Of a DNA stretch of 64,000 bases, positions 1 to 64,000 are shown in pieces (position 1 is the first letter of the stretch; the number at the start of each line of letters is the position of its first letter). The DNA is from Pseudidiomarina planktonica (GTDB lineage: Bacteria; Pseudomonadota; Gammaproteobacteria; Enterobacterales; Alteromonadaceae), in NCBI RefSeq assembly GCF_900177775.1, contig NZ_FXWH01000003.1:124001-188000 (forward strand). Reading direction: 5' to 3'. The notes under the pieces were generated by a model. The model did not search any database. It saw only the letters and a program-made list of their open reading frames with translations, and was not told the DNA's origin. Made by a program: the position numbers and the translations under genes.

Positions 1-100
1 AAATAAGCTATTCTTTATTCAAGTATTTATCAACATCAGCATTCCCGCAAGTAGGCGACTTTTATAAGCGCCGCCGGGCTAGCTGCAAGGAGCACTGGAT

Positions 101-607
101 ATGCTAACGTTACTGGCAAAATTGCTTAAAGCGCTGAATTCGGAAACCGGCGCCTGGGCACTCGCATTTGCCTTCGTATTGGGCATGATGGTTGGTTTTA
201 CACCATTTTGGCGGGTACACAATATTCTGATTTTACTGTTCGCGTTAATTTTTCGGATTAACTTGTCCGCGTTTATCGTGTCGATCTTAATCTGTACTGG
301 TATTGCGTATTTACTGGACCCGGTATTTCATAGCGTGGGTTCGGCCTGGCTCAGCAGCGAAAGCTGGCGCGGTGTGTGGGAAGCCATGTACAGCTCGCCC
401 TGGTGGCGCATTACCCAGTTCCATCACTCGATTACGCTGGGTAGCATAGTGATATCGCTGGCACTGGCCCCGTTGGTGGCGGTTGGTAGCTACTTTATTG
501 TGGTGAACTACCGGTTACGTATTCAGAAATGGTTCTTAAAGCTCAAAATAGTGCAGGCGCTTCGCGCCAATAAATTCTGGGCCATCTATTCAGACTTGCG
601 GGGGTAA
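101..607 (+). CDS. TIGR03546-family inner-membrane protein, function unknown
   Basis: This is a 168-residue protein with strongly hydrophobic segments at about residues 18-38, 40-72 and 108-135 and a basic C-terminal tail, so it is an inner-membrane protein. I recognise it as the TIGR03546 family, which is characteristically encoded beside a TIGR03545 protein, as here. The start is supported by an AAGGAG motif about 9 bases upstream of the ATG. The next gene begins 5 bases after the stop, so the two are almost certainly one operon. No catalytic motif is visible and no function is established for the family. The partner looks like an envelope-spanning AsmA-like protein, so a role in envelope biogenesis or lipid handling is possible, but that is inference. 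Confidence 0.8.
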   Translation: MLTLLAKLLKALNSETGAWALAFAFVLGMMVGFTPFWRVHNILILLFALIFRINLSAFIVSILICTGIAYLLDPVFHSVGSAWLSSESWRGVWEAMYSSPWWRITQFHHSITLGSIVISLALAPLVAVGSYFIVVNYRLRIQKWFLKLKIVQALRANKFWAIYSDLRG

Positions 608-612
608 TCGAC

Positions 613-2385
613 ATGACCAAACAGTTACGTCAAAGTACTATTCGCTGGCCTGGAGTCGGCGCCTTCTTCATTATTATTGGTTTGCTGGTGGGTTTTTCCT
701 TCCTGTTGCTCGACACCATTATTAAATGGACGCTGGAAAGCTCACTGGGCACCTTAAACCGGGCTGAAGTAAACATTGCTTCGGTTGAGCATGGTTGGGT
801 TCCACTTAGCCTTACCGTTAGCGGTGTGCAGGTAACCGACCCCGCGCAGCCTGAAAATAACCGGGTGGTGGTTGGTGAGTTGCGGGGTGATTTGGATTTA
901 GGCGAGCTACTGGTTGGCCGGGTAATTTTTGATCAAGTGAATGCTACCGGAATACGGGTCAATCAACCTCGGCAAAGCCCTGGTGAGGTGTATACCAAAC
1001 TCAGTAAAGACGAAGTAAGTAAGGCCGCCGGTGAGCGCTGGGAAGCGCTGAAAATGGAATTGCCGTCTATGGACGAAGTCATGGCGCAGGTGGAGTTACA
1101 AACCGATACTGTTATTGAGCGCGCGAAAAGCAATCTAGATGAGCAAAAACAACAGCTGAAACAAACGCGCGAGGCTTTACCTTCCAGCGAGCAGTTGGCT
1201 GAGTATGAAACCAAAGTAAAAGAGTTACTGGAAGGCGATATTGAAAGTGCCACTGAACTTGCCGAGCGACGCGAGCAACTAGAGGAATTGAAAGCTAAGT
1301 TCCGCGCCGATCGCGACAGTGTGAAGGCGTTTAAAACTCAGGTTGAAACAGCAAAAAACGTAGTACAAAGCGACATTAGCGCACTACGCAAAGCGCCAGA
1401 AGAAGATCTGGCTAAAATTAAAAGCTTTATGAGCTTTGATGCCACGGGGCTTGAGAACATCACCGCACTTATTTTCGGTGAACAGATTCGCAGCTGGAGT
1501 AAGTACGTACTGCTGGCCTATGAACAGTTGGCTCCAATGATGCAGCGCGCTGATGATACGGCCGAGGAAGGTCCGCTGCGCAGTGAAGGTGTCTGGTTCA
1601 CCTTTATGGAAGCCAATGCACCACCGGAGTTTTTAGTTCGCAATGCGGTTACCGAATTTGCTTTTGGTGAAACTATATTGGATGTGAACTGGCAGAATAT
1701 TACGCATCAACACACCCAGTTAGGTCAACCCACTACCTTTCAGGCCCGTGCCGATAATTCCGCGATCTGGGATTCGTTTAATTTAACTGGCGAAATGGCG
1801 TTGAAAGACAATGGCTTTGATGCACGTCAGCAATGGCAGTTGAAAGGCGCCAAGCTAAATGACATCGGCTTAAGCGACCGGGCTGAATTTATGGCCACTA
1901 TGGCGGCAACTTTACTTGATAGCGAAGGCTCAGTAGCTGTGCGCAATGGCTTGCTAGATGGCGACGCCTCAGTACGTTTGGCTGAGCTTAAAATCAACGC
2001 CAGCGGTGACAGCCGTTGGGCGGAGCTATTAAGTCAGGCGCTGGGTAAATTAAACCGATTGGACATTCGCACTGAAATTGGTGGTGAACTGACTGCGCCA
2101 ACGCTAAGTCTGAATTCTGATTTAGACCGTCAACTTGGTGATGCGTTACGTTCTACTGCAACAGATGCGGCGCAAACTAAGCTGGCTAAGCTGCAACAAG
2201 ACTTAACCGCGCAAGTGAATGCGGTGATTGCTGAGCAATCGCCTGAACTGGCTGGGTTGGTAGATCTTGAAGGTTTGGCGTCTAGTAAAGATGCGAAGTT
2301 GGAAGACTTACTGAAATCGCAGTTGGAAGATAAATTGAAAGATAAACTTAAAGACCGACTGCTGAAAAAAATTGGTGGCGGTTAG
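613..2385 (+). CDS. TIGR03545-family membrane-anchored protein with coiled coil
   Basis: This 590-residue protein has one N-terminal transmembrane anchor at about residues 13-38, so most of it should be periplasmic. The first 120 residues and the last third resemble the beta-rich repeats of AsmA/DUF748-type envelope proteins. Residues about 125-260 are rich in E, K, Q, L and A with heptad-like spacing and probably form a long coiled coil. The C-terminus is a charged K/D/L-rich helix. It matches the TIGR03545 family, the usual partner of the TIGR03546 protein encoded 5 bases upstream. AsmA-like proteins bridge inner and outer membranes and can move lipids; whether this one does is unknown. Opposing ORFs inside it are shadows. 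Confidence 0.8.
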   Translation: MTKQLRQSTIRWPGVGAFFIIIGLLVGFSFLLLDTIIKWTLESSLGTLNRAEVNIASVEHGWVPLSLTVSGVQVTDPAQPENNRVVVGELRGDLDLGELLVGRVIFDQVNATGIRVNQPRQSPGEVYTKLSKDEVSKAAGERWEALKMELPSMDEVMAQVELQTDTVIERAKSNLDEQKQQLKQTREALPSSEQLAEYETKVKELLEGDIESATELAERREQLEELKAKFRADRDSVKAFKTQVETAKNVVQSDISALRKAPEEDLAKIKSFMSFDATGLENITALIFGEQIRSWSKYVLLAYEQLAPMMQRADDTAEEGPLRSEGVWFTFMEANAPPEFLVRNAVTEFAFGETILDVNWQNITHQHTQLGQPTTFQARADNSAIWDSFNLTGEMALKDNGFDARQQWQLKGAKLNDIGLSDRAEFMATMAATLLDSEGSVAVRNGLLDGDASVRLAELKINASGDSRWAELLSQALGKLNRLDIRTEIGGELTAPTLSLNSDLDRQLGDALRSTATDAAQTKLAKLQQDLTAQVNAVIAEQSPELAGLVDLEGLASSKDAKLEDLLKSQLEDKLKDKLKDRLLKKIGGG

Positions 2386-2451
2386 TCGTTCAGACTAAGC
2401 GCCACCCTAAGTTGCCTTTCGTTGTCTTTCCATGCGTTAGGGATTCGTTGT

Positions 2452-2478
2452 GAGCTGTTCGTTCTCAGCTCTTAGTTT
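2452..2478 (+). terminator. Weak hairpin between convergent genes
   Basis: A six-base-pair inverted repeat, GAGCTG at 2452-2457 and CAGCTC at 2466-2471 with an eight-base loop, is followed by a T-rich stretch. It sits between the converging TIGR03545 and hydrolase genes. The stem is short, so this is only a possible terminator. Confidence 0.3.
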
Positions 2479-3665
2479 TCAATGAATTCGCGCAGCGTTT
2501 CAGCTTTGCTTTGAATGGTATAAACACCATCGAGGTGGCCCCATGGGCCACTAATTTCTTCGTATTGTGGTTCTTTCCCTAACTCTTTAAGCTCGGCTAC
2601 CGCGGCTTTTGCCAGATATGGCTTTAGCAATAAGTCATTGGCTGCCGGCATAAACAGAGTTTTGGCAGTAATTTTCGCCAAACCTTCTTTCAGTGTTTCT
2701 TCGTGGCCTGCCACAAATAGCTGATTAGCACGCACCAGATACAACAAGTGGTTAGCGTCGGCCACACTGGCACGGGCACGACTGGCGTTAAATAACCAAT
2801 CTACTGCTGGCAGGTTATTGGTCACGCTTTCCAGAGCTTTGGCTGGCAAGGTTTCCTGCTTCGGCGCTAACTGGTTAATAATCATTGGGTGCATAGCTTG
2901 CTGGGTAATTAACGCCAGCGTGTGAGTGACGCCATCCAGCGGTGCTTCACCCTCGTAGTAGTCACCGTTGTTCCAGTTCGGGTCGTTTTTAATAGGTTGC
3001 GCCCATTGTTCCAGAGACATAATAGTCCAGGCGTCCATAGCGCCAGCACCAATCACCGACACCATACGCTCAACCATGTCCGGGTAAGTGGCCGCCCATT
3101 CAATGGCCTGCAGTGACCCCATAGAGGCACCAACTACGGCATGTAGTTTTTCAATACCAAGGCTGCTTACCAGGGCATGTTGCACGTGCACGAAATCACC
3201 AATAGTTACCACTGGAAAATCTAACCCGTAAGGTTTACTGGTTGCCGGGTTAATACTGGCCGGGCCGGTGGTAATTACATTGGGGTCATTCGGGTTGGCA
3301 TTTACCAGGGTGTCTGAGCTGATCACGAAATACTTGTTGGTGTCGATGGCTTTGCCAGGGCCAATAATGCTGTCCCAGTAGCCGGGTTGCGCATCAGATT
3401 CCTGATACTTGCCGGCAGCATGGCTGTTACCACTAAAAAAGTGGGTGATTAAAATGGCGTTGTCGCGCGCTTCGTTAAGCTCGCCATAGGTTTCCCAGCC
3501 AACGCGTACGTCAGTAATAGTTTCACCACCAACAGTGGTGTATTCAGGTAAGGTAAATACCCGTTTTTCAGTGAGCAGAGTGTCCGCCTGCGCGGTATTC
3601 ACTAAACTGGCAACTAATAAAATACCAGAGCTAAGGCAAAGCATAATCTGATACATAGTCTTCAT
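2472..3665 (-). CDS. Exported alpha/beta hydrolase of the homoserine O-acetyltransferase (MetX) family
   Basis: A MetX-like alpha/beta hydrolase with a clear Sec signal peptide (hydrophobic core then AQA-D at about residues 25-28), so it acts in the periplasm or outside the cell. The nucleophile motif is G-A-S-M-G with Ser181, and the usual Asp (AANDLL) and His (WGHLDG) follow in order. I place the start at 3665, not at a possible upstream ATG at 3743. The downstream ATG has an AAGGA site, directly precedes the signal peptide, and removes an overlap with the neighbouring ligase gene; it gives 397 residues. Biosynthetic MetX enzymes are cytoplasmic, so export argues against methionine synthesis and suggests an esterase or acyltransferase. 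It is the last gene of an operon with an acyl-CoA ligase and a GntP permease. The substrate is unknown. Confidence 0.8.
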   Translation of the reverse strand: MKTMYQIMLCLSSGILLVASLVNTAQADTLLTEKRVFTLPEYTTVGGETITDVRVGWETYGELNEARDNAILITHFFSGNSHAAGKYQESDAQPGYWDSIIGPGKAIDTNKYFVISSDTLVNANPNDPNVITTGPASINPATSKPYGLDFPVVTIGDFVHVQHALVSSLGIEKLHAVVGASMGSLQAIEWAATYPDMVERMVSVIGAGAMDAWTIMSLEQWAQPIKNDPNWNNGDYYEGEAPLDGVTHTLALITQQAMHPMIINQLAPKQETLPAKALESVTNNLPAVDWLFNASRARASVADANHLLYLVRANQLFVAGHEETLKEGLAKITAKTLFMPAANDLLLKPYLAKAAVAELKELGKEPQYEEISGPWGHLDGVYTIQSKAETLREFIEN

Positions 3666-3696
3666 GATGTTGTCCTTGTTCCTGATTAATTCCTGT

Positions 3697-5373
3697 TTAA
3701 TCGTTCGCAACCAAATGATTTTCATAGGTGCGACGCAGTTCATTCTTAACTAATTTACCCGTGCCAGTATGCGGAAGCGAGTCAACAAAAACCACGTCGT
3801 CGGGCATCCACCATTTGGCAATTTTACCTTGTAGAAATTCGTAAACAGCTTCTTTGGTAAGCTGCTGACCCTGATTCAGCACCAGCAGCAGCAGCGGGCG
3901 TTCGTCCCATTTCGGATGTTTCACGCCAATCACGCAGCTTTCGTTTACGGCTTTGTGCTGGCTTACCAGATTTTCAATTTCCAGCGAACTTATCCATTCG
4001 CCACCACTTTTAATCACGTCTTTTTTACGGTCCACTACTTTCATATAGCCGTCGGCATCAATCACGGCAATGTCACCAGTGGCTAACCAGCCATCGGCAA
4101 AGCAGTCGTCGTTGTCGCGGCGATAATAGGAAGATGCAATCCAGGGGCCTCGTACCCGCAGCTCGCCGCTGGTTTCACCATCATGTGGCAGGGCGTTACC
4201 GTCGGCATCTACTATTTGCATTTGGACGCCAAAGCAGGCGCGGCCGGCGGTGGTTTGAATGGCATAGCGTTCAGCCGTTGGGCGCTGCATAAGTTGCGGG
4301 GTAGGTGGTGCTGAACAAGCCAGCGGGCCGGTTTCAGTCATGCCCCAAATAGGCTGCCAGTATACGTTGTACTGCTCAGCAAAAGTTTGTACTAGGCCCA
4401 TTGGTGAGGCGGCACCACCCACGCAAACGCGCTGCAGTGAGGCCACTGATAAATCTTTGGGAGCCTGGTCGCGCAAGTAAGTATGCAGGGTTAACCAAAT
4501 AGTAGGTACGCCTAAGCCAACGGTCACTTTTTCTTTGTCAATAAGCTCCGCCATGGCGGCACCGCTCATGCCGTTGCCCGGCAGTACCAGTTTGCAGCCT
4601 GCTAATGGTGCAGCATAAGGAGCACCCCAGGCGCCGGCATGATACATAGCAACCATCGGCATCAGCACGGTATCGGGGCGCAGGTCCAGCAGTTCAGCGC
4701 TAACCGTAGCCTGCGCATGCAATACCATAGCCCGATGCGACGACAACACGCCCTTTGGATTACCGGTGGTACCTGAGGTATAGCACAGCAAGGCGCCGGC
4801 ATTTTCGTCAATCAGTGGCCACTCAATATGGCTGGCGTGTGTGGCAATAAAGTCTTCGTAATTTTGCACATTAGGTAAGCTGGTATTGGGCATATGCTCG
4901 GCATCGGTTAGCACCACAAAGCCTTTAATGTTGGCTAAGTCATCAGCAATGCCTTCCAGTAGCTCAACAAAATCTAAATCCACAAACACCCAGGTGTCTT
5001 CGGCATGTTCCAGCATCCACTGAATTTGCTCGCCAAATAAACGTGGATTTACTGTGTGTAGAACCGCGCCAATACCACTGACGCCATAATAAAGTTCCAT
5101 GTGGCGATAGGTATTCCAGGCCAGTGACGCAATACGGTCACCCGCAGCTACGCCATTGGCCTGCAAGGCGTTAGCAAGCTGTGCGCTGCGCTTAGCGCAG
5201 TCCAGGTAGCTATAACTATGAATAGTACCTTCCTGGGCCCGGCTCACAATTTGCTGCTCAGGATGACGGCTGGCGCCATGCTGCAACAACGAACTAATGA
5301 GCAGCGGAGTACGCATCATTTGGCCATCAAGACCCTTTAATTCTGGTGTTTGCTTAGCTACTACAGCATTCAC
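3697..5373 (-). CDS. Acyl-CoA ligase (AMP-forming), medium/long-chain AlkK-like
   Basis: An ANL-superfamily enzyme that activates a carboxylic acid to an acyl-adenylate and then to its CoA thioester in the cytoplasm. The phosphate-binding loop [11 protein letters not shown], the aromatic motif WGMTETGP, the adenylate motif TGD...GY..V.DR.KD and the terminal lysine motif GTGKL are all present and in order. The reading frame extends to 5412, but a GTG at 5373 preceded by AAAGGAATAACACT is the better start and gives 558 residues. It lies 63 bases after the GntP permease gene and 31 bases before the exported hydrolase gene on the same strand. Overall it is closest to the medium-chain fatty-acid ligases (AlkK/FadD-like). 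The true acid may be a hydroxy or short-chain acid, given the transporter. Confidence 0.85.
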
Positions 5374-5436
5374 AGTGTTATTCCTTTTGCATGTTTCAAC
5401 AGTTACCAGCAAGTGGTTCTTTCTATTAAGTAACGC

Positions 5437-6732
5437 TTACCAGAAAATGAACAAACCAATAGCAGTGGCCAAGCCAATTAATGGCACCACTACAGTTACC
5501 GCTGCAACTGACCAATAAGCAGCCTGATGCGTTTCATTACAGATAGCGCGAATAGTGGTTACCACATAACCGTTGTGCGGCAGCGAATCTAAGGCGCCGG
5601 AAGCAATAGCCACAATGCGGTGTAATTGGTCCGGGTTAACCCCGGCCTCTAAATAGTGGGGGCCAATTTCCGGCAGTGCTATAGCCTGACCACCTGAGGC
5701 TGAGCCGGTCAGGCCGGCGATTACGCTTACCGCAACCGCTGCACCAACTAATTCGTTACCCGGCAGGCTGGTCATTGCAACTACCGCTTCCTGAAATGCT
5801 GGTGTGACTTTGGCAATGCTGCCAAAGCCAACTACCGCAGCGGTATTACCTATCGCAACTAAGGCACCGGTTGAGGCTTCACTAATAGCGCGACTAATAT
5901 TCTGAAAGTGCTTGCGGTTAATAACGGCAATGGCGAGCACGCCACCGGAAAGCGCAATAATAAGTGCGTTTTGTTTTAGGTCCTGGTGGAACATAAAGCT
6001 CAGGCTTAACACCACTATAAGCGGGAATAAACCACTTAATGGGTGTGGCAAATCGCGCTCTGGTACTTCAGGATCACCTTTGCGAACTTCGAAGCTCTCG
6101 CCATTGTTAACCGCACGGGTTATTAATTTTTTTAGCCACCAGTAACCAATGGCAGCCATTAACACCGCTACCACTATGCTCACTTCCCAGGCCGCGTAAG
6201 GTGAGGTGCCTAAGTATTGAATTGGAATCCAGTTTTGAATTTCCGGCGAACCCGCTGAGGTCATAGTGAAGGTAACAGAGCCGAACGCCAGGGCAGCTGG
6301 AATAAAGCGCCGCGGTAGGTTGGCGTCTTTAAATAAGCTTAAGGCCATTGGGTAAACCGAGAAGGCTACCACGAATACGCTTACCCCACCGTAGGTTAAG
6401 ATGGCACAGGCCAGTACTACTGCAAGTACGGCTTGCTGACGGCCCAGTTTGCCGATAATCCAGCGCGACACGCTGTCGGCGGCGCCGGTGTCTTCCATAA
6501 ATTTACCGAACATAGAGCCGAGCAAGAACATGAAGAACCAGGACGCAACGAAACTGGCGAAGCCGTTCATATAGGCATTGACGAAATTAATGTCGCCCTG
6601 AAAAATAGGAACCTGGCTACTTAAAGCGACCAATAACGCGCATAATGGTGCGCTGATAAACAAGTTCATCCCCCGTAGGGTCAGGATGATAAGCAGGACC
6701 AGCCCGCCAATTAATCCGATCATGCTTAACAT
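5437..6732 (-). CDS. GntP-family permease
   Basis: This 431-residue protein is almost entirely hydrophobic, with about 12 membrane segments and Gly/Ser/Pro-rich loops such as SAGSPEIQNW, typical of the GntP (gluconate:H+ symporter) family. It should import a small organic or hydroxy acid across the inner membrane. A GAGGA ribosome site lies 6 bases before the ATG. It is the first gene of the minus-strand operon with an acyl-CoA ligase and a secreted hydrolase, which suggests the imported acid is directly activated to a CoA thioester. Some GntP proteins in other proteobacteria sit with short-chain hydroxyacid metabolism genes, so 3-hydroxybutyrate-like acids are a fair guess. Specificity cannot be read from the sequence. 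Confidence 0.85.
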   Translation of the reverse strand: MLSMIGLIGGLVLLIILTLRGMNLFISAPLCALLVALSSQVPIFQGDINFVNAYMNGFASFVASWFFMFLLGSMFGKFMEDTGAADSVSRWIIGKLGRQQAVLAVVLACAILTYGGVSVFVVAFSVYPMALSLFKDANLPRRFIPAALAFGSVTFTMTSAGSPEIQNWIPIQYLGTSPYAAWEVSIVVAVLMAAIGYWWLKKLITRAVNNGESFEVRKGDPEVPERDLPHPLSGLFPLIVVLSLSFMFHQDLKQNALIIALSGGVLAIAVINRKHFQNISRAISEASTGALVAIGNTAAVVGFGSIAKVTPAFQEAVVAMTSLPGNELVGAAVAVSVIAGLTGSASGGQAIALPEIGPHYLEAGVNPDQLHRIVAIASGALDSLPHNGYVVTTIRAICNETHQAAYWSVAAVTVVVPLIGLATAIGLFIFW

Positions 6733-6914
6733 AACAATCCTCGTTCATAGTGAATGCGTCACAGTTTGCGCGAAGGTGTCTCGTTTTAACATAGTACTAA
6801 CGTACAGGTTTAAATTGTTCCACTTTCGTCTAAGTTAACTAGGCCTTATAAATCAGATTCGTAAAAACACGGCCGTAATCTGTAAAACCATAACCATAAT
6901 TCAGGGAGCACGAC
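6733..6914. promoter_or_regulatory. Divergent control region of the gntP operon and TonB receptor
   Basis: This 182-base region separates two divergent transcription units and must hold both promoters. The clearest symmetric element is CAGATT at 6854-6859 paired with AATCTG at 6877-6882, a dyad with 17 bases between the arms. It could be an operator for the nearby CrbR-like regulator, but no CrbR consensus is known to me, so this is a guess. A strong AGGGAG ribosome site precedes the receptor ATG. Confidence 0.35.
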
Positions 6915-9251
6915 ATGAGTCAGCCCAAATTCCGCCGCTCATTGTTAACAGTAGCTATCACGTCGCTTTTAGCAGGCGCACCTGCCTTAGCGCAAGAAGC
7001 TGATAATGAAGCCGCACAAGACCGCACGTTAGAGCGCATTGAAGTTACCGCGCGTAAAACGGCAGAAAACATCCAACAGGTTCCGGTTGCCGTTACCTCT
7101 ATTGGCGCCATGGAACTGGAAGAGAAAGGCATTTCCGTATTAACGGAAATTCAGCAATTCTCACCAAACACCACGTTACAGAACAGCCGTGGTACTAACT
7201 CCACACTAACTGCCTTTATTCGTGGTGTTGGTCAGCAGGATCCGCTGTGGGGCTATGAGCCAGGCGTTGGTATTTACATTGATGACGTTTACATGGCGCG
7301 TCCGCAAGGTGCAGTGCTTGATTTGTTAAACGTAGAACGCATTGAAGTTTTGCGTGGCCCACAAGGAACCCTGTACGGTAAAAACACTGTCGGTGGTGCG
7401 GTTAAATATATTACTCGTCGCATGACTGGCGACACCGAACTGGAAATTGAAGGCACAGTTGGAAGCTACAGTCAGCGTGATATAAAAGTGACTGGTCAGT
7501 TACCGGTTATCGATAATGTGCTTTACGTCGGATTCGGCGTTGGTGACTTGAATCGTGATGGTTTCGGTGAGTACCTGGAATCAGCGATTCCGGGCCAGGA
7601 CTTAGAAAATTACAACAAAGACGTATTGGCTGCGCGTGCAACTATCGAGTTTACGCCGACCACGGATTTATTTTTCCGTTTCGCCTGGGATAAAACCGAC
7701 GATGAATCAAACTCAAAAGGTGGCTATCGTTTACTGCCGTCATTATTAACGGATGCGGAAGTACCGGACAGCGTGTTTGACTCGTACACCAGTATGCCGA
7801 CTTGGAACAAGGTTGAGCTGGAAGGTTACAGCCTGACGGCCGAGTGGAATATCAATTCCGCAATGACCTTGAAGTATGTTGGTGCTGCGCGTGAAAGCTA
7901 CTCGCCAACCAACATCGATTTCGATAGCACGCCACTGCAAATATTTGACGTACCAGCTATTTATGATGATGAGCAGTCATCGCATGAACTTCAGTTAACC
8001 TATCTGGGTAACGGTTACAGTGTGGTCGGTGGATTGTATTCAGATGAATCAGAATCCTGTGGTCGGTTTGATGCAATTCTGACCGTGCTAGGCAATTCAT
8101 TGGGTGCGCCGGGCCTTACTCGTGAGGTTTCTGGTTGCAGTGACTCAAAAAGTCTGTCGGCTTATGTGCAAGGTTCATTCGATATAACGGATAAGTTATC
8201 GATGACCTTAGGTGCGCGTCAGACCGAAGATGAGAAAGAAGCCTATGTAACCAACGGTCTGATTTTTGACAATATCTATCCTGAAGATGGCTGGGTTGAT
8301 GGCTTCGTTCGTGATGAAGCTGCCATTGCTGCGGCCACGCCTATGGTGCTGGGTTCCGATAGCGACGGTGACGGTGTATTAGATGCACCTAAAAAGGCAG
8401 ACTGGTCACGCTTCACGCCTCGTGTTGGCTTTGAGTATCAATACAATAACGATGTGATGTTCTTTACCAGCTATGCTGAAGGCTTTAAATCAGGCACTTT
8501 CAATCCACGTGCAACCACCAACGAACCGGCTGCCGATCCTGAATTAGTGGACTCAATTGAGTTGGGTATGAAAAGTGACTGGGGTAATAGATTACGTGCG
8601 AACGTGACTTTATTCTCACTGGACTTTGAGGACCGTCAGTATATTTCGATTCTTCCTGGTGACAGCGCAGCTGATTTAAATCAACGTTTGGCGAATATTG
8701 GTAAATCAAGCTCGAAGGGTGTTGAACTGGAACTGCAATACGTGGCCAGCAACAACCTGACCTTTGATGCTGCGTTTGGTTATATTGATTCGCAGTTTGA
8801 TGAAGTAATAGACACGGATCCAGATACTGGCGAAACCTTTAACAAAGCCGACCGCTTTACCGTATCAAACACTCCGGAAGTTACTGCCAACTTAGGCGCA
8901 ACTTATGAAGTGAATCTGAACTCAGGCTCCTTAGTGTTTAACGGTAACTACTACTACCGTAGCGAGTATGACTTGTTCGAAGAATCAAGCTTACTAACAC
9001 AAGACGGCTACGGTATCGTGAACGCGGGTGTGGTTTGGTATAGCAACAGCGGTAAATGGACAGTGGGCTTACATGGTAAAAACCTGACCGACGAAGAGTA
9101 TTTGGTTGGTGGCTACCAGTTCGTAACGCCTGATCCAAGTGACCCAAGTGACGTGAGCTTGTATCAACCAGGTTTGGGTGGTGATACCACGCTAACTGGT
9201 TACTACGGCGACCCACGTACTATCTCCCTGACTGTGGGGTATAAGTTCTAA
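6915..9251 (+). CDS. TonB-dependent outer-membrane receptor
   Basis: A 778-residue receptor with a signal peptide ending near ALAQ (about residue 27), a TonB-box-like start (ERIEVTARK), a plug domain containing VEVLRGPQGTLYGKN-type signature residues (here IEVLRGPQGTLYGKNTVGG), a 22-strand barrel region, and a C-terminal Phe. It should import a ligand too large or scarce for porins, using TonB/ExbB/ExbD energy. The plug and barrel resemble the large class of proteobacterial receptors near catabolic genes rather than clear siderophore receptors. It is divergent from the GntP-ligase-hydrolase operon and upstream of a CrbR-like regulator, suggesting it supplies the same substrate. It ends before a strong terminator. 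Confidence 0.92.
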   Translation: MSQPKFRRSLLTVAITSLLAGAPALAQEADNEAAQDRTLERIEVTARKTAENIQQVPVAVTSIGAMELEEKGISVLTEIQQFSPNTTLQNSRGTNSTLTAFIRGVGQQDPLWGYEPGVGIYIDDVYMARPQGAVLDLLNVERIEVLRGPQGTLYGKNTVGGAVKYITRRMTGDTELEIEGTVGSYSQRDIKVTGQLPVIDNVLYVGFGVGDLNRDGFGEYLESAIPGQDLENYNKDVLAARATIEFTPTTDLFFRFAWDKTDDESNSKGGYRLLPSLLTDAEVPDSVFDSYTSMPTWNKVELEGYSLTAEWNINSAMTLKYVGAARESYSPTNIDFDSTPLQIFDVPAIYDDEQSSHELQLTYLGNGYSVVGGLYSDESESCGRFDAILTVLGNSLGAPGLTREVSGCSDSKSLSAYVQGSFDITDKLSMTLGARQTEDEKEAYVTNGLIFDNIYPEDGWVDGFVRDEAAIAAATPMVLGSDSDGDGVLDAPKKADWSRFTPRVGFEYQYNNDVMFFTSYAEGFKSGTFNPRATTNEPAADPELVDSIELGMKSDWGNRLRANVTLFSLDFEDRQYISILPGDSAADLNQRLANIGKSSSKGVELELQYVASNNLTFDAAFGYIDSQFDEVIDTDPDTGETFNKADRFTVSNTPEVTANLGATYEVNLNSGSLVFNGNYYYRSEYDLFEESSLLTQDGYGIVNAGVVWYSNSGKWTVGLHGKNLTDEEYLVGGYQFVTPDPSDPSDVSLYQPGLGGDTTLTGYYGDPRTISLTVGYKF

Positions 9252-9261
9252 GTACCCTACC

Positions 9262-9319
9262 CAGTTATTACCGGGGCTGTGGCATTCACGCTGCAGCTTT
9301 CGGTAATAACTGACTTTTT
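9262..9319 (+). terminator. Intrinsic terminator after the TonB receptor
   Basis: A perfect 12-bp inverted repeat (9262-9273 with 9301-9312) encloses a loop that can itself pair (GCTG with CAGC). It is followed by ACTTTTTG. It lies 10 bases after the receptor stop and separates it from the response-regulator gene. Confidence 0.75.
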
Positions 9320-9336
9320 GTGATGGACGCGTTAGC

Positions 9337-10020
9337 ATGACTTCCTATGCATTCACTGATGTAAGTACTACCATGACGCGAGCTATCATTGCCGATGACC
9401 ATCCTTTATTTCGTGCTGCCCTAAAGCAAGCTTTAAGTGAAACGCTAGAAAGCGATATCAAAGAAGCGGCTAGTTTTGAGCAGTTGGAAAGCATGTTGTT
9501 GGAACTTCCTCATATTGAGTTGGTGTTACTGGATTTGTCCATGCCGGGCAATAAAGGTTTGACCGGACTCACCTCGTTACGCAATCAGTTTCCGAATGTA
9601 TTAGTTGTTATTGTGTCTGCCAATGAACAAGTGCAGGTCATTCGTCAGGCAATGGCATTTGGTGCCAGCGCTTATATTCCTAAATCAGTGCCATTACCAG
9701 AGCTGAAGCATGCCATTGAAGCGGTGCTGGCTGGTGATACCTGGTTACCGGATGATCTACGTGATGTAGTGGCAGCCAATAGTGCACCACAAACCGATGA
9801 CTTTGCGCGCCGGTTGGAATTGCTGACACCGCAACAATTTAAGGTGTTGCAATGCCTGGCTGACGGCATGTTAAATAAGCAAATTGCTTATGATATGAAC
9901 GTGCAGGAAACCACCATTAAACAACACGTATCTGCTATTTTACGCAAGCTGGAAGTGATTAACCGAACTCAGGCCGGCGTTGTTTTTCGCCAAATGTTAA
10001 GCACTCCTGAAACCGATTAA
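9337..10020 (+). CDS. crbR: CrbR-like response regulator (NarL/LuxR type)
   Basis: The protein has an N-terminal receiver domain (acidic pair ADD near the N-terminus, phospho-acceptor Asp66 in VLLDLSMPG, conserved Lys in PKS) and a C-terminal LuxR helix-turn-helix (LTPQQFKVLQ...NKQIA...TIKQHVSAIL), 227 residues in all. Neither the ATG at 9337 nor the alternative at 9373 has a strong ribosome site; the latter gives the more usual N-terminus MTRAIIADD. It is convergent with a large SLC5-type hybrid kinase. That pairing is the CrbS/CrbR arrangement, which in Vibrio and Pseudomonas controls acetyl-CoA synthetase during the acetate switch. Here the neighbouring acyl-CoA ligase, permease and receptor are plausible targets. 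The assignment rests on domain pairing and position. Confidence 0.8.
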   Translation: MTSYAFTDVSTTMTRAIIADDHPLFRAALKQALSETLESDIKEAASFEQLESMLLELPHIELVLLDLSMPGNKGLTGLTSLRNQFPNVLVVIVSANEQVQVIRQAMAFGASAYIPKSVPLPELKHAIEAVLAGDTWLPDDLRDVVAANSAPQTDDFARRLELLTPQQFKVLQCLADGMLNKQIAYDMNVQETTIKQHVSAILRKLEVINRTQAGVVFRQMLSTPETD

Positions 10021-10040
10021 TCATTAGTTTAAACTTGCTA

Positions 10041-13000
10041 TTACCCCGCCAACACCCGTTTTAACAAACGCTTTAATGCTGCTGGTTTCACCGGCTTTGG
10101 AATAAAGCTGGCACGTGCTGCCACGGCCTGTTCGCGAATGCCGTCGTCAGGGTCTGCCGAGTTAATCACCGCCGGAATGTCGGCGTGGAAGTACTTACGC
10201 ACATGGTCCAACACGTGAATTCCTGTTTCGCCATGATCCAAGTGGTAATCAACAATCATTACGTCAGGTTTTTGCAAGGTTGAGAAACGAATACTGTTTA
10301 CGCTATTGGCGGTGGCCACGGTTGCACCCCAGTCACCCAGTAAGCCCTGCATTGCATTAAGTACCGCCTGATCGTTATCAATGACCAGTATTTGCTTACC
10401 TTCTAAGAATCTATCGGTGAGCGCACTTCGTACCGGCTTAGCGGTTGTGGGACGTTGCCAGCTTACCACCGGCAAGGTTAGCTTGAAGCAAGTGCCGCGG
10501 CCTACCTGAGACGAAAAGGTGAGCGGTATATTAAGCAGCCGGCACATACGCTCAACAATCGCCAAACCTAAGCCTAAACCTGGGTTATCACCATTACTTT
10601 CAAGCTGATGGAACTCGCGGAAAATATCGTCTTTTTTATCATCAGGAATACCAACACCAGTGTCAGCAATCCACAGTGTGACCTGTTGTTCGCCCTGGCT
10701 GTGGCGGCGACAGCCAATGAGGATATGGCCTTTTTCGGTGTACCGAACGGCATTAGAAAGCAAATTCTGTACAATACGGCCAAGCAGCTTCCGGTCAGTA
10801 TGAATAACAGCTGAAGAAGCAACATAGCTAAGCGCTACCTGTTTGTCCTGCGCCAGTACCCGGGTGTTATCCACCAATGGCTGCAGCACATCGTGCAATG
10901 ACACTTGTTGTTGATTAACGCGTAAGTTGCCGGCTTCCAGTCGCGTCATTTCCAGCAACATAGTAAGTAGCTCTTCAGCGTGATGCAGCGACTGATGAAT
11001 ATGATCGGCCAGTTGCCGGTTATCGCCCTGTAGCCGTTGGCTTAGCATTTCACAAAATAAGGTGGCGGCATTAAATGGCTGCATTAAATCGTGGCTAACG
11101 GCGGCAAAGAATCGCGTTTTACTTTGATGGGCGCGCTCTTCGGCCTGTTTGGCTTGCAGTAGTTCGTAGGTGCGGGCATCAACCCGTTGCTCCAGCTCCG
11201 CATTCATGCGCTGCAACTGACGTTGGGTGTTAAATAAGTCGGTAATGTCTGTGTAGGTAGTTACAAAGCCGCCGCCGGGCATCGGGCTGCCTTGCAGCTC
11301 AATCACATGTTCGCCCTGCTGGCGCTGGTAGCGGTAACTACTGCCGGCTTTCAGGTAGTTCAGGCGCTTGTCGATTTCACCTTCTAGTTGCTCCTGACTG
11401 TCGTCAGTGCCGTTACCGAACATGCCGCGTTCGGCATTGTAGCGCAGCAGTTCGGCCACCGGCATGCCAGCTTGAACAAAGCCTTCGGGATATTGAAATA
11501 CTTCTAAATAGCGGCGGTTCCAGGCTACTAGGCGCAAGTCGCGGTCAATCACGCTAATGCCTTGCGGAATGTTTTCTACCGACGCTTGTAGCAGCTCGCG
11601 GTTAAAGCGATATAACTGCGAGGCTTGGGTGGCCCAGTTCACCACTTGCGAAATTGGCACGCTGGGTTGTTGCGCCACCGCATCTAGTAGCAAGCGGCTG
11701 GCGGCACTACCGATAACCGCTGAAAACTCGCGTTCAATACGGCCTAAAATAGGCGCCGGCACCAGCGCTTCATTGGGGGCAGAGGTTAAATTTAAGCCCA
11801 GCCGTTGGGCTAACTTTTCAGTTTCCACCGCATCAAAGAAGCGCGCAATAGTGGCTCGTAAGCGACCCCAGTTCACTGTTGGTGCACCTCCAACGTCGGT
11901 GGTCATTAAGTGGGGTTGTAAGAATGCCTGTTGCTGGCGGCGCTCGGCAGCACCAGCCGGGCGCACCATAGGCACCAGTATAAAGAGGGCAATATTAACG
12001 CCCAAACTTAACAGCAAGCCGTTACTAATAGCTAAATCAGACAGGCCACGGTCGGTTTGTAGTGTGGGTAGTAGTAAGTAGATAAACCAAATGGTGGTAC
12101 CGGCCAGTAACCCTGCTGCCGTACCCGCTTTGTTAGCTTTGGACCACACCAAACCGCCGAGCATTGAAGGTGCCAGCTGGGCCAGCAGAGATATAGCAAT
12201 CAGGCCACTATTTACCAGCGGCATGGTTGCCTGAGTCACCAGGTGGTAGCCGTAAGACAAGGCAATAATCAGCACCACGGTAAGGCGGCGAATGCCCAGA
12301 ATACGACCCGGGTTGAAGCTGAATTGGCGTAGTCGTTTGCGGGTAATGCGCAACCACAACGGCATAATAACGTCATTCGACATCATAATACTGAGTGCCA
12401 GCGTGGCTATGATAACCATGCTGGTGGCTGCTGATAAACCGCCTACAAAGGCGATTAAGGCTATGTCAGGGCGGTCATGGAATATGGGTAGCGCCAACAT
12501 TAAGGTGTCACTGTTGGCAGCCATGGGGGTTAATAACAGGCCGGCCAGCGCAATAGGTAAAATAAAGAAGTTAATGGCAAACAGATATAATGGGAACGCC
12601 CAACGTGCCGCACGCAGCTCATCGGGGTGCGTATTCTCGATATAGCCCACATGGAACTGGCGCGGTAAACAGAACATAGACACCGCACCCAGTAAAATAT
12701 GGGTGGCATAAATATAACCGCCATTGGGCTGCCCGGTTAAGGCGCGTTGAGCTACCGGATCCTGCGCGGCTTGCATGACCAAATCACCCAGCCCGTCAAA
12801 TAGCACATAGCTGCAATACAAGCCCATGGCCATGAACGCTAGCAGCTTCACAACTGATTCAAATGCAATAGCGTCCATTAAGCCAGCGTGTTGTTCGGCC
12901 AGGCTTAGCCGCCGGGTGCCGAACAAAATAGCAAAACCTATCATGGCTAAGGCAACCAGTGCCGACACGTCGCCGAACCAATACTCGGGGCGCTCAGCAA

Positions 13001-13433
13001 CGCCGGTAATTGCAGCAAAGCTTGCCGTTACCGCACGCAGCTGTAGCGAAATGTAAGGCACTACGGCAACCAGCGCGATAATGGCAACGGTGGCACCCAA
13101 AATAGGGGATTTGCCGTAGCGGTGGCCGACCAAATCGGCAATAGACGTAATGTTTTGCTGTTTACATAAGTGCAGTAGCTTTAACTGCAATCTATGGACA
13201 AACAGAAACACCAGAATAGCGCCGACGTAGGTGGGCGCAAATGACCAGCCATAATGAGCAGATTGAGTAACGGTGCCGTAAAACGCCCAGGAGGTACAAT
13301 GCACACCTTGAGCCAGGGCGTAGCGATAGGGTTTTACCTGATTCGGGGGCTTGCGATCGCCGCGATAAGCGATGGTGAATAGCACAACCAGATAAACGGT
13401 GGCAACCAGCAGCGTTACCGGCACACTAAGCAT
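10041..13433 (-). CDS. crbS: CrbS-like transporter/sensor hybrid histidine kinase
   Basis: An 1130-residue multidomain protein. About residues 1-490 form a sodium:solute symporter (SLC5-like) domain with some 13 membrane segments. A linker (about 510-590) resembles the STAC domain. A PAS domain follows at about 615-730. The histidine kinase core has His781 in SHDLMQP, the N-box in LLSNAVRY, and G-boxes DTGVGIP and GLGLGLAIVE. A C-terminal receiver carries Asp1062 in IVDYHLD. This order matches CrbS, which senses small carboxylate state and signals to CrbR. The regulator gene is convergent, 20 bases away. The start overlaps the control region of the upstream TRIC-family gene, whose stop lies only 2 bases before this ATG, so translation is probably coupled. 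Confidence 0.85.
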   Translation of the reverse strand: MLSVPVTLLVATVYLVVLFTIAYRGDRKPPNQVKPYRYALAQGVHCTSWAFYGTVTQSAHYGWSFAPTYVGAILVFLFVHRLQLKLLHLCKQQNITSIADLVGHRYGKSPILGATVAIIALVAVVPYISLQLRAVTASFAAITGVAERPEYWFGDVSALVALAMIGFAILFGTRRLSLAEQHAGLMDAIAFESVVKLLAFMAMGLYCSYVLFDGLGDLVMQAAQDPVAQRALTGQPNGGYIYATHILLGAVSMFCLPRQFHVGYIENTHPDELRAARWAFPLYLFAINFFILPIALAGLLLTPMAANSDTLMLALPIFHDRPDIALIAFVGGLSAATSMVIIATLALSIMMSNDVIMPLWLRITRKRLRQFSFNPGRILGIRRLTVVLIIALSYGYHLVTQATMPLVNSGLIAISLLAQLAPSMLGGLVWSKANKAGTAAGLLAGTTIWFIYLLLPTLQTDRGLSDLAISNGLLLSLGVNIALFILVPMVRPAGAAERRQQQAFLQPHLMTTDVGGAPTVNWGRLRATIARFFDAVETEKLAQRLGLNLTSAPNEALVPAPILGRIEREFSAVIGSAASRLLLDAVAQQPSVPISQVVNWATQASQLYRFNRELLQASVENIPQGISVIDRDLRLVAWNRRYLEVFQYPEGFVQAGMPVAELLRYNAERGMFGNGTDDSQEQLEGEIDKRLNYLKAGSSYRYQRQQGEHVIELQGSPMPGGGFVTTYTDITDLFNTQRQLQRMNAELEQRVDARTYELLQAKQAEERAHQSKTRFFAAVSHDLMQPFNAATLFCEMLSQRLQGDNRQLADHIHQSLHHAEELLTMLLEMTRLEAGNLRVNQQQVSLHDVLQPLVDNTRVLAQDKQVALSYVASSAVIHTDRKLLGRIVQNLLSNAVRYTEKGHILIGCRRHSQGEQQVTLWIADTGVGIPDDKKDDIFREFHQLESNGDNPGLGLGLAIVERMCRLLNIPLTFSSQVGRGTCFKLTLPVVSWQRPTTAKPVRSALTDRFLEGKQILVIDNDQAVLNAMQGLLGDWGATVATANSVNSIRFSTLQKPDVMIVDYHLDHGETGIHVLDHVRKYFHADIPAVINSADPDDGIREQAVAARASFIPKPVKPAALKRLLKRVLAG

Positions 13434-13435
13434 GG

Positions 13436-14050
13436 TTAGTGATCTCCGTGCTCAGGAAAAACCGGCAGTGACCAGCGCCATTTAATGGCAGCAAGACGTA
13501 AAAATAAGGTTGTAGCAAAACCCGCGGCCAGTGCCCACAAGGGACCAATCTGAACCGCTAGTACATAAGCACTGGCACCGGCCAGACAAGTGGTCGCGTA
13601 AAGCTCACCTTTTAGCACCAGTGGGATATCGCGTGCCAGCACGTCGCGCAACATCCCCCCGAAACAGGCAGAGATAGTGCCCATAACCACGGCAATTACT
13701 GGTGGGAAGCCATTTTCCAGCGCTTTTTGTGCGCCCATAATGGTGAAAAACGCCAGCCCAACGGCATCGGCAAACAGTAGGGTAGTGGTATGGATAAAGT
13801 CGCGAAAGCGCATCCAGATAATGGTAGCCGCGGCTGCTGCTAACACGGTGTACAGGTAGTTTGGATCGGCTACCCAGAATACCGGTAAATCCAAAATAAG
13901 ATCGCGCGTAGTACCGCCGCCAATGGCTGTTACTGAGGCAAGAACCACCACGCCAAAGCCGTCCATTTTTTTGCGGAAGGCCAGCAGGGTTCCGGAAATT
14001 GCGAATACCGCAACACCCAAATGATCAATAGTGTAAAAAATCGCTTCCAT
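13436..14050 (-). CDS. UPF0126/TRIC-family membrane protein (YicG-like)
   Basis: This 204-residue protein has about seven hydrophobic segments arranged as two related halves, each with a Gly-rich signature (AIGGGTTRDL and SACFGGMLRDVL). This is characteristic of the UPF0126 family, whose members are structurally trimeric cation channels related to animal TRIC. It should conduct monovalent cations across the inner membrane, though bacterial roles are not well defined. It lies directly upstream of the CrbS-like kinase on the same strand. The kinase ribosome site falls inside the 3' end of this gene, so the two are probably co-transcribed. Confidence 0.85.
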   Translation of the reverse strand: MEAIFYTIDHLGVAVFAISGTLLAFRKKMDGFGVVVLASVTAIGGGTTRDLILDLPVFWVADPNYLYTVLAAAAATIIWMRFRDFIHTTTLLFADAVGLAFFTIMGAQKALENGFPPVIAVVMGTISACFGGMLRDVLARDIPLVLKGELYATTCLAGASAYVLAVQIGPLWALAAGFATTLFLRLAAIKWRWSLPVFPEHGDH

Positions 14051-14287
14051 GGCAATCTCTGTCGCCTATTTTTTCATGAGTGTGAGTGTGGCATGGTTCG
14101 CGATGGATGCCTAGTGTCTGCGCGATGAACAAGACTCCCTATTTGCGCTGTTATTCGTTACAATGTGGCGTTCAAAATTCAGGATTTATGTGGTGAGGGC
14201 TTGTAAGTATTTAAATCAGCCCCCACTTGTATCAGGTATTACAACAATTTTTGCGCCTAAGTCGCGCATTTCGAAAGGGGAATATGA

Positions 14288-14623
14288 ATGGACTTTTTTA
14301 TTAGCAATGCTTACGCACAAGGTCAGGAAGCAGCCGGTGGCGGCGGTATGGAATTGATTTTCATGCTGGTTATGTTCGGTCTGATTTTCTACTTCATGAT
14401 TTACCGTCCACAAGCTAAACGCGTTAAAGCGCACAAAGAATTGGTTGGCGGTATGACCAAAGGCGACGAAATCTTACTGCAAGGCGGTATGGTTGGTCGT
14501 ATCAGCAAAATCTCTGAAGAAAAAGATTTCATGTCAATTGCATTGACTGAAGAAATTGAAGTTACCGTACAGAAATCTGCGGTTACCGCCGTGCTGCCAA
14601 AAGGCACAATGAAGTCACTGTAA
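14288..14623 (+). CDS. yajC: Preprotein translocase subunit YajC
   Basis: A 111-residue single-pass protein with one membrane helix at about residues 21-39 followed by the family hallmark YRPQAKR and a basic cytoplasmic domain. YajC associates with SecDF and the Sec translocon. An AAAGGGG ribosome site lies 8 bases before the ATG. It is followed by secD and secF in the universal order. In many gammaproteobacteria queA and tgt precede yajC, but here the 237 bases upstream contain no gene, only a TACAAT -10-like hexamer at 14159-14164, so the gene probably has its own promoter. Confidence 0.95.
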   Translation: MDFFISNAYAQGQEAAGGGGMELIFMLVMFGLIFYFMIYRPQAKRVKAHKELVGGMTKGDEILLQGGMVGRISKISEEKDFMSIALTEEIEVTVQKSAVTAVLPKGTMKSL

Positions 14624-14641
14624 ACATGGAAGGATCGCAAC

Positions 14642-16489
14642 GTGTTGAATAAATACCCGTTGTGGAAAAACCTGATGGTGGTTCTTGTTATAGCGGTGGC
14701 AGCGCTTTATGCGTTGCCTAACCTCTATGGTGAAGACGCTGCCGTGCAGGTTTCCGCAAGTCGCAACGCGACAGTAACCACGGCCACGGTTGACCGCGTA
14801 CGTGACGCTTTAGACCAAGCTGAGATTGAACCTAAAAGTGTTGCCATGATTGATGATCAGATACTGATTCGTTTCAGTTCTGACAACGATCAATTGCGCG
14901 GCCGTGATTTAATTCTTAGCGAGCTTGGCACCGACTATACGGTTGCCTTAAATCTGGCTCCGGCTACGCCGGACTGGTTAAACGGTCTTGGCGCCACGCC
15001 AATGAAGCTGGGGCTTGATTTGCGCGGTGGTGTGCACTTCCTGATGGAAGTGGATATGCAGGAAGCGATCCGCAAAATTCAAAACCAGTTAGTAGACTCT
15101 ATTCGCGGTGATTTGCGGGAAGAGCGTATTCGTTACACCCAGGTTGAACGTGACGGCAATAACGTAGTGGTAACACTGCGCACGCAAGATGATTTTGAGC
15201 GTGCTGACAGTTTTATGAACAATCGCTACGAAGGTTATACCGACTCAACTGACAGTGATTCGCGCACTATTACGCTGCGAATGACCGATCAGAAGCTGAC
15301 CGAAACCGAAAGCTATGCGATTTCGCAAAACGTCACTATTTTGCGTAACCGGGTAAATGAACTCGGTGTTGCTGAGCCGCTGGTTCAACGTCAGGGTGCT
15401 GACCGCATTGTGGTGCAGTTACCGGGCGTACAGGACACCGCGCAGGCGAAGGAAATTCTGGGTGCTACGGCAACCCTGGAGTTCCGTTTGGTTGATACGG
15501 AAAACGATATTCGTGATGCTGAAGCTGGCCGGGTACCCTTTGGCAGTGAGCTGTTCCCGCGTCGGGAAGGCGGCAACATTCTGCTTAGCCAAAGTGTGAT
15601 TCTAACCGGTGACCATATTGTGAATGCCAGCTCAGGTTTTGATGAGAATGGCATGGCACAGGTGAACATTTCGTTAGATGGTGCCGGTGGTGACAAGATG
15701 TCGCTGGCAAGTCGCGATGCCGTTGGCAAGCAAATGGCAACTGTATTTATTGAATACAAAGCTACAGGTAAGCGTGACGAAGAAGGCAAAATTATCTTTG
15801 AACGCAACGCTGAAGTTATTAGTGCCGCTACTATTACGACTCGGTTAGGGCAAAACTTCCGCATTACTGGCGTAGGCTCACAGCAAGAAGCGCAAAATTT
15901 GTCAGTGCTGTTGCGCGCTGGTGCCTTGATTGCACCAATTCAGATTGTGGAAGAGCGTACTGTTGGCCCAAGTTTGGGTCAGGAAAACATTGATAAAGGT
16001 ATTCAGGCCATTATGTGGGGCTTCGTGTTGGTATTGGCCTTCATGGTGTTCTATTACAAGAAATTCGGACTTGTTGCTAATACAGCGCTGGCTACGAACC
16101 TGATTCTGATTATTGGCGTAATGTCGATGATTCCGGGGGCAACCCTAACGCTGCCAGGTATGGCGGGTATTGTATTAACTGTTGGTATGGCGGTTGATGC
16201 GAACGTGCTGATATTTGAGCGCATACGCGAAGAAATTAAAGCAAAACGTAGTCCGCAGCAGGCTATTCATCATGGTTACGATAGCGCGCTATCAACCATT
16301 GCCGATGCCAACGTCACTACCTTAATTGCCGCTATTATTCTGTTCTCAGTAGGTACCGGTCCGGTTAAAGGTTTCGCAGTAACACTGGCGATAGGTATTA
16401 TCACTTCAATGTTTACGGCTATTATCGGAACCCGTGCCATTGTCAACTCAGTCTGGGGTGGAAAACGCCTTAGCAAGCTGTCGATTTAG
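14642..16489 (+). CDS. secD: Protein translocase subunit SecD
   Basis: A 615-residue inner-membrane protein that works with SecF and YajC to use the proton or sodium gradient to pull exported proteins through SecYEG. One N-terminal membrane helix precedes a large periplasmic P1 domain ([11 protein letters not shown] signature at about residues 123-135). Six membrane helices fill the C-terminal third, with the conserved [17 protein letters not shown] motif. It begins with GTG, preceded by AAGGA 7 bases upstream. It lies 18 bases after yajC and 8 bases before secF, a clear operon. Confidence 0.97.
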
Positions 16490-16497
16490 GAGTTGTC

Positions 16498-17445
16498 ATG
16501 CGTGAGATATTAAGAACAGAGAAAACTATCCCGTTCATGAAGTATCGCTTCGTGACCATGATTGTAAGTGCGTTACTTATGCTTGCATCTATTGTGTCAC
16601 TGGCGGTTAACCAATTGAATTGGGGGCTGGATTTTACCGGCGGTACTGTTATTGAAGTGGGCTATGACCAACCAGCAAACTTAAGCCAGATTCGTCAGGC
16701 TATGGATGCAAACGGTTATGGCGATGCCGTAGTGCAGAACTTTGGTACGCAGGAAGACGTGCTGATTCGGTTAGAGCCGCGTGAGGGCGTAAAAGCGGAA
16801 GAGCTTGGCAATCAAATTCTGAGCTTGTTGCGTGAAAGCGCTGACGGCCAGGTGGATATGCGCCGTATCGAGTTTGTGGGTCCTAACGTCGGTGATGAGC
16901 TAACTGAGCAGGGCGGTCTGGCCATGCTAACCGCGCTTATTTGTATTCTGGCTTACGTGGCATTCCGGTTTGAGTGGCGTTTGGCACTAGGTGCTGTTGG
17001 CGCTTTGGCGCATGACGTGATCATCACTCTGGGGCTATTCTCGGTGCTCGGGCTTGAGTTCGACCTAACGGTGTTAGCAGCACTGCTGGCGGTTATAGGT
17101 TACTCCATTAACGATACCGTGGTGGTGTGTGACCGAATTCGGGAGAACTTCCGTAAGTATCGCAAAGGCGATTCAGAAGAAATTATTAATATTTCTTTAA
17201 CGGATACCATGAGTCGAACGCTAATCACGTCATTAACTACTATTTTAGTGCTACTGGCGTTGTTCTTCTTAGGTGGCCAGCTTATTCACGGCTTTGCTAC
17301 AGCACTGTTGTTCGGTGTGCTGATAGGTACCTACTCTTCTATTTACGTGGCCAGTTCAGGTGCGTTGATGCTGGGTGTTAGCCGCGAAGACTTGATGCCG
17401 CCACCGGTAGAAAAAGAAGGTGAAGACCTGGATCCAATGCCATAA
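16498..17445 (+). CDS. secF: Protein translocase subunit SecF
   Basis: A 315-residue partner of SecD in the inner membrane. It shows the N-terminal helix, a short periplasmic domain with the GLDFTGGTVIEV signature, and five further helices with the conserved region IGYSINDTVVVCDRIRENFRK. A GGAG site is present before the ATG. It closes the yajC-secD-secF operon and is followed 28 bases later by a strong intrinsic terminator. Confidence 0.97.
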   Translation: MREILRTEKTIPFMKYRFVTMIVSALLMLASIVSLAVNQLNWGLDFTGGTVIEVGYDQPANLSQIRQAMDANGYGDAVVQNFGTQEDVLIRLEPREGVKAEELGNQILSLLRESADGQVDMRRIEFVGPNVGDELTEQGGLAMLTALICILAYVAFRFEWRLALGAVGALAHDVIITLGLFSVLGLEFDLTVLAALLAVIGYSINDTVVVCDRIRENFRKYRKGDSEEIINISLTDTMSRTLITSLTTILVLLALFFLGGQLIHGFATALLFGVLIGTYSSIYVASSGALMLGVSREDLMPPPVEKEGEDLDPMP

Positions 17446-17473
17446 CCAGCAACTTGGTCTATGCTATGAAAAT

Positions 17474-17510
17474 AAACAGGCTGGTTAATTGACCAGCCTG
17501 TTTTGTTTCT
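17474..17510 (+). terminator. Intrinsic terminator of the yajC-secDF operon
   Basis: A perfect 12-bp stem (17474-17485 with 17492-17503) with a six-base loop TAATTG is followed by a T-rich run (TGTTTCT). Symmetric A and T tracts mean it could work on either strand. Confidence 0.9.
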
Positions 17511-17562
17511 GGCACTAAATTAAGTATGCTTAACTCTGTTTCAAGTGAAGGTATAAAGCAGC

Positions 17563-18342
17563 ATGTTAGCAGTTATCTCTCCAGCTAAAAATTTAGATTA
17601 CGAAAGTGAGTTACCGAAACCAACTTACTCAGTGCCGCGGTTGTTAGACGACGCGCAGCAACTGGTTAATGTGTGCGCGCAGCTGTCTCCAGCTGAGTTA
17701 GGTTCACTGATGAGTATTAGCGACAAACTGGCTGGTTTGAATGCCGCCCGGTTTGCCGAGTGGGAGCAACCATTTACCCCAGCAAACGCCCGCCCGGCGG
17801 CCTATGCTTTTGATGGCGACGTATACACCGGGCTTGCGGCGGAAAAACTGGATGACGAGGCGCTCTCCTATGGTCAGGATCACTTGCGTATTTTGTCTGG
17901 CTTATATGGGGTGCTGCGCCCGTTAGATTTGATGCAACCCTACCGCCTGGAAATGGGTACTAAGCTAACTACTGAGCGTGGCAAGAATTTGTATGAATTC
18001 TGGGGCGATACTATTACCAACACTTTGAATAATGACCTGGCCGCAATCAACAGTGATGTATTGATCAATCTGGCATCGAATGAGTACTTTGGTAGTGTGC
18101 AGAAGAAACGTTTAAACGCCCGCATTGTAACGCCGGTATTTAAAGACGAGAAAAATGGCCAGTATAAAGTCATTAGTTTTTGGGCGAAAAAAGCACGCGG
18201 CTTGATGGCGCGCTTTGTACTGAACGAAAGACCCCAACAGGTGTCTGATTTAAAAGCTTTTAAAGCGTCCGGATACCGTTATAGTGAACAAGAATCTAGT
18301 GGTGACCAATTGGTCTTTTTGCGCGCAGAAAAAGATCAGTAG
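17563..18342 (+). CDS. yaaA: Peroxide stress protein YaaA
   Basis: A 259-residue member of the DUF328/UPF0246 family. It begins with the hallmark MLAVISPAKNLDYES and contains the conserved LRILSGLYGVLRPLD and NLASNEYF segments. In E. coli YaaA is induced by OxyR and lowers free intracellular iron during hydrogen peroxide stress; it also binds DNA. The length matches the family. It stands alone after the secF terminator, with a DUF3014 gene 29 bases downstream. No OxyR site is obvious in the short upstream region. Confidence 0.95.
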   Translation: MLAVISPAKNLDYESELPKPTYSVPRLLDDAQQLVNVCAQLSPAELGSLMSISDKLAGLNAARFAEWEQPFTPANARPAAYAFDGDVYTGLAAEKLDDEALSYGQDHLRILSGLYGVLRPLDLMQPYRLEMGTKLTTERGKNLYEFWGDTITNTLNNDLAAINSDVLINLASNEYFGSVQKKRLNARIVTPVFKDEKNGQYKVISFWAKKARGLMARFVLNERPQQVSDLKAFKASGYRYSEQESSGDQLVFLRAEKDQ

Positions 18343-18371
18343 GCAGCAGAACTCACTGAAGGAGATAGGCT

Positions 18372-19205
18372 ATGAGTGATGACCAAAATGGAACCCGTAA
18401 AACAGGTTTAATCGTAAGTGGATTAATCGTGGTAGTTATTATTGTTGGTCTGGCGTGGTGGTTAACCAGCTCAGAGCCTGAACCTGTGCGTGAGCAAGTT
18501 GAGCAGCCTCAGGTTGAAAGTGAGTCTGAACCTGAGCCTGCCCCGGATCCGGAACCAGAGCTGGACCCAATGCCAGTGGAAGAAGTAGAGCCACCAACCA
18601 CGGAACCTGAACCCGAGCCTGAACCTGAGCTGCCACCGCTGAATCAAAGTACCGATGTGCTGCTGGCTGACTTAAAAGAGCAGGAAGTGATTGTTGAACC
18701 GGTTGCGAGCCGTTCAGTTATTAGTGACTTAGTGGTGTTCGTGGACAATGCTCGTAATGGCTTAATGTTAAATGACAAAGCCTTAGTAAGCAGACCTGAC
18801 GGCCGGTTTAGCGTTATTGAAATGGATGACAAGCTGTTTATTGATGAGCGCAGCTATGACCGTTACAACGCGGTAGCAGATTGGGCGGTTAGTTTGGATG
18901 TTGATGCCTTGCTACAAATCTATCAGACCTACAAGCCGCTGTTACGTGATGCCTACGGTGAAATTGGATATCCTGATGCTGACATTGATGCCGCTTTCAT
19001 TGAAGCTATTGATGTGGTGCTGGCAACGCCGTTGGTAGAAGGCATGATTCAGGTGGAAGACGATGAAGTGATGTACACCTATGCCGATCCGTCGCTAGAA
19101 GCATTACCGCCAATTCAAAAGCAATTACTGCGCATGGGTTACGCCAATGCTACGCAAGTGAAAGAAAAGCTGCGGGCGTTACGCACCGAGTTGGCTAATC
19201 AATAA
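18372..19205 (+). CDS. DUF3014 membrane-anchored protein with acidic Pro-rich spacer
   Basis: This 277-residue protein has one membrane helix at about residues 13-31, then a spacer at about residues 35-90 dominated by Glu-Pro repeats, then a globular domain that I recognise as DUF3014. The EPEP spacer resembles the rigid linkers of TonB and FimV proteins that span the periplasm, so the C-terminal domain probably sits at a distance from the inner membrane. A GGAG site precedes the ATG. It lies between yaaA and a lysophospholipid acyltransferase gene, all on one strand. No function is known; an envelope role is inferred from topology alone. Confidence 0.8.
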   Translation: MSDDQNGTRKTGLIVSGLIVVVIIVGLAWWLTSSEPEPVREQVEQPQVESESEPEPAPDPEPELDPMPVEEVEPPTTEPEPEPEPELPPLNQSTDVLLADLKEQEVIVEPVASRSVISDLVVFVDNARNGLMLNDKALVSRPDGRFSVIEMDDKLFIDERSYDRYNAVADWAVSLDVDALLQIYQTYKPLLRDAYGEIGYPDADIDAAFIEAIDVVLATPLVEGMIQVEDDEVMYTYADPSLEALPPIQKQLLRMGYANATQVKEKLRALRTELANQ

Positions 19206-19229
19206 TTGTAGCTGAGACAAGCAGGGCAG

Positions 19230-19823
19230 ATGGATAAAATACCTGAGCATTTGTATGGTGAGTTGCCCCGCCGGGGCAACGCATTCACCCGCTGGTTTGG
19301 TCGGTTGGGAATGCGTGTGCTGGGCGGTTGGAAGATAAACGGCGAGCTGCCCGAGCTGCGCCAGGCCATTATTCCGGTAGCGCCACATACGTCCAACTGG
19401 GATTTCTTTGTGGGTATATTCGTGATGTTTGCACTAGGTTTGCGGCTTAACTTTCTGGGCAAACACACTATTTTCCGGTTCCCGGTAAATGGCATTTTGC
19501 GTCGCTTGGGCGGTATTCCGATTGATCGCTCTGCCGCTCAGGGTGTTGTCGGGCAAATGGTTGAGCAATTTAAAACCCGCGACCAGCTGGTGTTAGCTTT
19601 GGCTCCTGAAGGGACCCGTAAAAAAGTAACTGAGTGGAAGCGCGGATTTTTACATATTGCTCATCAGGCCAGGATTCCTGTCATTCCGGTATGTTTTGAT
19701 TTTTCCAGACGTTCGGTGGATATTGCCAAACCTATGATGATTGCCAGCGATATTGAAGCCGAATTAGTGCGGGTAAAAGCCGCCGTGGCTCATGCTGTTG
19801 GCCGCAATCCGGAGCATGCCTGA
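19230..19823 (+). CDS. Lysophospholipid (1-acylglycerol-3-phosphate) acyltransferase family protein
   Basis: This 197-residue protein carries the acyltransferase H(X)4D motif as HTSNWD near residue 52, followed by the FPEGTR-like motif APEGTR and a VIPVCFD segment. It probably transfers an acyl chain to a lysophospholipid or glycerophosphate at the inner membrane. It is shorter than PlsC and lacks its long membrane region, so it belongs to the small COG0204-like group whose exact acceptor is uncertain. Its stop codon overlaps the next gene's start (TGATG), so the two are translationally coupled. Confidence 0.85.
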   Translation: MDKIPEHLYGELPRRGNAFTRWFGRLGMRVLGGWKINGELPELRQAIIPVAPHTSNWDFFVGIFVMFALGLRLNFLGKHTIFRFPVNGILRRLGGIPIDRSAAQGVVGQMVEQFKTRDQLVLALAPEGTRKKVTEWKRGFLHIAHQARIPVIPVCFDFSRRSVDIAKPMMIASDIEAELVRVKAAVAHAVGRNPEHA

Positions 19824-20494
19824 TGAAATCAACTGTGGCAGCGCTGCGACTTTTCAGGGTTACTCTGGCGCTAATGCTAAGCCTATTTATTGGAACTGCC
19901 AACGCCGCCGAGTTCTGGCAGTCCGAGTGGCAGCCACCGGCTGGTTTCAGCGGCGAGCACTATGAATTTGCGCCGTTACGTGAAGAAAATGCCAAGCAGT
20001 TTTTTGGTGCCTATGAGAGCAACCCCGAAGCGCTACGAAATCGCCTGGGCTGGGGCTGGCCGCCAGTTATACCCGATGAAGACCAAAATGCCGAATTGGT
20101 GCGTTTTCATCAAAATCAGCATGATGCTGAAAATGCCTTTACCTATTTGATTGCCAGCCGCGACCGCCGCGATGTGAAGCGGTTAGTCGGGGCTGTGTAC
20201 CTGGTGCCGGTGCTGCGGGAACGCCAGGGCGTGCCGGGATTAATGGCGAGTCAATTTCAGGCTGAGCTCAGCTGGTGGTTAACCGATGCCGCTCGGGAAC
20301 AGGCGCATTATGAGCATTTCTTAACGGGGTTGTTCGCCTGGCTGCAGCAAGAAAGCCCCTGGCAGAGCTTGCTTATTCCAGTTTCCAGAGCCAATACACC
20401 AGCGCTATTAGCATTAGAGAATGCGGGCTTCAGCCCCATTGCCACAGATAACGATGAAAATATCGCGTTTTATGAGCTGCGGCTCGGCAACTAA
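19823..20494 (+). CDS. GNAT-fold acetyltransferase-like protein with an apparent signal peptide
   Basis: The 223-residue sequence has a hydrophobic N-terminus with an AxA-type cleavage site (GTANAAEF at about residues 24-31), followed by a GNAT-like domain: a strand containing LVGAVYLVPV, the pattern AELSWWLTDAAREQ, and a C-terminal segment ANTPALLALENAGF that resembles motif B of RimJ/RimL-type acetyltransferases. The acetyl-CoA loop (R/Q-x-x-G-x-G/A) is poorly preserved; ...REQAHYE occupies its place. Export would separate it from cytoplasmic acetyl-CoA, so it may be a degenerate or repurposed GNAT. It overlaps the preceding acyltransferase stop by one base. Confidence 0.65.
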   Translation: MKSTVAALRLFRVTLALMLSLFIGTANAAEFWQSEWQPPAGFSGEHYEFAPLREENAKQFFGAYESNPEALRNRLGWGWPPVIPDEDQNAELVRFHQNQHDAENAFTYLIASRDRRDVKRLVGAVYLVPVLRERQGVPGLMASQFQAELSWWLTDAAREQAHYEHFLTGLFAWLQQESPWQSLLIPVSRANTPALLALENAGFSPIATDNDENIAFYELRLGN

Positions 20495-20557
20495 CGTTTT
20501 TCAAATAATTTTGTGCTATTATCGCGCACGTTTAGATAACCCAATTAGGATAATGTC

Positions 20558-21022
20558 ATGAATGTCATTGAAGGCGGCATTGCTGCCCCGGGTAAAAAAT
20601 TCGCTATTGTGGTGTCACGCTTTAATCACTTTGTGGTTGATAGCCTGCTAGAAGGCGCTATCGGCACCTTAAAGCAGTACGGCCAGGTAAGTGCTGACGA
20701 TATTACTGTGGTAAAAGTACCTGGTGCTTATGAAATTCCGGTTACTGCCCAGAAGCTGGCTGCGTCGAAAAAATATGATGCCATTATTGCTATTGGTGCG
20801 GTGATTCGCGGTGGTACACCGCATTTTGATTTTGTTGCTGGCGAAGCCAACAGCGGTCTTGGTCGCGTTGCACTTGAGTTCGGTATTCCGGTCGCATTCG
20901 GCGTTATTACCGTCGACAGCATTGAACAAGCTATAGAACGAAGCGGAACCAAAGCGGGCAATAAAGGCGCTGAAGCAGCCCTTAGTGCGCTGGAAATGGT
21001 TAACGTTTTTGAACAGTTGTAA
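20558..21022 (+). CDS. ribH: 6,7-dimethyl-8-ribityllumazine synthase
   Basis: This 154-residue enzyme catalyses the penultimate step of riboflavin synthesis, joining the ribityl-amino-uracil to 3,4-dihydroxy-2-butanone 4-phosphate. Signature segments are VVSRFN near residue 19, [24 protein letters not shown] with the catalytic His, and FGVITVD. The length fits the icosahedral subunit family. It starts a ribH-nusB-thiL-pgpA operon, an order common in gammaproteobacteria. An extended -10-like TGCTATTAT lies at 20514-20522. No FMN riboswitch is visible upstream. Confidence 0.97.
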
Positions 21023-21034
21023 AAAGGACTGAGC

Positions 21035-21454
21035 ATGAAACCTGCGGCTCGACGCAAAGCACGAAAACTTGCTGTACAAGCTATTTATTCATGGCAGCTG
21101 TCTGAAAACAGTGTGGTGGACATTGAAGCAACGTTTTTAACCGATAACGACGTGAGTAAAATCGACGTTGATTATTTTCTGGATTTGGTACGTGGCGTCA
21201 CTAGTCAGGCAAAATCACTAGACACCGCTATTGAGCCATTTTTGGACCGTCCGGCGAAAGATCTTGATCATGTTGAACGCGCAGTGCTGCGTTTAGCCAG
21301 CTATGAATTGCGTGATCGCCCAGACGTACCTTACAAAGTTGCTATTAATGAAGCCATTGAACTGGCGAAATCATTTGGTGCCGACGATAGCCATCGCTTC
21401 GTGAACGGCGTACTTGATAAAGCCATAGACACCCTGCGACCAACTCGCCAATAG
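21035..21454 (+). CDS. nusB: Transcription antitermination factor NusB
   Basis: This 139-residue all-helical RNA-binding protein acts with NusE (S10) and boxA RNA in rRNA antitermination. Family signatures include an N-terminal [19 protein letters not shown] segment and the C-terminal [17 protein letters not shown] and FVNGVLDK blocks. AAGGA lies before the ATG. It is 12 bases after ribH and 2 bases before thiL, consistent with one operon. Confidence 0.97.
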
Positions 21455-21456
21455 TT

Positions 21457-22434
21457 ATGTCCCGCGGCGAGTTTAATCTCATCGATGCTTACTTTAGCAA
21501 GCTCGGCAGTACTCGCCGTGATGTAGTGCTGGGCGTTGGTGATGATTGCGCCATTGTGCAGCCGCTGGCCAACAGCGAGTTAATGGTAGCAACCGATACC
21601 ATGGTGGCCGGGGTTCACTTCGACGAAAACACACCGGCCCGGGCACTTGGGCACAAAATAGCGGCGGTAAATCTAAGTGATTTAGCGGCTATGGGTGCCG
21701 AACCCGCCTGGCTGAGTTTAGCTATTACCCTACCTGAAATGGATACCGACTGGCTGCACGAGTTTGCTGCCGGCTTACACGAAATTTGTAGTTACTACGG
21801 CTGTGCCCTTATTGGTGGCGATACCACCCGCGGCCCTTTAAGCTTAACCGTAACAGCGCAAGGTCAGGCTCCTGCTGGTGTTGGTATTCGCCGCAGCGGC
21901 GCTAAGGCCGGTGACTGGGTTTATGTAAGCGGAGCTTTAGGAGATGCTGGCCTGGCACTGGCTGCCAGTCAAAATAAAGTGACTCTGGCGGCGCATCATC
22001 AGCAGCGGGTACAAGAGCGGTTACATTTTCCCACACCTCAGGTTGCCTTAGGCATCGGCCTGCGTGGTATTGCCAGCGCAGCAATAGATGTATCCGATGG
22101 CTTATTGGCCGATCTTGGCCATATTCTTAAGGCCTCGAAGGTTGGCGCACGCCTTGAGTTGAATGAAATGCCGTTGTCGTTGGCCCTTATTGAAACTCTG
22201 GAATACGAACAGGCCTTGCATTACGCTTTAAGTAGCGGTGATGACTATGAGCTTTGCTTTACGGTGCCAGATGAACGCCGGGGTATGCTGGAAACGGCAT
22301 TAGCGCATACGGCCGTGAAGCCGGTGTGTATTGGTCGGTTAACCTCGCAGACCGAGCAAATTCAACTACTACTTGATGGCGAGCCATGGCAGGCACCTGC
22401 GCAATCAGGTTTTGATCATTTCAAGGCTGATTAG
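21457..22434 (+). CDS. thiL: Thiamine-monophosphate kinase
   Basis: A 325-residue enzyme that phosphorylates thiamine monophosphate to the active diphosphate. The N-terminal GEFNLIDAYF, the metal/ATP-binding VLGVGDDCAI, the KIAAVNLSDLAAMGAEP block and IDVSDGLLADLGHI match ThiL and the PurM-like ATP-binding fold. The gene begins 2 bases after nusB and is followed by pgpA, the same order as in E. coli. Product thiamine diphosphate is the cofactor of Dxs, which is encoded just downstream on the other strand. Confidence 0.96.
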   Translation: MSRGEFNLIDAYFSKLGSTRRDVVLGVGDDCAIVQPLANSELMVATDTMVAGVHFDENTPARALGHKIAAVNLSDLAAMGAEPAWLSLAITLPEMDTDWLHEFAAGLHEICSYYGCALIGGDTTRGPLSLTVTAQGQAPAGVGIRRSGAKAGDWVYVSGALGDAGLALAASQNKVTLAAHHQQRVQERLHFPTPQVALGIGLRGIASAAIDVSDGLLADLGHILKASKVGARLELNEMPLSLALIETLEYEQALHYALSSGDDYELCFTVPDERRGMLETALAHTAVKPVCIGRLTSQTEQIQLLLDGEPWQAPAQSGFDHFKAD

Positions 22435-22463
22435 TTTGAGCGCCTACCTATGAGCAAACAAGT

Positions 22464-22940
22464 ATGAACAAAGCACAACAGCTATCCTTACTAAATCCCG
22501 TTCATCTGCTGGCGCTTGGCTTCGGCAGTGGATTAAGCCCTAAGGCTCCCGGCACTATGGGAACCTTAGTCGCGATTCCGTTGGTGTGGTTGTTGGCGCA
22601 ATTGTCGGTAGGAATTTATGTGGCAGTAACCGCGGTTGCTACTGTGGTTGGCATTTGGATTTGCGCTTATAGCGCTACAGCTATGGGCGAGCATGATCAT
22701 CCGGCGATTGTGTGGGATGAGATTGCCGGTTATGCCATTGCCATGACGCTATTACCACCAACCTTACTCAATTTGACGTTGGCGTTCGTGTTGTTTCGTT
22801 TGTTTGATATTTTAAAGCCCGGGCCCATTGGCTGGTGTGATAAAAAGCTGCATGGTGGGCTTGGTATTATGGCCGATGATGTGTTGGCCGGTATTGCGGC
22901 CTGCGTGCTGATTCACGCAGGTTATTGGTTGGTGGCCTGA
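22464..22940 (+). CDS. pgpA: Phosphatidylglycerophosphatase A
   Basis: A 158-residue inner-membrane enzyme that dephosphorylates phosphatidylglycerophosphate to phosphatidylglycerol. The N-terminal GSGLSPKAPGTMGTL segment and the acidic IVWDEIAGY and FRLFDILKPGPIGWCDK motifs are diagnostic. It ends the ribH-nusB-thiL operon and converges with dxs. A modest hairpin (GGTGGC at 22931-22936 with GCCACC at 22945-22950) straddles its stop codon and may help end transcription in both directions. Confidence 0.95.
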   Translation: MNKAQQLSLLNPVHLLALGFGSGLSPKAPGTMGTLVAIPLVWLLAQLSVGIYVAVTAVATVVGIWICAYSATAMGEHDHPAIVWDEIAGYAIAMTLLPPTLLNLTLAFVLFRLFDILKPGPIGWCDKKLHGGLGIMADDVLAGIAACVLIHAGYWLVA

Positions 22941-22956
22941 TAACGCCACCGGTATG

Positions 22957-24837
22957 TTATTTTAGCCAGCTCTGAATGCGGCTCAGCACGCCGGCATCGT
23001 CTAAACCTAACTCTTCCCTTACTTCTGTTTGCGAACCATGTTTAATAAAGCTGTCGGGTAGGCCAAGCTGTAATAACTTAGTGTCAGCTTGTTGCTGATG
23101 TAAGTACTCGCTCACGGCACTACCGGCGCCACCGGCAATGACATTCTCTTCAATAGTGACGAAATGCGTGTGCTGTTTGGCTAACGAATCCAATAATTCA
23201 GTGTCCAGAGGCTTCACAAAGCGCATGTCTACCAGCGTGGCATTTAACGCCTCAGCAGCGGCCTGAGCTGTTGGTAACAAAGTACCGAAGTTCAAAATGG
23301 CTAACTTGCTTGCTTTGCCGTCTTGCAAAATACGTCCTTTACCAATAGCCAGAGTCTGCATTTCTTTATCGAAACCGCAACCAACGCCGTTGCCGCGCGG
23401 ATAACGTACTGCCGCCGGGCCGTTGTGCTGATAGCCGGTATACAGCATGTTCCGGCACTCGTTCTCGTCACTTGGTGTCATGACTACCAGATTAGGTATG
23501 CAGCGCAGGTAGCTAAGATCAAAAGCACCCTGGTGAGTCGGGCCGTCGGCGCCCACAATTCCGGCGCGGTCAATGGCAAACAGTACCGGCAGGTTTTGTA
23601 ATGCCACATCGTGAATAAGCTGATCGTATGCACGCTGCAGGAAAGTAGAGTAAATCGCCACCACCGGACGGTGCCCGCCTATAGCCAAACCTGCGGCAAA
23701 GGTTACCGCGTGTTGCTCGGCAATAGCTACGTCAAAGTATTGTTTCGGATAGCGCTGCGAAAATTCAACCATACCTGAACCTTCGCGCATGGCAGGTGTT
23801 ACCGCCATTAGCTTGTTGTCGACGCTGGCCATGTCACACAACCAATCACCAAATACAGCGGAATAAGACTGTGTTGACGATGGCGGTTTATCGGGTAACT
23901 GGCTTTGCAGCGGGTCAAATTTAGGCACACCGTGATAGCCAATGGGGTCTTTCTCGGCCGGCTCATAACCCTTACCCTTGCGGGTAGCTATGTGCAGCAG
24001 TTGCGGGCCTTTCAAATCGCGCATGTTGCGCAGCGTATCCACTAATACGTCAATATCGTGCCCATCAATAGGGCCAATATAGTTAAAGCCAAGTTCTTCA
24101 AAAATAGTACCCGGTGCAACCATACCTTTTACGTGCTCTTCGGCACGGCTGGCTAGTTGATGAATACTTGGCATACCGCGCAATAACTTTTTGCTGCCTT
24201 CGCGCAGCGAGGTATACATTTTGCCGGACATTAACCGGGCGAAGTGATTATTCAGCGCGCCAACATTTTCCGAAATCGACATGTCGTTGTCGTTCAGTAT
24301 CACCAGCATGTTGGGTTTAATGTCACCGGCATGATTCAGTGCTTCGAACGCCATGCCCGCGGTAATAGCGCCATCACCAATTACTGCCACCACTTTCTCG
24401 GAACGGCCTTCGCGTTCGGCGGCAATAGCCATACCTAATGCGGCACTAATAGAGGTGCTGGAATGGCCAACAGATAAGGTGTCGTAGTTACTTTCTTCGC
24501 GCCATGGGAACGGATGCAAACCATCTTTTTGCCGAATACTATGCAACTGGTCTTTGCGTCCGGTTAGAATTTTATGCGGATAGGCCTGATGGCCAACATC
24601 CCACACCAACTGATCAACCGGAGTTTGAAAAATATAGTGCAGGGCAACAGTAAGCTCGACGGTGCCAAGCCCAGACGCCAAATGCCCGCTGCTACGGCTT
24701 ACCGAGGTCAGCAGAAATTCCCGAACTTCGTCACAAACTTGCTGCAACTGTCGTGCACTTAATTTGCGTAAGTCTGCCGGGGAGTCGATTTTACTAAGCA
24801 ACGGATACTGAGTTGCCTGCGTATTCTTTGACGTCAT
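22957..24837 (-). CDS. dxs: 1-deoxy-D-xylulose-5-phosphate synthase
   Basis: A 626-residue thiamine-diphosphate enzyme that condenses pyruvate and glyceraldehyde 3-phosphate in the first step of the non-mevalonate isoprenoid pathway. The cofactor motif [15 protein letters not shown], the [14 protein letters not shown] region (here [15 protein letters not shown]) and the transketolase-type [15 protein letters not shown] segment are present. It is the last gene of the xseB-ispA-dxs operon, four bases after ispA. This operon order is standard in gammaproteobacteria. Confidence 0.97.
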
Positions 24838-24841
24838 GGTA

Positions 24842-25729
24842 TTAATGATCTCGAGTCAACAGAATGTTGGCTAGTTTGGATAACTTATCGGTATTGTAAG
24901 GGATTCGGGCCAGTGCTTGAAGTGCTTTGTCGTGTAAATGTTGCATTTGCATTCGGGCGCCGTCCAGACCTAGTAGTTGCACATAGGTCGATTTTTCGGC
25001 GGCGCTGTCTGAACCCTGAGGTTTACCAAGCACTTGGGTATCGCCAACAACGTCCAGCACGTCGTCCTGCACTTGAAACGCTAAACCCAAATGTGCACCA
25101 AACTCGGCAAAATCAGTTTGATACTGCTGCGCTTCATCGCTGCCGCAGAGCACACCCATGGTTATAGCCGCCTGAATTAGCGCGCCAGTTTTTAAGCGAT
25201 GCATAGTGGCCAGTTCAGTTTCAGTTTGTTGTTTACCGGTGGCGGCCAAATCTAGAGCTTGGCCCCCGCACATACCTGCTGCGCCGCTGGCCTGTGCGAG
25301 TGCTGCAACCAACTGTAATTGCCGCGGGGCAGCCAGTTCGGCTAGTGGCTCAGTTAAAATCTGAAACGCCAGGGTTTGCATGGCATCGCCGGCCAGTATG
25401 GCGGTAGCTTCGTTAAAGGCTATGTGAACTGTCGGTTTACCGCGGCGCAGGGCGTCGTCATCCATGGCGGGCAAGTCATCATGCACCAACGAGTACGCAT
25501 GGATGCACTCGATTGCGGTTGCCGCTGAATCAAGCGCTGCAGAACCTGCGCCACAGGCTTCACCGGTTAAATAGGTAAGCACTGGTCGAACGCGCTTACC
25601 ACCCAATAACAGCGCGTATTCCATGGCCTGCTGTAATTCATGATCAGCTGACGGCCAGCGTACCAGCGCTTCACGCAGACATTGGTCAACACGTTGCTGA
25701 TACGGGCTTAACAACTGCGCCAGCGCCAT
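24842..25729 (-). CDS. ispA: Farnesyl diphosphate synthase (geranyltranstransferase)
   Basis: A 295-residue polyprenyl synthase that makes farnesyl diphosphate from IPP and DMAPP. Both aspartate-rich motifs are present, [12 protein letters not shown] (FARM) and FQVQDDVLD (SARM), together with the GGKRVRP substrate loop. It starts one base after the xseB stop and ends four bases before dxs, so all three are translationally linked. Confidence 0.96.
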
Positions 25730-25730
25730 G

Positions 25731-25982
25731 TTAGTCCTCGCTTGCCGCAGGGGCGTCGAAGTCGGCTAACTCAGCGGTACCATTTTGTTGCAGCAATACA
25801 CTCACTTTTTGCTCAGCCTGTTGCAGCTTCTGTTGGCTCAGGCGTGACAGGCGCACGGCCTGTTCAAATTTCTCCAGCGACTGTTCCAGCGGCAGTTCAC
25901 CTTGTTCCAACTGCTTTACAATGGTTTCCAGTTCCTGCATGGCTTGCTCGAAGGAGAGTTCAGTTGCAGCTTGCTTGCTCAT
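25731..25982 (-). CDS. xseB: Exodeoxyribonuclease VII small subunit
   Basis: An 83-residue helical protein with the family pattern SFEQAMQELETIVKQLEQGELPLEQSL, ending in an acidic tail. It joins XseA (encoded at 51.9-53.2 kb in this window) to form exonuclease VII, which degrades single-stranded DNA. First gene of the xseB-ispA-dxs operon, divergent from pomA. Confidence 0.95.
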   Translation of the reverse strand: MSKQAATELSFEQAMQELETIVKQLEQGELPLEQSLEKFEQAVRLSRLSQQKLQQAEQKVSVLLQQNGTAELADFDAPAASED

Positions 25983-26057
25983 ACATATACCTGCTTGTTT
26001 TGATGGCGCACAAATTACTCTGATTGCGCAAAAGGGTCAAATTGATTGCGATCCGAG

Positions 26058-26084
26058 TAAAGATTATCGCATTAATGCCGATGA
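26058..26084 (+). promoter_or_regulatory. Sigma-28 (FliA) promoter for pomAB
   Basis: TAAA at 26058-26061, exactly 15 bases, then GCCGATGA at 26077-26084. This matches the sigma-28 flagellar promoter consensus TAAA-N15-GCCGATAA with one mismatch and the correct spacing. It lies about 125 bases upstream of the pomA start, as expected for a late flagellar gene. Confidence 0.8.
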
Positions 26085-26208
26085 ACTGACTAACGATTCA
26101 AGCTTAAATTTCTGTCGGGCTTGTCAGTCACACAGTGATCGTTGAGAATAGTCAGGGTACAGTTTTGCGACCTAGCTACCCAGATGGTGGCCATTAGAGG
26201 AGAGTTTC

Positions 26209-26970
26209 GTGGATATAGCAACGCTGGTAGGAATAATAGGAGCTGTCGCGGCGCTGGTGATCGCGATGATCCTTGGCGGCGATCTGGGCTTGTTTATCGA
26301 TGTGCGATCTGTGTTTATCGTGTTCGGTGGTACGTTATTCGTTACCCTCTCAAATTTCACTCTGGCCCAATTTCTGGGCGCGGGCAAAGTTGCTGTAAAA
26401 GCCTTTATGTTCCGCATTGAACAGCCGCAAGAATTGATTGATAAAGCAGTAGAAATGGCCGATGCCGCTCGTAAAGGCGGATTTCTTGCGTTAGAAGAAG
26501 CTGAAATCAGTAACAGCTTTTTCCGTAAAGGCATAGATATGCTGGTAGATGGTCACGATGCTGATGTTGTGCGCCAAACCCTACAGAAAGATATTACGAT
26601 GACTACCGAACGTCACGAAGAAGGCGCCCGGTTATTTAAAGTCATGGGCGATGTGGCTCCGGCTATGGGTATGATGGGTACCTTGATTGGTCTGGTAGCT
26701 ATGTTGTCCAACATGGATGATCCCAAAGCCATTGGTCCCGCAATGGCGGTTGCTCTGTTAACAACCTTGTATGGTGCGTTCATTGCCAACGTATTTTGTA
26801 TCCCTATCGCGAATAAGCTGAGCTTACGTGCTGAACAGGAAAAGCTGAACCGGATGCTTATTCTGGACGCTATTTTAGGTATTCAGGACGGCCAGAACCC
26901 TCGGGTTATTGAAGGTATTCTGCGTAACTACCTGTCTGAATCTAAGCGTATTGAGCCGGAAGCGGCTTAA
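26209..26970 (+). CDS. pomA: Flagellar motor stator protein PomA (MotA family)
   Basis: A 253-residue inner-membrane protein with four membrane helices (two near the N-terminus, two at about residues 150-200). The large cytoplasmic loop interacts with FliG. The MGMMGTLIGLVAML segment is the hallmark of the third helix. It starts with GTG, with AGAGGAGAG 5 bases upstream. With PomB it forms the ion channel that drives flagellar rotation; the close similarity to sodium-type stators and the neighbours xseB and thiI match the pomAB locus of marine gammaproteobacteria. A sigma-28 promoter lies upstream. Confidence 0.95.
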   Translation: MDIATLVGIIGAVAALVIAMILGGDLGLFIDVRSVFIVFGGTLFVTLSNFTLAQFLGAGKVAVKAFMFRIEQPQELIDKAVEMADAARKGGFLALEEAEISNSFFRKGIDMLVDGHDADVVRQTLQKDITMTTERHEEGARLFKVMGDVAPAMGMMGTLIGLVAMLSNMDDPKAIGPAMAVALLTTLYGAFIANVFCIPIANKLSLRAEQEKLNRMLILDAILGIQDGQNPRVIEGILRNYLSESKRIEPEAA

Positions 26971-27002
26971 GCTACCCGATCCTATTTAACTAGAGCATCA
27001 CT

Positions 27003-27956
27003 ATGGCTGCAAACGAACAACAGGAAAAGTGCAAATGTCCACCCCCGGGCCTCCCGGCTTGGGTAATGACGTTTGCCGACCTGATGACACTGCTCATGTG
27101 TTTCTTCGTGTTGCTGCTGTCGTTTTCAGAAATGGATGTACTTAAATTTAAGCAGATTGCCGGCTCGATGAAATTTGCGCTGGGTGTGCAGAACAAAATA
27201 GAAGTAAAAGATATTCCCAAAGGTACCAGCGTTATTGCGCAGGAGTTCCGCCCTGGTAAACCCGATCCTACCCCAATTGAAACTATTCAACAGCAAACCA
27301 TGGATATGACCCAGCAAATGCTGGAGTTCCAGGACGGTGAGTCAGACTTCGCCGGCGGACCCATGAGTGAGCGTGGTGGTGCTGCCAGTAGCAGTGAAGA
27401 AGACGACGTGATGGAAGAGACCGAAAGCAGCTCGTCGGCTGAACAGCAGGAAGATATTTCCGAGCTAATGAAGCGGATTCGCGAACAACTGCAGGATCAG
27501 GTTGAAGATGGTGCGCTTGAGTTAGAGCAGCTCGGTCAACAAATACTGATTCGGGTGAAAGAAAAAGGCTCATTTCCTTCCGGCTCAGCATTTTTACAGC
27601 CGCAGTTCCGCCCGATAATACAGCAGGTAGCTGAGGTTCTGAAAAATATTCCGGGTGAAATAACCGTGTCCGGACATACCGATAATCAGTGGGAGCCGTC
27701 GGAAATGTACAGCTCAAACTGGGATTTATCCAGCCGCCGGGCGGTTGCTGTTGCGGAAGAAATGCAGCAGGTAGAAGGGTTTGTGGAAGATCGCATGATG
27801 GTAACCGGCTATGCCGATACCAAACCTTTAGCGCCAAACAACTCCAGTGAAAATCGCGAGCGTAACCGCCGCGTTGAAATTGCTATCATGCAAGGTAAGG
27901 CAAAAGAGTCGCAGCCAATTCAGGCAACCGATCAGGCCACTGATACGGGCGACTAA
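27003..27956 (+). CDS. pomB: Flagellar motor stator protein PomB (MotB family)
   Basis: A 317-residue protein with a short Cys-containing N-terminus (KCKCPPPG), a single membrane helix with the ion-binding Asp in TFADLMTLLMCFFVLLL (about residue 24), a periplasmic plug/linker rich in Gln, Glu and Ser, and a C-terminal OmpA-like peptidoglycan-binding domain (VSGHTDN...NWDLSSRRA). It anchors the stator to the cell wall. The N-terminal pattern and context favour the sodium-driven PomB type. It lies 32 bases after pomA. Confidence 0.95.
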   Translation: MAANEQQEKCKCPPPGLPAWVMTFADLMTLLMCFFVLLLSFSEMDVLKFKQIAGSMKFALGVQNKIEVKDIPKGTSVIAQEFRPGKPDPTPIETIQQQTMDMTQQMLEFQDGESDFAGGPMSERGGAASSSEEDDVMEETESSSSAEQQEDISELMKRIREQLQDQVEDGALELEQLGQQILIRVKEKGSFPSGSAFLQPQFRPIIQQVAEVLKNIPGEITVSGHTDNQWEPSEMYSSNWDLSSRRAVAVAEEMQQVEGFVEDRMMVTGYADTKPLAPNNSSENRERNRRVEIAIMQGKAKESQPIQATDQATDTGD

Positions 27957-27981
27957 ACTGGCACTGTTGCTGCCAACTGAG

Positions 27982-27987
27982 TATAAT
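27982..27987 (+). promoter_or_regulatory. Candidate -10 element for thiI
   Basis: A perfect TATAAT hexamer lies in the pomB-thiI gap, 72 bases before the thiI start. A weak -35 (TGGCAC at 27959-27964) is 17 bases upstream. It suggests thiI is transcribed separately from the flagellar genes. Confidence 0.45.
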
Positions 27988-28058
27988 ACGCGCCTTTTTT
28001 AGAGCCATTAACTGGTACCCCGGTTCGTGGCTTGGTCGGCGCAGGAAACCCCGCAGTT

Positions 28059-29534
28059 ATGAAATTCATTATTCGCTTACACGCGGAAATTACCATTAAA
28101 AGTAAATCTGTGCGCAAGCGGCATGGCAAAGTTCTGGTGAATAACCTGAAGCTATTACTGCGTGATTTGCCTGAAACTCCTAAAGTACGCTGGTTGTGGG
28201 ATCGCATTGAGGTTACTTTTGCCGAGGGTTTGCGCTCGCAAACTTTGCATGATCAAGTTGTAGATGAACTGCAACGTATTCCGGGCATCGCCTGGTTTAG
28301 CGAATCCATTGAACAACCCCTGACTGATTTTGATTCCATTTTGTCAGCAGTACTTGAGGAATGGCAGCACCAGTTGGCTGGCTTAAGTTTTGCGGTTCGG
28401 GTAAAACGCAAAGGTACGCACGAGTTCCGCTCCAGTGACTTAGAGCGTTTTTTGGGTGCAGGTATTTTGCAGCAGGTGCCAAGCGCGCGGGTAAAACTGA
28501 ATCAGCCGCAGCAGGAAGTTCGGATTGAAGTAGACGGGCCTACAGTGCGCGTATTCGGGCATAAGCAACCTGGTTTAGGCGGGTTCCCGATACCAACTCA
28601 GGAAACCGTAGTGAGCCTGCTCTCCGGTGGTTATGACTCCAGTGTGGCTAGTTACCAGTTGATTCGCCGCGGCGCCCGTACGCATTTTTGTTTCTTCAAT
28701 TTAGGTGGCGCCCAGCATGAAACAGGCGTGCGCCAAACCGCATATTATTTATGGCAGCAATACAGCCGTTCGCATCCGTTGAAGTTCGTGAGCATTGATT
28801 TCGCCCCGGTAGTAGAAGATATTTTGACGAACGTTGATAACGGTCAAATGGGCGTGATTCTAAAGCGCCAAATGCTGCGCGCTGCCGATCACGTTGCCGC
28901 TTATCTGGGTGCCAGCGCACTAGTTACCGGTGAAGCCATGGGGCAGGTTTCCAGCCAAACCCTGAGTAACTTGCAGGTAATTGACCAGGCGACCGAACGC
29001 TTGGTGTTGCGGCCGCTTATTACCATGGATAAGCAGGACATTATTAATATTTCCCGGCAAATAGGTACCGAAGACATTGCCAAAAGTATGCCTGAGTACT
29101 GTGGCGTTATTTCAAACAAACCTACGGTGAAAGCGGTTCCTGAAAAAATTCACGAAGAAGAAGCTAAGCTTAATCCTGACTTACTGGAGCAGGTAGTCCG
29201 GTCGTGTCGCATTCTGGATATGAAAACTATTGCCGAAGAAACCGCTGCTCAGGTTGCTGAAGTAACCACCACTGCTGAGGTGGGCGCAGGGGCTACCGTT
29301 ATTGATATTCGAAGCGTTGATGAGCAGGAACGGCAACCGCTGGAGCTGGATGTACCGGTGCTACATATTCCATTTTTCCGACTCGCGCAAAAATTCACGG
29401 AACTTGATCCACAGAAGCAGTATCTACTGTATTGTGACAAGGGCGTGATGAGTAAAATTCAGGCGCTATACTTACAGGAACTCGGGCATCAGAACGTTGC
29501 CGTTTACACAAGGGATACAAGGAGAGCCGAATGA
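28059..29534 (+). CDS. thiI: tRNA 4-thiouridine synthase ThiI (with rhodanese domain)
   Basis: This enzyme adds sulfur to U8 of tRNA and supplies sulfur for the thiamine thiazole. I start it at the ATG at 28059 (MKFIIRLHAEITIKS, matching the family N-terminus), not at an in-frame TTG at 28032; this gives 491 residues. Domains are a ferredoxin-like region, THUMP, the PP-loop ATP pyrophosphatase (LLSGGYDSSVA) and a C-terminal rhodanese domain with the active-site Cys in LLYCDKG. The rhodanese extension is the type found in Enterobacteria and relatives. Its stop overlaps the next gene's ATG (ATGA). Confidence 0.95.
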   Translation: MKFIIRLHAEITIKSKSVRKRHGKVLVNNLKLLLRDLPETPKVRWLWDRIEVTFAEGLRSQTLHDQVVDELQRIPGIAWFSESIEQPLTDFDSILSAVLEEWQHQLAGLSFAVRVKRKGTHEFRSSDLERFLGAGILQQVPSARVKLNQPQQEVRIEVDGPTVRVFGHKQPGLGGFPIPTQETVVSLLSGGYDSSVASYQLIRRGARTHFCFFNLGGAQHETGVRQTAYYLWQQYSRSHPLKFVSIDFAPVVEDILTNVDNGQMGVILKRQMLRAADHVAAYLGASALVTGEAMGQVSSQTLSNLQVIDQATERLVLRPLITMDKQDIINISRQIGTEDIAKSMPEYCGVISNKPTVKAVPEKIHEEEAKLNPDLLEQVVRSCRILDMKTIAEETAAQVAEVTTTAEVGAGATVIDIRSVDEQERQPLELDVPVLHIPFFRLAQKFTELDPQKQYLLYCDKGVMSKIQALYLQELGHQNVAVYTRDTRRAE

Positions 29535-29887
29535 CGGCCAGAGTTTTATTCGCAGTAGTACTGGTTACGCTCTCGGTGTTGTTTTTGTGGCGGTTCGGCC
29601 CGGTAAGTGGCTCAACGGTTCCGCACTTCGACAAGCTCGTACATTTTGGTGCGTTCTTCGTTCTGGCGTTCACTTTTCATCGAGCGTTCCCCATACCCTT
29701 ATGGGCGGGAATTTTGGTGCTGACCTTATATGGCGTTGCGATTGAAATAGCGCAAAGCTTAACGCCATACCGCAGCGCCGAAGTTATGGATTTAGTGGCC
29801 GATGCCGCCGGAGTGGTGAGTTATTATCTGGTGCACTGGGTGTACCAAAATTGGCGTCAGCGGCGCCAACTGCATAAGCGCCGCTAG
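29531..29887 (+). CDS. VanZ-like small membrane protein
   Basis: A 118-residue protein with four hydrophobic segments, a cytoplasmic basic tail, and the conserved DKLVHFGAFFVLA and AIEIAQSLTPYRSAEVMDLVADAAG segments of the VanZ-like domain. Such proteins contribute to teicoplanin resistance in enterococci, but in Gram-negatives their role is unknown. The start overlaps the thiI stop by four bases, so expression is coupled to thiI. It converges with srmB. Confidence 0.85.
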   Translation: MTARVLFAVVLVTLSVLFLWRFGPVSGSTVPHFDKLVHFGAFFVLAFTFHRAFPIPLWAGILVLTLYGVAIEIAQSLTPYRSAEVMDLVADAAGVVSYYLVHWVYQNWRQRRQLHKRR

Positions 29888-29900
29888 CACCTGGGCAGAC

Positions 29901-31133
29901 TTAGCTTTTACGTTTGCCAACGCCTTTTGCTTTAGTGGCTGCCTTCTTCTTTTTCTTCTTCGCTTTCGACTTACGCGTGTCCGGGAATTTGTATTGCGGA
30001 CGTAAGTCGTCGTATACGCGACGTTCTAATTTCTCTTTCTGGTAGCGCTCAATACGCCCTAATAATTGCGCATCGTGGGCTTCCACTAGTGCCACAGCCA
30101 CGCCTGATTTTCCGGCCCGGGCAGTACGCCCAATCCGGTGCAGGTAAACGTCAGCCTGCTTAGGCAGGTCGTAGTTCACTACCAGTGCAATATCATCAAT
30201 ATCCAATCCGCGCGCGGCTACGTCGGTGGCAATCAATACGCTGTCGCTGAATTTTTCCATGCGGGCAATAATTTTCTGGCGATCCGACTGCGGCATGTCA
30301 CCACGCAGGGTTAATGTTTTTATACCCTGACTTTCCAGCTTGCCAGATAGCTCAGCCACTCGCTCACGCGTACGCACGAACACCACGCGGCGACCCGGAT
30401 TATCAATCAGCACCCGCACCAGCAGTTGTAGCTTGTGGGTGGTGGTATCGGCCTGATACATACGTTGCAGAATTTTACCGCGCTCACGCTTCGACGGGTC
30501 TACCGTAATGTGCTCTGGCTCGTGCAGCAGTTCGTCAGCAAAGCGGGTAACGCCAGTGCTGTCTAAGGTTGCTGACAGCAGAATCTTTTGGCGCAAGGCA
30601 TGAGCAGCCGTGGCAATTTGCTTCACGCTACTGGCAAAGCCCATATCGAGCATGCGATCGGCTTCGTCAATAACCAGCCATTCAATGTTGTCGAGCTCAT
30701 ATTGCTCAGCGTTAAGCAGATCAATTAAACGGCCAGGCGTGGCTACCAGAATATCGTGCGACGCCGCCAGCATGTCGTGCTGAGTACCGTAGTTAATGCC
30801 GCCGGTAATCAGCACAGTGCTAATACCGGTAGCCGGTGTAAAGGTCTGCGCCTGTTCGGCAATTTGTTGTGCCAGCTCACGCGTTGGTGCTAGTACCATA
30901 ACCCGGGCAGAGCCTGGATCGCGGCGTGGATAATCCAGCAAATGCTGTAACGCTGGCAATAAAAACGCCAGAGTTTTACCGGTTCCGGTAGGGCTATTTA
31001 CTAGTAAGTCACGGCCTTCCAAAGCTAGCGGAATTACTATTTCCTGAACCTTGGCAGGCTTATTCAGATTTTGTTGGTGCAACACTTCAATTAAAGTGTC
31101 ATCAAGTTCCAGGGTATCCCAGTCCGGTGTCAT
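29901..31133 (-). CDS. srmB: ATP-dependent RNA helicase SrmB
   Basis: A DEAD-box helicase with the usual ordered motifs: Q-motif region (KPAKVQ), SPTGTGKT, PTRELA, TPGRL, DEAD, SAT, TDVAARGLDI and HRIGRTARAG. The tail is rich in Lys and Arg for RNA binding. The start is at the ATG at 31133 (MTPDWDTLELDD, AGGAAA upstream), not the ORF-maximal 31211, giving 410 residues. Sequence and the divergent trmN neighbour both match E. coli srmB, which acts in early assembly of the large ribosomal subunit. Confidence 0.9.
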   Translation of the reverse strand: MTPDWDTLELDDTLIEVLHQQNLNKPAKVQEIVIPLALEGRDLLVNSPTGTGKTLAFLLPALQHLLDYPRRDPGSARVMVLAPTRELAQQIAEQAQTFTPATGISTVLITGGINYGTQHDMLAASHDILVATPGRLIDLLNAEQYELDNIEWLVIDEADRMLDMGFASSVKQIATAAHALRQKILLSATLDSTGVTRFADELLHEPEHITVDPSKRERGKILQRMYQADTTTHKLQLLVRVLIDNPGRRVVFVRTRERVAELSGKLESQGIKTLTLRGDMPQSDRQKIIARMEKFSDSVLIATDVAARGLDIDDIALVVNYDLPKQADVYLHRIGRTARAGKSGVAVALVEAHDAQLLGRIERYQKEKLERRVYDDLRPQYKFPDTRKSKAKKKKKKAATKAKGVGKRKS

Positions 31134-31190
31134 GCTGTTTTCCTGTAAGATAGAGCGGTGCGCCATAAACATGCCGAGGAAACAACTGTC

Positions 31191-31964
31191 ATGGGCTTTC
31201 AATGCAAACAATTTTACCTGAAAGATGACCAGTGTGCGATGAAAGTTGGCACTGATAGTCTGTTACTGGGTGCCTGGGTGAATGCTGGCCCGCTGCAGCG
31301 GGCGAAGCGAGTGCTCGATATAGGTAGTGGCTGTGGGGTATTGGCACTGATGCTGGCGCAGCGAAGCGCCTCAGCAGAGGCTCCTGCAAGTATTGACGCA
31401 GTTGAGTTAGATGCCGCTGCCGCCGCGCAGGCACAAGAGAACGCCCAGGCGTCAGTCTGGTCTGAACGAATTGCCATTATTAACGATAACCTACTGAATT
31501 GGCCAAAGTGGTCGGCGCCTGGCAGTTATGATGTGCTGATTAGCAACCCACCTTATTTTTCCGGAGCTTTGCCCAGTTCCAATAGCCAGCGGGAACTGGC
31601 GCGACATCAGGGCAGTTTGGCGCTGGCCGATCTAGCCGCCTGTGCAGCTCAGCTGGCAGCTCCGAATGCATTATTTGCTTTGGTGTTACCGGCGAACTGC
31701 CAACAGCAACTCGTAGGCTTGATGGATGCAAACGGGTTTGCCCTACAGCGCTTATGCCGGGTAAAGCCAGTGCCAAACGCTGCGGCCAAGCTGATTCTGT
31801 GTGAGTTTGTATTCACTCAAGAGCAACTAACCAGTAGTTACGAGGAACTGACTATTGCGACCGGTGAAATCGCTGCCAATGGAATCAAAAAAAGCGCTGG
31901 TGCAAATTACACCAGCGCCTTTAAAACGCTAACCCGTGATTTCTATTTGGGCACGAATTGGTAA
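31191..31964 (+). CDS. trmN: tRNA1(Val) adenine-37 N6-methyltransferase
   Basis: An SAM-dependent methyltransferase with the family N-terminus FQCKQFYLKDDQCAMKVGTDSLLLGAW (partial), motif I LDIGSGCGVLALML and the N6-adenine catalytic motif NPPY. The start is the ATG at 31191 with GAGGA upstream, giving 257 residues, rather than a GTG at 31158. It is divergent from srmB, as in E. coli (yfiC). Its conserved 3' end (NYTSAF..LT..FYL) also encodes a strong terminator for the opposing gene. Confidence 0.92.
   Translation: MGFQCKQFYLKDDQCAMKVGTDSLLLGAWVNAGPLQRAKRVLDIGSGCGVLALMLAQRSASAEAPASIDAVELDAAAAAQAQENAQASVWSERIAIINDNLLNWPKWSAPGSYDVLISNPPYFSGALPSSNSQRELARHQGSLALADLAACAAQLAAPNALFALVLPANCQQQLVGLMDANGFALQRLCRVKPVPNAAAKLILCEFVFTQEQLTSSYEELTIATGEIAANGIKKSAGANYTSAFKTLTRDFYLGTNW
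31887..31918 (-). terminator. Intrinsic terminator of the M49 peptidase gene, inside the trmN coding end
   Basis: Read on the minus strand, a perfect 9-bp stem (31894-31902 with 31910-31918) with a seven-base loop is followed by seven consecutive T residues (31887-31893). It lies about 60 bases past the stop of the minus-strand peptidase gene, yet wholly within the last codons of trmN. Confidence 0.85.
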
Positions 31965-31978
31965 TTCGTTATGGGTAG

Positions 31979-33667
31979 TTACAGCCCCAGTTGTTCTTTA
32001 CCTTGCTCAAACACAATATCAACCGGAATATCAGCTTGGGTAAGCTTATCTAAATCAGCTTGCAGCGTTGGGCTAACGTTACCCATAGTGTCGAATAATT
32101 CGGTTACGCCTTCGTAATCACCGTCACCCTGCAAGGTCAGTATTTTCTCTGACAAACTATTCATGGCGGCACGCATGCGGGTCATATCTACACTGTACTG
32201 ACCCTGGTCATTACGCTGGAAAGCACCCGCTTCGGCAAAGTAGTTGAATCGAATCATGTTGGCTTTACCATGGGCGCTGGCAGCACCAAAGCGTACGGAA
32301 CGGAAAATACCGGCCAGGAAGGTGGTGTAGTAATCGGCCAGTTGGCCTTCTTCGATAGCACCTATCTCAAGCAACTGGGTAACCATATACAAACCCAGAA
32401 TATCGGCCTTGCCTTCTTCCAGTGCCGAGGCATGCTCTTTCAGTGCTTCACGTACTGTGCCTTCACCATTTACCAGATTTTTAATACCTAAGCCGTGCGC
32501 CACTTCATGGAACATGGTGTTGGCAAAAAAGGCATCAAAGGTAATATGCTGGCGCTGTTCGGGCACAATCAGTTGCTCACTAATTGGCAGCAGAATTTGA
32601 TCAAACTTGGCGCGCATGGCGTTTTTAAGTTGCAAGCGGCGGGTGCCTTTTTCCAGTTGCACCTGTTCGTCGTTAGGCAAATTAATGGCGATGGTTTTGC
32701 TGCCGGCGTTCGAGTGGCCAGCGTAGTAAACCACATCGTAAGCGTTGAGCTGAGCACCCGAACCCGGGCGTTCGGCTTTGTAGGCCTCGGCCACTGGCAG
32801 TTCTTCCTGCAGCATGGGTAAATACTGAGAATATTTATCCAGTTTTTCGCTCCAGGCCATGTCTTTAATCAGCACGTAAGATTCAAACCCGGCGCGATAG
32901 CCATAAAGTTGGTCTTCATAGGTTTCAATGGGGCCAATAACAACGTCTATTTCGTTGTCCGTCATGTCCATCCAGGCCATGTCTGAGGCCTGGTAGCTGT
33001 TACTTTCAAAGGCATCAGCACGCATATTCAAATAGGTTGCGAAAGCTTCACTCTCGGCCAGTGCTGCGGCATCGCGCAGTAACTTAGCGGCTACCGCCAG
33101 CTCAGGAGCAAAGTACAGGCTGTAGGGCACGCTAAATAACTGGCCCTGCTCATCTCGGCGCACCATGGTGTATAAGCTGGTTTTTCCGTCAAACTCAGCG
33201 GCTTCAAATTCGGACTTGCTCATATCCGTTGGATAATAATTGGCGCCTGCAGGCTTGTCGGTAAAGCCGGTTAGAAACGGCTTATTGTTATTCAGACGGT
33301 CCCAGGGGCCGTAGTTTATTTCAATAAAACGACGTATCTGCGGGTCTTCAACAGCGTCCAGTAATACGGACTTATCACCGGTATAAGCTTGTCGCCAGAA
33401 CAGGCGGTCCATAATTTCTGAGGCATCAATCAGTAAGCTAATCATTTGTTGCTGCTGCTGAGACAAATGATCAAGACCTGCGCTAAGTTCTACTGGCGTG
33501 TAAATGTCTAATCGCTGGCGGGCATTATCAGCCAGTTGATAGGAAGTAGTTTGGTTTTCGGTATCGGTTAAACTGGCTTCACCGCTATCGGGATCGCCGC
33601 AACCGGTCAGTGATAGTGAAGTGACAGCAAAGATAGATAACAGAATCGTTGATTTCGGAAAATTCAT
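31979..33667 (-). CDS. M49 (dipeptidyl-peptidase III-like) zinc metallopeptidase lipoprotein
   Basis: This 562-residue protein has a lipoprotein signal peptide with lipobox LTGC at about residues 20-23. The zinc motif is the pentapeptide form HEVAH (His387-His391) followed by EEGKAD (417-422), the second metal-binding motif of the M49 family. Classical dipeptidyl peptidase III has a hexapeptide HExxGH; a pentapeptide version is known in some bacterial M49 enzymes. It probably cleaves dipeptides or similar from peptide N-termini at the periplasmic face of a membrane. It converges with trmN and diverges from an HDOD gene. Substrate unknown. Confidence 0.8.
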   Translation of the reverse strand: MNFPKSTILLSIFAVTSLSLTGCGDPDSGEASLTDTENQTTSYQLADNARQRLDIYTPVELSAGLDHLSQQQQQMISLLIDASEIMDRLFWRQAYTGDKSVLLDAVEDPQIRRFIEINYGPWDRLNNNKPFLTGFTDKPAGANYYPTDMSKSEFEAAEFDGKTSLYTMVRRDEQGQLFSVPYSLYFAPELAVAAKLLRDAAALAESEAFATYLNMRADAFESNSYQASDMAWMDMTDNEIDVVIGPIETYEDQLYGYRAGFESYVLIKDMAWSEKLDKYSQYLPMLQEELPVAEAYKAERPGSGAQLNAYDVVYYAGHSNAGSKTIAINLPNDEQVQLEKGTRRLQLKNAMRAKFDQILLPISEQLIVPEQRQHITFDAFFANTMFHEVAHGLGIKNLVNGEGTVREALKEHASALEEGKADILGLYMVTQLLEIGAIEEGQLADYYTTFLAGIFRSVRFGAASAHGKANMIRFNYFAEAGAFQRNDQGQYSVDMTRMRAAMNSLSEKILTLQGDGDYEGVTELFDTMGNVSPTLQADLDKLTQADIPVDIVFEQGKEQLGL

Positions 33668-33790
33668 AACGCGCCTTTAACAATTTTATGAGAAACTTAG
33701 TTAATCTAATGCTTGTAGTGGCCTGCTGCAAGCATGAGCGATACTTTTGTTATATAACCAAGACTCAGTATTAGTGAACAGGAACGCAAG

Positions 33791-34639
33791 ATGTCAGCTG
33801 AAAAAGCCTTGTACTTAATTGTATCGGACAAGCTCGAAGAAGACTCGCTGCAACTGCCGGGGTTACCCACTACCGCCGAACAGGTGCGTCAGGTAACTAG
33901 CGATCCGAATTGCAATTTGCAGGACTTAGTAACCATTATTCAGCACGATCCGGCCTTAACGGCGCGTTTAATTGGGTTAGCCAATAGTGCTTACTTAGGT
34001 GGTCGCAGCAAAACCGAAACCTTAATGCAGGCACTCACGCGCATTGGCTTGCGGCGCATCCGTAATCTAGCGTTGGCGCTGGCTATTGAGCAACTGTATA
34101 TCGCGAAAAATTCCATTGTGCGTGGCTATCTAGATGAAACCTGGCAACGCAGCCGGGAGCTGGCTGCTGCCAGTGTGGTGCTGGTAGAACAATTAATGGA
34201 GCGTAAAGTTGGTAAACGTATGCATCCGGATATTGCGCTATTAGCCGGCTTAATAGCGCCAATTGGCGCGCTACCAATTCTGAGTGTGGTAGACGAACAC
34301 GCAGACAGCTTTGCCAATCCAACGTTCATTGCACCTACCATTGCCCATTTGCAGGCTCGCATTGGTACTGAAGTATTGAAGCATTGGCAGTTTAGTACGG
34401 TGCTGATTCCGGTTCCGGTTTTGTGGTCACAAGGTTGTACAGAACGTTTGCAGCATGCTGAACAGATTGGCTATGGCGACGTTGTTCATGCGGCCGCGTT
34501 GCTAACAGGCCACTGCGTGCCAACCAAGGTGATGACTTTGGCCGAATATCAGCAGGTAGGATTATTGGAAAGCGATGAATTATGGAATTGGCCAGCTATC
34601 CAAACACGTTATCAGGAAGTGCTGGCCGTATTAATGTAA
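33791..34639 (+). CDS. HDOD-domain signalling protein
   Basis: A 282-residue protein with an HDOD domain, recognised by LPGLPTTAEQVRQ near residue 22, the IIQHDPALTARLIGLANSAYLG segment and IGLRRIRNLALALAI. HDOD domains are HD-related but usually lack catalytic metal ligands, and act in signalling and regulation of motility or biofilm. No output domain is attached. The gene is divergent from the M49 peptidase and converges with rdgC with a 12-base gap. A TTATATAA sequence upstream at about 33750 may be part of its promoter. Confidence 0.85.
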   Translation: MSAEKALYLIVSDKLEEDSLQLPGLPTTAEQVRQVTSDPNCNLQDLVTIIQHDPALTARLIGLANSAYLGGRSKTETLMQALTRIGLRRIRNLALALAIEQLYIAKNSIVRGYLDETWQRSRELAAASVVLVEQLMERKVGKRMHPDIALLAGLIAPIGALPILSVVDEHADSFANPTFIAPTIAHLQARIGTEVLKHWQFSTVLIPVPVLWSQGCTERLQHAEQIGYGDVVHAAALLTGHCVPTKVMTLAEYQQVGLLESDELWNWPAIQTRYQEVLAVLM

Positions 34640-34651
34640 TTGCCGCAGAGT

Positions 34652-35545
34652 TTAGTTATTAAAAGCTTTTTGTAATGCTGGAAACAGCGCATTTACTTCA
34701 CTACTTAATAAGGCAAAATCGCTATCAATGCGTTGCTCCGGGGTTGGGTCAACCAAGTCGTCGCGGTCATTTTCTGCTACATCAGTAAGCTTCAGTCGTT
34801 TTAGCGCCAGATCACTTTCCAATACGAAAGTTAAGCGTTCCTGCCATTCTAAGCCAAGCTTAGTCACTTGTTTGTCATGTTCCAAATGCCCGAGCATTTC
34901 CGGTGTGGTTAACTCTTGCTGACGGCAGCGCAGAATAGCGCCATCGGCGGCCGGGTCGCGCAACTCAGCTTCGTCGCCAAAGGCAAAGTCCTCAGGCAGA
35001 GCTTGTTCTTTTAACCATTGAGTTAGAATTACTTCGGCTGGCTGCTCACTTAACAACGGCTTCACTGGCAGTGATGACAGCGAACCACGCAATAAGGCCA
35101 GCATTTCTTCAGCGCGATTCGCGCTGCTGGCGTCAATGGCAATCATCTGTTGATCAAGTGAAATGTAGCCCCAGGTTAGTTGGTACTTACTAAATGCCTG
35201 TGGCAGCATGCCGTGAATTAAATCTTCTTTCAGCGTTTGCTTCTCTTTGCGATTTACCGGGCGCCCTTCAGCGGCACTAATGGTCGCTACTTTGTCTTCT
35301 AACTGCGCATTCACGGCACTTGCTGGCAGCACTTTCTCTTCTTTACGGGCGCACAGCAGAACGTTGTTACCCACCCGGTGGGTTAGCACTTCATGGTCGC
35401 CACCAAACGGGGAATACCAACCATAACTCGCAAGCTCTTGCCGGCTGCATGCATGAAATGGGTGCTCAGCAAGTAATTGTTCGAAGTTTTCAGGAAGTTC
35501 AAAACGATCAGAAAAGGTGTAAAAACGAAGATTTCGAAACCACAT
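34652..35545 (-). CDS. rdgC: Recombination-associated protein RdgC
   Basis: A 297-residue ring-forming DNA-binding protein that restrains RecA filament formation. The N-terminus MWFRNLRFYTF, the block FSKYQLTWGYI, and the C-terminal region EWQERLTFVLESDLALKRLKL match RdgC across its length. It is downstream of an orphan histidine kinase gene on the same strand, 48 bases away. Confidence 0.95.
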   Translation of the reverse strand: MWFRNLRFYTFSDRFELPENFEQLLAEHPFHACSRQELASYGWYSPFGGDHEVLTHRVGNNVLLCARKEEKVLPASAVNAQLEDKVATISAAEGRPVNRKEKQTLKEDLIHGMLPQAFSKYQLTWGYISLDQQMIAIDASSANRAEEMLALLRGSLSSLPVKPLLSEQPAEVILTQWLKEQALPEDFAFGDEAELRDPAADGAILRCRQQELTTPEMLGHLEHDKQVTKLGLEWQERLTFVLESDLALKRLKLTDVAENDRDDLVDPTPEQRIDSDFALLSSEVNALFPALQKAFNN

Positions 35546-35593
35546 AAATTAATTCCACACAGACTGCTAAATAGCGCTTTATGTTACCCGTTG

Positions 35594-37324
35594 TCACAGA
35601 AAAGTGACAGGGATAAAGAACTCATATTGCAAACCTTTACCCGGTTCGCTAGTGGCGGAAATACGGCCTTTAAGACTTTGCGTAATTAAATTCCAGACAA
35701 TGTGGGTGCCTAAACCGCTACCGCCTAAATGACGTTTGGTAGTGAAGAAGGGGTCAAATAACTTCTCCATTTGTTCTTCGGTTAGGCCTTTACCGTTGTC
35801 ACTGTAACGGAAGTGCAGGTTGTTACCCTGGCGCTCGGCATGAATTTCAATTTGGCCGCCGGAAATATTCTCAAAACCGTGAATAAGCGAGTTCATAATC
35901 AGATTGGTGAATATTTGCGATAAAGCACCGGCCGGGCAACGAATATTCATGGTCGACGGGCAGTCCAGCTCAATCTTGTGGTCGGTTTTTTTCAGCTTCG
36001 GATGCAAAGACTGAATCACCTCAGTGAGGTATTCCCGCAAGTTAATTTCGCGGGTAGCCTCTGAAGTTTGATCCACGGCCACCTGCTTAAAGCTGCCAAT
36101 CAGCTCGGAGGCCCGCTTCAGATTGTTGTCTAATAACGTCAGGCTTTCATTACTTTCGGCAATAAACTGCTGCAACTGGCTTTGTGTCAGGTTCTTCTTC
36201 TCCAGCGATTGTTCCAGCTGATTTAAGCGCTCTTGCAAGAAAGAGGTTGCGGTAACGCCAATGCCAATAGGGGTGTTCACGTCGTGCGTAATACCTGCCA
36301 CTAACCCGCCCAGCGAGGCTAGTTTTTCCGACTCAATAAGTTGGTCTTGCGCTTGTTGCAGAGTATCTAGTGATTGCTCAAGACGGCTATTGGTTTTCAA
36401 CAGATTAGTTTCAATGGTGCGGCGCTGGCTAATTTCTTTCGACAATTTGTCCTGGCGCATTTCCAGCTCGTTCTTACGTTGTTCTAAGTCCAGCATGGCC
36501 TGGCTTAAGCTGGATGTTTTGCGCGCTACTTCCTGCTCTAAAATAGCGTTTTGTTCATCCAACTTGCGGTTGGCTTTTACTAATTGTTGCTGCGTTTTAT
36601 CTAAGTCTTCCTGATACTCTTCCAGGTTATCCAATAGCTGATTGTATGCCTGCTCCACCATGACGAATTCTTCATTGCGTTGGTCGGTCAGGTGTAAGCG
36701 TGAATGTTCCAAATCGTCCAGCCGGAAATTACGGATTTGATCAGTTAAATCAAGTAACGGACGGTTTAGCATGCGGCTGAATGCGAGCGTGAATAACAGC
36801 AGCAGGAAGGTACTTTTTATAATGGCGTTACCAATAATAAAGTACAGGCTGACTTTAATGCGATCGATGGCAATATCGCGGGTGGTGAACAGGGTAACGT
36901 CACCAACCTGAGTAGAATGTCCGGAAAATTCAAAGACCAGCGATGAGAAGTAGCCAAAAATACCATTCTTTTCTGGTAATACTGTGCCTTCACTAGCTTC
37001 ATCGGGCAGCATGGATAAGTCGGCACCTTCGCCAAGCTGGATTAATACTTCGCCTGCATCGGAGCGAATGACTACCCCGGAAATAGCCGGAATACCAATC
37101 AAACCTTCGGCAATGGCTTCAATCTGGCCGGTGTTGAATTCCCACAGCGAACGAGTCAGTGAACCGTTAAAGGTTAACTGCTGGTTTTGTAGTTCTTCTA
37201 CTAACACCCGTTTGGTGTCGAAGTACTCGCCCACTATCTGTACGCAGGTTACGATAAACGTCAGGATAAAATAAACTGACAGAACACTGGTAAGCAGGGA
37301 ACGAGAAATACTCGACGTTGCCAT
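35594..37324 (-). CDS. Membrane sensor histidine kinase, orphan
   Basis: A 576-residue sensor with an N-terminal membrane helix (about residues 8-30), a periplasmic sensing domain (about 35-160), a second membrane helix (about 165-190), and a HAMP-like segment. A long coiled coil (about 240-340) leads to the phospho-acceptor His347 in THDVNTPIG. The ATPase domain has LIMNSLIHGF, DNGKGL, FDPFFTTK and GGSGLGTHIV. The DVNTP variant is common in kinases with long coiled coils. No response regulator is encoded beside it, so its partner must be elsewhere. It is divergent from arsR. Confidence 0.88.
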   Translation of the reverse strand: MATSSISRSLLTSVLSVYFILTFIVTCVQIVGEYFDTKRVLVEELQNQQLTFNGSLTRSLWEFNTGQIEAIAEGLIGIPAISGVVIRSDAGEVLIQLGEGADLSMLPDEASEGTVLPEKNGIFGYFSSLVFEFSGHSTQVGDVTLFTTRDIAIDRIKVSLYFIIGNAIIKSTFLLLLFTLAFSRMLNRPLLDLTDQIRNFRLDDLEHSRLHLTDQRNEEFVMVEQAYNQLLDNLEEYQEDLDKTQQQLVKANRKLDEQNAILEQEVARKTSSLSQAMLDLEQRKNELEMRQDKLSKEISQRRTIETNLLKTNSRLEQSLDTLQQAQDQLIESEKLASLGGLVAGITHDVNTPIGIGVTATSFLQERLNQLEQSLEKKNLTQSQLQQFIAESNESLTLLDNNLKRASELIGSFKQVAVDQTSEATREINLREYLTEVIQSLHPKLKKTDHKIELDCPSTMNIRCPAGALSQIFTNLIMNSLIHGFENISGGQIEIHAERQGNNLHFRYSDNGKGLTEEQMEKLFDPFFTTKRHLGGSGLGTHIVWNLITQSLKGRISATSEPGKGLQYEFFIPVTFL

Positions 37325-37417
37325 GTGCGCGTATCCCTTGCATGCTTTTCGCTACGGTAATACAGGTTTTGTGAATTCGCAAACAGTTCGTGAGCGGCAG
37401 CCGTGTTGCATTTCAAG

Positions 37418-37437
37418 ATATATGAATTACCATATAT
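37418..37437 (+). promoter_or_regulatory. Candidate ArsR operator
   Basis: A perfect dyad, ATATATG-AATTAC-CATATAT, lies 38 bases before the arsR start and just upstream of a TATAAG -10-like hexamer at 37451-37456. A second ATATATGAA half-element follows at 37434. Its symmetry and location fit autoregulation by ArsR; no experimental site is known here. Confidence 0.55.
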
Positions 37438-37475
37438 ATGAAATTCCGAATATAAGCCGGAGCTAACTCGTTTCC

Positions 37476-37817
37476 ATGACAGCTACTCAATTTTTCAAAT
37501 GCCTGACCGACACCACCAGACTTAAGTGTCTGCTGTTGATTATGCAGGAAGAAGAGCTCTGTGTATGCGAGCTCATTGCCGCTATTGGTGAGAGCCAGCC
37601 AAAAATATCGCGGCACCTGGCGCAACTTAGAAAGTGCCAATTGCTGACCGATCGCCGCCAGGGTCAGTGGGTGTTTTATCAACTGAATGCCAAGCTACCC
37701 CAATGGCAGCACGATATTTTGCTGCAAACTTTAAGTGCCAACAGAACTGAACTGAATAGCTCACTCCATTCACTGAATGCAATGACCGGGCGACCTGAAC
37801 GAATCGTCTGTTGTTAA
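37476..37817 (+). CDS. arsR: ArsR-family arsenic-responsive repressor
   Basis: This 113-residue winged-helix protein has the metal-binding helix motif ELCVCEL with two cysteines, followed by the recognition helix QPKISRHLAQLRK, and ends in a Cys-Cys pair. It should repress its own operon and release DNA when arsenite binds. It precedes a GAPDH gene and arsJ, so its inducer is very likely arsenical. A GGAG site is present but 14 bases from the ATG. Confidence 0.9.
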   Translation: MTATQFFKCLTDTTRLKCLLLIMQEEELCVCELIAAIGESQPKISRHLAQLRKCQLLTDRRQGQWVFYQLNAKLPQWQHDILLQTLSANRTELNSSLHSLNAMTGRPERIVCC

Positions 37818-37862
37818 AGGTTCTATACTGAACCTATAAAGAACTCAAAAGAGGTAAGCGCA

Positions 37863-38876
37863 ATGACTATTAAAGTAGGTGTGAACGGTTTTGGCCGTAT
37901 GGGGCGGCTGACATTCCGCATTCTGGCCGCGCACAGCGAAGTAGAATTAGTGCAGGTGAATGACCCGGCCGGGAAACCGGAAACCCTGGCGCACTTGTTG
38001 AATTTTGATTCGGTGCATGGCCGCTGGCAGCAACAGGCCGAAGCTAATGAAACCGGCTTTCGCGTAAATGGTCAGCAAGTTGAAGTGACGCAGAATAAAA
38101 CCATTGATGAAACTGACTGGTCTGGCTGCGACATTGTGATTGAAGCGTCCGGCAAAATGAAAACTCAGGAATTGCTGAAAAAGTACCTGCAGCAAGGCGT
38201 TAAAAAAGTAGTAGTTACTGCGCCAGTAAAAGAAGAAGGTGTGCTGGAGTGTGTGCTGGGGGTAAATGACCATCTTTATAGTGGCGACAAATACGACATT
38301 ATTACAGCGGCTTCCTGCACCACCAATTGTTTGGCTCCGGTGGTAAAAGTGATTCATGAAAAGCTGGGTATTAAGCACGGCTCTATGACCACTATTCACT
38401 CTATTACCAATACCCAGACTATTCTGGATGCGCCGCACAAAGACTTACGCCGAGCGCGTGCCTGCGGGGAAAGCTTAATTCCAACCAGCACTGGTTCGGC
38501 AACGGCTATTACGCATATATTTCCGGACTTAAAGGGCAAGCTGAATGGCCATGCGGTGCGGGTGCCACTGGCTAATGCCTCGCTTACCGACGTGGTGTTT
38601 GAAGTTGCCCGCGAAACCACCGTGGAAGAGGTGAATGGTTTCCTCAAAGAAGCATCAGAAAACGAACTACAGGGTATTATGGGTTACGAGACCCGTCCGT
38701 TAGTGTCTATTGATTACAAAACTGACCCACGTTCGAGCATTATTGATGCACTGTCCACTATGGTGGTGAATGGCACTCAGGTGAAAATTTATGCCTGGTA
38801 TGACAACGAATGGGGTTACGCCAACCGTACCGCCGAGCTGGTTATTAAAGTAGGTACCGGACTCAATGCTGGCTAA
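37863..38876 (+). CDS. ArsJ-associated glyceraldehyde-3-phosphate dehydrogenase
   Basis: A 337-residue GAPDH with the NAD-binding start [12 protein letters not shown] and catalytic Cys152 in [10 protein letters not shown]. Gaps in the usual sequence and its position between arsR and arsJ mark it as the arsenic-operon paralogue. Known chemistry: with arsenate instead of phosphate it forms unstable 1-arseno-3-phosphoglycerate, which ArsJ exports, together giving arsenate resistance. An AGAGGT site precedes the ATG. The end overlaps the arsJ start by 11 bases. Confidence 0.93.
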
Positions 38877-40092
38877 GCTTTCGGCTGAAATTCGCCAGTA
38901 TTTAATTGTTACCGGCAATTACTGGGCTTTTACTCTTACTGACGGTGCGCTGCGCATGCTGGTGGTTTTGCACTTCCACCAGTTGGGTTATAGCCCGCTG
39001 CAAATTGCCATGCTGTTTTTGTTCTACGAGTTTTTTGGCGTAGTCACGAATCTGGTGGGTGGTTGGCTGGGCGCCCGGGTGGGCTTGAATCGCACCATGA
39101 ATATTGGCCTGGCGTTGCAAGTGGTGGCGCTGAGTATGTTGTTGGTGCCCTCGACCATGCTTAGCGTTATTTGGGTGATGGCCGCCCAGGCATTGTCTGG
39201 TATTGCCAAAGATCTCAATAAAATGAGCGCGAAAAGCGCCATTAAGTTATTGGTAGCCGACGACGCTCAGGCAACTTTATACAAATGGGTCGCGTTCTTA
39301 ACCGGCTCGAAAAACACGCTAAAAGGCGTTGGTTTCTTTGTTGGTGGTGCGCTGTTGGCCTGGTTAGGGTTTCAGGGCGCAGTGCTGGCTATGGCGGTTG
39401 CGCTTGCCGCGGTGTGGATAATCAGTCTGATATTCCTGAAAGCGGATTTGGGTAAGGCCAAAGGCAAACCTAAGTTCCGGGATATTTTTTCCAAAAGCTC
39501 AGCTGTGAATTGGCTGTCGGGTGCTCGCATGTTCTTATTCGGCGCACGCGATGTTTGGTTTGTGGTGGCAATTCCGGTGTATTTTTCCAGTCAGTTGGGC
39601 TGGAATCCAATTGGGGTAAGTACCTTCATGGCCGTCTGGGTCATTGGCTATGGGGTGGTGCAAACCATAGCGCCGAAACTAACCGGCGCCAGCAGTGGAC
39701 AAGTACCTGATGGCCGCAGCGCGTTTGGCTGGGCCTTGCCGTTACTTAGCGTGACCTTATTAATGGCGCTTGGCCTGTGGCTGCAGTGGCCGGCTGAGCA
39801 AGTGCTGGTTATTGGATTACTGATATTTGGCGCACTATTTGCGGTAAACTCCTCGCTGCACAGCTATTTAATCGTCAGCTACGCTGGCCGCGACGGGGTA
39901 TCCTTAGATGTGGGCTTTTATTACATGGCCAATGCCATGGGCAGGCTTATAGGTACCATACTCTCGGGTTGGGTTTATCAAGCCTATGGATTGCTACCTT
40001 GTTTGTTGGTTGCAGCCGTATTTATTTCATTGGCGGCCTTATTTGCCCTCGCTTTGCCGGTAACCGCGCGCGCACCAGAACCTGACGTTTGA
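38866..40092 (+). CDS. arsJ: Organoarsenical efflux transporter ArsJ (MFS)
   Basis: A 408-residue major facilitator protein with about 12 membrane segments. The N-terminal [20 protein letters not shown] segment and the central [12 protein letters not shown] region are typical of ArsJ. It exports 1-arseno-3-phosphoglycerate made by the preceding GAPDH, whose gene it overlaps by 11 bases. No terminator follows; the phosphate-type operator array of the next unit begins right at the stop codon, and the two loci touch. Confidence 0.92.
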
Positions 40093-40192
40093 CTGTAGCG
40101 ACCTAAACACAAGGCATTCACGATAACGTCACAAAGCATTCACCAAGCCGTCACTTTCATGTAACGGCCTTGTCACAAAAACTCCGTAGATT
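40093..40192 (+). promoter_or_regulatory. Extended PhoB-box array and promoter
   Basis: Seven-base units recur every 11 bp, each separated by 4 bases. Six are clear: CATTCAC 40115, ACGTCAC 40126, CATTCAC 40137, CCGTCAC 40148, ATGTAAC 40159 and TTGTCAC 40170. Two degenerate ones precede them (CTGTAGC 40093, TAAACAC 40104). The unit and spacing match the Pho box (CTGTCAT-N4-CTGTMAY). A -10-like TAGATT at 40187-40192 starts 10 bases after the last unit, the geometry of PhoB-activated promoters that lack a -35. Confidence 0.78.
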
Positions 40193-40240
40193 GCACATCG
40201 TCTTAATTTACAAATTGACGCAATTCCAACGGAGATAACA

Positions 40241-41731
40241 ATGAAAGCGAATAAACTTTTTGCATTAAGCGCGCTGACTGCTTCCCTGATGCTGGCTGGT
40301 TGTGGTGGTGACATCAACCTAACCCCAACTTCTGTCGATAACTCAACTGACAACTCAGTTACTAACCCAGGTGGCGGCGGTAGCACTGACAATAACTGTG
40401 CAAGTTATACCGATGATGGCGTTACAGTTCGTGGCTCTGTTGAAGGCGACAACTGTGTATACAGCTCAAACTTCTCAACTCCAAACAACCCAATCCGTAC
40501 TGACATCCGCATCGTTGATTTGCCAAACGATGGCGCGCACATTTTCCCGAACGGTTTGTACATTGGTGACGGTTTGGAAAACGATCCGGCCAACATTCCT
40601 GCCAACGGTCCAACTCTGACTATTGATGCTGGCGCTACTTTAGCGTTCCAGGATGCTGACGGCTTTGTGCAAATCGCACGTGGTTCAAAAATTATTGCTG
40701 AAGGTGAAGCAAATGCACCAATTACCTTCACTGCTGACGAAGACTTAACTGGCGACGTAAACAAAGACACTGACCGTGGTTTATGGGGCGGTGTGATTTT
40801 GCTTGGTCGTGGTATTTCAAACAAATGTGATCAGGCTGACTTAGAGAACTGTAGCCTGGAAGCTGAAGGCGGCGCTGGCTTGTACGGCGGCAGTGACAAC
40901 AGCGATGACTCTGGCGTATTAAGCCACGTAGTTGTTAAGTACGCAGGTTTCGAAGTTGCCGTTGGTAACGAATTAAACGGTATTACTTTCTACGCAATCG
41001 GCGATGCGACTCAGGTTGACCACATTCAGGTTCACAACAACGTGGATGACGGCATCGAGTTCTTTGGCGGCGCAGTTAATTTTAAACACGCAGTACTAAC
41101 AGGTAACGGCGATGATTCACTGGATTGGGCTGACGGTTGGTCAGGCGCAGGTCAGTACATCTACGTTCGTCACAACGAATCTTTAGCAAACCGTGGTATT
41201 GAAGGTGACAACAACTCAGGTAACTTCCTGGCTGAGCCTTTCACTTCTCCGCAAATCGCTAACATGACTATTGTTGGTTCTAACTACAGCACCACTGACC
41301 GTGATTCTGAAGGCGTATTGTTACGTCGCGGTACTCAGGCGGAACTGTATAACTTCGTTATTACTGGTCCTGAATTAATGGGCGAGTGTCTAGAGTTAGA
41401 CGACGCAGAAACTTCTGATCACATTGCTGATGGCAACATGGTTATCGAAAGCTCTGTAGTGGCTTGTGCTGAAAACTTTGCAGACCAAACTGCGCAAGAT
41501 TGGTTTGAAGGCGGCGCGAACAACGTTGCACTGACTGACGCGGCCACTGTGTTGGAGAATGGCTTGTACACTGCATCACCAATTCTTGATGCAGCTGGTG
41601 CTGAAGTTGCAGTCACTGCAAAAGCTGACTTAAGCACAGTAAACCCGTTCTTTGATGATGTAGATTTCGTCGGTGCCATATCTGCAGACGACGACTGGAC
41701 AGCTGGCTGGGCGTTTGATTTGAACAACTAA
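40241..41731 (+). CDS. Outer-surface type lipoprotein with parallel beta-helix-like repeats
   Basis: A 496-residue lipoprotein with lipobox LMLAGC (residues about 16-21), then a disordered Gly/Ser/Asn/Thr linker, then a repetitive Asp- and Asn-rich domain with regularly spaced short strands that looks like a right-handed parallel beta-helix (TLTIDAGATLAF, SKIIAEGEANAPITFTA, NNVDDGIEFFGGAVN). Relatives are often labelled only as hypothetical or wrongly as other enzymes. It precedes a TonB-dependent receptor gene, with a terminator between, and is driven by a PhoB-like array, so it may capture or process a phosphorus ligand for that receptor. Function is inference. Confidence 0.82.
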   Translation: MKANKLFALSALTASLMLAGCGGDINLTPTSVDNSTDNSVTNPGGGGSTDNNCASYTDDGVTVRGSVEGDNCVYSSNFSTPNNPIRTDIRIVDLPNDGAHIFPNGLYIGDGLENDPANIPANGPTLTIDAGATLAFQDADGFVQIARGSKIIAEGEANAPITFTADEDLTGDVNKDTDRGLWGGVILLGRGISNKCDQADLENCSLEAEGGAGLYGGSDNSDDSGVLSHVVVKYAGFEVAVGNELNGITFYAIGDATQVDHIQVHNNVDDGIEFFGGAVNFKHAVLTGNGDDSLDWADGWSGAGQYIYVRHNESLANRGIEGDNNSGNFLAEPFTSPQIANMTIVGSNYSTTDRDSEGVLLRRGTQAELYNFVITGPELMGECLELDDAETSDHIADGNMVIESSVVACAENFADQTAQDWFEGGANNVALTDAATVLENGLYTASPILDAAGAEVAVTAKADLSTVNPFFDDVDFVGAISADDDWTAGWAFDLNN

Positions 41732-41755
41732 GAATCAAGAGCGAGTCGCACAGGG

Positions 41756-41800
41756 ACGTGCAAAAAGGCGCTCATTAGCGCCTTTTTATCAGTTGCACGT
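41756..41800 (+). terminator. Intergenic terminator between lipoprotein and receptor genes
   Basis: A perfect 11-bp stem, 41762-41772 with 41777-41787, with loop CATT and a T-run on the descending arm. Outer arms ACGTGCA (41756) and TGCACGT (41794) can extend it. It should stop most transcripts after the lipoprotein gene, with read-through into the receptor. Confidence 0.85.
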
Positions 41801-41849
41801 AGCAAGTTAACACGTGCCCGGCTTTGTCCTCATCTATGGAGCATTCCAC

Positions 41850-44462
41850 ATGAACAGAACGCCTTTTATGAGCAAGAGTAAATTGGGATTGGCCATTGCG
41901 CTGGCACTCTCCAGCCAACTGGCGTTGGCTCAAGAGCAAGCCGCCGATGAGTCAATTGAAGAAGTAGTAACCACGGCAACCCGGTTGCAAGGTTCTGCCG
42001 CCGCAGTAGTTGAAGAACGTAAAGCCCAGGCTTTCGTTGCTGATATTCTGGGTTCAGAGCAGATTTCTCGTACCGGTGACAGCGACGCTGCTTCAGCCTT
42101 ACGACGGGTTACCGGCTTAACCCTGGTTGACGGTAAGTTTATTTATATTCGCGGTTTGGGTGAGCGTTATTCAAGCACCCAGTTGAATGGTGCCCAGGTG
42201 CCTTCACCGGATCCTACCCGTAACGTCATTCCACTGGACATGTTCCCGTCCAGCATCATTGAAAGCTTATCCGTACAAAAGTCTTATTCAGCCGACATGC
42301 CGGCTCACTTCGGCGGTGGTAACGTTGATATTCGTACTACCTCTATTCCTGCTGAAGAAGTATTCAATATTCAGCTAGGTACTGGCTGGAATACTGAAAA
42401 TTCGTCTGACGGCCTGACTTACGACGGTGGTAATGACTGGACTGGCAGCGATGACGTTCGTGCATTGCCGCAGAACTTTTTAGACGCGCTGGCAACTTAT
42501 GGTTCAGTGAACTTCAATGACATCGCAGATTACGAAGGAATTAGCCAGGATGAAGCTCGGTTAGTTAACCGCGACCTGATGAATTCCTTAAACACCGATT
42601 ACGATGTTTATTCCGACAGCATTGCGCCGGAAGTGAAGGCCTCGGTAAGTTATGGTGACCGTTATGAGTTTGGTAGTGACTGGGCCGTTGGCTTTTTAGC
42701 TGGCGTTGATTACGACCGCAGTACTGACAACTCTGACGAGCAGCGTCGGGTACTAGGTTTCGCCGGCGACAGTTTGGTGAACCAGTTCCAGAGCGAATCA
42801 CAAATTACCACGCATTCGGTTGAGCTAAGCGGTATGTTCAGCTTAGGTCTTGAGTACGGTAATAACCATAAGTTGGAAACCACCACCTTATTCTTGCGCG
42901 ACACACAGGATCGTATCGAGCAGGGTATTACTGAATCAATCGATACCATTGGCGAACAGGACTTAGCTTTCTTCGATACCGATATTCGTTACGAAGAACG
43001 TGAATTGTTCTCGAACCAAATTAGCGGTTCACACATGTTCCCTGAGTACATGAATATTGCCGTGGATTGGCAATATACTGAATCTACCGCACGCCGTGAT
43101 GCGCCAGGCAACGTATTTACTCGCCAGGGCGCTGATGCTGATTTGGGTGAGCAAGCAGAAAACCTGAACTACCAGCGTTCACGTAACGCCGCCATTTTAG
43201 AATTCCAGAATCTGGAAGATGAAGTACAAAGCTACGGCGCTGATGTAGAGCTTCCGCTTTATTTCGGTGGTGATGAGCTGGTGTTAACCGGTGGTGGCGA
43301 AGTGATGAAAAAAGGTCGTCAGTCTTATGGCCGTCGATTTGGTTTCAGCACCGAAGGTACTCCTTTCGATCAGTTAACTAACGTTGAGTTCAGCGATTTG
43401 TTTGGTCCGGACAGTGTGAATAACCCGGACAACAACCTGCAGGTTTTTGGTGCACCAACACTGACCGATCCAAACTATCTGGCCGCCCAGCAAATTGAAG
43501 CGGGTTACGGTATGTTTGACTACTCTACCGACAAGTGGCGTTTAAATGCCGGTGCGCGGTGGGAGCAGTACAGTCAGGTATCAGCGCAAATTGATTTGGC
43601 TGAAAGTACTATTATCGGTGATATTGCCAATACCTCGCGCACGGAAGACGACTGGTTTAACTCGCTGGCATTTACGTACTTCCTGAACGATGACATGCAG
43701 TTACGTTTTGGTTACGGCAGCACCACGGTGCGTCCGGACTTGCGTGAAATTACTGAAGTTATCTTCATCGATCCGTTAACCAGCGACAAAGTTCGTGGTA
43801 ACCCGAACCTGGCAAGTTCTGACGTGCAAAATTTTGACGTGCGTTGGGAATGGTATATGCCATCAGGCGATAACTTATCAGTGGCTGCATTCTATAAGGA
43901 TTTAGATAAGCCAATTGAGTCAGTGGAAGCGAAAGCCACGGATTCGGATCGGGTTATTACCTTCTTAAACGGTGATGCTGGTGAAGTTTATGGTGTGGAA
44001 TTTGAGTTCTTAAAAGACTTGAGCTTCGTTACCAGCGGCTTATTCACAACGGGTAACCTGACCCTGTCGGATTCTGAGATTACCATTTCAAATACCGGTA
44101 GTGTGGAGTTAACCAATAACAAGCGCCGTATGACAGGTCACTCTGAGTATGTGGTTAACTTGCAGTTAGGCTATGACTCGGTAAACGGTGAACACAGTGG
44201 CTCGTTGGTTTACAACGTGTTTGGTGAGCGTATCGCCTTCGCTGGTTCAGTGTTTGGTGGCCAGGGTATTGATGATGCTTACGAGCAGCCGTTCCACAGC
44301 TTGGATGCAGTGTACACCTGGTACCCTGACTTCAACTCTAACGTGAAACTTAAGCTGCAGAACTTACTGGGCGAAGACATTGAGATCGAGCAAAACGGTC
44401 AAACCATTCAATCGCAAACAGTAGGTACCAACATTACTTTGGAATACAGCTACTCCTTCTAA
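41850..44462 (+). CDS. TonB-dependent receptor of the Pho-linked island
   Basis: An 870-residue outer-membrane receptor. I use the ATG at 41850 (GGAG 8 bases upstream) rather than an upstream frame start at 41814. A signal peptide ends near LALAQ; the TonB box region is SIEEVVTTATR; the plug has IRGLGERYSSTQLNGAQVP and MPAHFGGGNVDI; the barrel ends with aromatic Phe. It should import a ligand at the expense of TonB energy. Its genes for lipoprotein partner (upstream) and TtpC/TonB module (downstream) are in the same island, and both are preceded by PhoB-like boxes, which suggests a phosphorus-containing ligand rather than iron. Iron use cannot be excluded from sequence alone. Confidence 0.9.
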   Translation: MNRTPFMSKSKLGLAIALALSSQLALAQEQAADESIEEVVTTATRLQGSAAAVVEERKAQAFVADILGSEQISRTGDSDAASALRRVTGLTLVDGKFIYIRGLGERYSSTQLNGAQVPSPDPTRNVIPLDMFPSSIIESLSVQKSYSADMPAHFGGGNVDIRTTSIPAEEVFNIQLGTGWNTENSSDGLTYDGGNDWTGSDDVRALPQNFLDALATYGSVNFNDIADYEGISQDEARLVNRDLMNSLNTDYDVYSDSIAPEVKASVSYGDRYEFGSDWAVGFLAGVDYDRSTDNSDEQRRVLGFAGDSLVNQFQSESQITTHSVELSGMFSLGLEYGNNHKLETTTLFLRDTQDRIEQGITESIDTIGEQDLAFFDTDIRYEERELFSNQISGSHMFPEYMNIAVDWQYTESTARRDAPGNVFTRQGADADLGEQAENLNYQRSRNAAILEFQNLEDEVQSYGADVELPLYFGGDELVLTGGGEVMKKGRQSYGRRFGFSTEGTPFDQLTNVEFSDLFGPDSVNNPDNNLQVFGAPTLTDPNYLAAQQIEAGYGMFDYSTDKWRLNAGARWEQYSQVSAQIDLAESTIIGDIANTSRTEDDWFNSLAFTYFLNDDMQLRFGYGSTTVRPDLREITEVIFIDPLTSDKVRGNPNLASSDVQNFDVRWEWYMPSGDNLSVAAFYKDLDKPIESVEAKATDSDRVITFLNGDAGEVYGVEFEFLKDLSFVTSGLFTTGNLTLSDSEITISNTGSVELTNNKRRMTGHSEYVVNLQLGYDSVNGEHSGSLVYNVFGERIAFAGSVFGGQGIDDAYEQPFHSLDAVYTWYPDFNSNVKLKLQNLLGEDIEIEQNGQTIQSQTVGTNITLEYSYSF

Positions 44463-44490
44463 GGTTTAGTTATTCTGGGTAAACCCTTAC

Positions 44491-44516
44491 AACGGGAGCT
44501 TCGGCTCCCGTTTTTA
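44491..44516 (+). terminator. Intrinsic terminator after the receptor gene
   Basis: A perfect 9-bp stem (44491-44499 with 44504-44512) closed by the very stable C-TTCG-G tetraloop and followed by a T-run. It ends the receptor transcript 29 bases past the stop codon. Confidence 0.93.
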
Positions 44517-44520
44517 TTGC

Positions 44521-44588
44521 GTGCAACAAAAATGACATCTTTACGTCACTAAGCTGTCATGAAAATTCACTAAAGTGCCCCCTATAAA
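44521..44588 (+). promoter_or_regulatory. PhoB-box array upstream of the TonB module
   Basis: Units at 11-bp spacing: GTGCAAC 44521, ATGACAT 44532, ACGTCAC 44543 and CTGTCAT 44554 (an exact Pho half-site), with a final ATTCAC one base out of register at 44565. A -10-like TATAAA at 44583-44588 lies 11 bases after it. The array starts right after the receptor terminator. Confidence 0.75.
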
Positions 44589-44640
44589 TTCTTCGCCGCA
44601 ATTTTTCCGCAATATTGTTGCAACAAATAGGGTATTTCAT

Positions 44641-45432
44641 ATGAAGCTCTTTTTTCTTGGTAGTGCAATTTTGTTGGCAGCCAGCTTTGGTTTGCCGGCA
44701 CAGGCACAAAGTGAATCACTTGAACCTGTGGTTGATGTTGCTGATGCCATTAACCAGACCGCAAAAAAATCCCAGCTAACTATTGATAGCATTGCTGACA
44801 ACATGCAGGAGCGCATGCAGCAATACAAACAAATCAATAAGCAAATTGACGGCTTACGGGTTTATACCCGCCAGTTAGAAAAACAAATTCAGAACCAAAA
44901 CACTGAAAAATCTGAGCTCAGCAGCTCTATTGATGAAGTGAGTGTGGTTGAACGCCAAATCACCCCATTAATGCTGCGCATGATTGATGGTTTAGATGCC
45001 TTTGTTGAACTGGACGTGCCGTTTCTACCAGAAGAGCGGGAAGAGCGCGTTGCAACCTTGCAAGACTTGATGGACCGGGCTGATGTCGATGTGTCTGAGA
45101 AATTCCGTCGGGTAATGGAAGCCTACCAAATTGAAGCTGAGTACGGCCGCACAATTGAAGCTTATACCGGTGAAATGGATGTTGAAGGGCAAGTACAGGA
45201 CGTTGACTTCCTGCGTATTGGCCGGGTTGCCCTGGTTTACAAAACCCGTGATGGTGCCAGTTTAGGGGTGTGGAATCAGAACGCCGGAGCCTGGCAGCCG
45301 CTGAGCGACAGCTACCGCAACAGCGTGACTGAAGCGCTGCGTATTGCTCGTAAGCAACTGGCTCCAGACTTACTTATGTTACCGCTGTTTACCGACAGCA
45401 TAGTTTCAGCTACTCGTGCTGCAGGAGAATAA
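44641..45432 (+). CDS. DUF3450 periplasmic coiled-coil protein
   Basis: A 263-residue exported protein. The start is the ATG at 44641 with AGGG upstream; a longer frame to 44575 lacks support. A signal peptide ends at QAQ, then an alpha-helical region with heptads (residues about 40-105) and a conserved C-terminal block (RVALVYKTRDGASLGVWN) mark DUF3450. In Vibrio TonB2 clusters the equivalent gene also precedes ttpC. It is the first gene of the six-gene energy operon, four bases before ttpC. Its role is unknown, but co-occurrence suggests it contacts TtpC in the periplasm. Confidence 0.88.
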   Translation: MKLFFLGSAILLAASFGLPAQAQSESLEPVVDVADAINQTAKKSQLTIDSIADNMQERMQQYKQINKQIDGLRVYTRQLEKQIQNQNTEKSELSSSIDEVSVVERQITPLMLRMIDGLDAFVELDVPFLPEEREERVATLQDLMDRADVDVSEKFRRVMEAYQIEAEYGRTIEAYTGEMDVEGQVQDVDFLRIGRVALVYKTRDGASLGVWNQNAGAWQPLSDSYRNSVTEALRIARKQLAPDLLMLPLFTDSIVSATRAAGE

Positions 45433-45435
45433 GCA

Positions 45436-46794
45436 ATGAAATTTCTGACTATTTTAGTTGCCGCGAGTGTTGCCATAGCAACCAGTTTTACCAGCGCAGC
45501 ACAAGAGCCGGTGAACCTGGACGAATTGCTGAATCAATTGCAACAAGGGCAGTTTGCACAAAGCCAGCAAAACCAAGAGCGTGAAGCTGAGTTTGCGGCG
45601 CGCTCGCAAGAACAGGAACGCATTTTGCGTGAGGCCATTGCTGAGCGTGAACGTTTGGAAGCCTTGAGCGACCGCCTGGAAACTCAGTTTGAACAAAATG
45701 AAATGGAGTTAACTGGGTTAACTGACGCACTAACGCAACGCATGGGCTCGCTACGCGAACTCTTCGGTGTGTTGCAGCAGGTTGCTGGTGACACCTCAGG
45801 TAATTTGCAGAATTCACTGACTTCCGCACAGTTTCCGGGTCGCAGTGAGCAATTAGACGCGCTGGCGCAGAAAATGGGCTCAACTTCGAAGTTAGCTTCG
45901 ATTGAAGAAATTGAGCAAGTTTGGTTTACCTTGCAGCAAGAAATGACTGAAACCGGCAAGCTGGCTCGCTTTGAAACTGAAGTAACTCAGGCCAGCGGTG
46001 AAAAGCAAACTCAGGAAGTTGTGCGAGTAGGTGCTTTTAACCTGGTTTCAAATGGTAAATATCTGGAATTGATTCCCGGTACCGACAACGTTGCTGAATT
46101 GGTTCGCCAACCGGCAGGTCGTTACATGGATACTGCTGAAGAACTGCAAACCAGCAGTGATCAGGTAGTGGCTTTCGGACTGGATCCAACTGGTGGTTCT
46201 ATTCTGGGGCTGTTGGTTCAGGCACCTGGCTTAATGGAGCGTATTCATCAGGGCGGCACTGTTGGTTACATTATTCTAGCGTTAGGCGCGGTGGGCTTAT
46301 TGCTGGCATTAGAGCGCTTTGTCTCACTGACCTTAGTTGGCAACAAAGTTTCGCGTCAGTTGAAAAAGTCTGAGCCGAGCACGGATAACCCGCTGGGTCG
46401 GGTAATGACGGTTCGCGATAAGTTTCCACAAGCCGACACTGAAACCCTTGAGCTGAAACTTAGCGAAGCGATTTTACAGGAAATACCTAAGCTGACCCGC
46501 AACCTGACCTTTATCAAGATCATTTCAGTAGTGGCACCGCTGATGGGTCTGTTAGGTACGGTAACCGGTATGATTAACACCTTCCAGGCGATAACCCTGT
46601 TTGGTACTGGTGACCCGAAATTAATGGCCGGCGGTATTTCGCAAGCCTTGGTAACCACGGTGCTGGGTCTGGTTGTTGCTATTCCAATGACACTGCTGTT
46701 CGCCACCCTAAACACGCGTAGCAAGAATGTGGTGCACGTGCTGCAGGAACAAGCCTCTGGCGTAATCGCAGAGCGCTCTGAGCGGGGTCAGTAA
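45436..46794 (+). CDS. ttpC: TtpC-like MotA/TolQ/ExbB-family protein with periplasmic domain
   Basis: A 452-residue protein with a signal peptide (TSAAQ), a long periplasmic coiled-coil domain (about residues 25-260) and a C-terminal ExbB-like core with three membrane segments and the motif VAPLMGLLGTVTGMI. This is the arrangement of TtpC, the extra protein required by the Vibrio TonB2 system. It should link the inner-membrane motor to TonB-dependent transport across a larger periplasm. It lies between the DUF3450 gene and a short exbB. Confidence 0.9.
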   Translation: MKFLTILVAASVAIATSFTSAAQEPVNLDELLNQLQQGQFAQSQQNQEREAEFAARSQEQERILREAIAERERLEALSDRLETQFEQNEMELTGLTDALTQRMGSLRELFGVLQQVAGDTSGNLQNSLTSAQFPGRSEQLDALAQKMGSTSKLASIEEIEQVWFTLQQEMTETGKLARFETEVTQASGEKQTQEVVRVGAFNLVSNGKYLELIPGTDNVAELVRQPAGRYMDTAEELQTSSDQVVAFGLDPTGGSILGLLVQAPGLMERIHQGGTVGYIILALGAVGLLLALERFVSLTLVGNKVSRQLKKSEPSTDNPLGRVMTVRDKFPQADTETLELKLSEAILQEIPKLTRNLTFIKIISVVAPLMGLLGTVTGMINTFQAITLFGTGDPKLMAGGISQALVTTVLGLVVAIPMTLLFATLNTRSKNVVHVLQEQASGVIAERSERGQ

Positions 46795-46796
46795 CC

Positions 46797-47324
46797 GTGT
46801 TATTTGTAGCTGAGTTTCTAAACGCAATACAGGATTTTATCGAGACCGGCGGCCAGGTACTGGTGGTTATAGGTATCTTAATTTTCGTGATGTGGTTGAT
46901 GATACTCGAGCGTATTTTTTACTACCTCAAAGGCCACCGCCAGCAAATGAAACAAGCGGTGCGGGACTGGAATTCGCGCAGCGATAAAAGCTCCTGGAAC
47001 GCAGAGCAAATTCGTCAGGCCATGATTTCCCGGGTGTCTTTGGGGTTAGGTGGCAATATCCCGATTATTCAGGCGTTAGTGGCGTTATGTCCACTACTGG
47101 GCTTGATGGGAACTGTGACCGGTATGATCGAAGTATTCGATGTAATGGCAGTGGCTGGAACAGGTAACGCGCGGTCTATGGCCGCCGGTGTTTCGAAAGC
47201 TACTATCCCAACCATGGCAGGCATGGTCGGTGCACTCTCGGGAGTGTTCGCGGCAACCTGGCTACAGCGCACGGCACGCCGTGAGCGGCGCAAGCTGAAA
47301 GACCACTTGTTGCTGGAACACTAA
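46797..47324 (+). CDS. exbB: ExbB-like proton channel subunit
   Basis: A 175-residue inner-membrane protein with three helices and the core motif CPLLGLMGTVTGMIEVF. It starts with GTG two bases after the ttpC stop. It lacks the long N-terminal extension of some ExbB proteins, as is usual for ExbB2. With ExbD it forms the motor that energises TonB. Confidence 0.93.
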   Translation: MLFVAEFLNAIQDFIETGGQVLVVIGILIFVMWLMILERIFYYLKGHRQQMKQAVRDWNSRSDKSSWNAEQIRQAMISRVSLGLGGNIPIIQALVALCPLLGLMGTVTGMIEVFDVMAVAGTGNARSMAAGVSKATIPTMAGMVGALSGVFAATWLQRTARRERRKLKDHLLLEH

Positions 47325-47352
47325 CCGCTTACCGATTGGAGTTGGAACTGAT

Positions 47353-47760
47353 ATGAAACAACATTTTGCCAATTTAATGGACGAAGAAGAAAGTCAGATA
47401 GACATGACCCCGATGCTGGATGTGGTCTTTATCATGCTGATTTTCTTCATTGTTACTGCTAGCTTCGTGAAGGAAGCGGGTATTGATGTGAACCGTCCGG
47501 ACGCAGCTACTGCCGTGCAAAAAGACCGCGCAAACATTCTGGTGGCTATTAGTGCAACGGGTGAAATCTGGATTAATAAACGCCAGGTAGACGCTCGCGC
47601 AGTACAAGCCAATATTGAACGTTTGTATGCCGAGAATCCGCAAGGTTCGGTGGTTATTCAGGCTGACAAGTTAGCCACAACTGAAACCCTGATCAAGGTT
47701 ATGGACGCGGCCCGTTCGGCTGGTGTCTTTGATGTTTCAATTGCCGCACAAGAAGAGTGA
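47353..47760 (+). CDS. exbD: ExbD-like motor subunit
   Basis: A 135-residue protein with a single membrane helix preceded by the ion-binding DMTPMLDVVFIMLIFF motif (Asp near residue 25) and a periplasmic C-terminal domain. It completes the ExbB/ExbD proton-driven motor for the adjacent TonB. The stop lies two bases before the preferred tonB ATG. Confidence 0.94.
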   Translation: MKQHFANLMDEEESQIDMTPMLDVVFIMLIFFIVTASFVKEAGIDVNRPDAATAVQKDRANILVAISATGEIWINKRQVDARAVQANIERLYAENPQGSVVIQADKLATTETLIKVMDAARSAGVFDVSIAAQEE

Positions 47761-47762
47761 TT

Positions 47763-48371
47763 ATGTTGAGGTTACTGGGTGCTCTGATAACAGCTGTGGT
47801 AGTAACGCTCGGATTATTTTATCTGATGCAGTCACTTATCAGCGGTGGTGAAGGCGCGATGAGCGAACCGGCGCGCGGTAGCGTGCTGGACTTCGTTCGG
47901 GTAAAGCAAGACGAATCGGTGCAGGAAAAAGAACGTAAGCCGGAGCGTCCGCCGGAGCCGGAACAACCACCGCCTGAAGCTCCACAGCAGCAAATGGATA
48001 CTTCCGAAGTGGTTGATAGTGACGGCGGTTATGATTTTTCAGCCAATGTGCAAAGTGACTCCGGACTTAGCGGTGGTATGGCGCTGGACGCCAGCGATGG
48101 TGAGTACTTACCCATAGTGAAAGTTCAGGCAAGCTATCCGCGACGCGCACTACAGCGCGGCATTGAAGGTTATGTGGTGGTGCAGTTTACCGTTACCCGG
48201 CAAGGAACAGTGAGAGATCCGCGGGTAGTGGAAGCAGAGCCAGCGAATATTTTTGATCAGGCGGCCATGGATGCAGTGCTGAAGTTTAAGTACAAACCGC
48301 GAGTTATTGATGGCGACGCTGTAGAAGTGGAAGGCGTGCAAAATCGAATCACTTTTGAAATAGACGGGTAA
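47763..48371 (+). CDS. tonB: TonB energy-transducing protein (TonB2 type)
   Basis: A 202-residue protein with an N-terminal membrane helix, a Pro/Glu-rich periplasmic spacer (EKERKPERPPEPEQPPPEA, about residues 55-75), and a C-terminal TonB domain (YPRRALQRGIEGYVVVQFTV and FKYKPR). Short spacer and tight genetic link to TtpC mark it as TonB2-like. A GTG at 47757 is an alternative start. It contacts the TonB box of receptors such as the one encoded upstream. Confidence 0.93.
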   Translation: MLRLLGALITAVVVTLGLFYLMQSLISGGEGAMSEPARGSVLDFVRVKQDESVQEKERKPERPPEPEQPPPEAPQQQMDTSEVVDSDGGYDFSANVQSDSGLSGGMALDASDGEYLPIVKVQASYPRRALQRGIEGYVVVQFTVTRQGTVRDPRVVEAEPANIFDQAAMDAVLKFKYKPRVIDGDAVEVEGVQNRITFEIDG

Positions 48372-48377
48372 CACATT

Positions 48378-49643
48378 ATGTTGCGAACCAATTTACTAGT
48401 AGCTATGACCGCGGCAGCAATACTAGCCGCATCTTTTGGCAGTGTTGAAGCGCAGGAACGCAAGCGAACGCCGGCGTTGCGGGCGCAGGTATATGACCAA
48501 CTGTCGATGGCGCAAGAACTGGCCGACGGCGGTGATGTGCCGGCTGGCTTGCGGGCATTGGCTGAGGTTGAGCGTAAAGCCGACAGCATGAATAGCTATG
48601 AACGCGCCATGATGTGGAACTTCTACGGCTATATGTATTACGAGCAGGACGACGTAAATAACGCGATAAAATATTTCGCGAAAGTAGTTGATGAAAGCCC
48701 GATTCCCGAGTCGCTGGAATTAAATACCCTGTTTAGCTTGGCGCAACTGGCGTTGACTCAGGAACGCTATGCCGAAGTTCTGAACTATCTGGACCGGTGG
48801 CAACAAGCCAGCCCGGACGCAGACGCTTCAAAAGCGCAGGTGTTAAAAGCACAAGCGTTATACCAGCAGGGTGAGTATCAAGCAGCGTTAGAACCTATTA
48901 CTGCGGCTATTAATGCACGTGAAGCCAAAGGCGGTTATGCCGACGAAAATTGGTATATTTTGGTTCGTGCTATTCAGTTTGAACTGGGTAATACAAGGGC
49001 TGTAGCCACGGTGTTGGAAACCATGATCCGGGCCTTCAATAAGCCTGAATATTGGTTACAGCTGGCGGGTGTATACGCAGACCTGGGTGAAGACAAGAAG
49101 CAACTGGCTATGCTGGAAGCGGCTTACCAGCAAGGCTTTTTAACCGAAGGTAAAGACTTAATGAATCTGGCACAGGCGTACTTTTTTAATGAAGTGCCTT
49201 TCAAAGCCGGGCAAGTGATTGAGAAAGGGTTAGCCGATGGCAACATTGAAGCCAATTTGCGCAACCTGAAAATGCTCTCGCAAAGCTGGATTGCGGCGCG
49301 CGAAACGGACAAAGCCGTTGTAGCTCTGGCCAAAGCTGCTGAACTCAGTGATGACGGTCAGTTACATGCACAACGGGCGCAAGTGTTACTGAATGCAGAA
49401 CGCAATGAAGAGGCCATTGAAGCGGCTGAAGCAGCGTTGCAGCGCGGTGGGCTAGATGCGCCTGGCACTATGCATTTGGTTATTGGCATGGCGGAACTGA
49501 ATTTATTGAATTACAACGATGCCCTGAGCGCATTCGCAGAAGCAAAGAAATTTGATGATGTGCGTAAAATGGCAGTGCAGTGGGAACGCTTTGCTTCCAA
49601 TGAAAAACAGCAAGCTGAATTATTGGAAGAATTAAATTCCTAG
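48378..49643 (+). CDS. TPR-repeat periplasmic protein of the TonB module
   Basis: A 421-residue exported protein (signal peptide ending near VEAQ) made of tetratricopeptide-like helical repeats (YGYMYYEQDDVNNAIKYF, AQALYQQGEYQAALEPI, and others). It lies six bases after tonB. The Vibrio TonB2 locus also ends with a TPR protein gene in this position. It probably scaffolds protein contacts in the periplasm. Its exact partner is unknown. Confidence 0.88.
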   Translation: MLRTNLLVAMTAAAILAASFGSVEAQERKRTPALRAQVYDQLSMAQELADGGDVPAGLRALAEVERKADSMNSYERAMMWNFYGYMYYEQDDVNNAIKYFAKVVDESPIPESLELNTLFSLAQLALTQERYAEVLNYLDRWQQASPDADASKAQVLKAQALYQQGEYQAALEPITAAINAREAKGGYADENWYILVRAIQFELGNTRAVATVLETMIRAFNKPEYWLQLAGVYADLGEDKKQLAMLEAAYQQGFLTEGKDLMNLAQAYFFNEVPFKAGQVIEKGLADGNIEANLRNLKMLSQSWIAARETDKAVVALAKAAELSDDGQLHAQRAQVLLNAERNEEAIEAAEAALQRGGLDAPGTMHLVIGMAELNLLNYNDALSAFAEAKKFDDVRKMAVQWERFASNEKQQAELLEELNS

Positions 49644-49737
49644 TTGCAGAGTTAACTATCAGAGCATGAGCTAACTTATTGATTGTCATAAATAAGAATT
49701 AAAAATGACACATAAAGGAAATATTAAATTCAAGAAA

Positions 49738-49790
49738 GTGCAAATAAAATGACATAAAGTCATAAAACTGTCACATAAGTAACATATTAT
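49738..49790 (+). promoter_or_regulatory. Pho-box and promoter upstream of the porin gene
   Basis: AAGTCAT at 49757 and CTGTCAC at 49768 are 11 bp apart with AAAA between, close to the Pho-box consensus. A -10-like TATTAT at 49785-49790 begins 10 bases after the second unit. Just upstream GTGCAA...ATGACAT at 49738-49755 repeats, with 16 of 18 bases the same, a block in the TonB-module promoter (44521-44538). Confidence 0.72.
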
Positions 49791-49858
49791 AGCGCCTGAA
49801 TTTTATGTGTGTGCTACACATATCTGTGTTTCACTAAAAAACTGTAGGCGCTTTAATT

Positions 49859-50821
49859 ATGAAAAACACCTCATTGATCTCAATTTGCCTTGCCTCCGCA
49901 CTGGCTGCACCTGTTGCCTCGGCAAACGACGATGCCGTTGACGTTTACGGTAAAATTAACGTGTCTTTGCAACACAATGACAATGGCAGCACCTCAGAAA
50001 CTGAGCTGGAAAGTAATAACTCCCGGTTTGGTCTGAAAGGTAAAGTCAGCCTGGACCACGGTCTGGAAGCTTTCTATTTGTTGGAATGGCAGGTTGACGT
50101 TGCTGATATCGGCGGCTCAGATAACATCAAATCGCGTAACCAATACGTTGGTATTCGTGGTGGCTTTGGTGAAATCATGGCTGGCCGTCGTGACACCGTA
50201 CTGAAAAGCTCACAAGGTAAAATCGACGTATTCAGCGACTACGAAGGTGATATTAAAGCCTTGTTTGAAGGCGAAAACCGTACCAGCGACACTCTGACTT
50301 ACTTCACGCCTAAATTCGGTCAGTTCCGTGGTGGCGTATCTTATATTTTAAGTGAAGATGAAGCTGTTGATGATGGTGTATCACTGTCTTTAACCTACGG
50401 TGATGCTGGCTTAAAGAGCTCTGATTTTTATCTGGCTGCCGCAGTAGACTCAGAAGTAGATGGCTATGATGTGGTGCGTTTTTCGGGTTCCACCAAATTG
50501 AACACCACTACGCTGGGCTTTATGTATCAAGTACAGGAAGCAGTTGAAAATGCGCCTGATGCCGATGGTTTTGTGGTTAGCCTGGCACACCCAGTAAACA
50601 AGTTTACTTTTAAAGCACAAGTACAAACATTAGATTTTATTGGTACCGATAGCGTTTCTTTTGCTGGTGGCGTGGACTATAAATTAGGCGCTCAAACCAA
50701 AGCTTTTGCCTGGTATACCGGCCGCTCGCTAGAAACTATTGTGTTGGATCAACAGTTTAACTCGACCATCAGTGATGTAGACCAGAACTACTTCGCCGTT
50801 GGTATTGAACACAACTTCTAA
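49859..50821 (+). CDS. Outer-membrane porin (Gram-negative porin, PhoE/OprP-like role)
   Basis: A 320-residue beta-barrel porin with signal peptide (PVASA), an N-terminal YGKINVSLQHND strand, the loop-3 region and a terminal Phe. It is the general 16-strand trimeric porin class. A Pho-box-like promoter lies directly upstream, suggesting induction by phosphate starvation as for PhoE or OprP. Lysines in loop 3 would favour anions, but cannot be judged here with confidence. It ends just before a strong terminator. Confidence 0.88.
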   Translation: MKNTSLISICLASALAAPVASANDDAVDVYGKINVSLQHNDNGSTSETELESNNSRFGLKGKVSLDHGLEAFYLLEWQVDVADIGGSDNIKSRNQYVGIRGGFGEIMAGRRDTVLKSSQGKIDVFSDYEGDIKALFEGENRTSDTLTYFTPKFGQFRGGVSYILSEDEAVDDGVSLSLTYGDAGLKSSDFYLAAAVDSEVDGYDVVRFSGSTKLNTTTLGFMYQVQEAVENAPDADGFVVSLAHPVNKFTFKAQVQTLDFIGTDSVSFAGGVDYKLGAQTKAFAWYTGRSLETIVLDQQFNSTISDVDQNYFAVGIEHNF

Positions 50822-50896
50822 CTGCTGACGTAAGTTATTAAATAACTGCTGAAATAACCCGAAGCGCTGGTTCCTGCCGGTGCCGCACGGTAAACT

Positions 50897-50927
50897 GCCC
50901 ATAATCATATGATTGTGGGCTTTTTTT
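50897..50927 (+). terminator. Intrinsic terminator of the porin gene
   Basis: A 10-bp stem (50897-50906 with 50911-50920, one T-G wobble) with loop ATAT is followed by seven Ts (50921-50927). The T-run ends at the base before the next gene's ATG. Confidence 0.88.
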
Positions 50928-51857
50928 ATGGAAAATTTTGTACTCATTGCGGGTTACTTGGTCATCGGCTTACTGCTGCAACGCAGTAGTGCGTTCCCGC
51001 AAAATACTGGGCAGGTGTTAAATGCCTACGTTATCTACGTAGCTTTACCTGCGCTGGTGTTGCAGAAAGTTCCGGGGCTGGAATTTAGCTCAGCGCTCAT
51101 TATTCCGGCGCTATTGCCCTGGCTGTTGCTGGCAATGGTGATGCCGGTCATTTTGTACTGTGCACGGCGCTGGCAATGGTCGCGCAGCACCACAGGTGCA
51201 TTGCTCATTATTGTTCCACTGGGCAATACATCGTTTATTGGCTTTCCCATGATTGAAGCCTTTTTTGGCAGCGAAGGCTTACCTATTGCGGTGCTTTACG
51301 ATCAGCTTGGTTCATTCCTGGGCCTGGCTGTGGTTGCCACTATTATTGCCGCAGTGTATTCCGCAGACGACGCCGAAGCTGGTGGTCAACGCCCGTCAGC
51401 CTGGCAAATTACCCGTCGCATTCTTATCTTTCCGCCATTTATTGCGCTGGTAGCTGCGTTTGCATTAAAGCCCTTTGATTATCCGCCTCTGGCCGACAAC
51501 TTTATTAATTCACTGGCGTTAACTTTAGTGCCAGTGATTATGGTAGCGGTTGGATTTCAGCTGAAATTTCGGTTACCTAAAGGCGACCGTTCGCCGCTGG
51601 TATTCGCGCTGGCGGCCAAGTTGGTGGTTATGCCGGCGGTGGCATTACTGTTGTTGTGGCCGTTTGGGTTTGATTCGCTGGTGGTGCAGGTGAGTTTAAT
51701 GGAAGCGGCCATGCCGTCTATGATATCCGCTGGCGCACTGGCCATTATGGCAGGCTTAGCGCCCACTCTGGCGGCCGCCATTATCGGCTACGGCGTTATT
51801 TTGTGTTTTGTTACGCTGCCGCTGTGGTTTGCCTTGCTGCAATGGCTGCAAGGCTAA
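50928..51857 (+). CDS. AEC-family transporter (auxin efflux carrier-like)
   Basis: A 310-residue membrane protein with about ten helices in two halves, beginning MENFVLIAGYLVIGLLLQ and with central Gly/Asn motif GNTSFIGFPMIEA. This is the AEC (TC 2.A.69) family, which exports or exchanges small organic acids and malonate/malate-like compounds. No ribosome site is possible in the normal place because the porin terminator ends at the ATG. An upstream TTG at 50913 lies within the terminator stem. It converges with xseA. Confidence 0.85.
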   Translation: MENFVLIAGYLVIGLLLQRSSAFPQNTGQVLNAYVIYVALPALVLQKVPGLEFSSALIIPALLPWLLLAMVMPVILYCARRWQWSRSTTGALLIIVPLGNTSFIGFPMIEAFFGSEGLPIAVLYDQLGSFLGLAVVATIIAAVYSADDAEAGGQRPSAWQITRRILIFPPFIALVAAFALKPFDYPPLADNFINSLALTLVPVIMVAVGFQLKFRLPKGDRSPLVFALAAKLVVMPAVALLLLWPFGFDSLVVQVSLMEAAMPSMISAGALAIMAGLAPTLAAAIIGYGVILCFVTLPLWFALLQWLQG

Positions 51858-51861
51858 GTGC

Positions 51862-53199
51862 TTAAAGTTTTTGCGCTTTAAATTCGCCGGCAGCAACCTT
51901 CACCGCGAAGGTCTCGCCGGTTTTCAGTTGAGTTTCTGAACGCACTAATTCCCCTTGCTCGGTTTGCACTAACGCATAGCCGCGCGCCACTGTATTCAAT
52001 GGACTAATTAGCTGTAGGGCATGCGCCGACTGACTGAGTTTTTGCTGCTGCTGTTTTAACAGGCGCCGAATAGCTTCGCCCTGACGCTGGCGCAGGTCGG
52101 TAAGGGTTTGCTGGTGTTGTTTCAAAGCACGCGCCGGATGCTGTTGCTCCAGCCGTTGCTGCAGGTGATCAAGGCGGGTGTTGGCTTGTTGCAGCCGGCC
52201 CTGCACCGCGCGCAACTGGCGGTCACTTAGCTCATCTACACGCTGCGCGTAATCCTGCAAGCGCCGTTGCGGATGCTGGTGCTGCAAGCGCTGTTGTTGG
52301 TGGATAGATTGCTGCTGTAGCCGCTGCAGTAATATAGTTAGGGTTCGAGTTGCCCGCTGTTCCAGTTGTTGCGCCCGAACTAGCTGATGGGCTTGATCGC
52401 GACTCACCATTTCGGCGGCAGCAGATGGCGTTGGTGCGCGCACATCGGCAACAAAGTCAGCAATGGTAAAGTCGACTTCATGGCCGACGGCGCTAATAAC
52501 CGGAATCGGGCAGTCGTAAATGAGCTGCGCCAGGGTTGGGTCGTTAAAGCACCACAAATCTTCCAGCGAACCACCCCCACGGGACACAATCAGCACATCC
52601 ACTTCGTTGCGCTGAACCGCGGTTCTCAACATGCTTTGTAATTCTTGCATCGCGGCCTGGCCCTGCACTGAGCTCGGGTAAATGATAACTTCCAGGCTCG
52701 GGTCACGACGTTTTAATACCGCCAGAATGTCACGTACGGCGGCACCGGTGGGCGAGGTGATAATACCTACCCGGTTCACTTTCTCTGGTAAGGGTTGTTT
52801 ATGTTCTGGCGCGAACAAGCCACGCGCGGCTAAATCAGCTTTTAGTTGCTCAAACTGCTGCTGCAATAAACCCGCACCGGCGTCTTCAATATGTTCAGCA
52901 ATAAGTTGGTAGTCACCGCGTGGCTCATACAAGGTTATTTTGGCGCGAACCATCACCTGCATGCCATTTTGTGGCCGAATTCGGGCGCGTTGGTTAGCAC
53001 CACGGAACATGGCGGCCTTCACCTGGGCGCGTTCGTCTTTTAAAGTGAAATACCAGTGTCCGGAGGCGGGCGCCGCAAAGTTCGAAATTTCGCCAACCAG
53101 CCAAATTTGCCCAAAACCTTGCTCCAGTAATTGCCGCACCTCAGTGTTTAAGCGCGAGACCGAGAAGATTGCCTTGTTGGTGCCAGTTGCCGATGCCAT
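51862..53199 (-). CDS. xseA: Exodeoxyribonuclease VII large subunit
   Basis: The catalytic subunit, paired with XseB (encoded at 25.7-26.0 kb). It shows an N-terminal OB-fold ([20 protein letters not shown]) and the catalytic region [11 protein letters not shown]. The C-terminal third is a Gln- and Leu-rich coiled coil. I start it at the ATG at 53199 ([15 protein letters not shown]), giving 445 residues, near the E. coli length; an upstream frame reaches 53271. It is divergent from guaB, as in E. coli. Confidence 0.94.
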
Positions 53200-53295
53200 G
53201 ATGACTCTTACAGAAAGTAAAAAAATCAGTTTACTGAAAAGCGGTTTGCGAGTAAAATCTGCCCGCAACATTAAGACAGCCTAAGAGATGTTGCC

Positions 53296-54765
53296 ATGCT
53301 ACGAATTGCTCAAGAAGCCCTGACCTTTGATGACGTTTTACTCCTTCCTGGTCACTCTACTGTCCTGCCGCACACCGCGGACTTAAAAACACGCCTGACA
53401 CGCGACATAGAACTCAATATTCCAATGGTTTCCGCTGCTATGGATACCGTTACTGAAGCGTCTTTAGCGATTGCTTTAGCGCAAGAGGGCGGCATGGGTT
53501 TTGTTCACAAGAACATGACCATCGCTGAACAAGCTGCGCACGTACGCAAAGTGAAAAAGTACGAAAGCGGCATGGTTTCCGATCCTGTGACCGTGAATCC
53601 TTCTACCACTATTGGTGAAATTAACGCGTTAACCGCCGAACATGGCTTCCATGGTTTCCCGGTTATCGAGAAAAACGGTGAGTTAGTCGGTATTGTTACC
53701 GGCCGCGACACCCGTTTCGAGAAAGACCCGAAAACCGAAGTGGCTGGCATTATGACCGGCAAAGAACGCTTAGTTACCGTAAAAGAAAATGCGCAAAGCG
53801 AAGAAATTCTTGGCTTAATGCATAAGCACCGCATTGAAAAAATTCTGGTGGTTGACGATGCCTTCCATATGAAAGGCATGATTACCCTAAAAGATTTCTC
53901 CAAAGCAGAAGACAAACCAAACGCCTGTAAAGATGAATTAGGTCGTTTACGCGTTGGTGCCGCTGTAGGTGTTGGTCCTGGTACCGATGAACGCATTGCA
54001 GCGCTGGTTGAAGCTGGCGTAGACGTGCTGCTGATTGATACTTCACACGGCCATTCACAGGGCGTGCTGGACCGGGTTAGCAAAACTCGTAAGGCGTATC
54101 CGAAACTACAAATTATTGCCGGTAACGTGGCCACAGGCGCTGGCGCGAAAGCCTTAGCCGACGCTGGTGTTGATGCCGTAAAAGTGGGTATTGGCCCGGG
54201 CTCAATTTGTACTACCCGTATTGTGACTGGTTGTGGTGTGCCGCAAATTACCGCCATTAGCGACGCTGTTGATGCGCTAAAAGGCACCGACATTCCAGTT
54301 ATCGCCGACGGCGGTATCCGCTTTTCCGGTGACATTGCCAAAGCTTTAGCCGCCGGCGCAGATTGCGTCATGGTTGGCAGCATGTTGGCTGGTACTGAAG
54401 AATCTCCTGGTGAAGTAGAGCTCTATCAAGGCCGCTACTACAAATCTTACCGTGGCATGGGTAGCTTAGGTGCCATGAGCCAGCGTGAAGGCTCATCGGA
54501 TCGCTACTTCCAGGCCAGCAACGAAGCCGAAAAATTAGTACCTGAAGGTATTGAAGGCCGGGTTGCCTATAAAGGTCCAATTGCCAATATTATCCATCAG
54601 CAAATGGGCGGGTTACGTTCAGCTATGGGTTTAACCGGCTGTGCCAACATGAAAGAAATGCGCACCAAACCGCAATTCGTCAAAGTGACTTCGGCCGGTA
54701 TGGGCGAGTCGCATGTACATGACGTTCAAATCACCAAAGAAGCACCGAACTACCGGATGGGTTAA
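53296..54765 (+). CDS. guaB: IMP dehydrogenase
   Basis: A 489-residue enzyme that oxidises IMP to XMP, the committed step of GMP synthesis. It has the N-terminal [18 protein letters not shown], two CBS domains in the middle (about residues 95-205), the catalytic loop [20 protein letters not shown] with its Cys, and the GYRGMGS-like flap (here [11 protein letters not shown]). Divergent from xseA, 6 bases before guaA. Confidence 0.97.
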
Positions 54766-54771
54766 TTACTG

Positions 54772-56349
54772 ATGACACAAGATATTCATGCACATCGTAT
54801 TCTGATTTTAGATTTTGGCTCACAGTATACTCAGTTGGTGGCCCGTCGGGTTCGTGAACTGGGCGTGTACTGTGAACTCTGGGCATGGGATGTTGCGGAA
54901 GAAGACATTCGTAATTTTAATCCAAACGGTATTATTTTATCAGGCGGCCCTGAGTCGGTTCCGGAACCTGGCTCGCCACGTGCACCTCAGTATGTGTATG
55001 AAGCAGGCGTACCTGTGTTTGGTGTGTGCTACGGCATGCAAACCATGGCAGAGCAGCTTGGTGGCGTAGTGCAGGGTTCACTGGAACGTGAATTCGGCTA
55101 CGCGCAAATTGAACGTATTGCTGAATGTCCGTTATTTACCAACATTGAAGACAGCATTGCGGAAAATGGCAACTCGCTGCTAGATGTATGGATGAGTCAC
55201 GGCGACAAAGTAATTGAAATTCCAGAGGGCTTTACCACGGTTGCCCGCACCGCTACTTGCCCACATGCGGCCATGGCTGACGAGAAGCGTCATTTCTACG
55301 GCGTTCAGTTCCACCCGGAAGTAACCCATACCCGCCAGGGCATGCGTATGCTGGAACATTTTGTGGTTAATATTTGTGGGTGTGAGTGTAACTGGACACC
55401 AGCACAAATTATTGAAGATGCAGTAGAGCGGTTGCGCGAGCAGGTTGGTCAGGACAAAGTTATTTTAGGCCTGTCAGGCGGTGTTGATTCGTCAGTAACG
55501 GCGATGCTGTTGCACCGCGCTATTGGTGATCAGCTTACCTGCGTATTTGTAGATAACGGCTTATTGCGTTTGAACGAAGCGGAACAGGTGATGGAAATGT
55601 TCGGCGACCATTACGGTTTGAACATTATTCACGTAGACGCTGAGAACCGTTTCCTTGACGCCTTAGCTGGTGAAGCCGACCCGGAAGCCAAGCGTAAAAT
55701 TATTGGCCGTGTGTTCGTGGAGATTTTTGACGAGCAGGCCAGCAAGGTTGAAGACTCAAAATGGCTGGCGCAGGGTACTATTTACCCCGACGTAATTGAG
55801 TCGGCGGGCTCAAAAACTGGTAAAGCGCATGTGATTAAATCGCACCACAATGTAGGCGGTTTGCCAGCTGACATGAAGCTGGGCCTGGTTGAGCCACTGC
55901 GCGAACTATTTAAAGACGAAGTGCGTAAAATTGGTCTGGAACTTGGTTTGCCGTACGACATGCTGTATCGCCACCCATTCCCGGGGCCTGGCCTTGGCGT
56001 GCGGGTACTTGCCGAAGTGAAAAAAGAATACTGTGACTTACTGCGTCGCGCTGATAATATTTTTATTACCGAGCTACGCAATGCAGGTCTTTACCACGAA
56101 GTAAGTCAGGCTTTTGCGGTATTCCTACCGGTACGTTCGGTTGGCGTTATGGGCGATGCCCGTAAATACGACTGGGTTATTGCCATTCGCGCCGTTGAAA
56201 CTATTGATTTCATGACCGCACGCTGGGCACACTTGCCGTATGAGTTATTGGAGCGCGTATCGAACCGAATTATCAATGAAATCAACGGTATTTCCCGTGT
56301 GGTTTATGATATTTCCGGTAAGCCACCAGCCACTATCGAGTGGGAATAA
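54772..56349 (+). CDS. guaA: GMP synthase (glutamine-hydrolysing)
   Basis: A 525-residue two-part enzyme that aminates XMP to GMP. The N-terminal class I glutamine amidotransferase has Cys in [15 protein letters not shown] and His in QFHPEVTHT. The ATP-pyrophosphatase domain has [11 protein letters not shown]. The C-terminal dimerisation domain ends KPPATIEWE, the universal terminus. Forms the guaBA operon with guaB. Confidence 0.98.
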
Positions 56350-56434
56350 TTAGCTTATACCTGGCAACCAACGCAGTTGCACCCACAACGAAGTGCGGGC
56401 TACAATGCCAGCATCATTGGTTGGAATAGAGTCC

Positions 56435-57835
56435 ATGGTGCGCCTGTTAATTGTTGTTCTGATAACCTTATTGTGGGGCTGTACTCCAGCCCCACCGCCG
56501 ACCGCCCTCGACGATATTCAGGAGCGTGGCACTTTACGTGTTGGCACGCTGCTAAACCCCACTAGCTATTATTTGCATCATGACCGCGAAGCTGGTTTTG
56601 AGTATGAGCTGGCGCGGGAGTTTTCCAACCAGCTTGAAGTTGAATTGGAAATGGTTCCACGCTACAGCGTGCGTGACCTGTTTCAGTTATTACAAGACGG
56701 CAAAATTGATGTGGTGGCCGCCGGTATTGACCGCACTGAAAAGCGGGACGCCCTTTATCGCTTCGGCCCTGCGTATCAAACCATTACCCAGAAATTAGTT
56801 TACAAGCAGGGTACCCGTCAGCGCCCACGTGACTTCGACGAACTTGAAGACGAAATTGTGGTGGTGTCAGGTAGTAGCCATCATGAATTTTTATTAAGCC
56901 TGGGTGATCGCTACCCTCAATTAAACTGGCGCGCCACGGATGATCACGACGCAGAAGAACTGCTCGACCTGATTATGCGCGACGAGATTTCCTTCACTAT
57001 TGCCGATTCCAATACCCTGGATGTAAAGCGTCGCTACTACCCCGACTTGAGTGTGGCTTTTACCGTGCGCGGTGAAACACCAGTGGCCTGGGCGCTGGCA
57101 ACCACCCTGGATGACTCGCTTTTCGCTGCGGTTATAGAATACTTCGGCGGGTTACGCGACAGTGGTCAGTTGGCGCATTTAATTGACCAGCACTTTGGTC
57201 ATGTGAGTCAGTTTAACTACGTAGACACCCAGCTATTTATTGAAGCCGTGCAAACCAAACTGCCGCGCTACTTAGATTTATTCCGCGAGCATGCCGGAAC
57301 TCTGGACTGGCGTTTGTTAGCCGCTATCAGTTATCAGGAATCACTGTGGAATCCTCGCGCTATTTCACCCACGGGTGTGCGTGGCATGATGATGCTGACC
57401 TTACCTACCGCCAGCGCTATGGGCGTGCAAAGTCGACTCAGTGCTGAGCAAAGCATTCGGGGTGGGGCGCGTTATCTCGAGCGCATGCTGCAGCGGGTGC
57501 CTGCCCGAATTGAAGACCCGGACCGTACCTGGTTCGCGTTAGCCGCTTACAATGTTGGTTTTGGCCATATGGAAGACGCCCGCCGTTTAACCCAGCAGCA
57601 AGGTGCCGACCCCGACCGCTGGCTGGATGTGAAGAAGCGTTTGCCATTGTTGCGGCAGAAAAAGTATTACCGGCAAACCCGCTTCGGTTTTGCCCGCGGC
57701 AATGAACCTGTAACTTATGTTGGCAATATTCGCAGATACTACGATACTTTAGTGTGGCTTGATGAGCGTGGCAGAATTCCAACCCTGCCGTTAGATATCG
57801 AACTGCCAATTGGCAGTGGAGATGGAGTGGAATAA
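56435..57835 (+). CDS. mltF: Membrane-bound lytic murein transglycosylase F
   Basis: A lipoprotein (lipobox LLWGC) with an SBP_bac_3-type periplasmic binding domain (about residues 30-270) and a C-terminal lytic transglycosylase SLT domain with catalytic Glu in SYQESLWNPRAISPTGVRG. It cleaves peptidoglycan glycan strands from the inner face of the outer membrane. The start is the ATG at 56435 (467 residues) because the lipoprotein signal begins there; the frame opens at 56393. The order mltF-purL-tadA matches E. coli. Confidence 0.93.
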   Translation: MVRLLIVVLITLLWGCTPAPPPTALDDIQERGTLRVGTLLNPTSYYLHHDREAGFEYELAREFSNQLEVELEMVPRYSVRDLFQLLQDGKIDVVAAGIDRTEKRDALYRFGPAYQTITQKLVYKQGTRQRPRDFDELEDEIVVVSGSSHHEFLLSLGDRYPQLNWRATDDHDAEELLDLIMRDEISFTIADSNTLDVKRRYYPDLSVAFTVRGETPVAWALATTLDDSLFAAVIEYFGGLRDSGQLAHLIDQHFGHVSQFNYVDTQLFIEAVQTKLPRYLDLFREHAGTLDWRLLAAISYQESLWNPRAISPTGVRGMMMLTLPTASAMGVQSRLSAEQSIRGGARYLERMLQRVPARIEDPDRTWFALAAYNVGFGHMEDARRLTQQQGADPDRWLDVKKRLPLLRQKKYYRQTRFGFARGNEPVTYVGNIRRYYDTLVWLDERGRIPTLPLDIELPIGSGDGVE

Positions 57836-57954
57836 TGAATAAGCAACGTCGATTAGTTAGCGCAGAACGCCGCAGAGCCCTGTTACGCAAGCGTAACCAC
57901 CTGATGGTTGAGCGCCGGCAAAAGTGGTTTCGCTTAACTCAGCGCGACGATTAG
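57835..57954 (+). CDS. Small basic ORF overlapping the mltF stop
   Basis: A 39-codon ORF whose ATG overlaps the mltF stop by one base (TAATG), the usual geometry for translational coupling. The product begins MNKQRRLVSAERRRALL and contains 12 arginines or lysines spread throughout, so it is very basic and could bind RNA, DNA or an acidic membrane. I do not recognise the family. It could be a chance ORF; the overlap and the absence of any other gene before purL are the only support. Confidence 0.45.
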   Translation: MNKQRRLVSAERRRALLRKRNHLMVERRQKWFRLTQRDD

Positions 57955-58054
57955 CCGCGCGTTATTTTATCCGCGCTTTAAGCTAGAAGCATCAGCCTAG
58001 AAAGACTATAATGGCGGCAATTTTTTGTGGCTCCCAACCCTGGAGAAATTGTCT

Positions 58055-61000
58055 GTGGAGATCTTACGTGGCGCGCCCGCTTTATCCGACTTTCGAGTTG
58101 TAAAACTAACTGAACGCCTGCAGCAATCAGGGGTGCCTGTCACCAGTGTTTATGCTGAATACATGCACTTTGCCGAACTGAGCGAAAAATCGCTGAGTGA
58201 CACCGACGAAGCCATTCTAAAAAAACTTCTTACCTACGGGCCAGCATTGCCCCAGCACCTTCCGGAAGGGCAGTTACTGCTGGTTACGCCGCGGCTTGGT
58301 ACGATTTCGCCATGGTCTTCGAAAGCAACAGATATTGCACATAACTGCGGGCTAACCCAGGTGCTTCGTATTGAGCGTGGTATTGCTTACTACCTTGAGG
58401 GTAACCTGAGCGAAGATCAGTTAGCGCAGGCTGCGGCCCTATTGCATGACCGCATGACCGAAACGGTACTGCGTGACCATGATCAGGCCAGCAAACTATT
58501 CCAGCATGCCGAGCCAACGGAGCTGCGTAGCATCGATATTTTGGCCGAAGGCCGGCAGGCACTAAACAATGCCAATATTGAGCTTGGACTGGCGTTAGCC
58601 GACGACGAAATTGACTACCTGTACGAGAATTTTAGTCGCTTAGAACGTAATCCGAACGACATCGAGCTTTACATGTTTGCGCAGGCAAACTCTGAGCATT
58701 GCCGCCATAAAATATTTAATGCGGACTGGACTATCGACGGTGTAGAGCAGCCAAAATCGCTGTTTAAAATGATCAAGAACACCTTCGAGCAAACCAAAGA
58801 AAACGTACTGTCAGCTTATAAAGACAATGCTGCCGTAATGACTGGCTCAGAAGCTGGCCGGTTTTATCCGCACCCGCAGAGTTCACAGGCGGCAGGCGAG
58901 TACAGCTACTTCCACGAACCTATTCATATATTAATGAAGGTTGAAACTCACAACCACCCCACGGCTATTTCACCTTACGCTGGCGCTGCTACAGGTTCTG
59001 GTGGTGAAATTCGTGATGAAGGTGCAACGGGTCGTGGCTCTAAACCTAAAGCTGGCTTAGTGGGCTTTAGCGTATCTAACTTGCGCATTCCTGAGTATAA
59101 CCAGCCGTGGGAAGAAGACTTCGGCAAGCCAGATCGTATTGTCTCGGCACTAGAAATTATGCTGGAAGGCCCGCTGGGTGGCGCTGCCTTTAACAACGAG
59201 TTCGGTCGCCCGGCGTTAACCGGTTACTTCCGAACTTTTGAAGAGAAAGTAGCAAGCCATAACGGTGACGAAGTTCGTGGTTATCACAAACCTATTATGT
59301 TGGCCGGTGGCCTGGGTAATATTCGCGAGCAGCACGTTGAGAAAGGCGAAATTCCGGTCGGCGCTAAATTAGTCGTGCTGGGTGGGCCTGCTATGAACAT
59401 CGGCTTAGGCGGTGGCGCAGCGAGCTCCATGGCCTCTGGTGAGTCTACCGAAGATCTTGATTTTGCCTCGGTACAACGTGACAACCCGGAAATGGAACGG
59501 CGCTGTCAGGAAGTAATTGATCGCTGCTGGCAGCTGGGTGAGAAAAACCCGATAGCCTTTATTCACGACGTGGGCGCTGGCGGTTTGTCTAATGCCATGC
59601 CGGAGCTGGTCAGTGATGGCGGCCGCGGCGGTAAGTTTGAACTGCGTGCAGTACCGAATGATGAACCTGGTATGTCGCCACTGGAAATCTGGTGTAACGA
59701 GTCACAGGAACGCTATGTAATGGCGGTGCCGGTAGACAAAATGGACGTGTTTGCTGAAATCTGTGAGCGCGAACGCGCGCCTTACGCCGTGCTTGGTGAA
59801 GCAACAGCCGAGCAAATGCTGGAAATGACTGACCAGCACTTCAATAATAAACCTATTGATTTGCCGTTAGATGTATTGCTGGGTAAAGCACCAAAAATGC
59901 ATCGTAACGTGGAAACCAAACAAGCGCCGGGTCAGGCATTAGAGCGCGAGAATATAAAATTAGGGCAAGCGGCTAAACGCTTGCTATCGCTGCCTGCCAT
60001 TGCTGAAAAAACCTTCTTAATCACCATTGGTGACCGCTCAGTTACCGGCTTGGTTGCCCGTGATCAAATGGTTGGCCCCTGGCAAATCCCTGTTGCTGAC
60101 GTGGCCGTAACGGCAGCCAGCTACGACACTTATGCTGGTGAAGCTATGGCCATGGGTGAGCGCACGCCGCTGGCCTTGCTGAACTTTGCTGCCTCTGCGC
60201 GCATGGCGGTGGGTGAGTCTTTAACCAACATTGCCGCCGCAGCTATTGGTGATCTGCAATATGTGAAATTGTCTGCGAACTGGATGGCCGCTGCCGGTCA
60301 CCCGGGCGAAGATGCTGGTTTGTATGAAGCGGTGAAAGCCATTGGTGAAGAGTTATGCCCGGCACTGGGTATTACTATTCCGGTGGGTAAAGATTCCATG
60401 TCGATGAAAACCCAGTGGCAGCAAGACGGTGAAGATAAAGCCGTTACAGCGCCGTTAAGTCTGGTGATTACGGCCTTTGGCCGGGTTACCGATGTACGCC
60501 GTACGCTTACGCCACAGCTACGCACTGAAAAGGGGCCAAGCAAGCTGGTGTTGGTTGACTTAGGCCGTGGTAAGAATCGCTTAGGCGGCTCTTGTTTGGC
60601 GCAGGTTTATCGCCAACTGGGTGAAGTGACTCCGGACGTTGACGACCCGGCATTGTTGAAAGGCTTTTTCGACGCAACTCAGCAGCTGGTAGCCGACAAA
60701 TCAATCATTGCGTACCACGACCGTTCTGACGGCGGCTTGTTCGTAACTGTGGCGGAAATGGCCTTTGCTGGCTATTGCGGTGTTGAAGTAGAGCTTGATG
60801 AACTGGGCAGTGACGATTTAGCCGCGCTTTACAGCGAAGAGTTAGGCGCAGTATTGCAGGTGCACGAAGACAATCTGGATAAGGTATTAAAAGCTTATGC
60901 TGATGCCGGTTTGGAAGACTGCGTACACGTGATTGGTAAGCCACTGAACAACGATGACGCTATTCGCTTTACCCGCAACGGTGAACCTGTGCTGGAAGAT

Positions 61001-61957
61001 TTGCGCAGCACCTACCGCAGCCGTTGGGCCGAAACCACTTATCACATGCAGAAATTGCGTGATAACCCGGCCGGCGCCGAGCAAGAGTTTAAAGCCAAAC
61101 AACGCATGGACGACCCAGGGTTGCATGCAGAGTTAACCTTTGATCAGGCTGAAGACGTAGCCGCGCCTTATATCAATACAGGTCGCGATCCGGTTATTGC
61201 CATTTTGCGCGAGCAGGGTGTGAATTCTCACGTGGAAATGGCAGCCGCCTTTGACCGCGCCGGTTTTGCTGCGGTTGACGTGCACATGAGCGATATCTTG
61301 AGCGGTCGGGTTAGTTTGGACAAGTTCAACGGTCTGGTTGCTTGTGGCGGCTTCTCGTACGGTGACGTATTAGGCGCCGGTGAAGGTTGGGCGAAGTCTA
61401 TTCTGTTCAATAGCCGCGCTCGCGATGAGTTCAGTGCATTCTTTGAACGTGATAAAACCTTTGCCTTAGGTGTTTGTAATGGCTGTCAGATGCTTTCTAA
61501 CTTGAAAGATCTGATTCCTGGTACTGAGCACTGGCCGCGTTTTGTGACTAACCGCTCTGAGCGTTTTGAAGCGCGCTTTAGCATGGTAGAAGTGCAGGAA
61601 ACCAAATCATTATTCTTAAAAGGTATGGCCGGTTCTCGTATGCCTATCGCGGTTTCACATGGCGAAGGTTTGGCTGAATTCCACGGTGATGCGCTAACTC
61701 AGGCCGAGCAACAAAACCTGATTGCGCTGCGTTATACCGATAACTGGGGCAAAGTAACCGAAAACTATCCGGCCAACCCGAATGGTTCACCGGCAGGTAT
61801 TACCGGCTTAACCAACAGCGATGGTCGCGTCACTATTATGATGCCGCACCCGGAGCGGGTGTTCCGTACTGTAGCGAACAGCTGGCATCCGGATAGCTGG
61901 GGTGAAGACAGCCCGTGGATGCGTATGTTCCGTAATGCGCGGGTGTATATTGCCTAA
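58055..61957 (+). CDS. purL: Phosphoribosylformylglycinamidine synthase
   Basis: A 1300-residue purine-biosynthesis enzyme that converts FGAR to FGAM using glutamine and ATP. The start is the GTG at 58055 (GGAG 9 bases upstream), where the sequence [14 protein letters not shown] matches the family start. Conserved features: the linker/FGAR-AT region, [19 protein letters not shown], the PurM-like halves, and a C-terminal glutaminase with Cys in [12 protein letters not shown]. Size matches the long single-chain gammaproteobacterial form (about 1295). Confidence 0.97.
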
Positions 61958-61982
61958 GCTTTAACAGGTAATAACAGCAGTA

Positions 61983-62468
61983 TTAAACAGCGGGATCTGG
62001 CTTTGTCAGGTTCCGCTGTTTTCGTTTACGGCGGAAGAAACTGCGCAGTAACTCGGCGCTTTCGGCTTCCAGCACGCCGCCAATAACCTCTACCTGATGA
62101 TTCATACTGGCGTGGTTCACTACCTGAATGGCGGTGCCAGTGGCGCCGGTGCGCGGGTCGGGCGCGCCGTATACTAAAGTCTTTACGCGGGCGTGAGTAA
62201 TCAGGCCGGCGCACATGGCGCAGGGCTCGAGAGTGACATACAAAGTGGTATCAACTAAACGATAATTTTGCAGTTGTTGCCCGGCAGCTCGAATGGCCAC
62301 GGCTTCAGCGTGCGCGGAAGGGTCGCTTAAGGCTATAACCTGATTAAAGCCCTCGCCAATAATGACGCCGTTGTGAACTACCACAGCGCCAACCGGAACT
62401 TCGTCGTTTTGTTCAGCAAGCTGCGCTAATTCCAGCGCCCGTTGCATATAATCTTCATGCGTCATCAT
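61983..62468 (-). CDS. tadA: tRNA-specific adenosine deaminase
   Basis: A 161-residue zinc enzyme that converts A34 to inosine in tRNA(Arg). Zinc and catalytic motifs HAEAVAIRAA and PCAMCAG are present, plus the N-terminal MTHEDYMQRALELA. Downstream of and convergent with purL, as in E. coli. It may start at either of two adjacent ATGs (62468 or 62465). Confidence 0.95.
   Translation of the reverse strand: MMTHEDYMQRALELAQLAEQNDEVPVGAVVVHNGVIIGEGFNQVIALSDPSAHAEAVAIRAAGQQLQNYRLVDTTLYVTLEPCAMCAGLITHARVKTLVYGAPDPRTGATGTAIQVVNHASMNHQVEVIGGVLEAESAELLRSFFRRKRKQRNLTKPDPAV
61985..62024 (+). terminator. Terminator of purL, inside the tadA coding end
   Basis: A 15-bp stem (61985-61999 with 62007-62021, two G-T wobbles) with a seven-base loop and trailing TTTTCG. 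The first nine pairs (AAACAGCGG/CCGCTGTTT) are perfect. It is 28 bases past the purL stop, and lies within the last codons of the opposing tadA gene. Confidence 0.78.
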
Positions 62469-62502
62469 GGGCGGGAATTATAGCGTGCCAAACCGGTAGC
62501 GC

Positions 62503-62718
62503 CTAGCCGGTTCTTTTCAAGGCGTCGAATTCACGCTTCAAGTTGTACTTTTCGTCGGTTACGATTTCTTCCAGCACTTGCACGCGTTCTTTTAAACGAG
62601 CCAGCTCGTCGGCAAGCTTAGGATCTTCTTTTTCTTTTTTGGTTTTTTTATTCCAGCCGAAAACTTCAACGATGCCCCAAACAATAATGGCGACAATGGC
62701 AATTGCAGTAATATCCAT
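62503..62718 (-). CDS. PspB-like small membrane protein
   Basis: A 71-residue protein with one membrane helix at the N-terminus (about residues 3-20), then a lysine-rich stretch and a coiled coil (ELARLKERVQVLEEIV) that resembles the C-terminal part of phage-shock protein B. No pspA, pspC or pspF is adjacent, so a true Psp role is uncertain. It is on the same strand as tadA, 34 bases upstream. Confidence 0.7.
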   Translation of the reverse strand: MDITAIAIVAIIVWGIVEVFGWNKKTKKEKEDPKLADELARLKERVQVLEEIVTDEKYNLKREFDALKRTG

Positions 62719-62860
62719 GGTGTTCTCCTGATGCGTTAGTTTTTATTGTAGTTGGTAAAGCAAAGCATGTGCCAGATTATTTTTATAATTGAAACATACA
62801 CTTACAAATATACTTTCAAATCGCCTTTGTGAATTAGGCAACAAAATAGTCGATTTAACC

Positions 62861-62894
62861 AAAAAAAAGCCCCCGCACAAGGCGAGGGCTTTTG
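62861..62894 (-). terminator. Intrinsic terminator of the Oar-like receptor gene
   Basis: Read on the minus strand, AAAAGCCCTCGC pairs with GCGGGGGCTTTT (12 pairs, one T-G wobble) with a short loop and further Ts. It lies 14 bases past the receptor stop codon. Confidence 0.88.
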
Positions 62895-62907
62895 GCTAAT
62901 TCTAAAG

Positions 62908-64000
62908 TTAGAATTTGTATTCAACACCTACACGAACTTCCCATAATGAAGCACCGGTTACACGTGACTGGCCTCCAGGCTGGAAGAATTCGTTGAACTG
63001 GAACTGAGTACCATCAGCAGTTAGACCACCATCAACGATATCGCTGATTTGTGGGAAACCTGGTTGATAGAATACACCCCAGTCGTCATTCAGCATGTTG
63101 CCAAGGTTCTCAATAACAAAGAACGCTTTAGCTTTATGACCGTCGGTGAAGCCAGGGATTTCCTGAGAAATCTTGAAATCAACCTTGGTCCACCACTTGC
63201 CTTCGAATTCGTTACGTGGCGCAATACCACCAGCGAATTTGTCCAGGCCTGACTGTTCAACAAAGTCAAAGAACGCATCAGTGTCAAAGTCCGGACCGAA
63301 TACTACGTTAGTGTCATCAGCACCAGTTGGTACGTACAGTAACTGACGGCCAAAGGCGTAGTCACCGAACGGAGATTCAACAAACGCGTAGCTAAACGGA
63401 CGGCCTTTGTTACGTGAACCGAACAGGCTAAAGGTTGTGGTATAGCCATCTACGAAGTCTTTCTGATACAGCGCACGTAAGGTAAAGCGGTGCGGGATTT
63501 CGTAGTTAGAAGTAGCAATTGGTGAATTCTGAATGTCAGAGGTAGCTGTTTGCGTGTAGTTAGAGTACGCAACCGAGCTGCCCATCAGATATGCGTCTTC
63601 TGCTTCTGTGTAGGCATAGGCCAAGCTCAGGTCTAAACCAAAGTCGAAGTTTTTGCTAACTGAGGTTGAGAACGAGAACTGACTACCAGCATTGTCGGTA
63701 TTAGTCAGCATGAAGTCTTCAGTACGGCCGTCGTCAAACGCGCTGGCGTAAATCGGGCGTCCGTCTGGTGCAGTACCAGTTTGCTCTAATGCTAGGTCAA
63801 CAATAGTTGCTGCTTCCTGGCGATCGGTATAAAGCAAGTCAGCCATCACCACATAACCGCTATCGAAGGTGTAAGTTGCGCCTAAGGCGTACTTCCATTC
63901 GCTCGGAATGTCGAAGTTAGGGTCAAGCACGTTTACTTCACTATCACCTGATGCATTAGCAACGCCATCGAACAAATTCTGCGGGATGTCGTAAATTGGT
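62908..64000 (-). CDS. Oar-like TonB-dependent receptor, C-terminal part
   Basis: The reading frame is open to the right edge of the window, so only about 364 C-terminal residues are seen. An apparent start at 63975 is an internal leucine TTG, not a real start. The alternating barrel strands, aromatic residues, and C-terminal VGVEYKF are typical of a TonB-dependent outer-membrane barrel, and the pattern VANASGDSEVNVLDPNF and FVIENLGNMLNDDWG resembles Oar-like receptors. The ligand cannot be inferred. A strong terminator follows. Confidence 0.85.
   Translation of the reverse strand, partial: PIYDIPQNLFDGVANASGDSEVNVLDPNFDIPSEWKYALGATYTFDSGYVVMADLLYTDRQEAATIVDLALEQTGTAPDGRPIYASAFDDGRTEDFMLTNTDNAGSQFSFSTSVSKNFDFGLDLSLAYAYTEAEDAYLMGSSVAYSNYTQTATSDIQNSPIATSNYEIPHRFTLRALYQKDFVDGYTTTFSLFGSRNKGRPFSYAFVESPFGDYAFGRQLLYVPTGADDTNVVFGPDFDTDAFFDFVEQSGLDKFAGGIAPRNEFEGKWWTKVDFKISQEIPGFTDGHKAKAFFVIENLGNMLNDDWGVFYQPGFPQISDIVDGGLTADGTQFQFNEFFQPGGQSRVTGASLWEVRVGVEYKF

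Follow-up and report, generated by a model that had tools for sequence, protein, structure and literature searches.

A candidate PhoB-controlled phosphorus-acquisition island with TonB-system genes in Pseudidiomarina planktonica

Does a bacterium of the genus Pseudidiomarina spend TonB-derived energy on bringing phosphorus across its outer membrane, and does it do so under phosphate control? The passage of phosphate across this membrane is usually credited to porins, and growth in some regions of the surface ocean is phosphorus-limited. The question is raised by a run of genes in Pseudidiomarina planktonica (genome of 2.57 Mb in five contigs), located in a stretch of 64,000 nucleotides that was analysed as a whole (G000:C3:124001-188000, hereafter the window, within which features are numbered). 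An earlier note, made from the letters of the window alone, had described a lipoprotein gene with a TonB-dependent receptor gene, a DUF3450-TtpC-ExbB-ExbD-TonB-TPR module and a porin gene; all are present, in a row and on the + strand, as three units. The closest named relative among the matches listed (the best 80 of 418) is Pseudidiomarina salinarum, with a lipoprotein 86% identical.

The first unit consists of the lipoprotein gene (40241..41731, +) and the receptor gene (41850..44462, +). The lipoprotein, a putative outer-membrane protein and a relative of the ElpS/CC0170 kind, carries the lipobox LAGC and is predicted to fold as a right-handed β-helix; it has no Pfam match, hence none to SusD models. 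A SusCD/PusCD system was considered and rejected for want of a SusD-type partner. The receptor, a relative of the CC0171 kind, matches the Pfam Plug and barrel families above their cut-offs, and its structural model can be superposed on known transporters from about residue 43 to 870. The second unit comprises ttpB (44641..45432, +; DUF3450, PF11932, 302 bits), ttpC, encoding a long MotA/TolQ/ExbB protein (45436..46794, +; PF01618), exbB (46797..47324, +; PF01618), exbD (47353..47760, +; PF02472), tonB (47757..48371, +; PF03544, one of exactly two TonB_C matches in the genome) and ttpD, encoding a TPR protein (48378..49643, +; TPR families). By gene order and Pfam matches, this is the six-gene TonB2/TtpC order; the name TtpB for DUF3450 and the last place of ttpD follow the description in PMC6957404. 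The third unit is the gene for an outer-membrane porin of the Porin_4 family (49859..50821, +; PF13609). Beyond the window end, phoB (C3:191667, ~3.7 kb away; TIGR02154, 362.5 bits against a cut-off of 296.2) is grouped with phoR and pstS (C3:193856, ~5.9 kb away).

Repeats resembling PhoB boxes stand before all three units. Six repeats in 11-bp phase precede the lipoprotein gene (40115..40176, +), followed after 10 nt by the -10-like hexamer TAGATT (40187-40192); 11-bp-phased repeats precede ttpB (44532..44571, +), followed after 11 nt by TATAAA (44583-44588); and a box precedes the porin gene (49757..49774, +), followed after 10 nt by TATTAT (49785-49790). In the PhoB regulon the final repeat is expected ~10 nt ahead of the -10 element, and the distances of 10, 11 and 10 nt, with hexamers chosen by eye, fit this spacing. 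The repeats and their correct distance from a -10 element had been pointed out in the earlier note, and the arrays bear this out.

For a weight-matrix scan, which the earlier note had proposed as a check, an 18-bp matrix was trained on 32 sites, 22 of them unique, taken from the phoB/pstS promoters in 16 genomes of the genus and chosen by a TGTCA(C/T) repeat rule. The porin site at 49757 scored 23.8 bits, the highest of all window positions on both strands (training median 23.4). Units 2 and 1 scored 13.5 and 10.2 and were outscored elsewhere in the window (17.9 at 15221, 14.1 at 50207, 13.8 at 31085, 13.5 at 33694), a random window being expected to hold 1.2 hits at ≥13 and 8.3 at ≥10. With a half-site matrix, two repeats leave units 1 and 2 at chance (1.9 and 0.85 expected), and the top two-repeat match of the window, at 34861, lies outside all three promoters. 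Longer arrays behave differently: that of unit 1 at 4-6 repeats was unmatched in 60 first-order Markov sequences, that of unit 2 is expected by chance 0.033 times with 3 repeats and 0.017 times with 4, and that of unit 3 0.033 times with 3 repeats, being at chance with 4-6. When 3-repeat arrays are ranked across the window, the three island promoters take the first three places. The scan thus singles out the porin site by score, while nothing but the 11-bp phasing of their arrays and their conservation sets units 1 and 2 apart.

Within the genus, a box of at least 10 bits is found at 21 of 23 lipoprotein promoters and at 21 of 23 ttpB promoters of the PhoB-type module, and each of the 21 porin promoters found carries one of at least 16 bits (lowest 16.3). 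The misses below 10 bits (L045, L048, L088 and L089) score 6.9 to 9.2, with repeats visible by eye in L045, L048 and L089. No box reached 10 bits at eight housekeeping-type ttpB promoters (best 8.3), of which five belong to genus genomes and three to order genomes. Among comparison genes, the maximum is 9.2 bits for receptor promoters and 2.9 for AEC promoters; 3 of 22 TPR rows reach 11.0 bits. The boxes are kept also in genus genomes where the receptor pair and the TonB module stand apart.

In wider samples, a match to the lipoprotein profile occurs in 32 of 197 order genomes (17 of 80 genera) and in 30 of 299 phylum genomes, a sample overlapping that of the order. In the 79 named loci drawn from the best 80 of 418 matches, a receptor match always occurs in the same locus (77 with a stricter ORF filter), and 36 of the fetched flanks, which some contigs cut short before 10 kb, contain phoB and 42 contain the ttp/TonB module. 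In the same set, 68 of 78 scored lipoprotein promoters reach at least 11 bits (10 fall below), as do 52 of 597 other genes of those loci, some perhaps Pho genes themselves. In 21 further loci, mostly from other families or classes, the lipoprotein was missing by BLAST in 6, and the remaining 15 have a box above 10 bits in 10 and none in 5. Many Alteromonas loci among the matches listed form one cluster, phoB-phoR-pstS-(2OG-Fe oxygenase)-lipoprotein-receptor-ttpB-ttpC-exbB-exbD-tonB-ttpD, and on A. macleodii plasmid pBGP9 the row reads phoB-phoR-phosphate binding protein-2OG-Fe oxygenase-lipoprotein-receptor-ttp module. A comparison of locus conservation, likewise proposed in the earlier note, found the pair and its boxes recurring across the genus, and the pair, the TonB module and phoBR clustered in many Alteromonas.

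The earlier note had also regarded the TonB module as a dedicated energizer beside its own receptor. The receptor is present in 23 of 24 genus genomes, and all 23 possess a PhoB-type module; G004, which lacks the receptor, has a housekeeping TonB module only. The order receptor, TonB module, porin is seen here and in ten other genomes, and in twelve others the pair is located elsewhere, yet a module with a TtpB 62-72% identical is retained. Seven named genus members, P. salinarum among them, have an MscS-type channel gene between receptor and ttpB; here it is absent. The idea of dedication is supported by co-inheritance within the genus; the dedicated energizer is not required everywhere, because the order relatives G028 and G038 bear the receptor with housekeeping-type modules only.

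By sequence, the island energizer and the general TonB module of the cell are paralogs. A tree of 82 TtpB proteins is split into 18 and 64 rows at 100/99 support. A box at 11 bits is present in 56 of the 64 rows of the PhoB-type clade and in none of the 18 housekeeping rows, whose best is about 10; the eight boxless rows of that clade are three Pseudoalteromonas, two Pleionea, two genus members and one long-branch MAG. The tree shows a PhoB-type lineage separate from the housekeeping modules, with an age that is not readable from it because it is midpoint-rooted, has some very long branches and includes many rows fetched for nearness to the lipoprotein. Along the tree the box label has to change six times rather than once.

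Taken from promoters and synteny, the island is almost certainly under PhoB control, as the earlier note had suggested: the matrix derives from other promoters, the boxes are conserved in the genus at three promoters and are lacking before the paralogous module, and phoB-phoR-pstS lie in synteny. The further suggestion, phosphorus import, is supported by this context and by the literature, where related lipoprotein/receptor pairs are described as expressed at low phosphate. We put the probability that the whole is a PhoB-controlled outer-membrane phosphorus-acquisition island, for whichever phosphorus compound, at about 0.78. In this mechanism, phosphorylated PhoB would bind the 11-bp repeat arrays at low phosphate and switch on the three promoters. 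The β-helix lipoprotein, presumably anchored at the surface, may catch the phosphorus ligand and hand it to its partner receptor, as their constant pairing and the fold suggest. The receptor would be opened by its own TtpB-TtpC-ExbB-ExbD-TonB-TtpD energizer, an energy transfer consistent with the genus co-inheritance and the tree. The cargo would pass onward to PstS/PstSCAB, to which the synteny points, and the porin may contribute passive entry.

The nature of the ligand is where readings diverge. Near the pair in 66 loci outside the genus, recurring Pfam-supported clusters of phosphate type include an ABC ATPase (15) and a DUF3333 permease (12), which we take to be PstB- and PstA/C-like, as well as Ppx (10), Ppk (9), PhoU (9), a PstS-like protein assigned by eye (6), DUF47 (4) and Pit (4). 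RdgC (18), a histidine kinase (16) and an M20 peptidase (12) recur too, without an evident phosphorus role. The Pst, PhoU, Pit and Ppk/Ppx neighbours speak for phosphate or polyphosphate no less than for organic phosphorus; they are not independent witnesses of the ligand, because phoB neighbourhoods often hold such genes. Among clusters present in at least 3 of the 66 loci, inspected by eye and several of them unnamed, there is no alkaline-type phosphatase or glycan-enzyme family. Phosphate or polyphosphate is favoured a little because alkaline-type phosphatases do not recur near the pair. Of the 51 flanking proteins that were scanned, one belongs to PF00884 Sulfatase, whose fold also takes in phosphatases, and ten are 2OG-Fe(II) oxygenases.

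The strongest rival, an organic-phosphorus or phospho-glycan system, departs from the best reading in ligand only. The β-helix lipoprotein would act as an enzyme on a phosphorylated polymer, binding or trimming it, and the fragment would be imported by the receptor, as has been proposed for the Flavobacterium Pus loci. Many fold matches of the predicted lipoprotein model are carbohydrate-active β-helices (compare polygalacturonases and alginate epimerases) and tailspikes, and NosD shares the top rank; eight acidic residues (D269, D270, E273, D291, D292, D295, E321 and D323) are invariant in a 68-row alignment; and the related Flavobacterium lipoproteins FI/FII have been compared to polygalacturonase (PMC8115612). 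However, a β-helix fold in common proves no function, and the recurring clusters hold Pst-like, PhoU, Ppk, Ppx and Pit genes rather than phosphatases or glycan enzymes. The genome does encode a PhoA-type phosphatase, but no PhoB box above 10 bits was found in the 4.2-kb phoA locus. We consider this rival a serious possibility, somewhat short of even odds; as a ligand, organic phosphate is in our view no likelier than phosphate, polyphosphate or a metal-phosphate complex.

A signalling device is improbable: receptor and lipoprotein would sense an outside compound and adjust how much phosphatase is released, a role considered for ElpS/CC0171, where ElpS overproduction was accompanied by more secreted alkaline phosphatase activity, yet ElpS production is stated, from unshown data, to persist after loss of cc0171 (PMC2996285), and the co-inheritance of a whole energizer in the genus is a better fit to powered transport. 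Iron (Fur) control, the alternative named in the earlier note, would make the island a TonB2 system serving a common type of siderophore or heme receptor, with incidental Pho-like repeats, and is very improbable: Vibrio TonB2/TtpC modules are described as Fur-regulated and iron-carrying (PMC6957404), and the fold neighbours of the receptor are mostly iron, copper and cobalamin transporters, as for nearly any such receptor, but no Fur box above chance was found at the three promoters (best 9-12 of 19, 9 before ttpB, against 12 for 95% of random 180-mers), and PhoB boxes and phoBR-pstS synteny are kept.

The phosphorus-acquisition reading can be narrowed further, to a distinct PhoB-run TonB energizer lineage, split from the housekeeping TtpC modules, that powers phosphate or polyphosphate uptake via an ElpS-type lipoprotein and its receptor; in this specific form it is tentative, and we would sooner doubt it than assert it. 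If true, an inorganic oxyanion usually thought to enter by porins would be captured by a TonB-driven system. More generally, a PhoB-run TonB system with an energizer of its own, conserved in Alteromonas, Pseudidiomarina and relatives, would have common sea bacteria spend energy on phosphorus at the first membrane.

The lipoprotein-receptor pair and its phosphate link are already known. In Caulobacter crescentus, the gene for the low-phosphate lipoprotein ElpS (CC0170) adjoins the gene for the TonB receptor CC0171, and both lie upstream of T2SS genes; CC0171 is given as constitutive from unshown data (PMC2996285), a point against the acquisition reading. The island shares the order of lipoprotein and receptor genes and the phosphate link; unlike the Caulobacter locus, it has no adjoining T2SS genes and carries a TonB/TtpC energizer and a porin instead. 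The island lipoprotein and receptor each have a homologue in a T2SS-linked pair of this gene order from Indioceanicola, L310 (39% over 393 aa; 30% over full length). Likened through L310, and to CC0170/CC0171 by description, the island pair is a probable relative of the ElpS/CC0171 kind; it is not filed as an ElpS-T2SS locus because ttpB, not T2SS genes, follows the receptor, and gspD lies on another contig (C5:612625). Caulobacter PhoB is also described as controlling several TonB receptors (PMC11208175), and the cited part of PMC2536512 mentions PhoR/PhoB of Pseudoalteromonas tunicata without such a system.

Flavobacterium johnsoniae likewise has TBDTs with ElpS-like lipoproteins (FI/FII) that are induced on phosphate depletion, the FII pair lying in the phoBR operon much as the island lies near phoBR (PMC8115612). 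It belongs to another phylum, its ligand is thought to be organic phosphorus, and the cited part of that paper names no dedicated TonB module. For the puzzles of ElpS/CC0171 and FI/FII, the island offers a compact genetic system, with receptor, energizer and lipoprotein separately deletable. Phosphate control of such a pair is less new than the earlier note took it to be, being already in print for Caulobacter and Flavobacterium; what was not found described in the literature is a TtpC-type TonB energizer under PhoB boxes, co-inherited with the pair in the genus.

The energizer has its own counterparts. The Vibrio TonB2 and TonB3 systems have the identical six genes in identical order, ttpB-ttpC-exbB-exbD-tonB-ttpD, with TtpB and TtpD belonging to TonB2; TonB2 carries a Fur box and serves siderophore import, unlike the island energizer under its PhoB boxes, and TonB3, likened to the island by description, begins with a receptor gene and is given as free of iron regulation (PMC6957404). 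In Pseudomonas aeruginosa, exbB2-exbD2-tonB4 is an uncharacterised TonB system of the low-phosphate PhoB/sigma-VreI regulon with a putative porin following it, as here; unlike the island, it is ECF sigma-controlled, lies in the Hxc T2SS locus and is named without ttp genes in the cited part of its description (PMC7035377).

Immediately 5' of the beta-helix lipoprotein gene (40241-41731, +), which is paired with the TonB-dependent receptor gene (41850-44462, +), the window carries a trio of arsR, a GAPDH gene and arsJ (37476-40092). The ArsJ assignment comes from a profile search of the window protein, which matched NF033734 at 615 bits (cut-off 400). The trio is also found in Aliidiomarina maris (locus L263), ~6 kb upstream of the lipoprotein-receptor pair. 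Since arsenate mimics phosphate, the link between trio and pair may be functional.

A histidine kinase gene (35594-37324, -), with a HATPase match as its only Pfam hit, is also present in the window. Homologues were found in 48 of the 146 loci searched, and relatives adjoin phoB in the Alteromonas macleodii plasmid pBGP9 and in locus L224. This A. macleodii plasmid (L311, NZ_OX359244.1) has its own phoB-phoR-phosphate binding protein genes together with the lipoprotein-receptor-TonB set, bearing both a regulator and a regulated system. In several Alteromonas loci, a 2OG-Fe(II) oxygenase gene is sited between pstS and the lipoprotein gene (for example, 6140-6985 in L267). Among the best 80 of 418 loci, the pair occurs mostly in marine bacteria; one contig that carries it (L262) is labelled as a Klebsiella pneumoniae MAG, and the MAG is probably mislabelled or mixed.

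In P. salinarum and six further named members of the genus, an MscS-type channel gene lies between the receptor gene and ttpB, the first gene of the TonB module; it is absent from the corresponding gap in the window (44463-44640). The receptor promoters in the window's genus lack a PhoB-box-like site, whereas in L264, L280 and L263 the receptor gene's own promoter contains one (16.2, 16.8 and 12.7 bits, respectively, on the 18-bp matrix built from phoB/pstS promoters of the genus).
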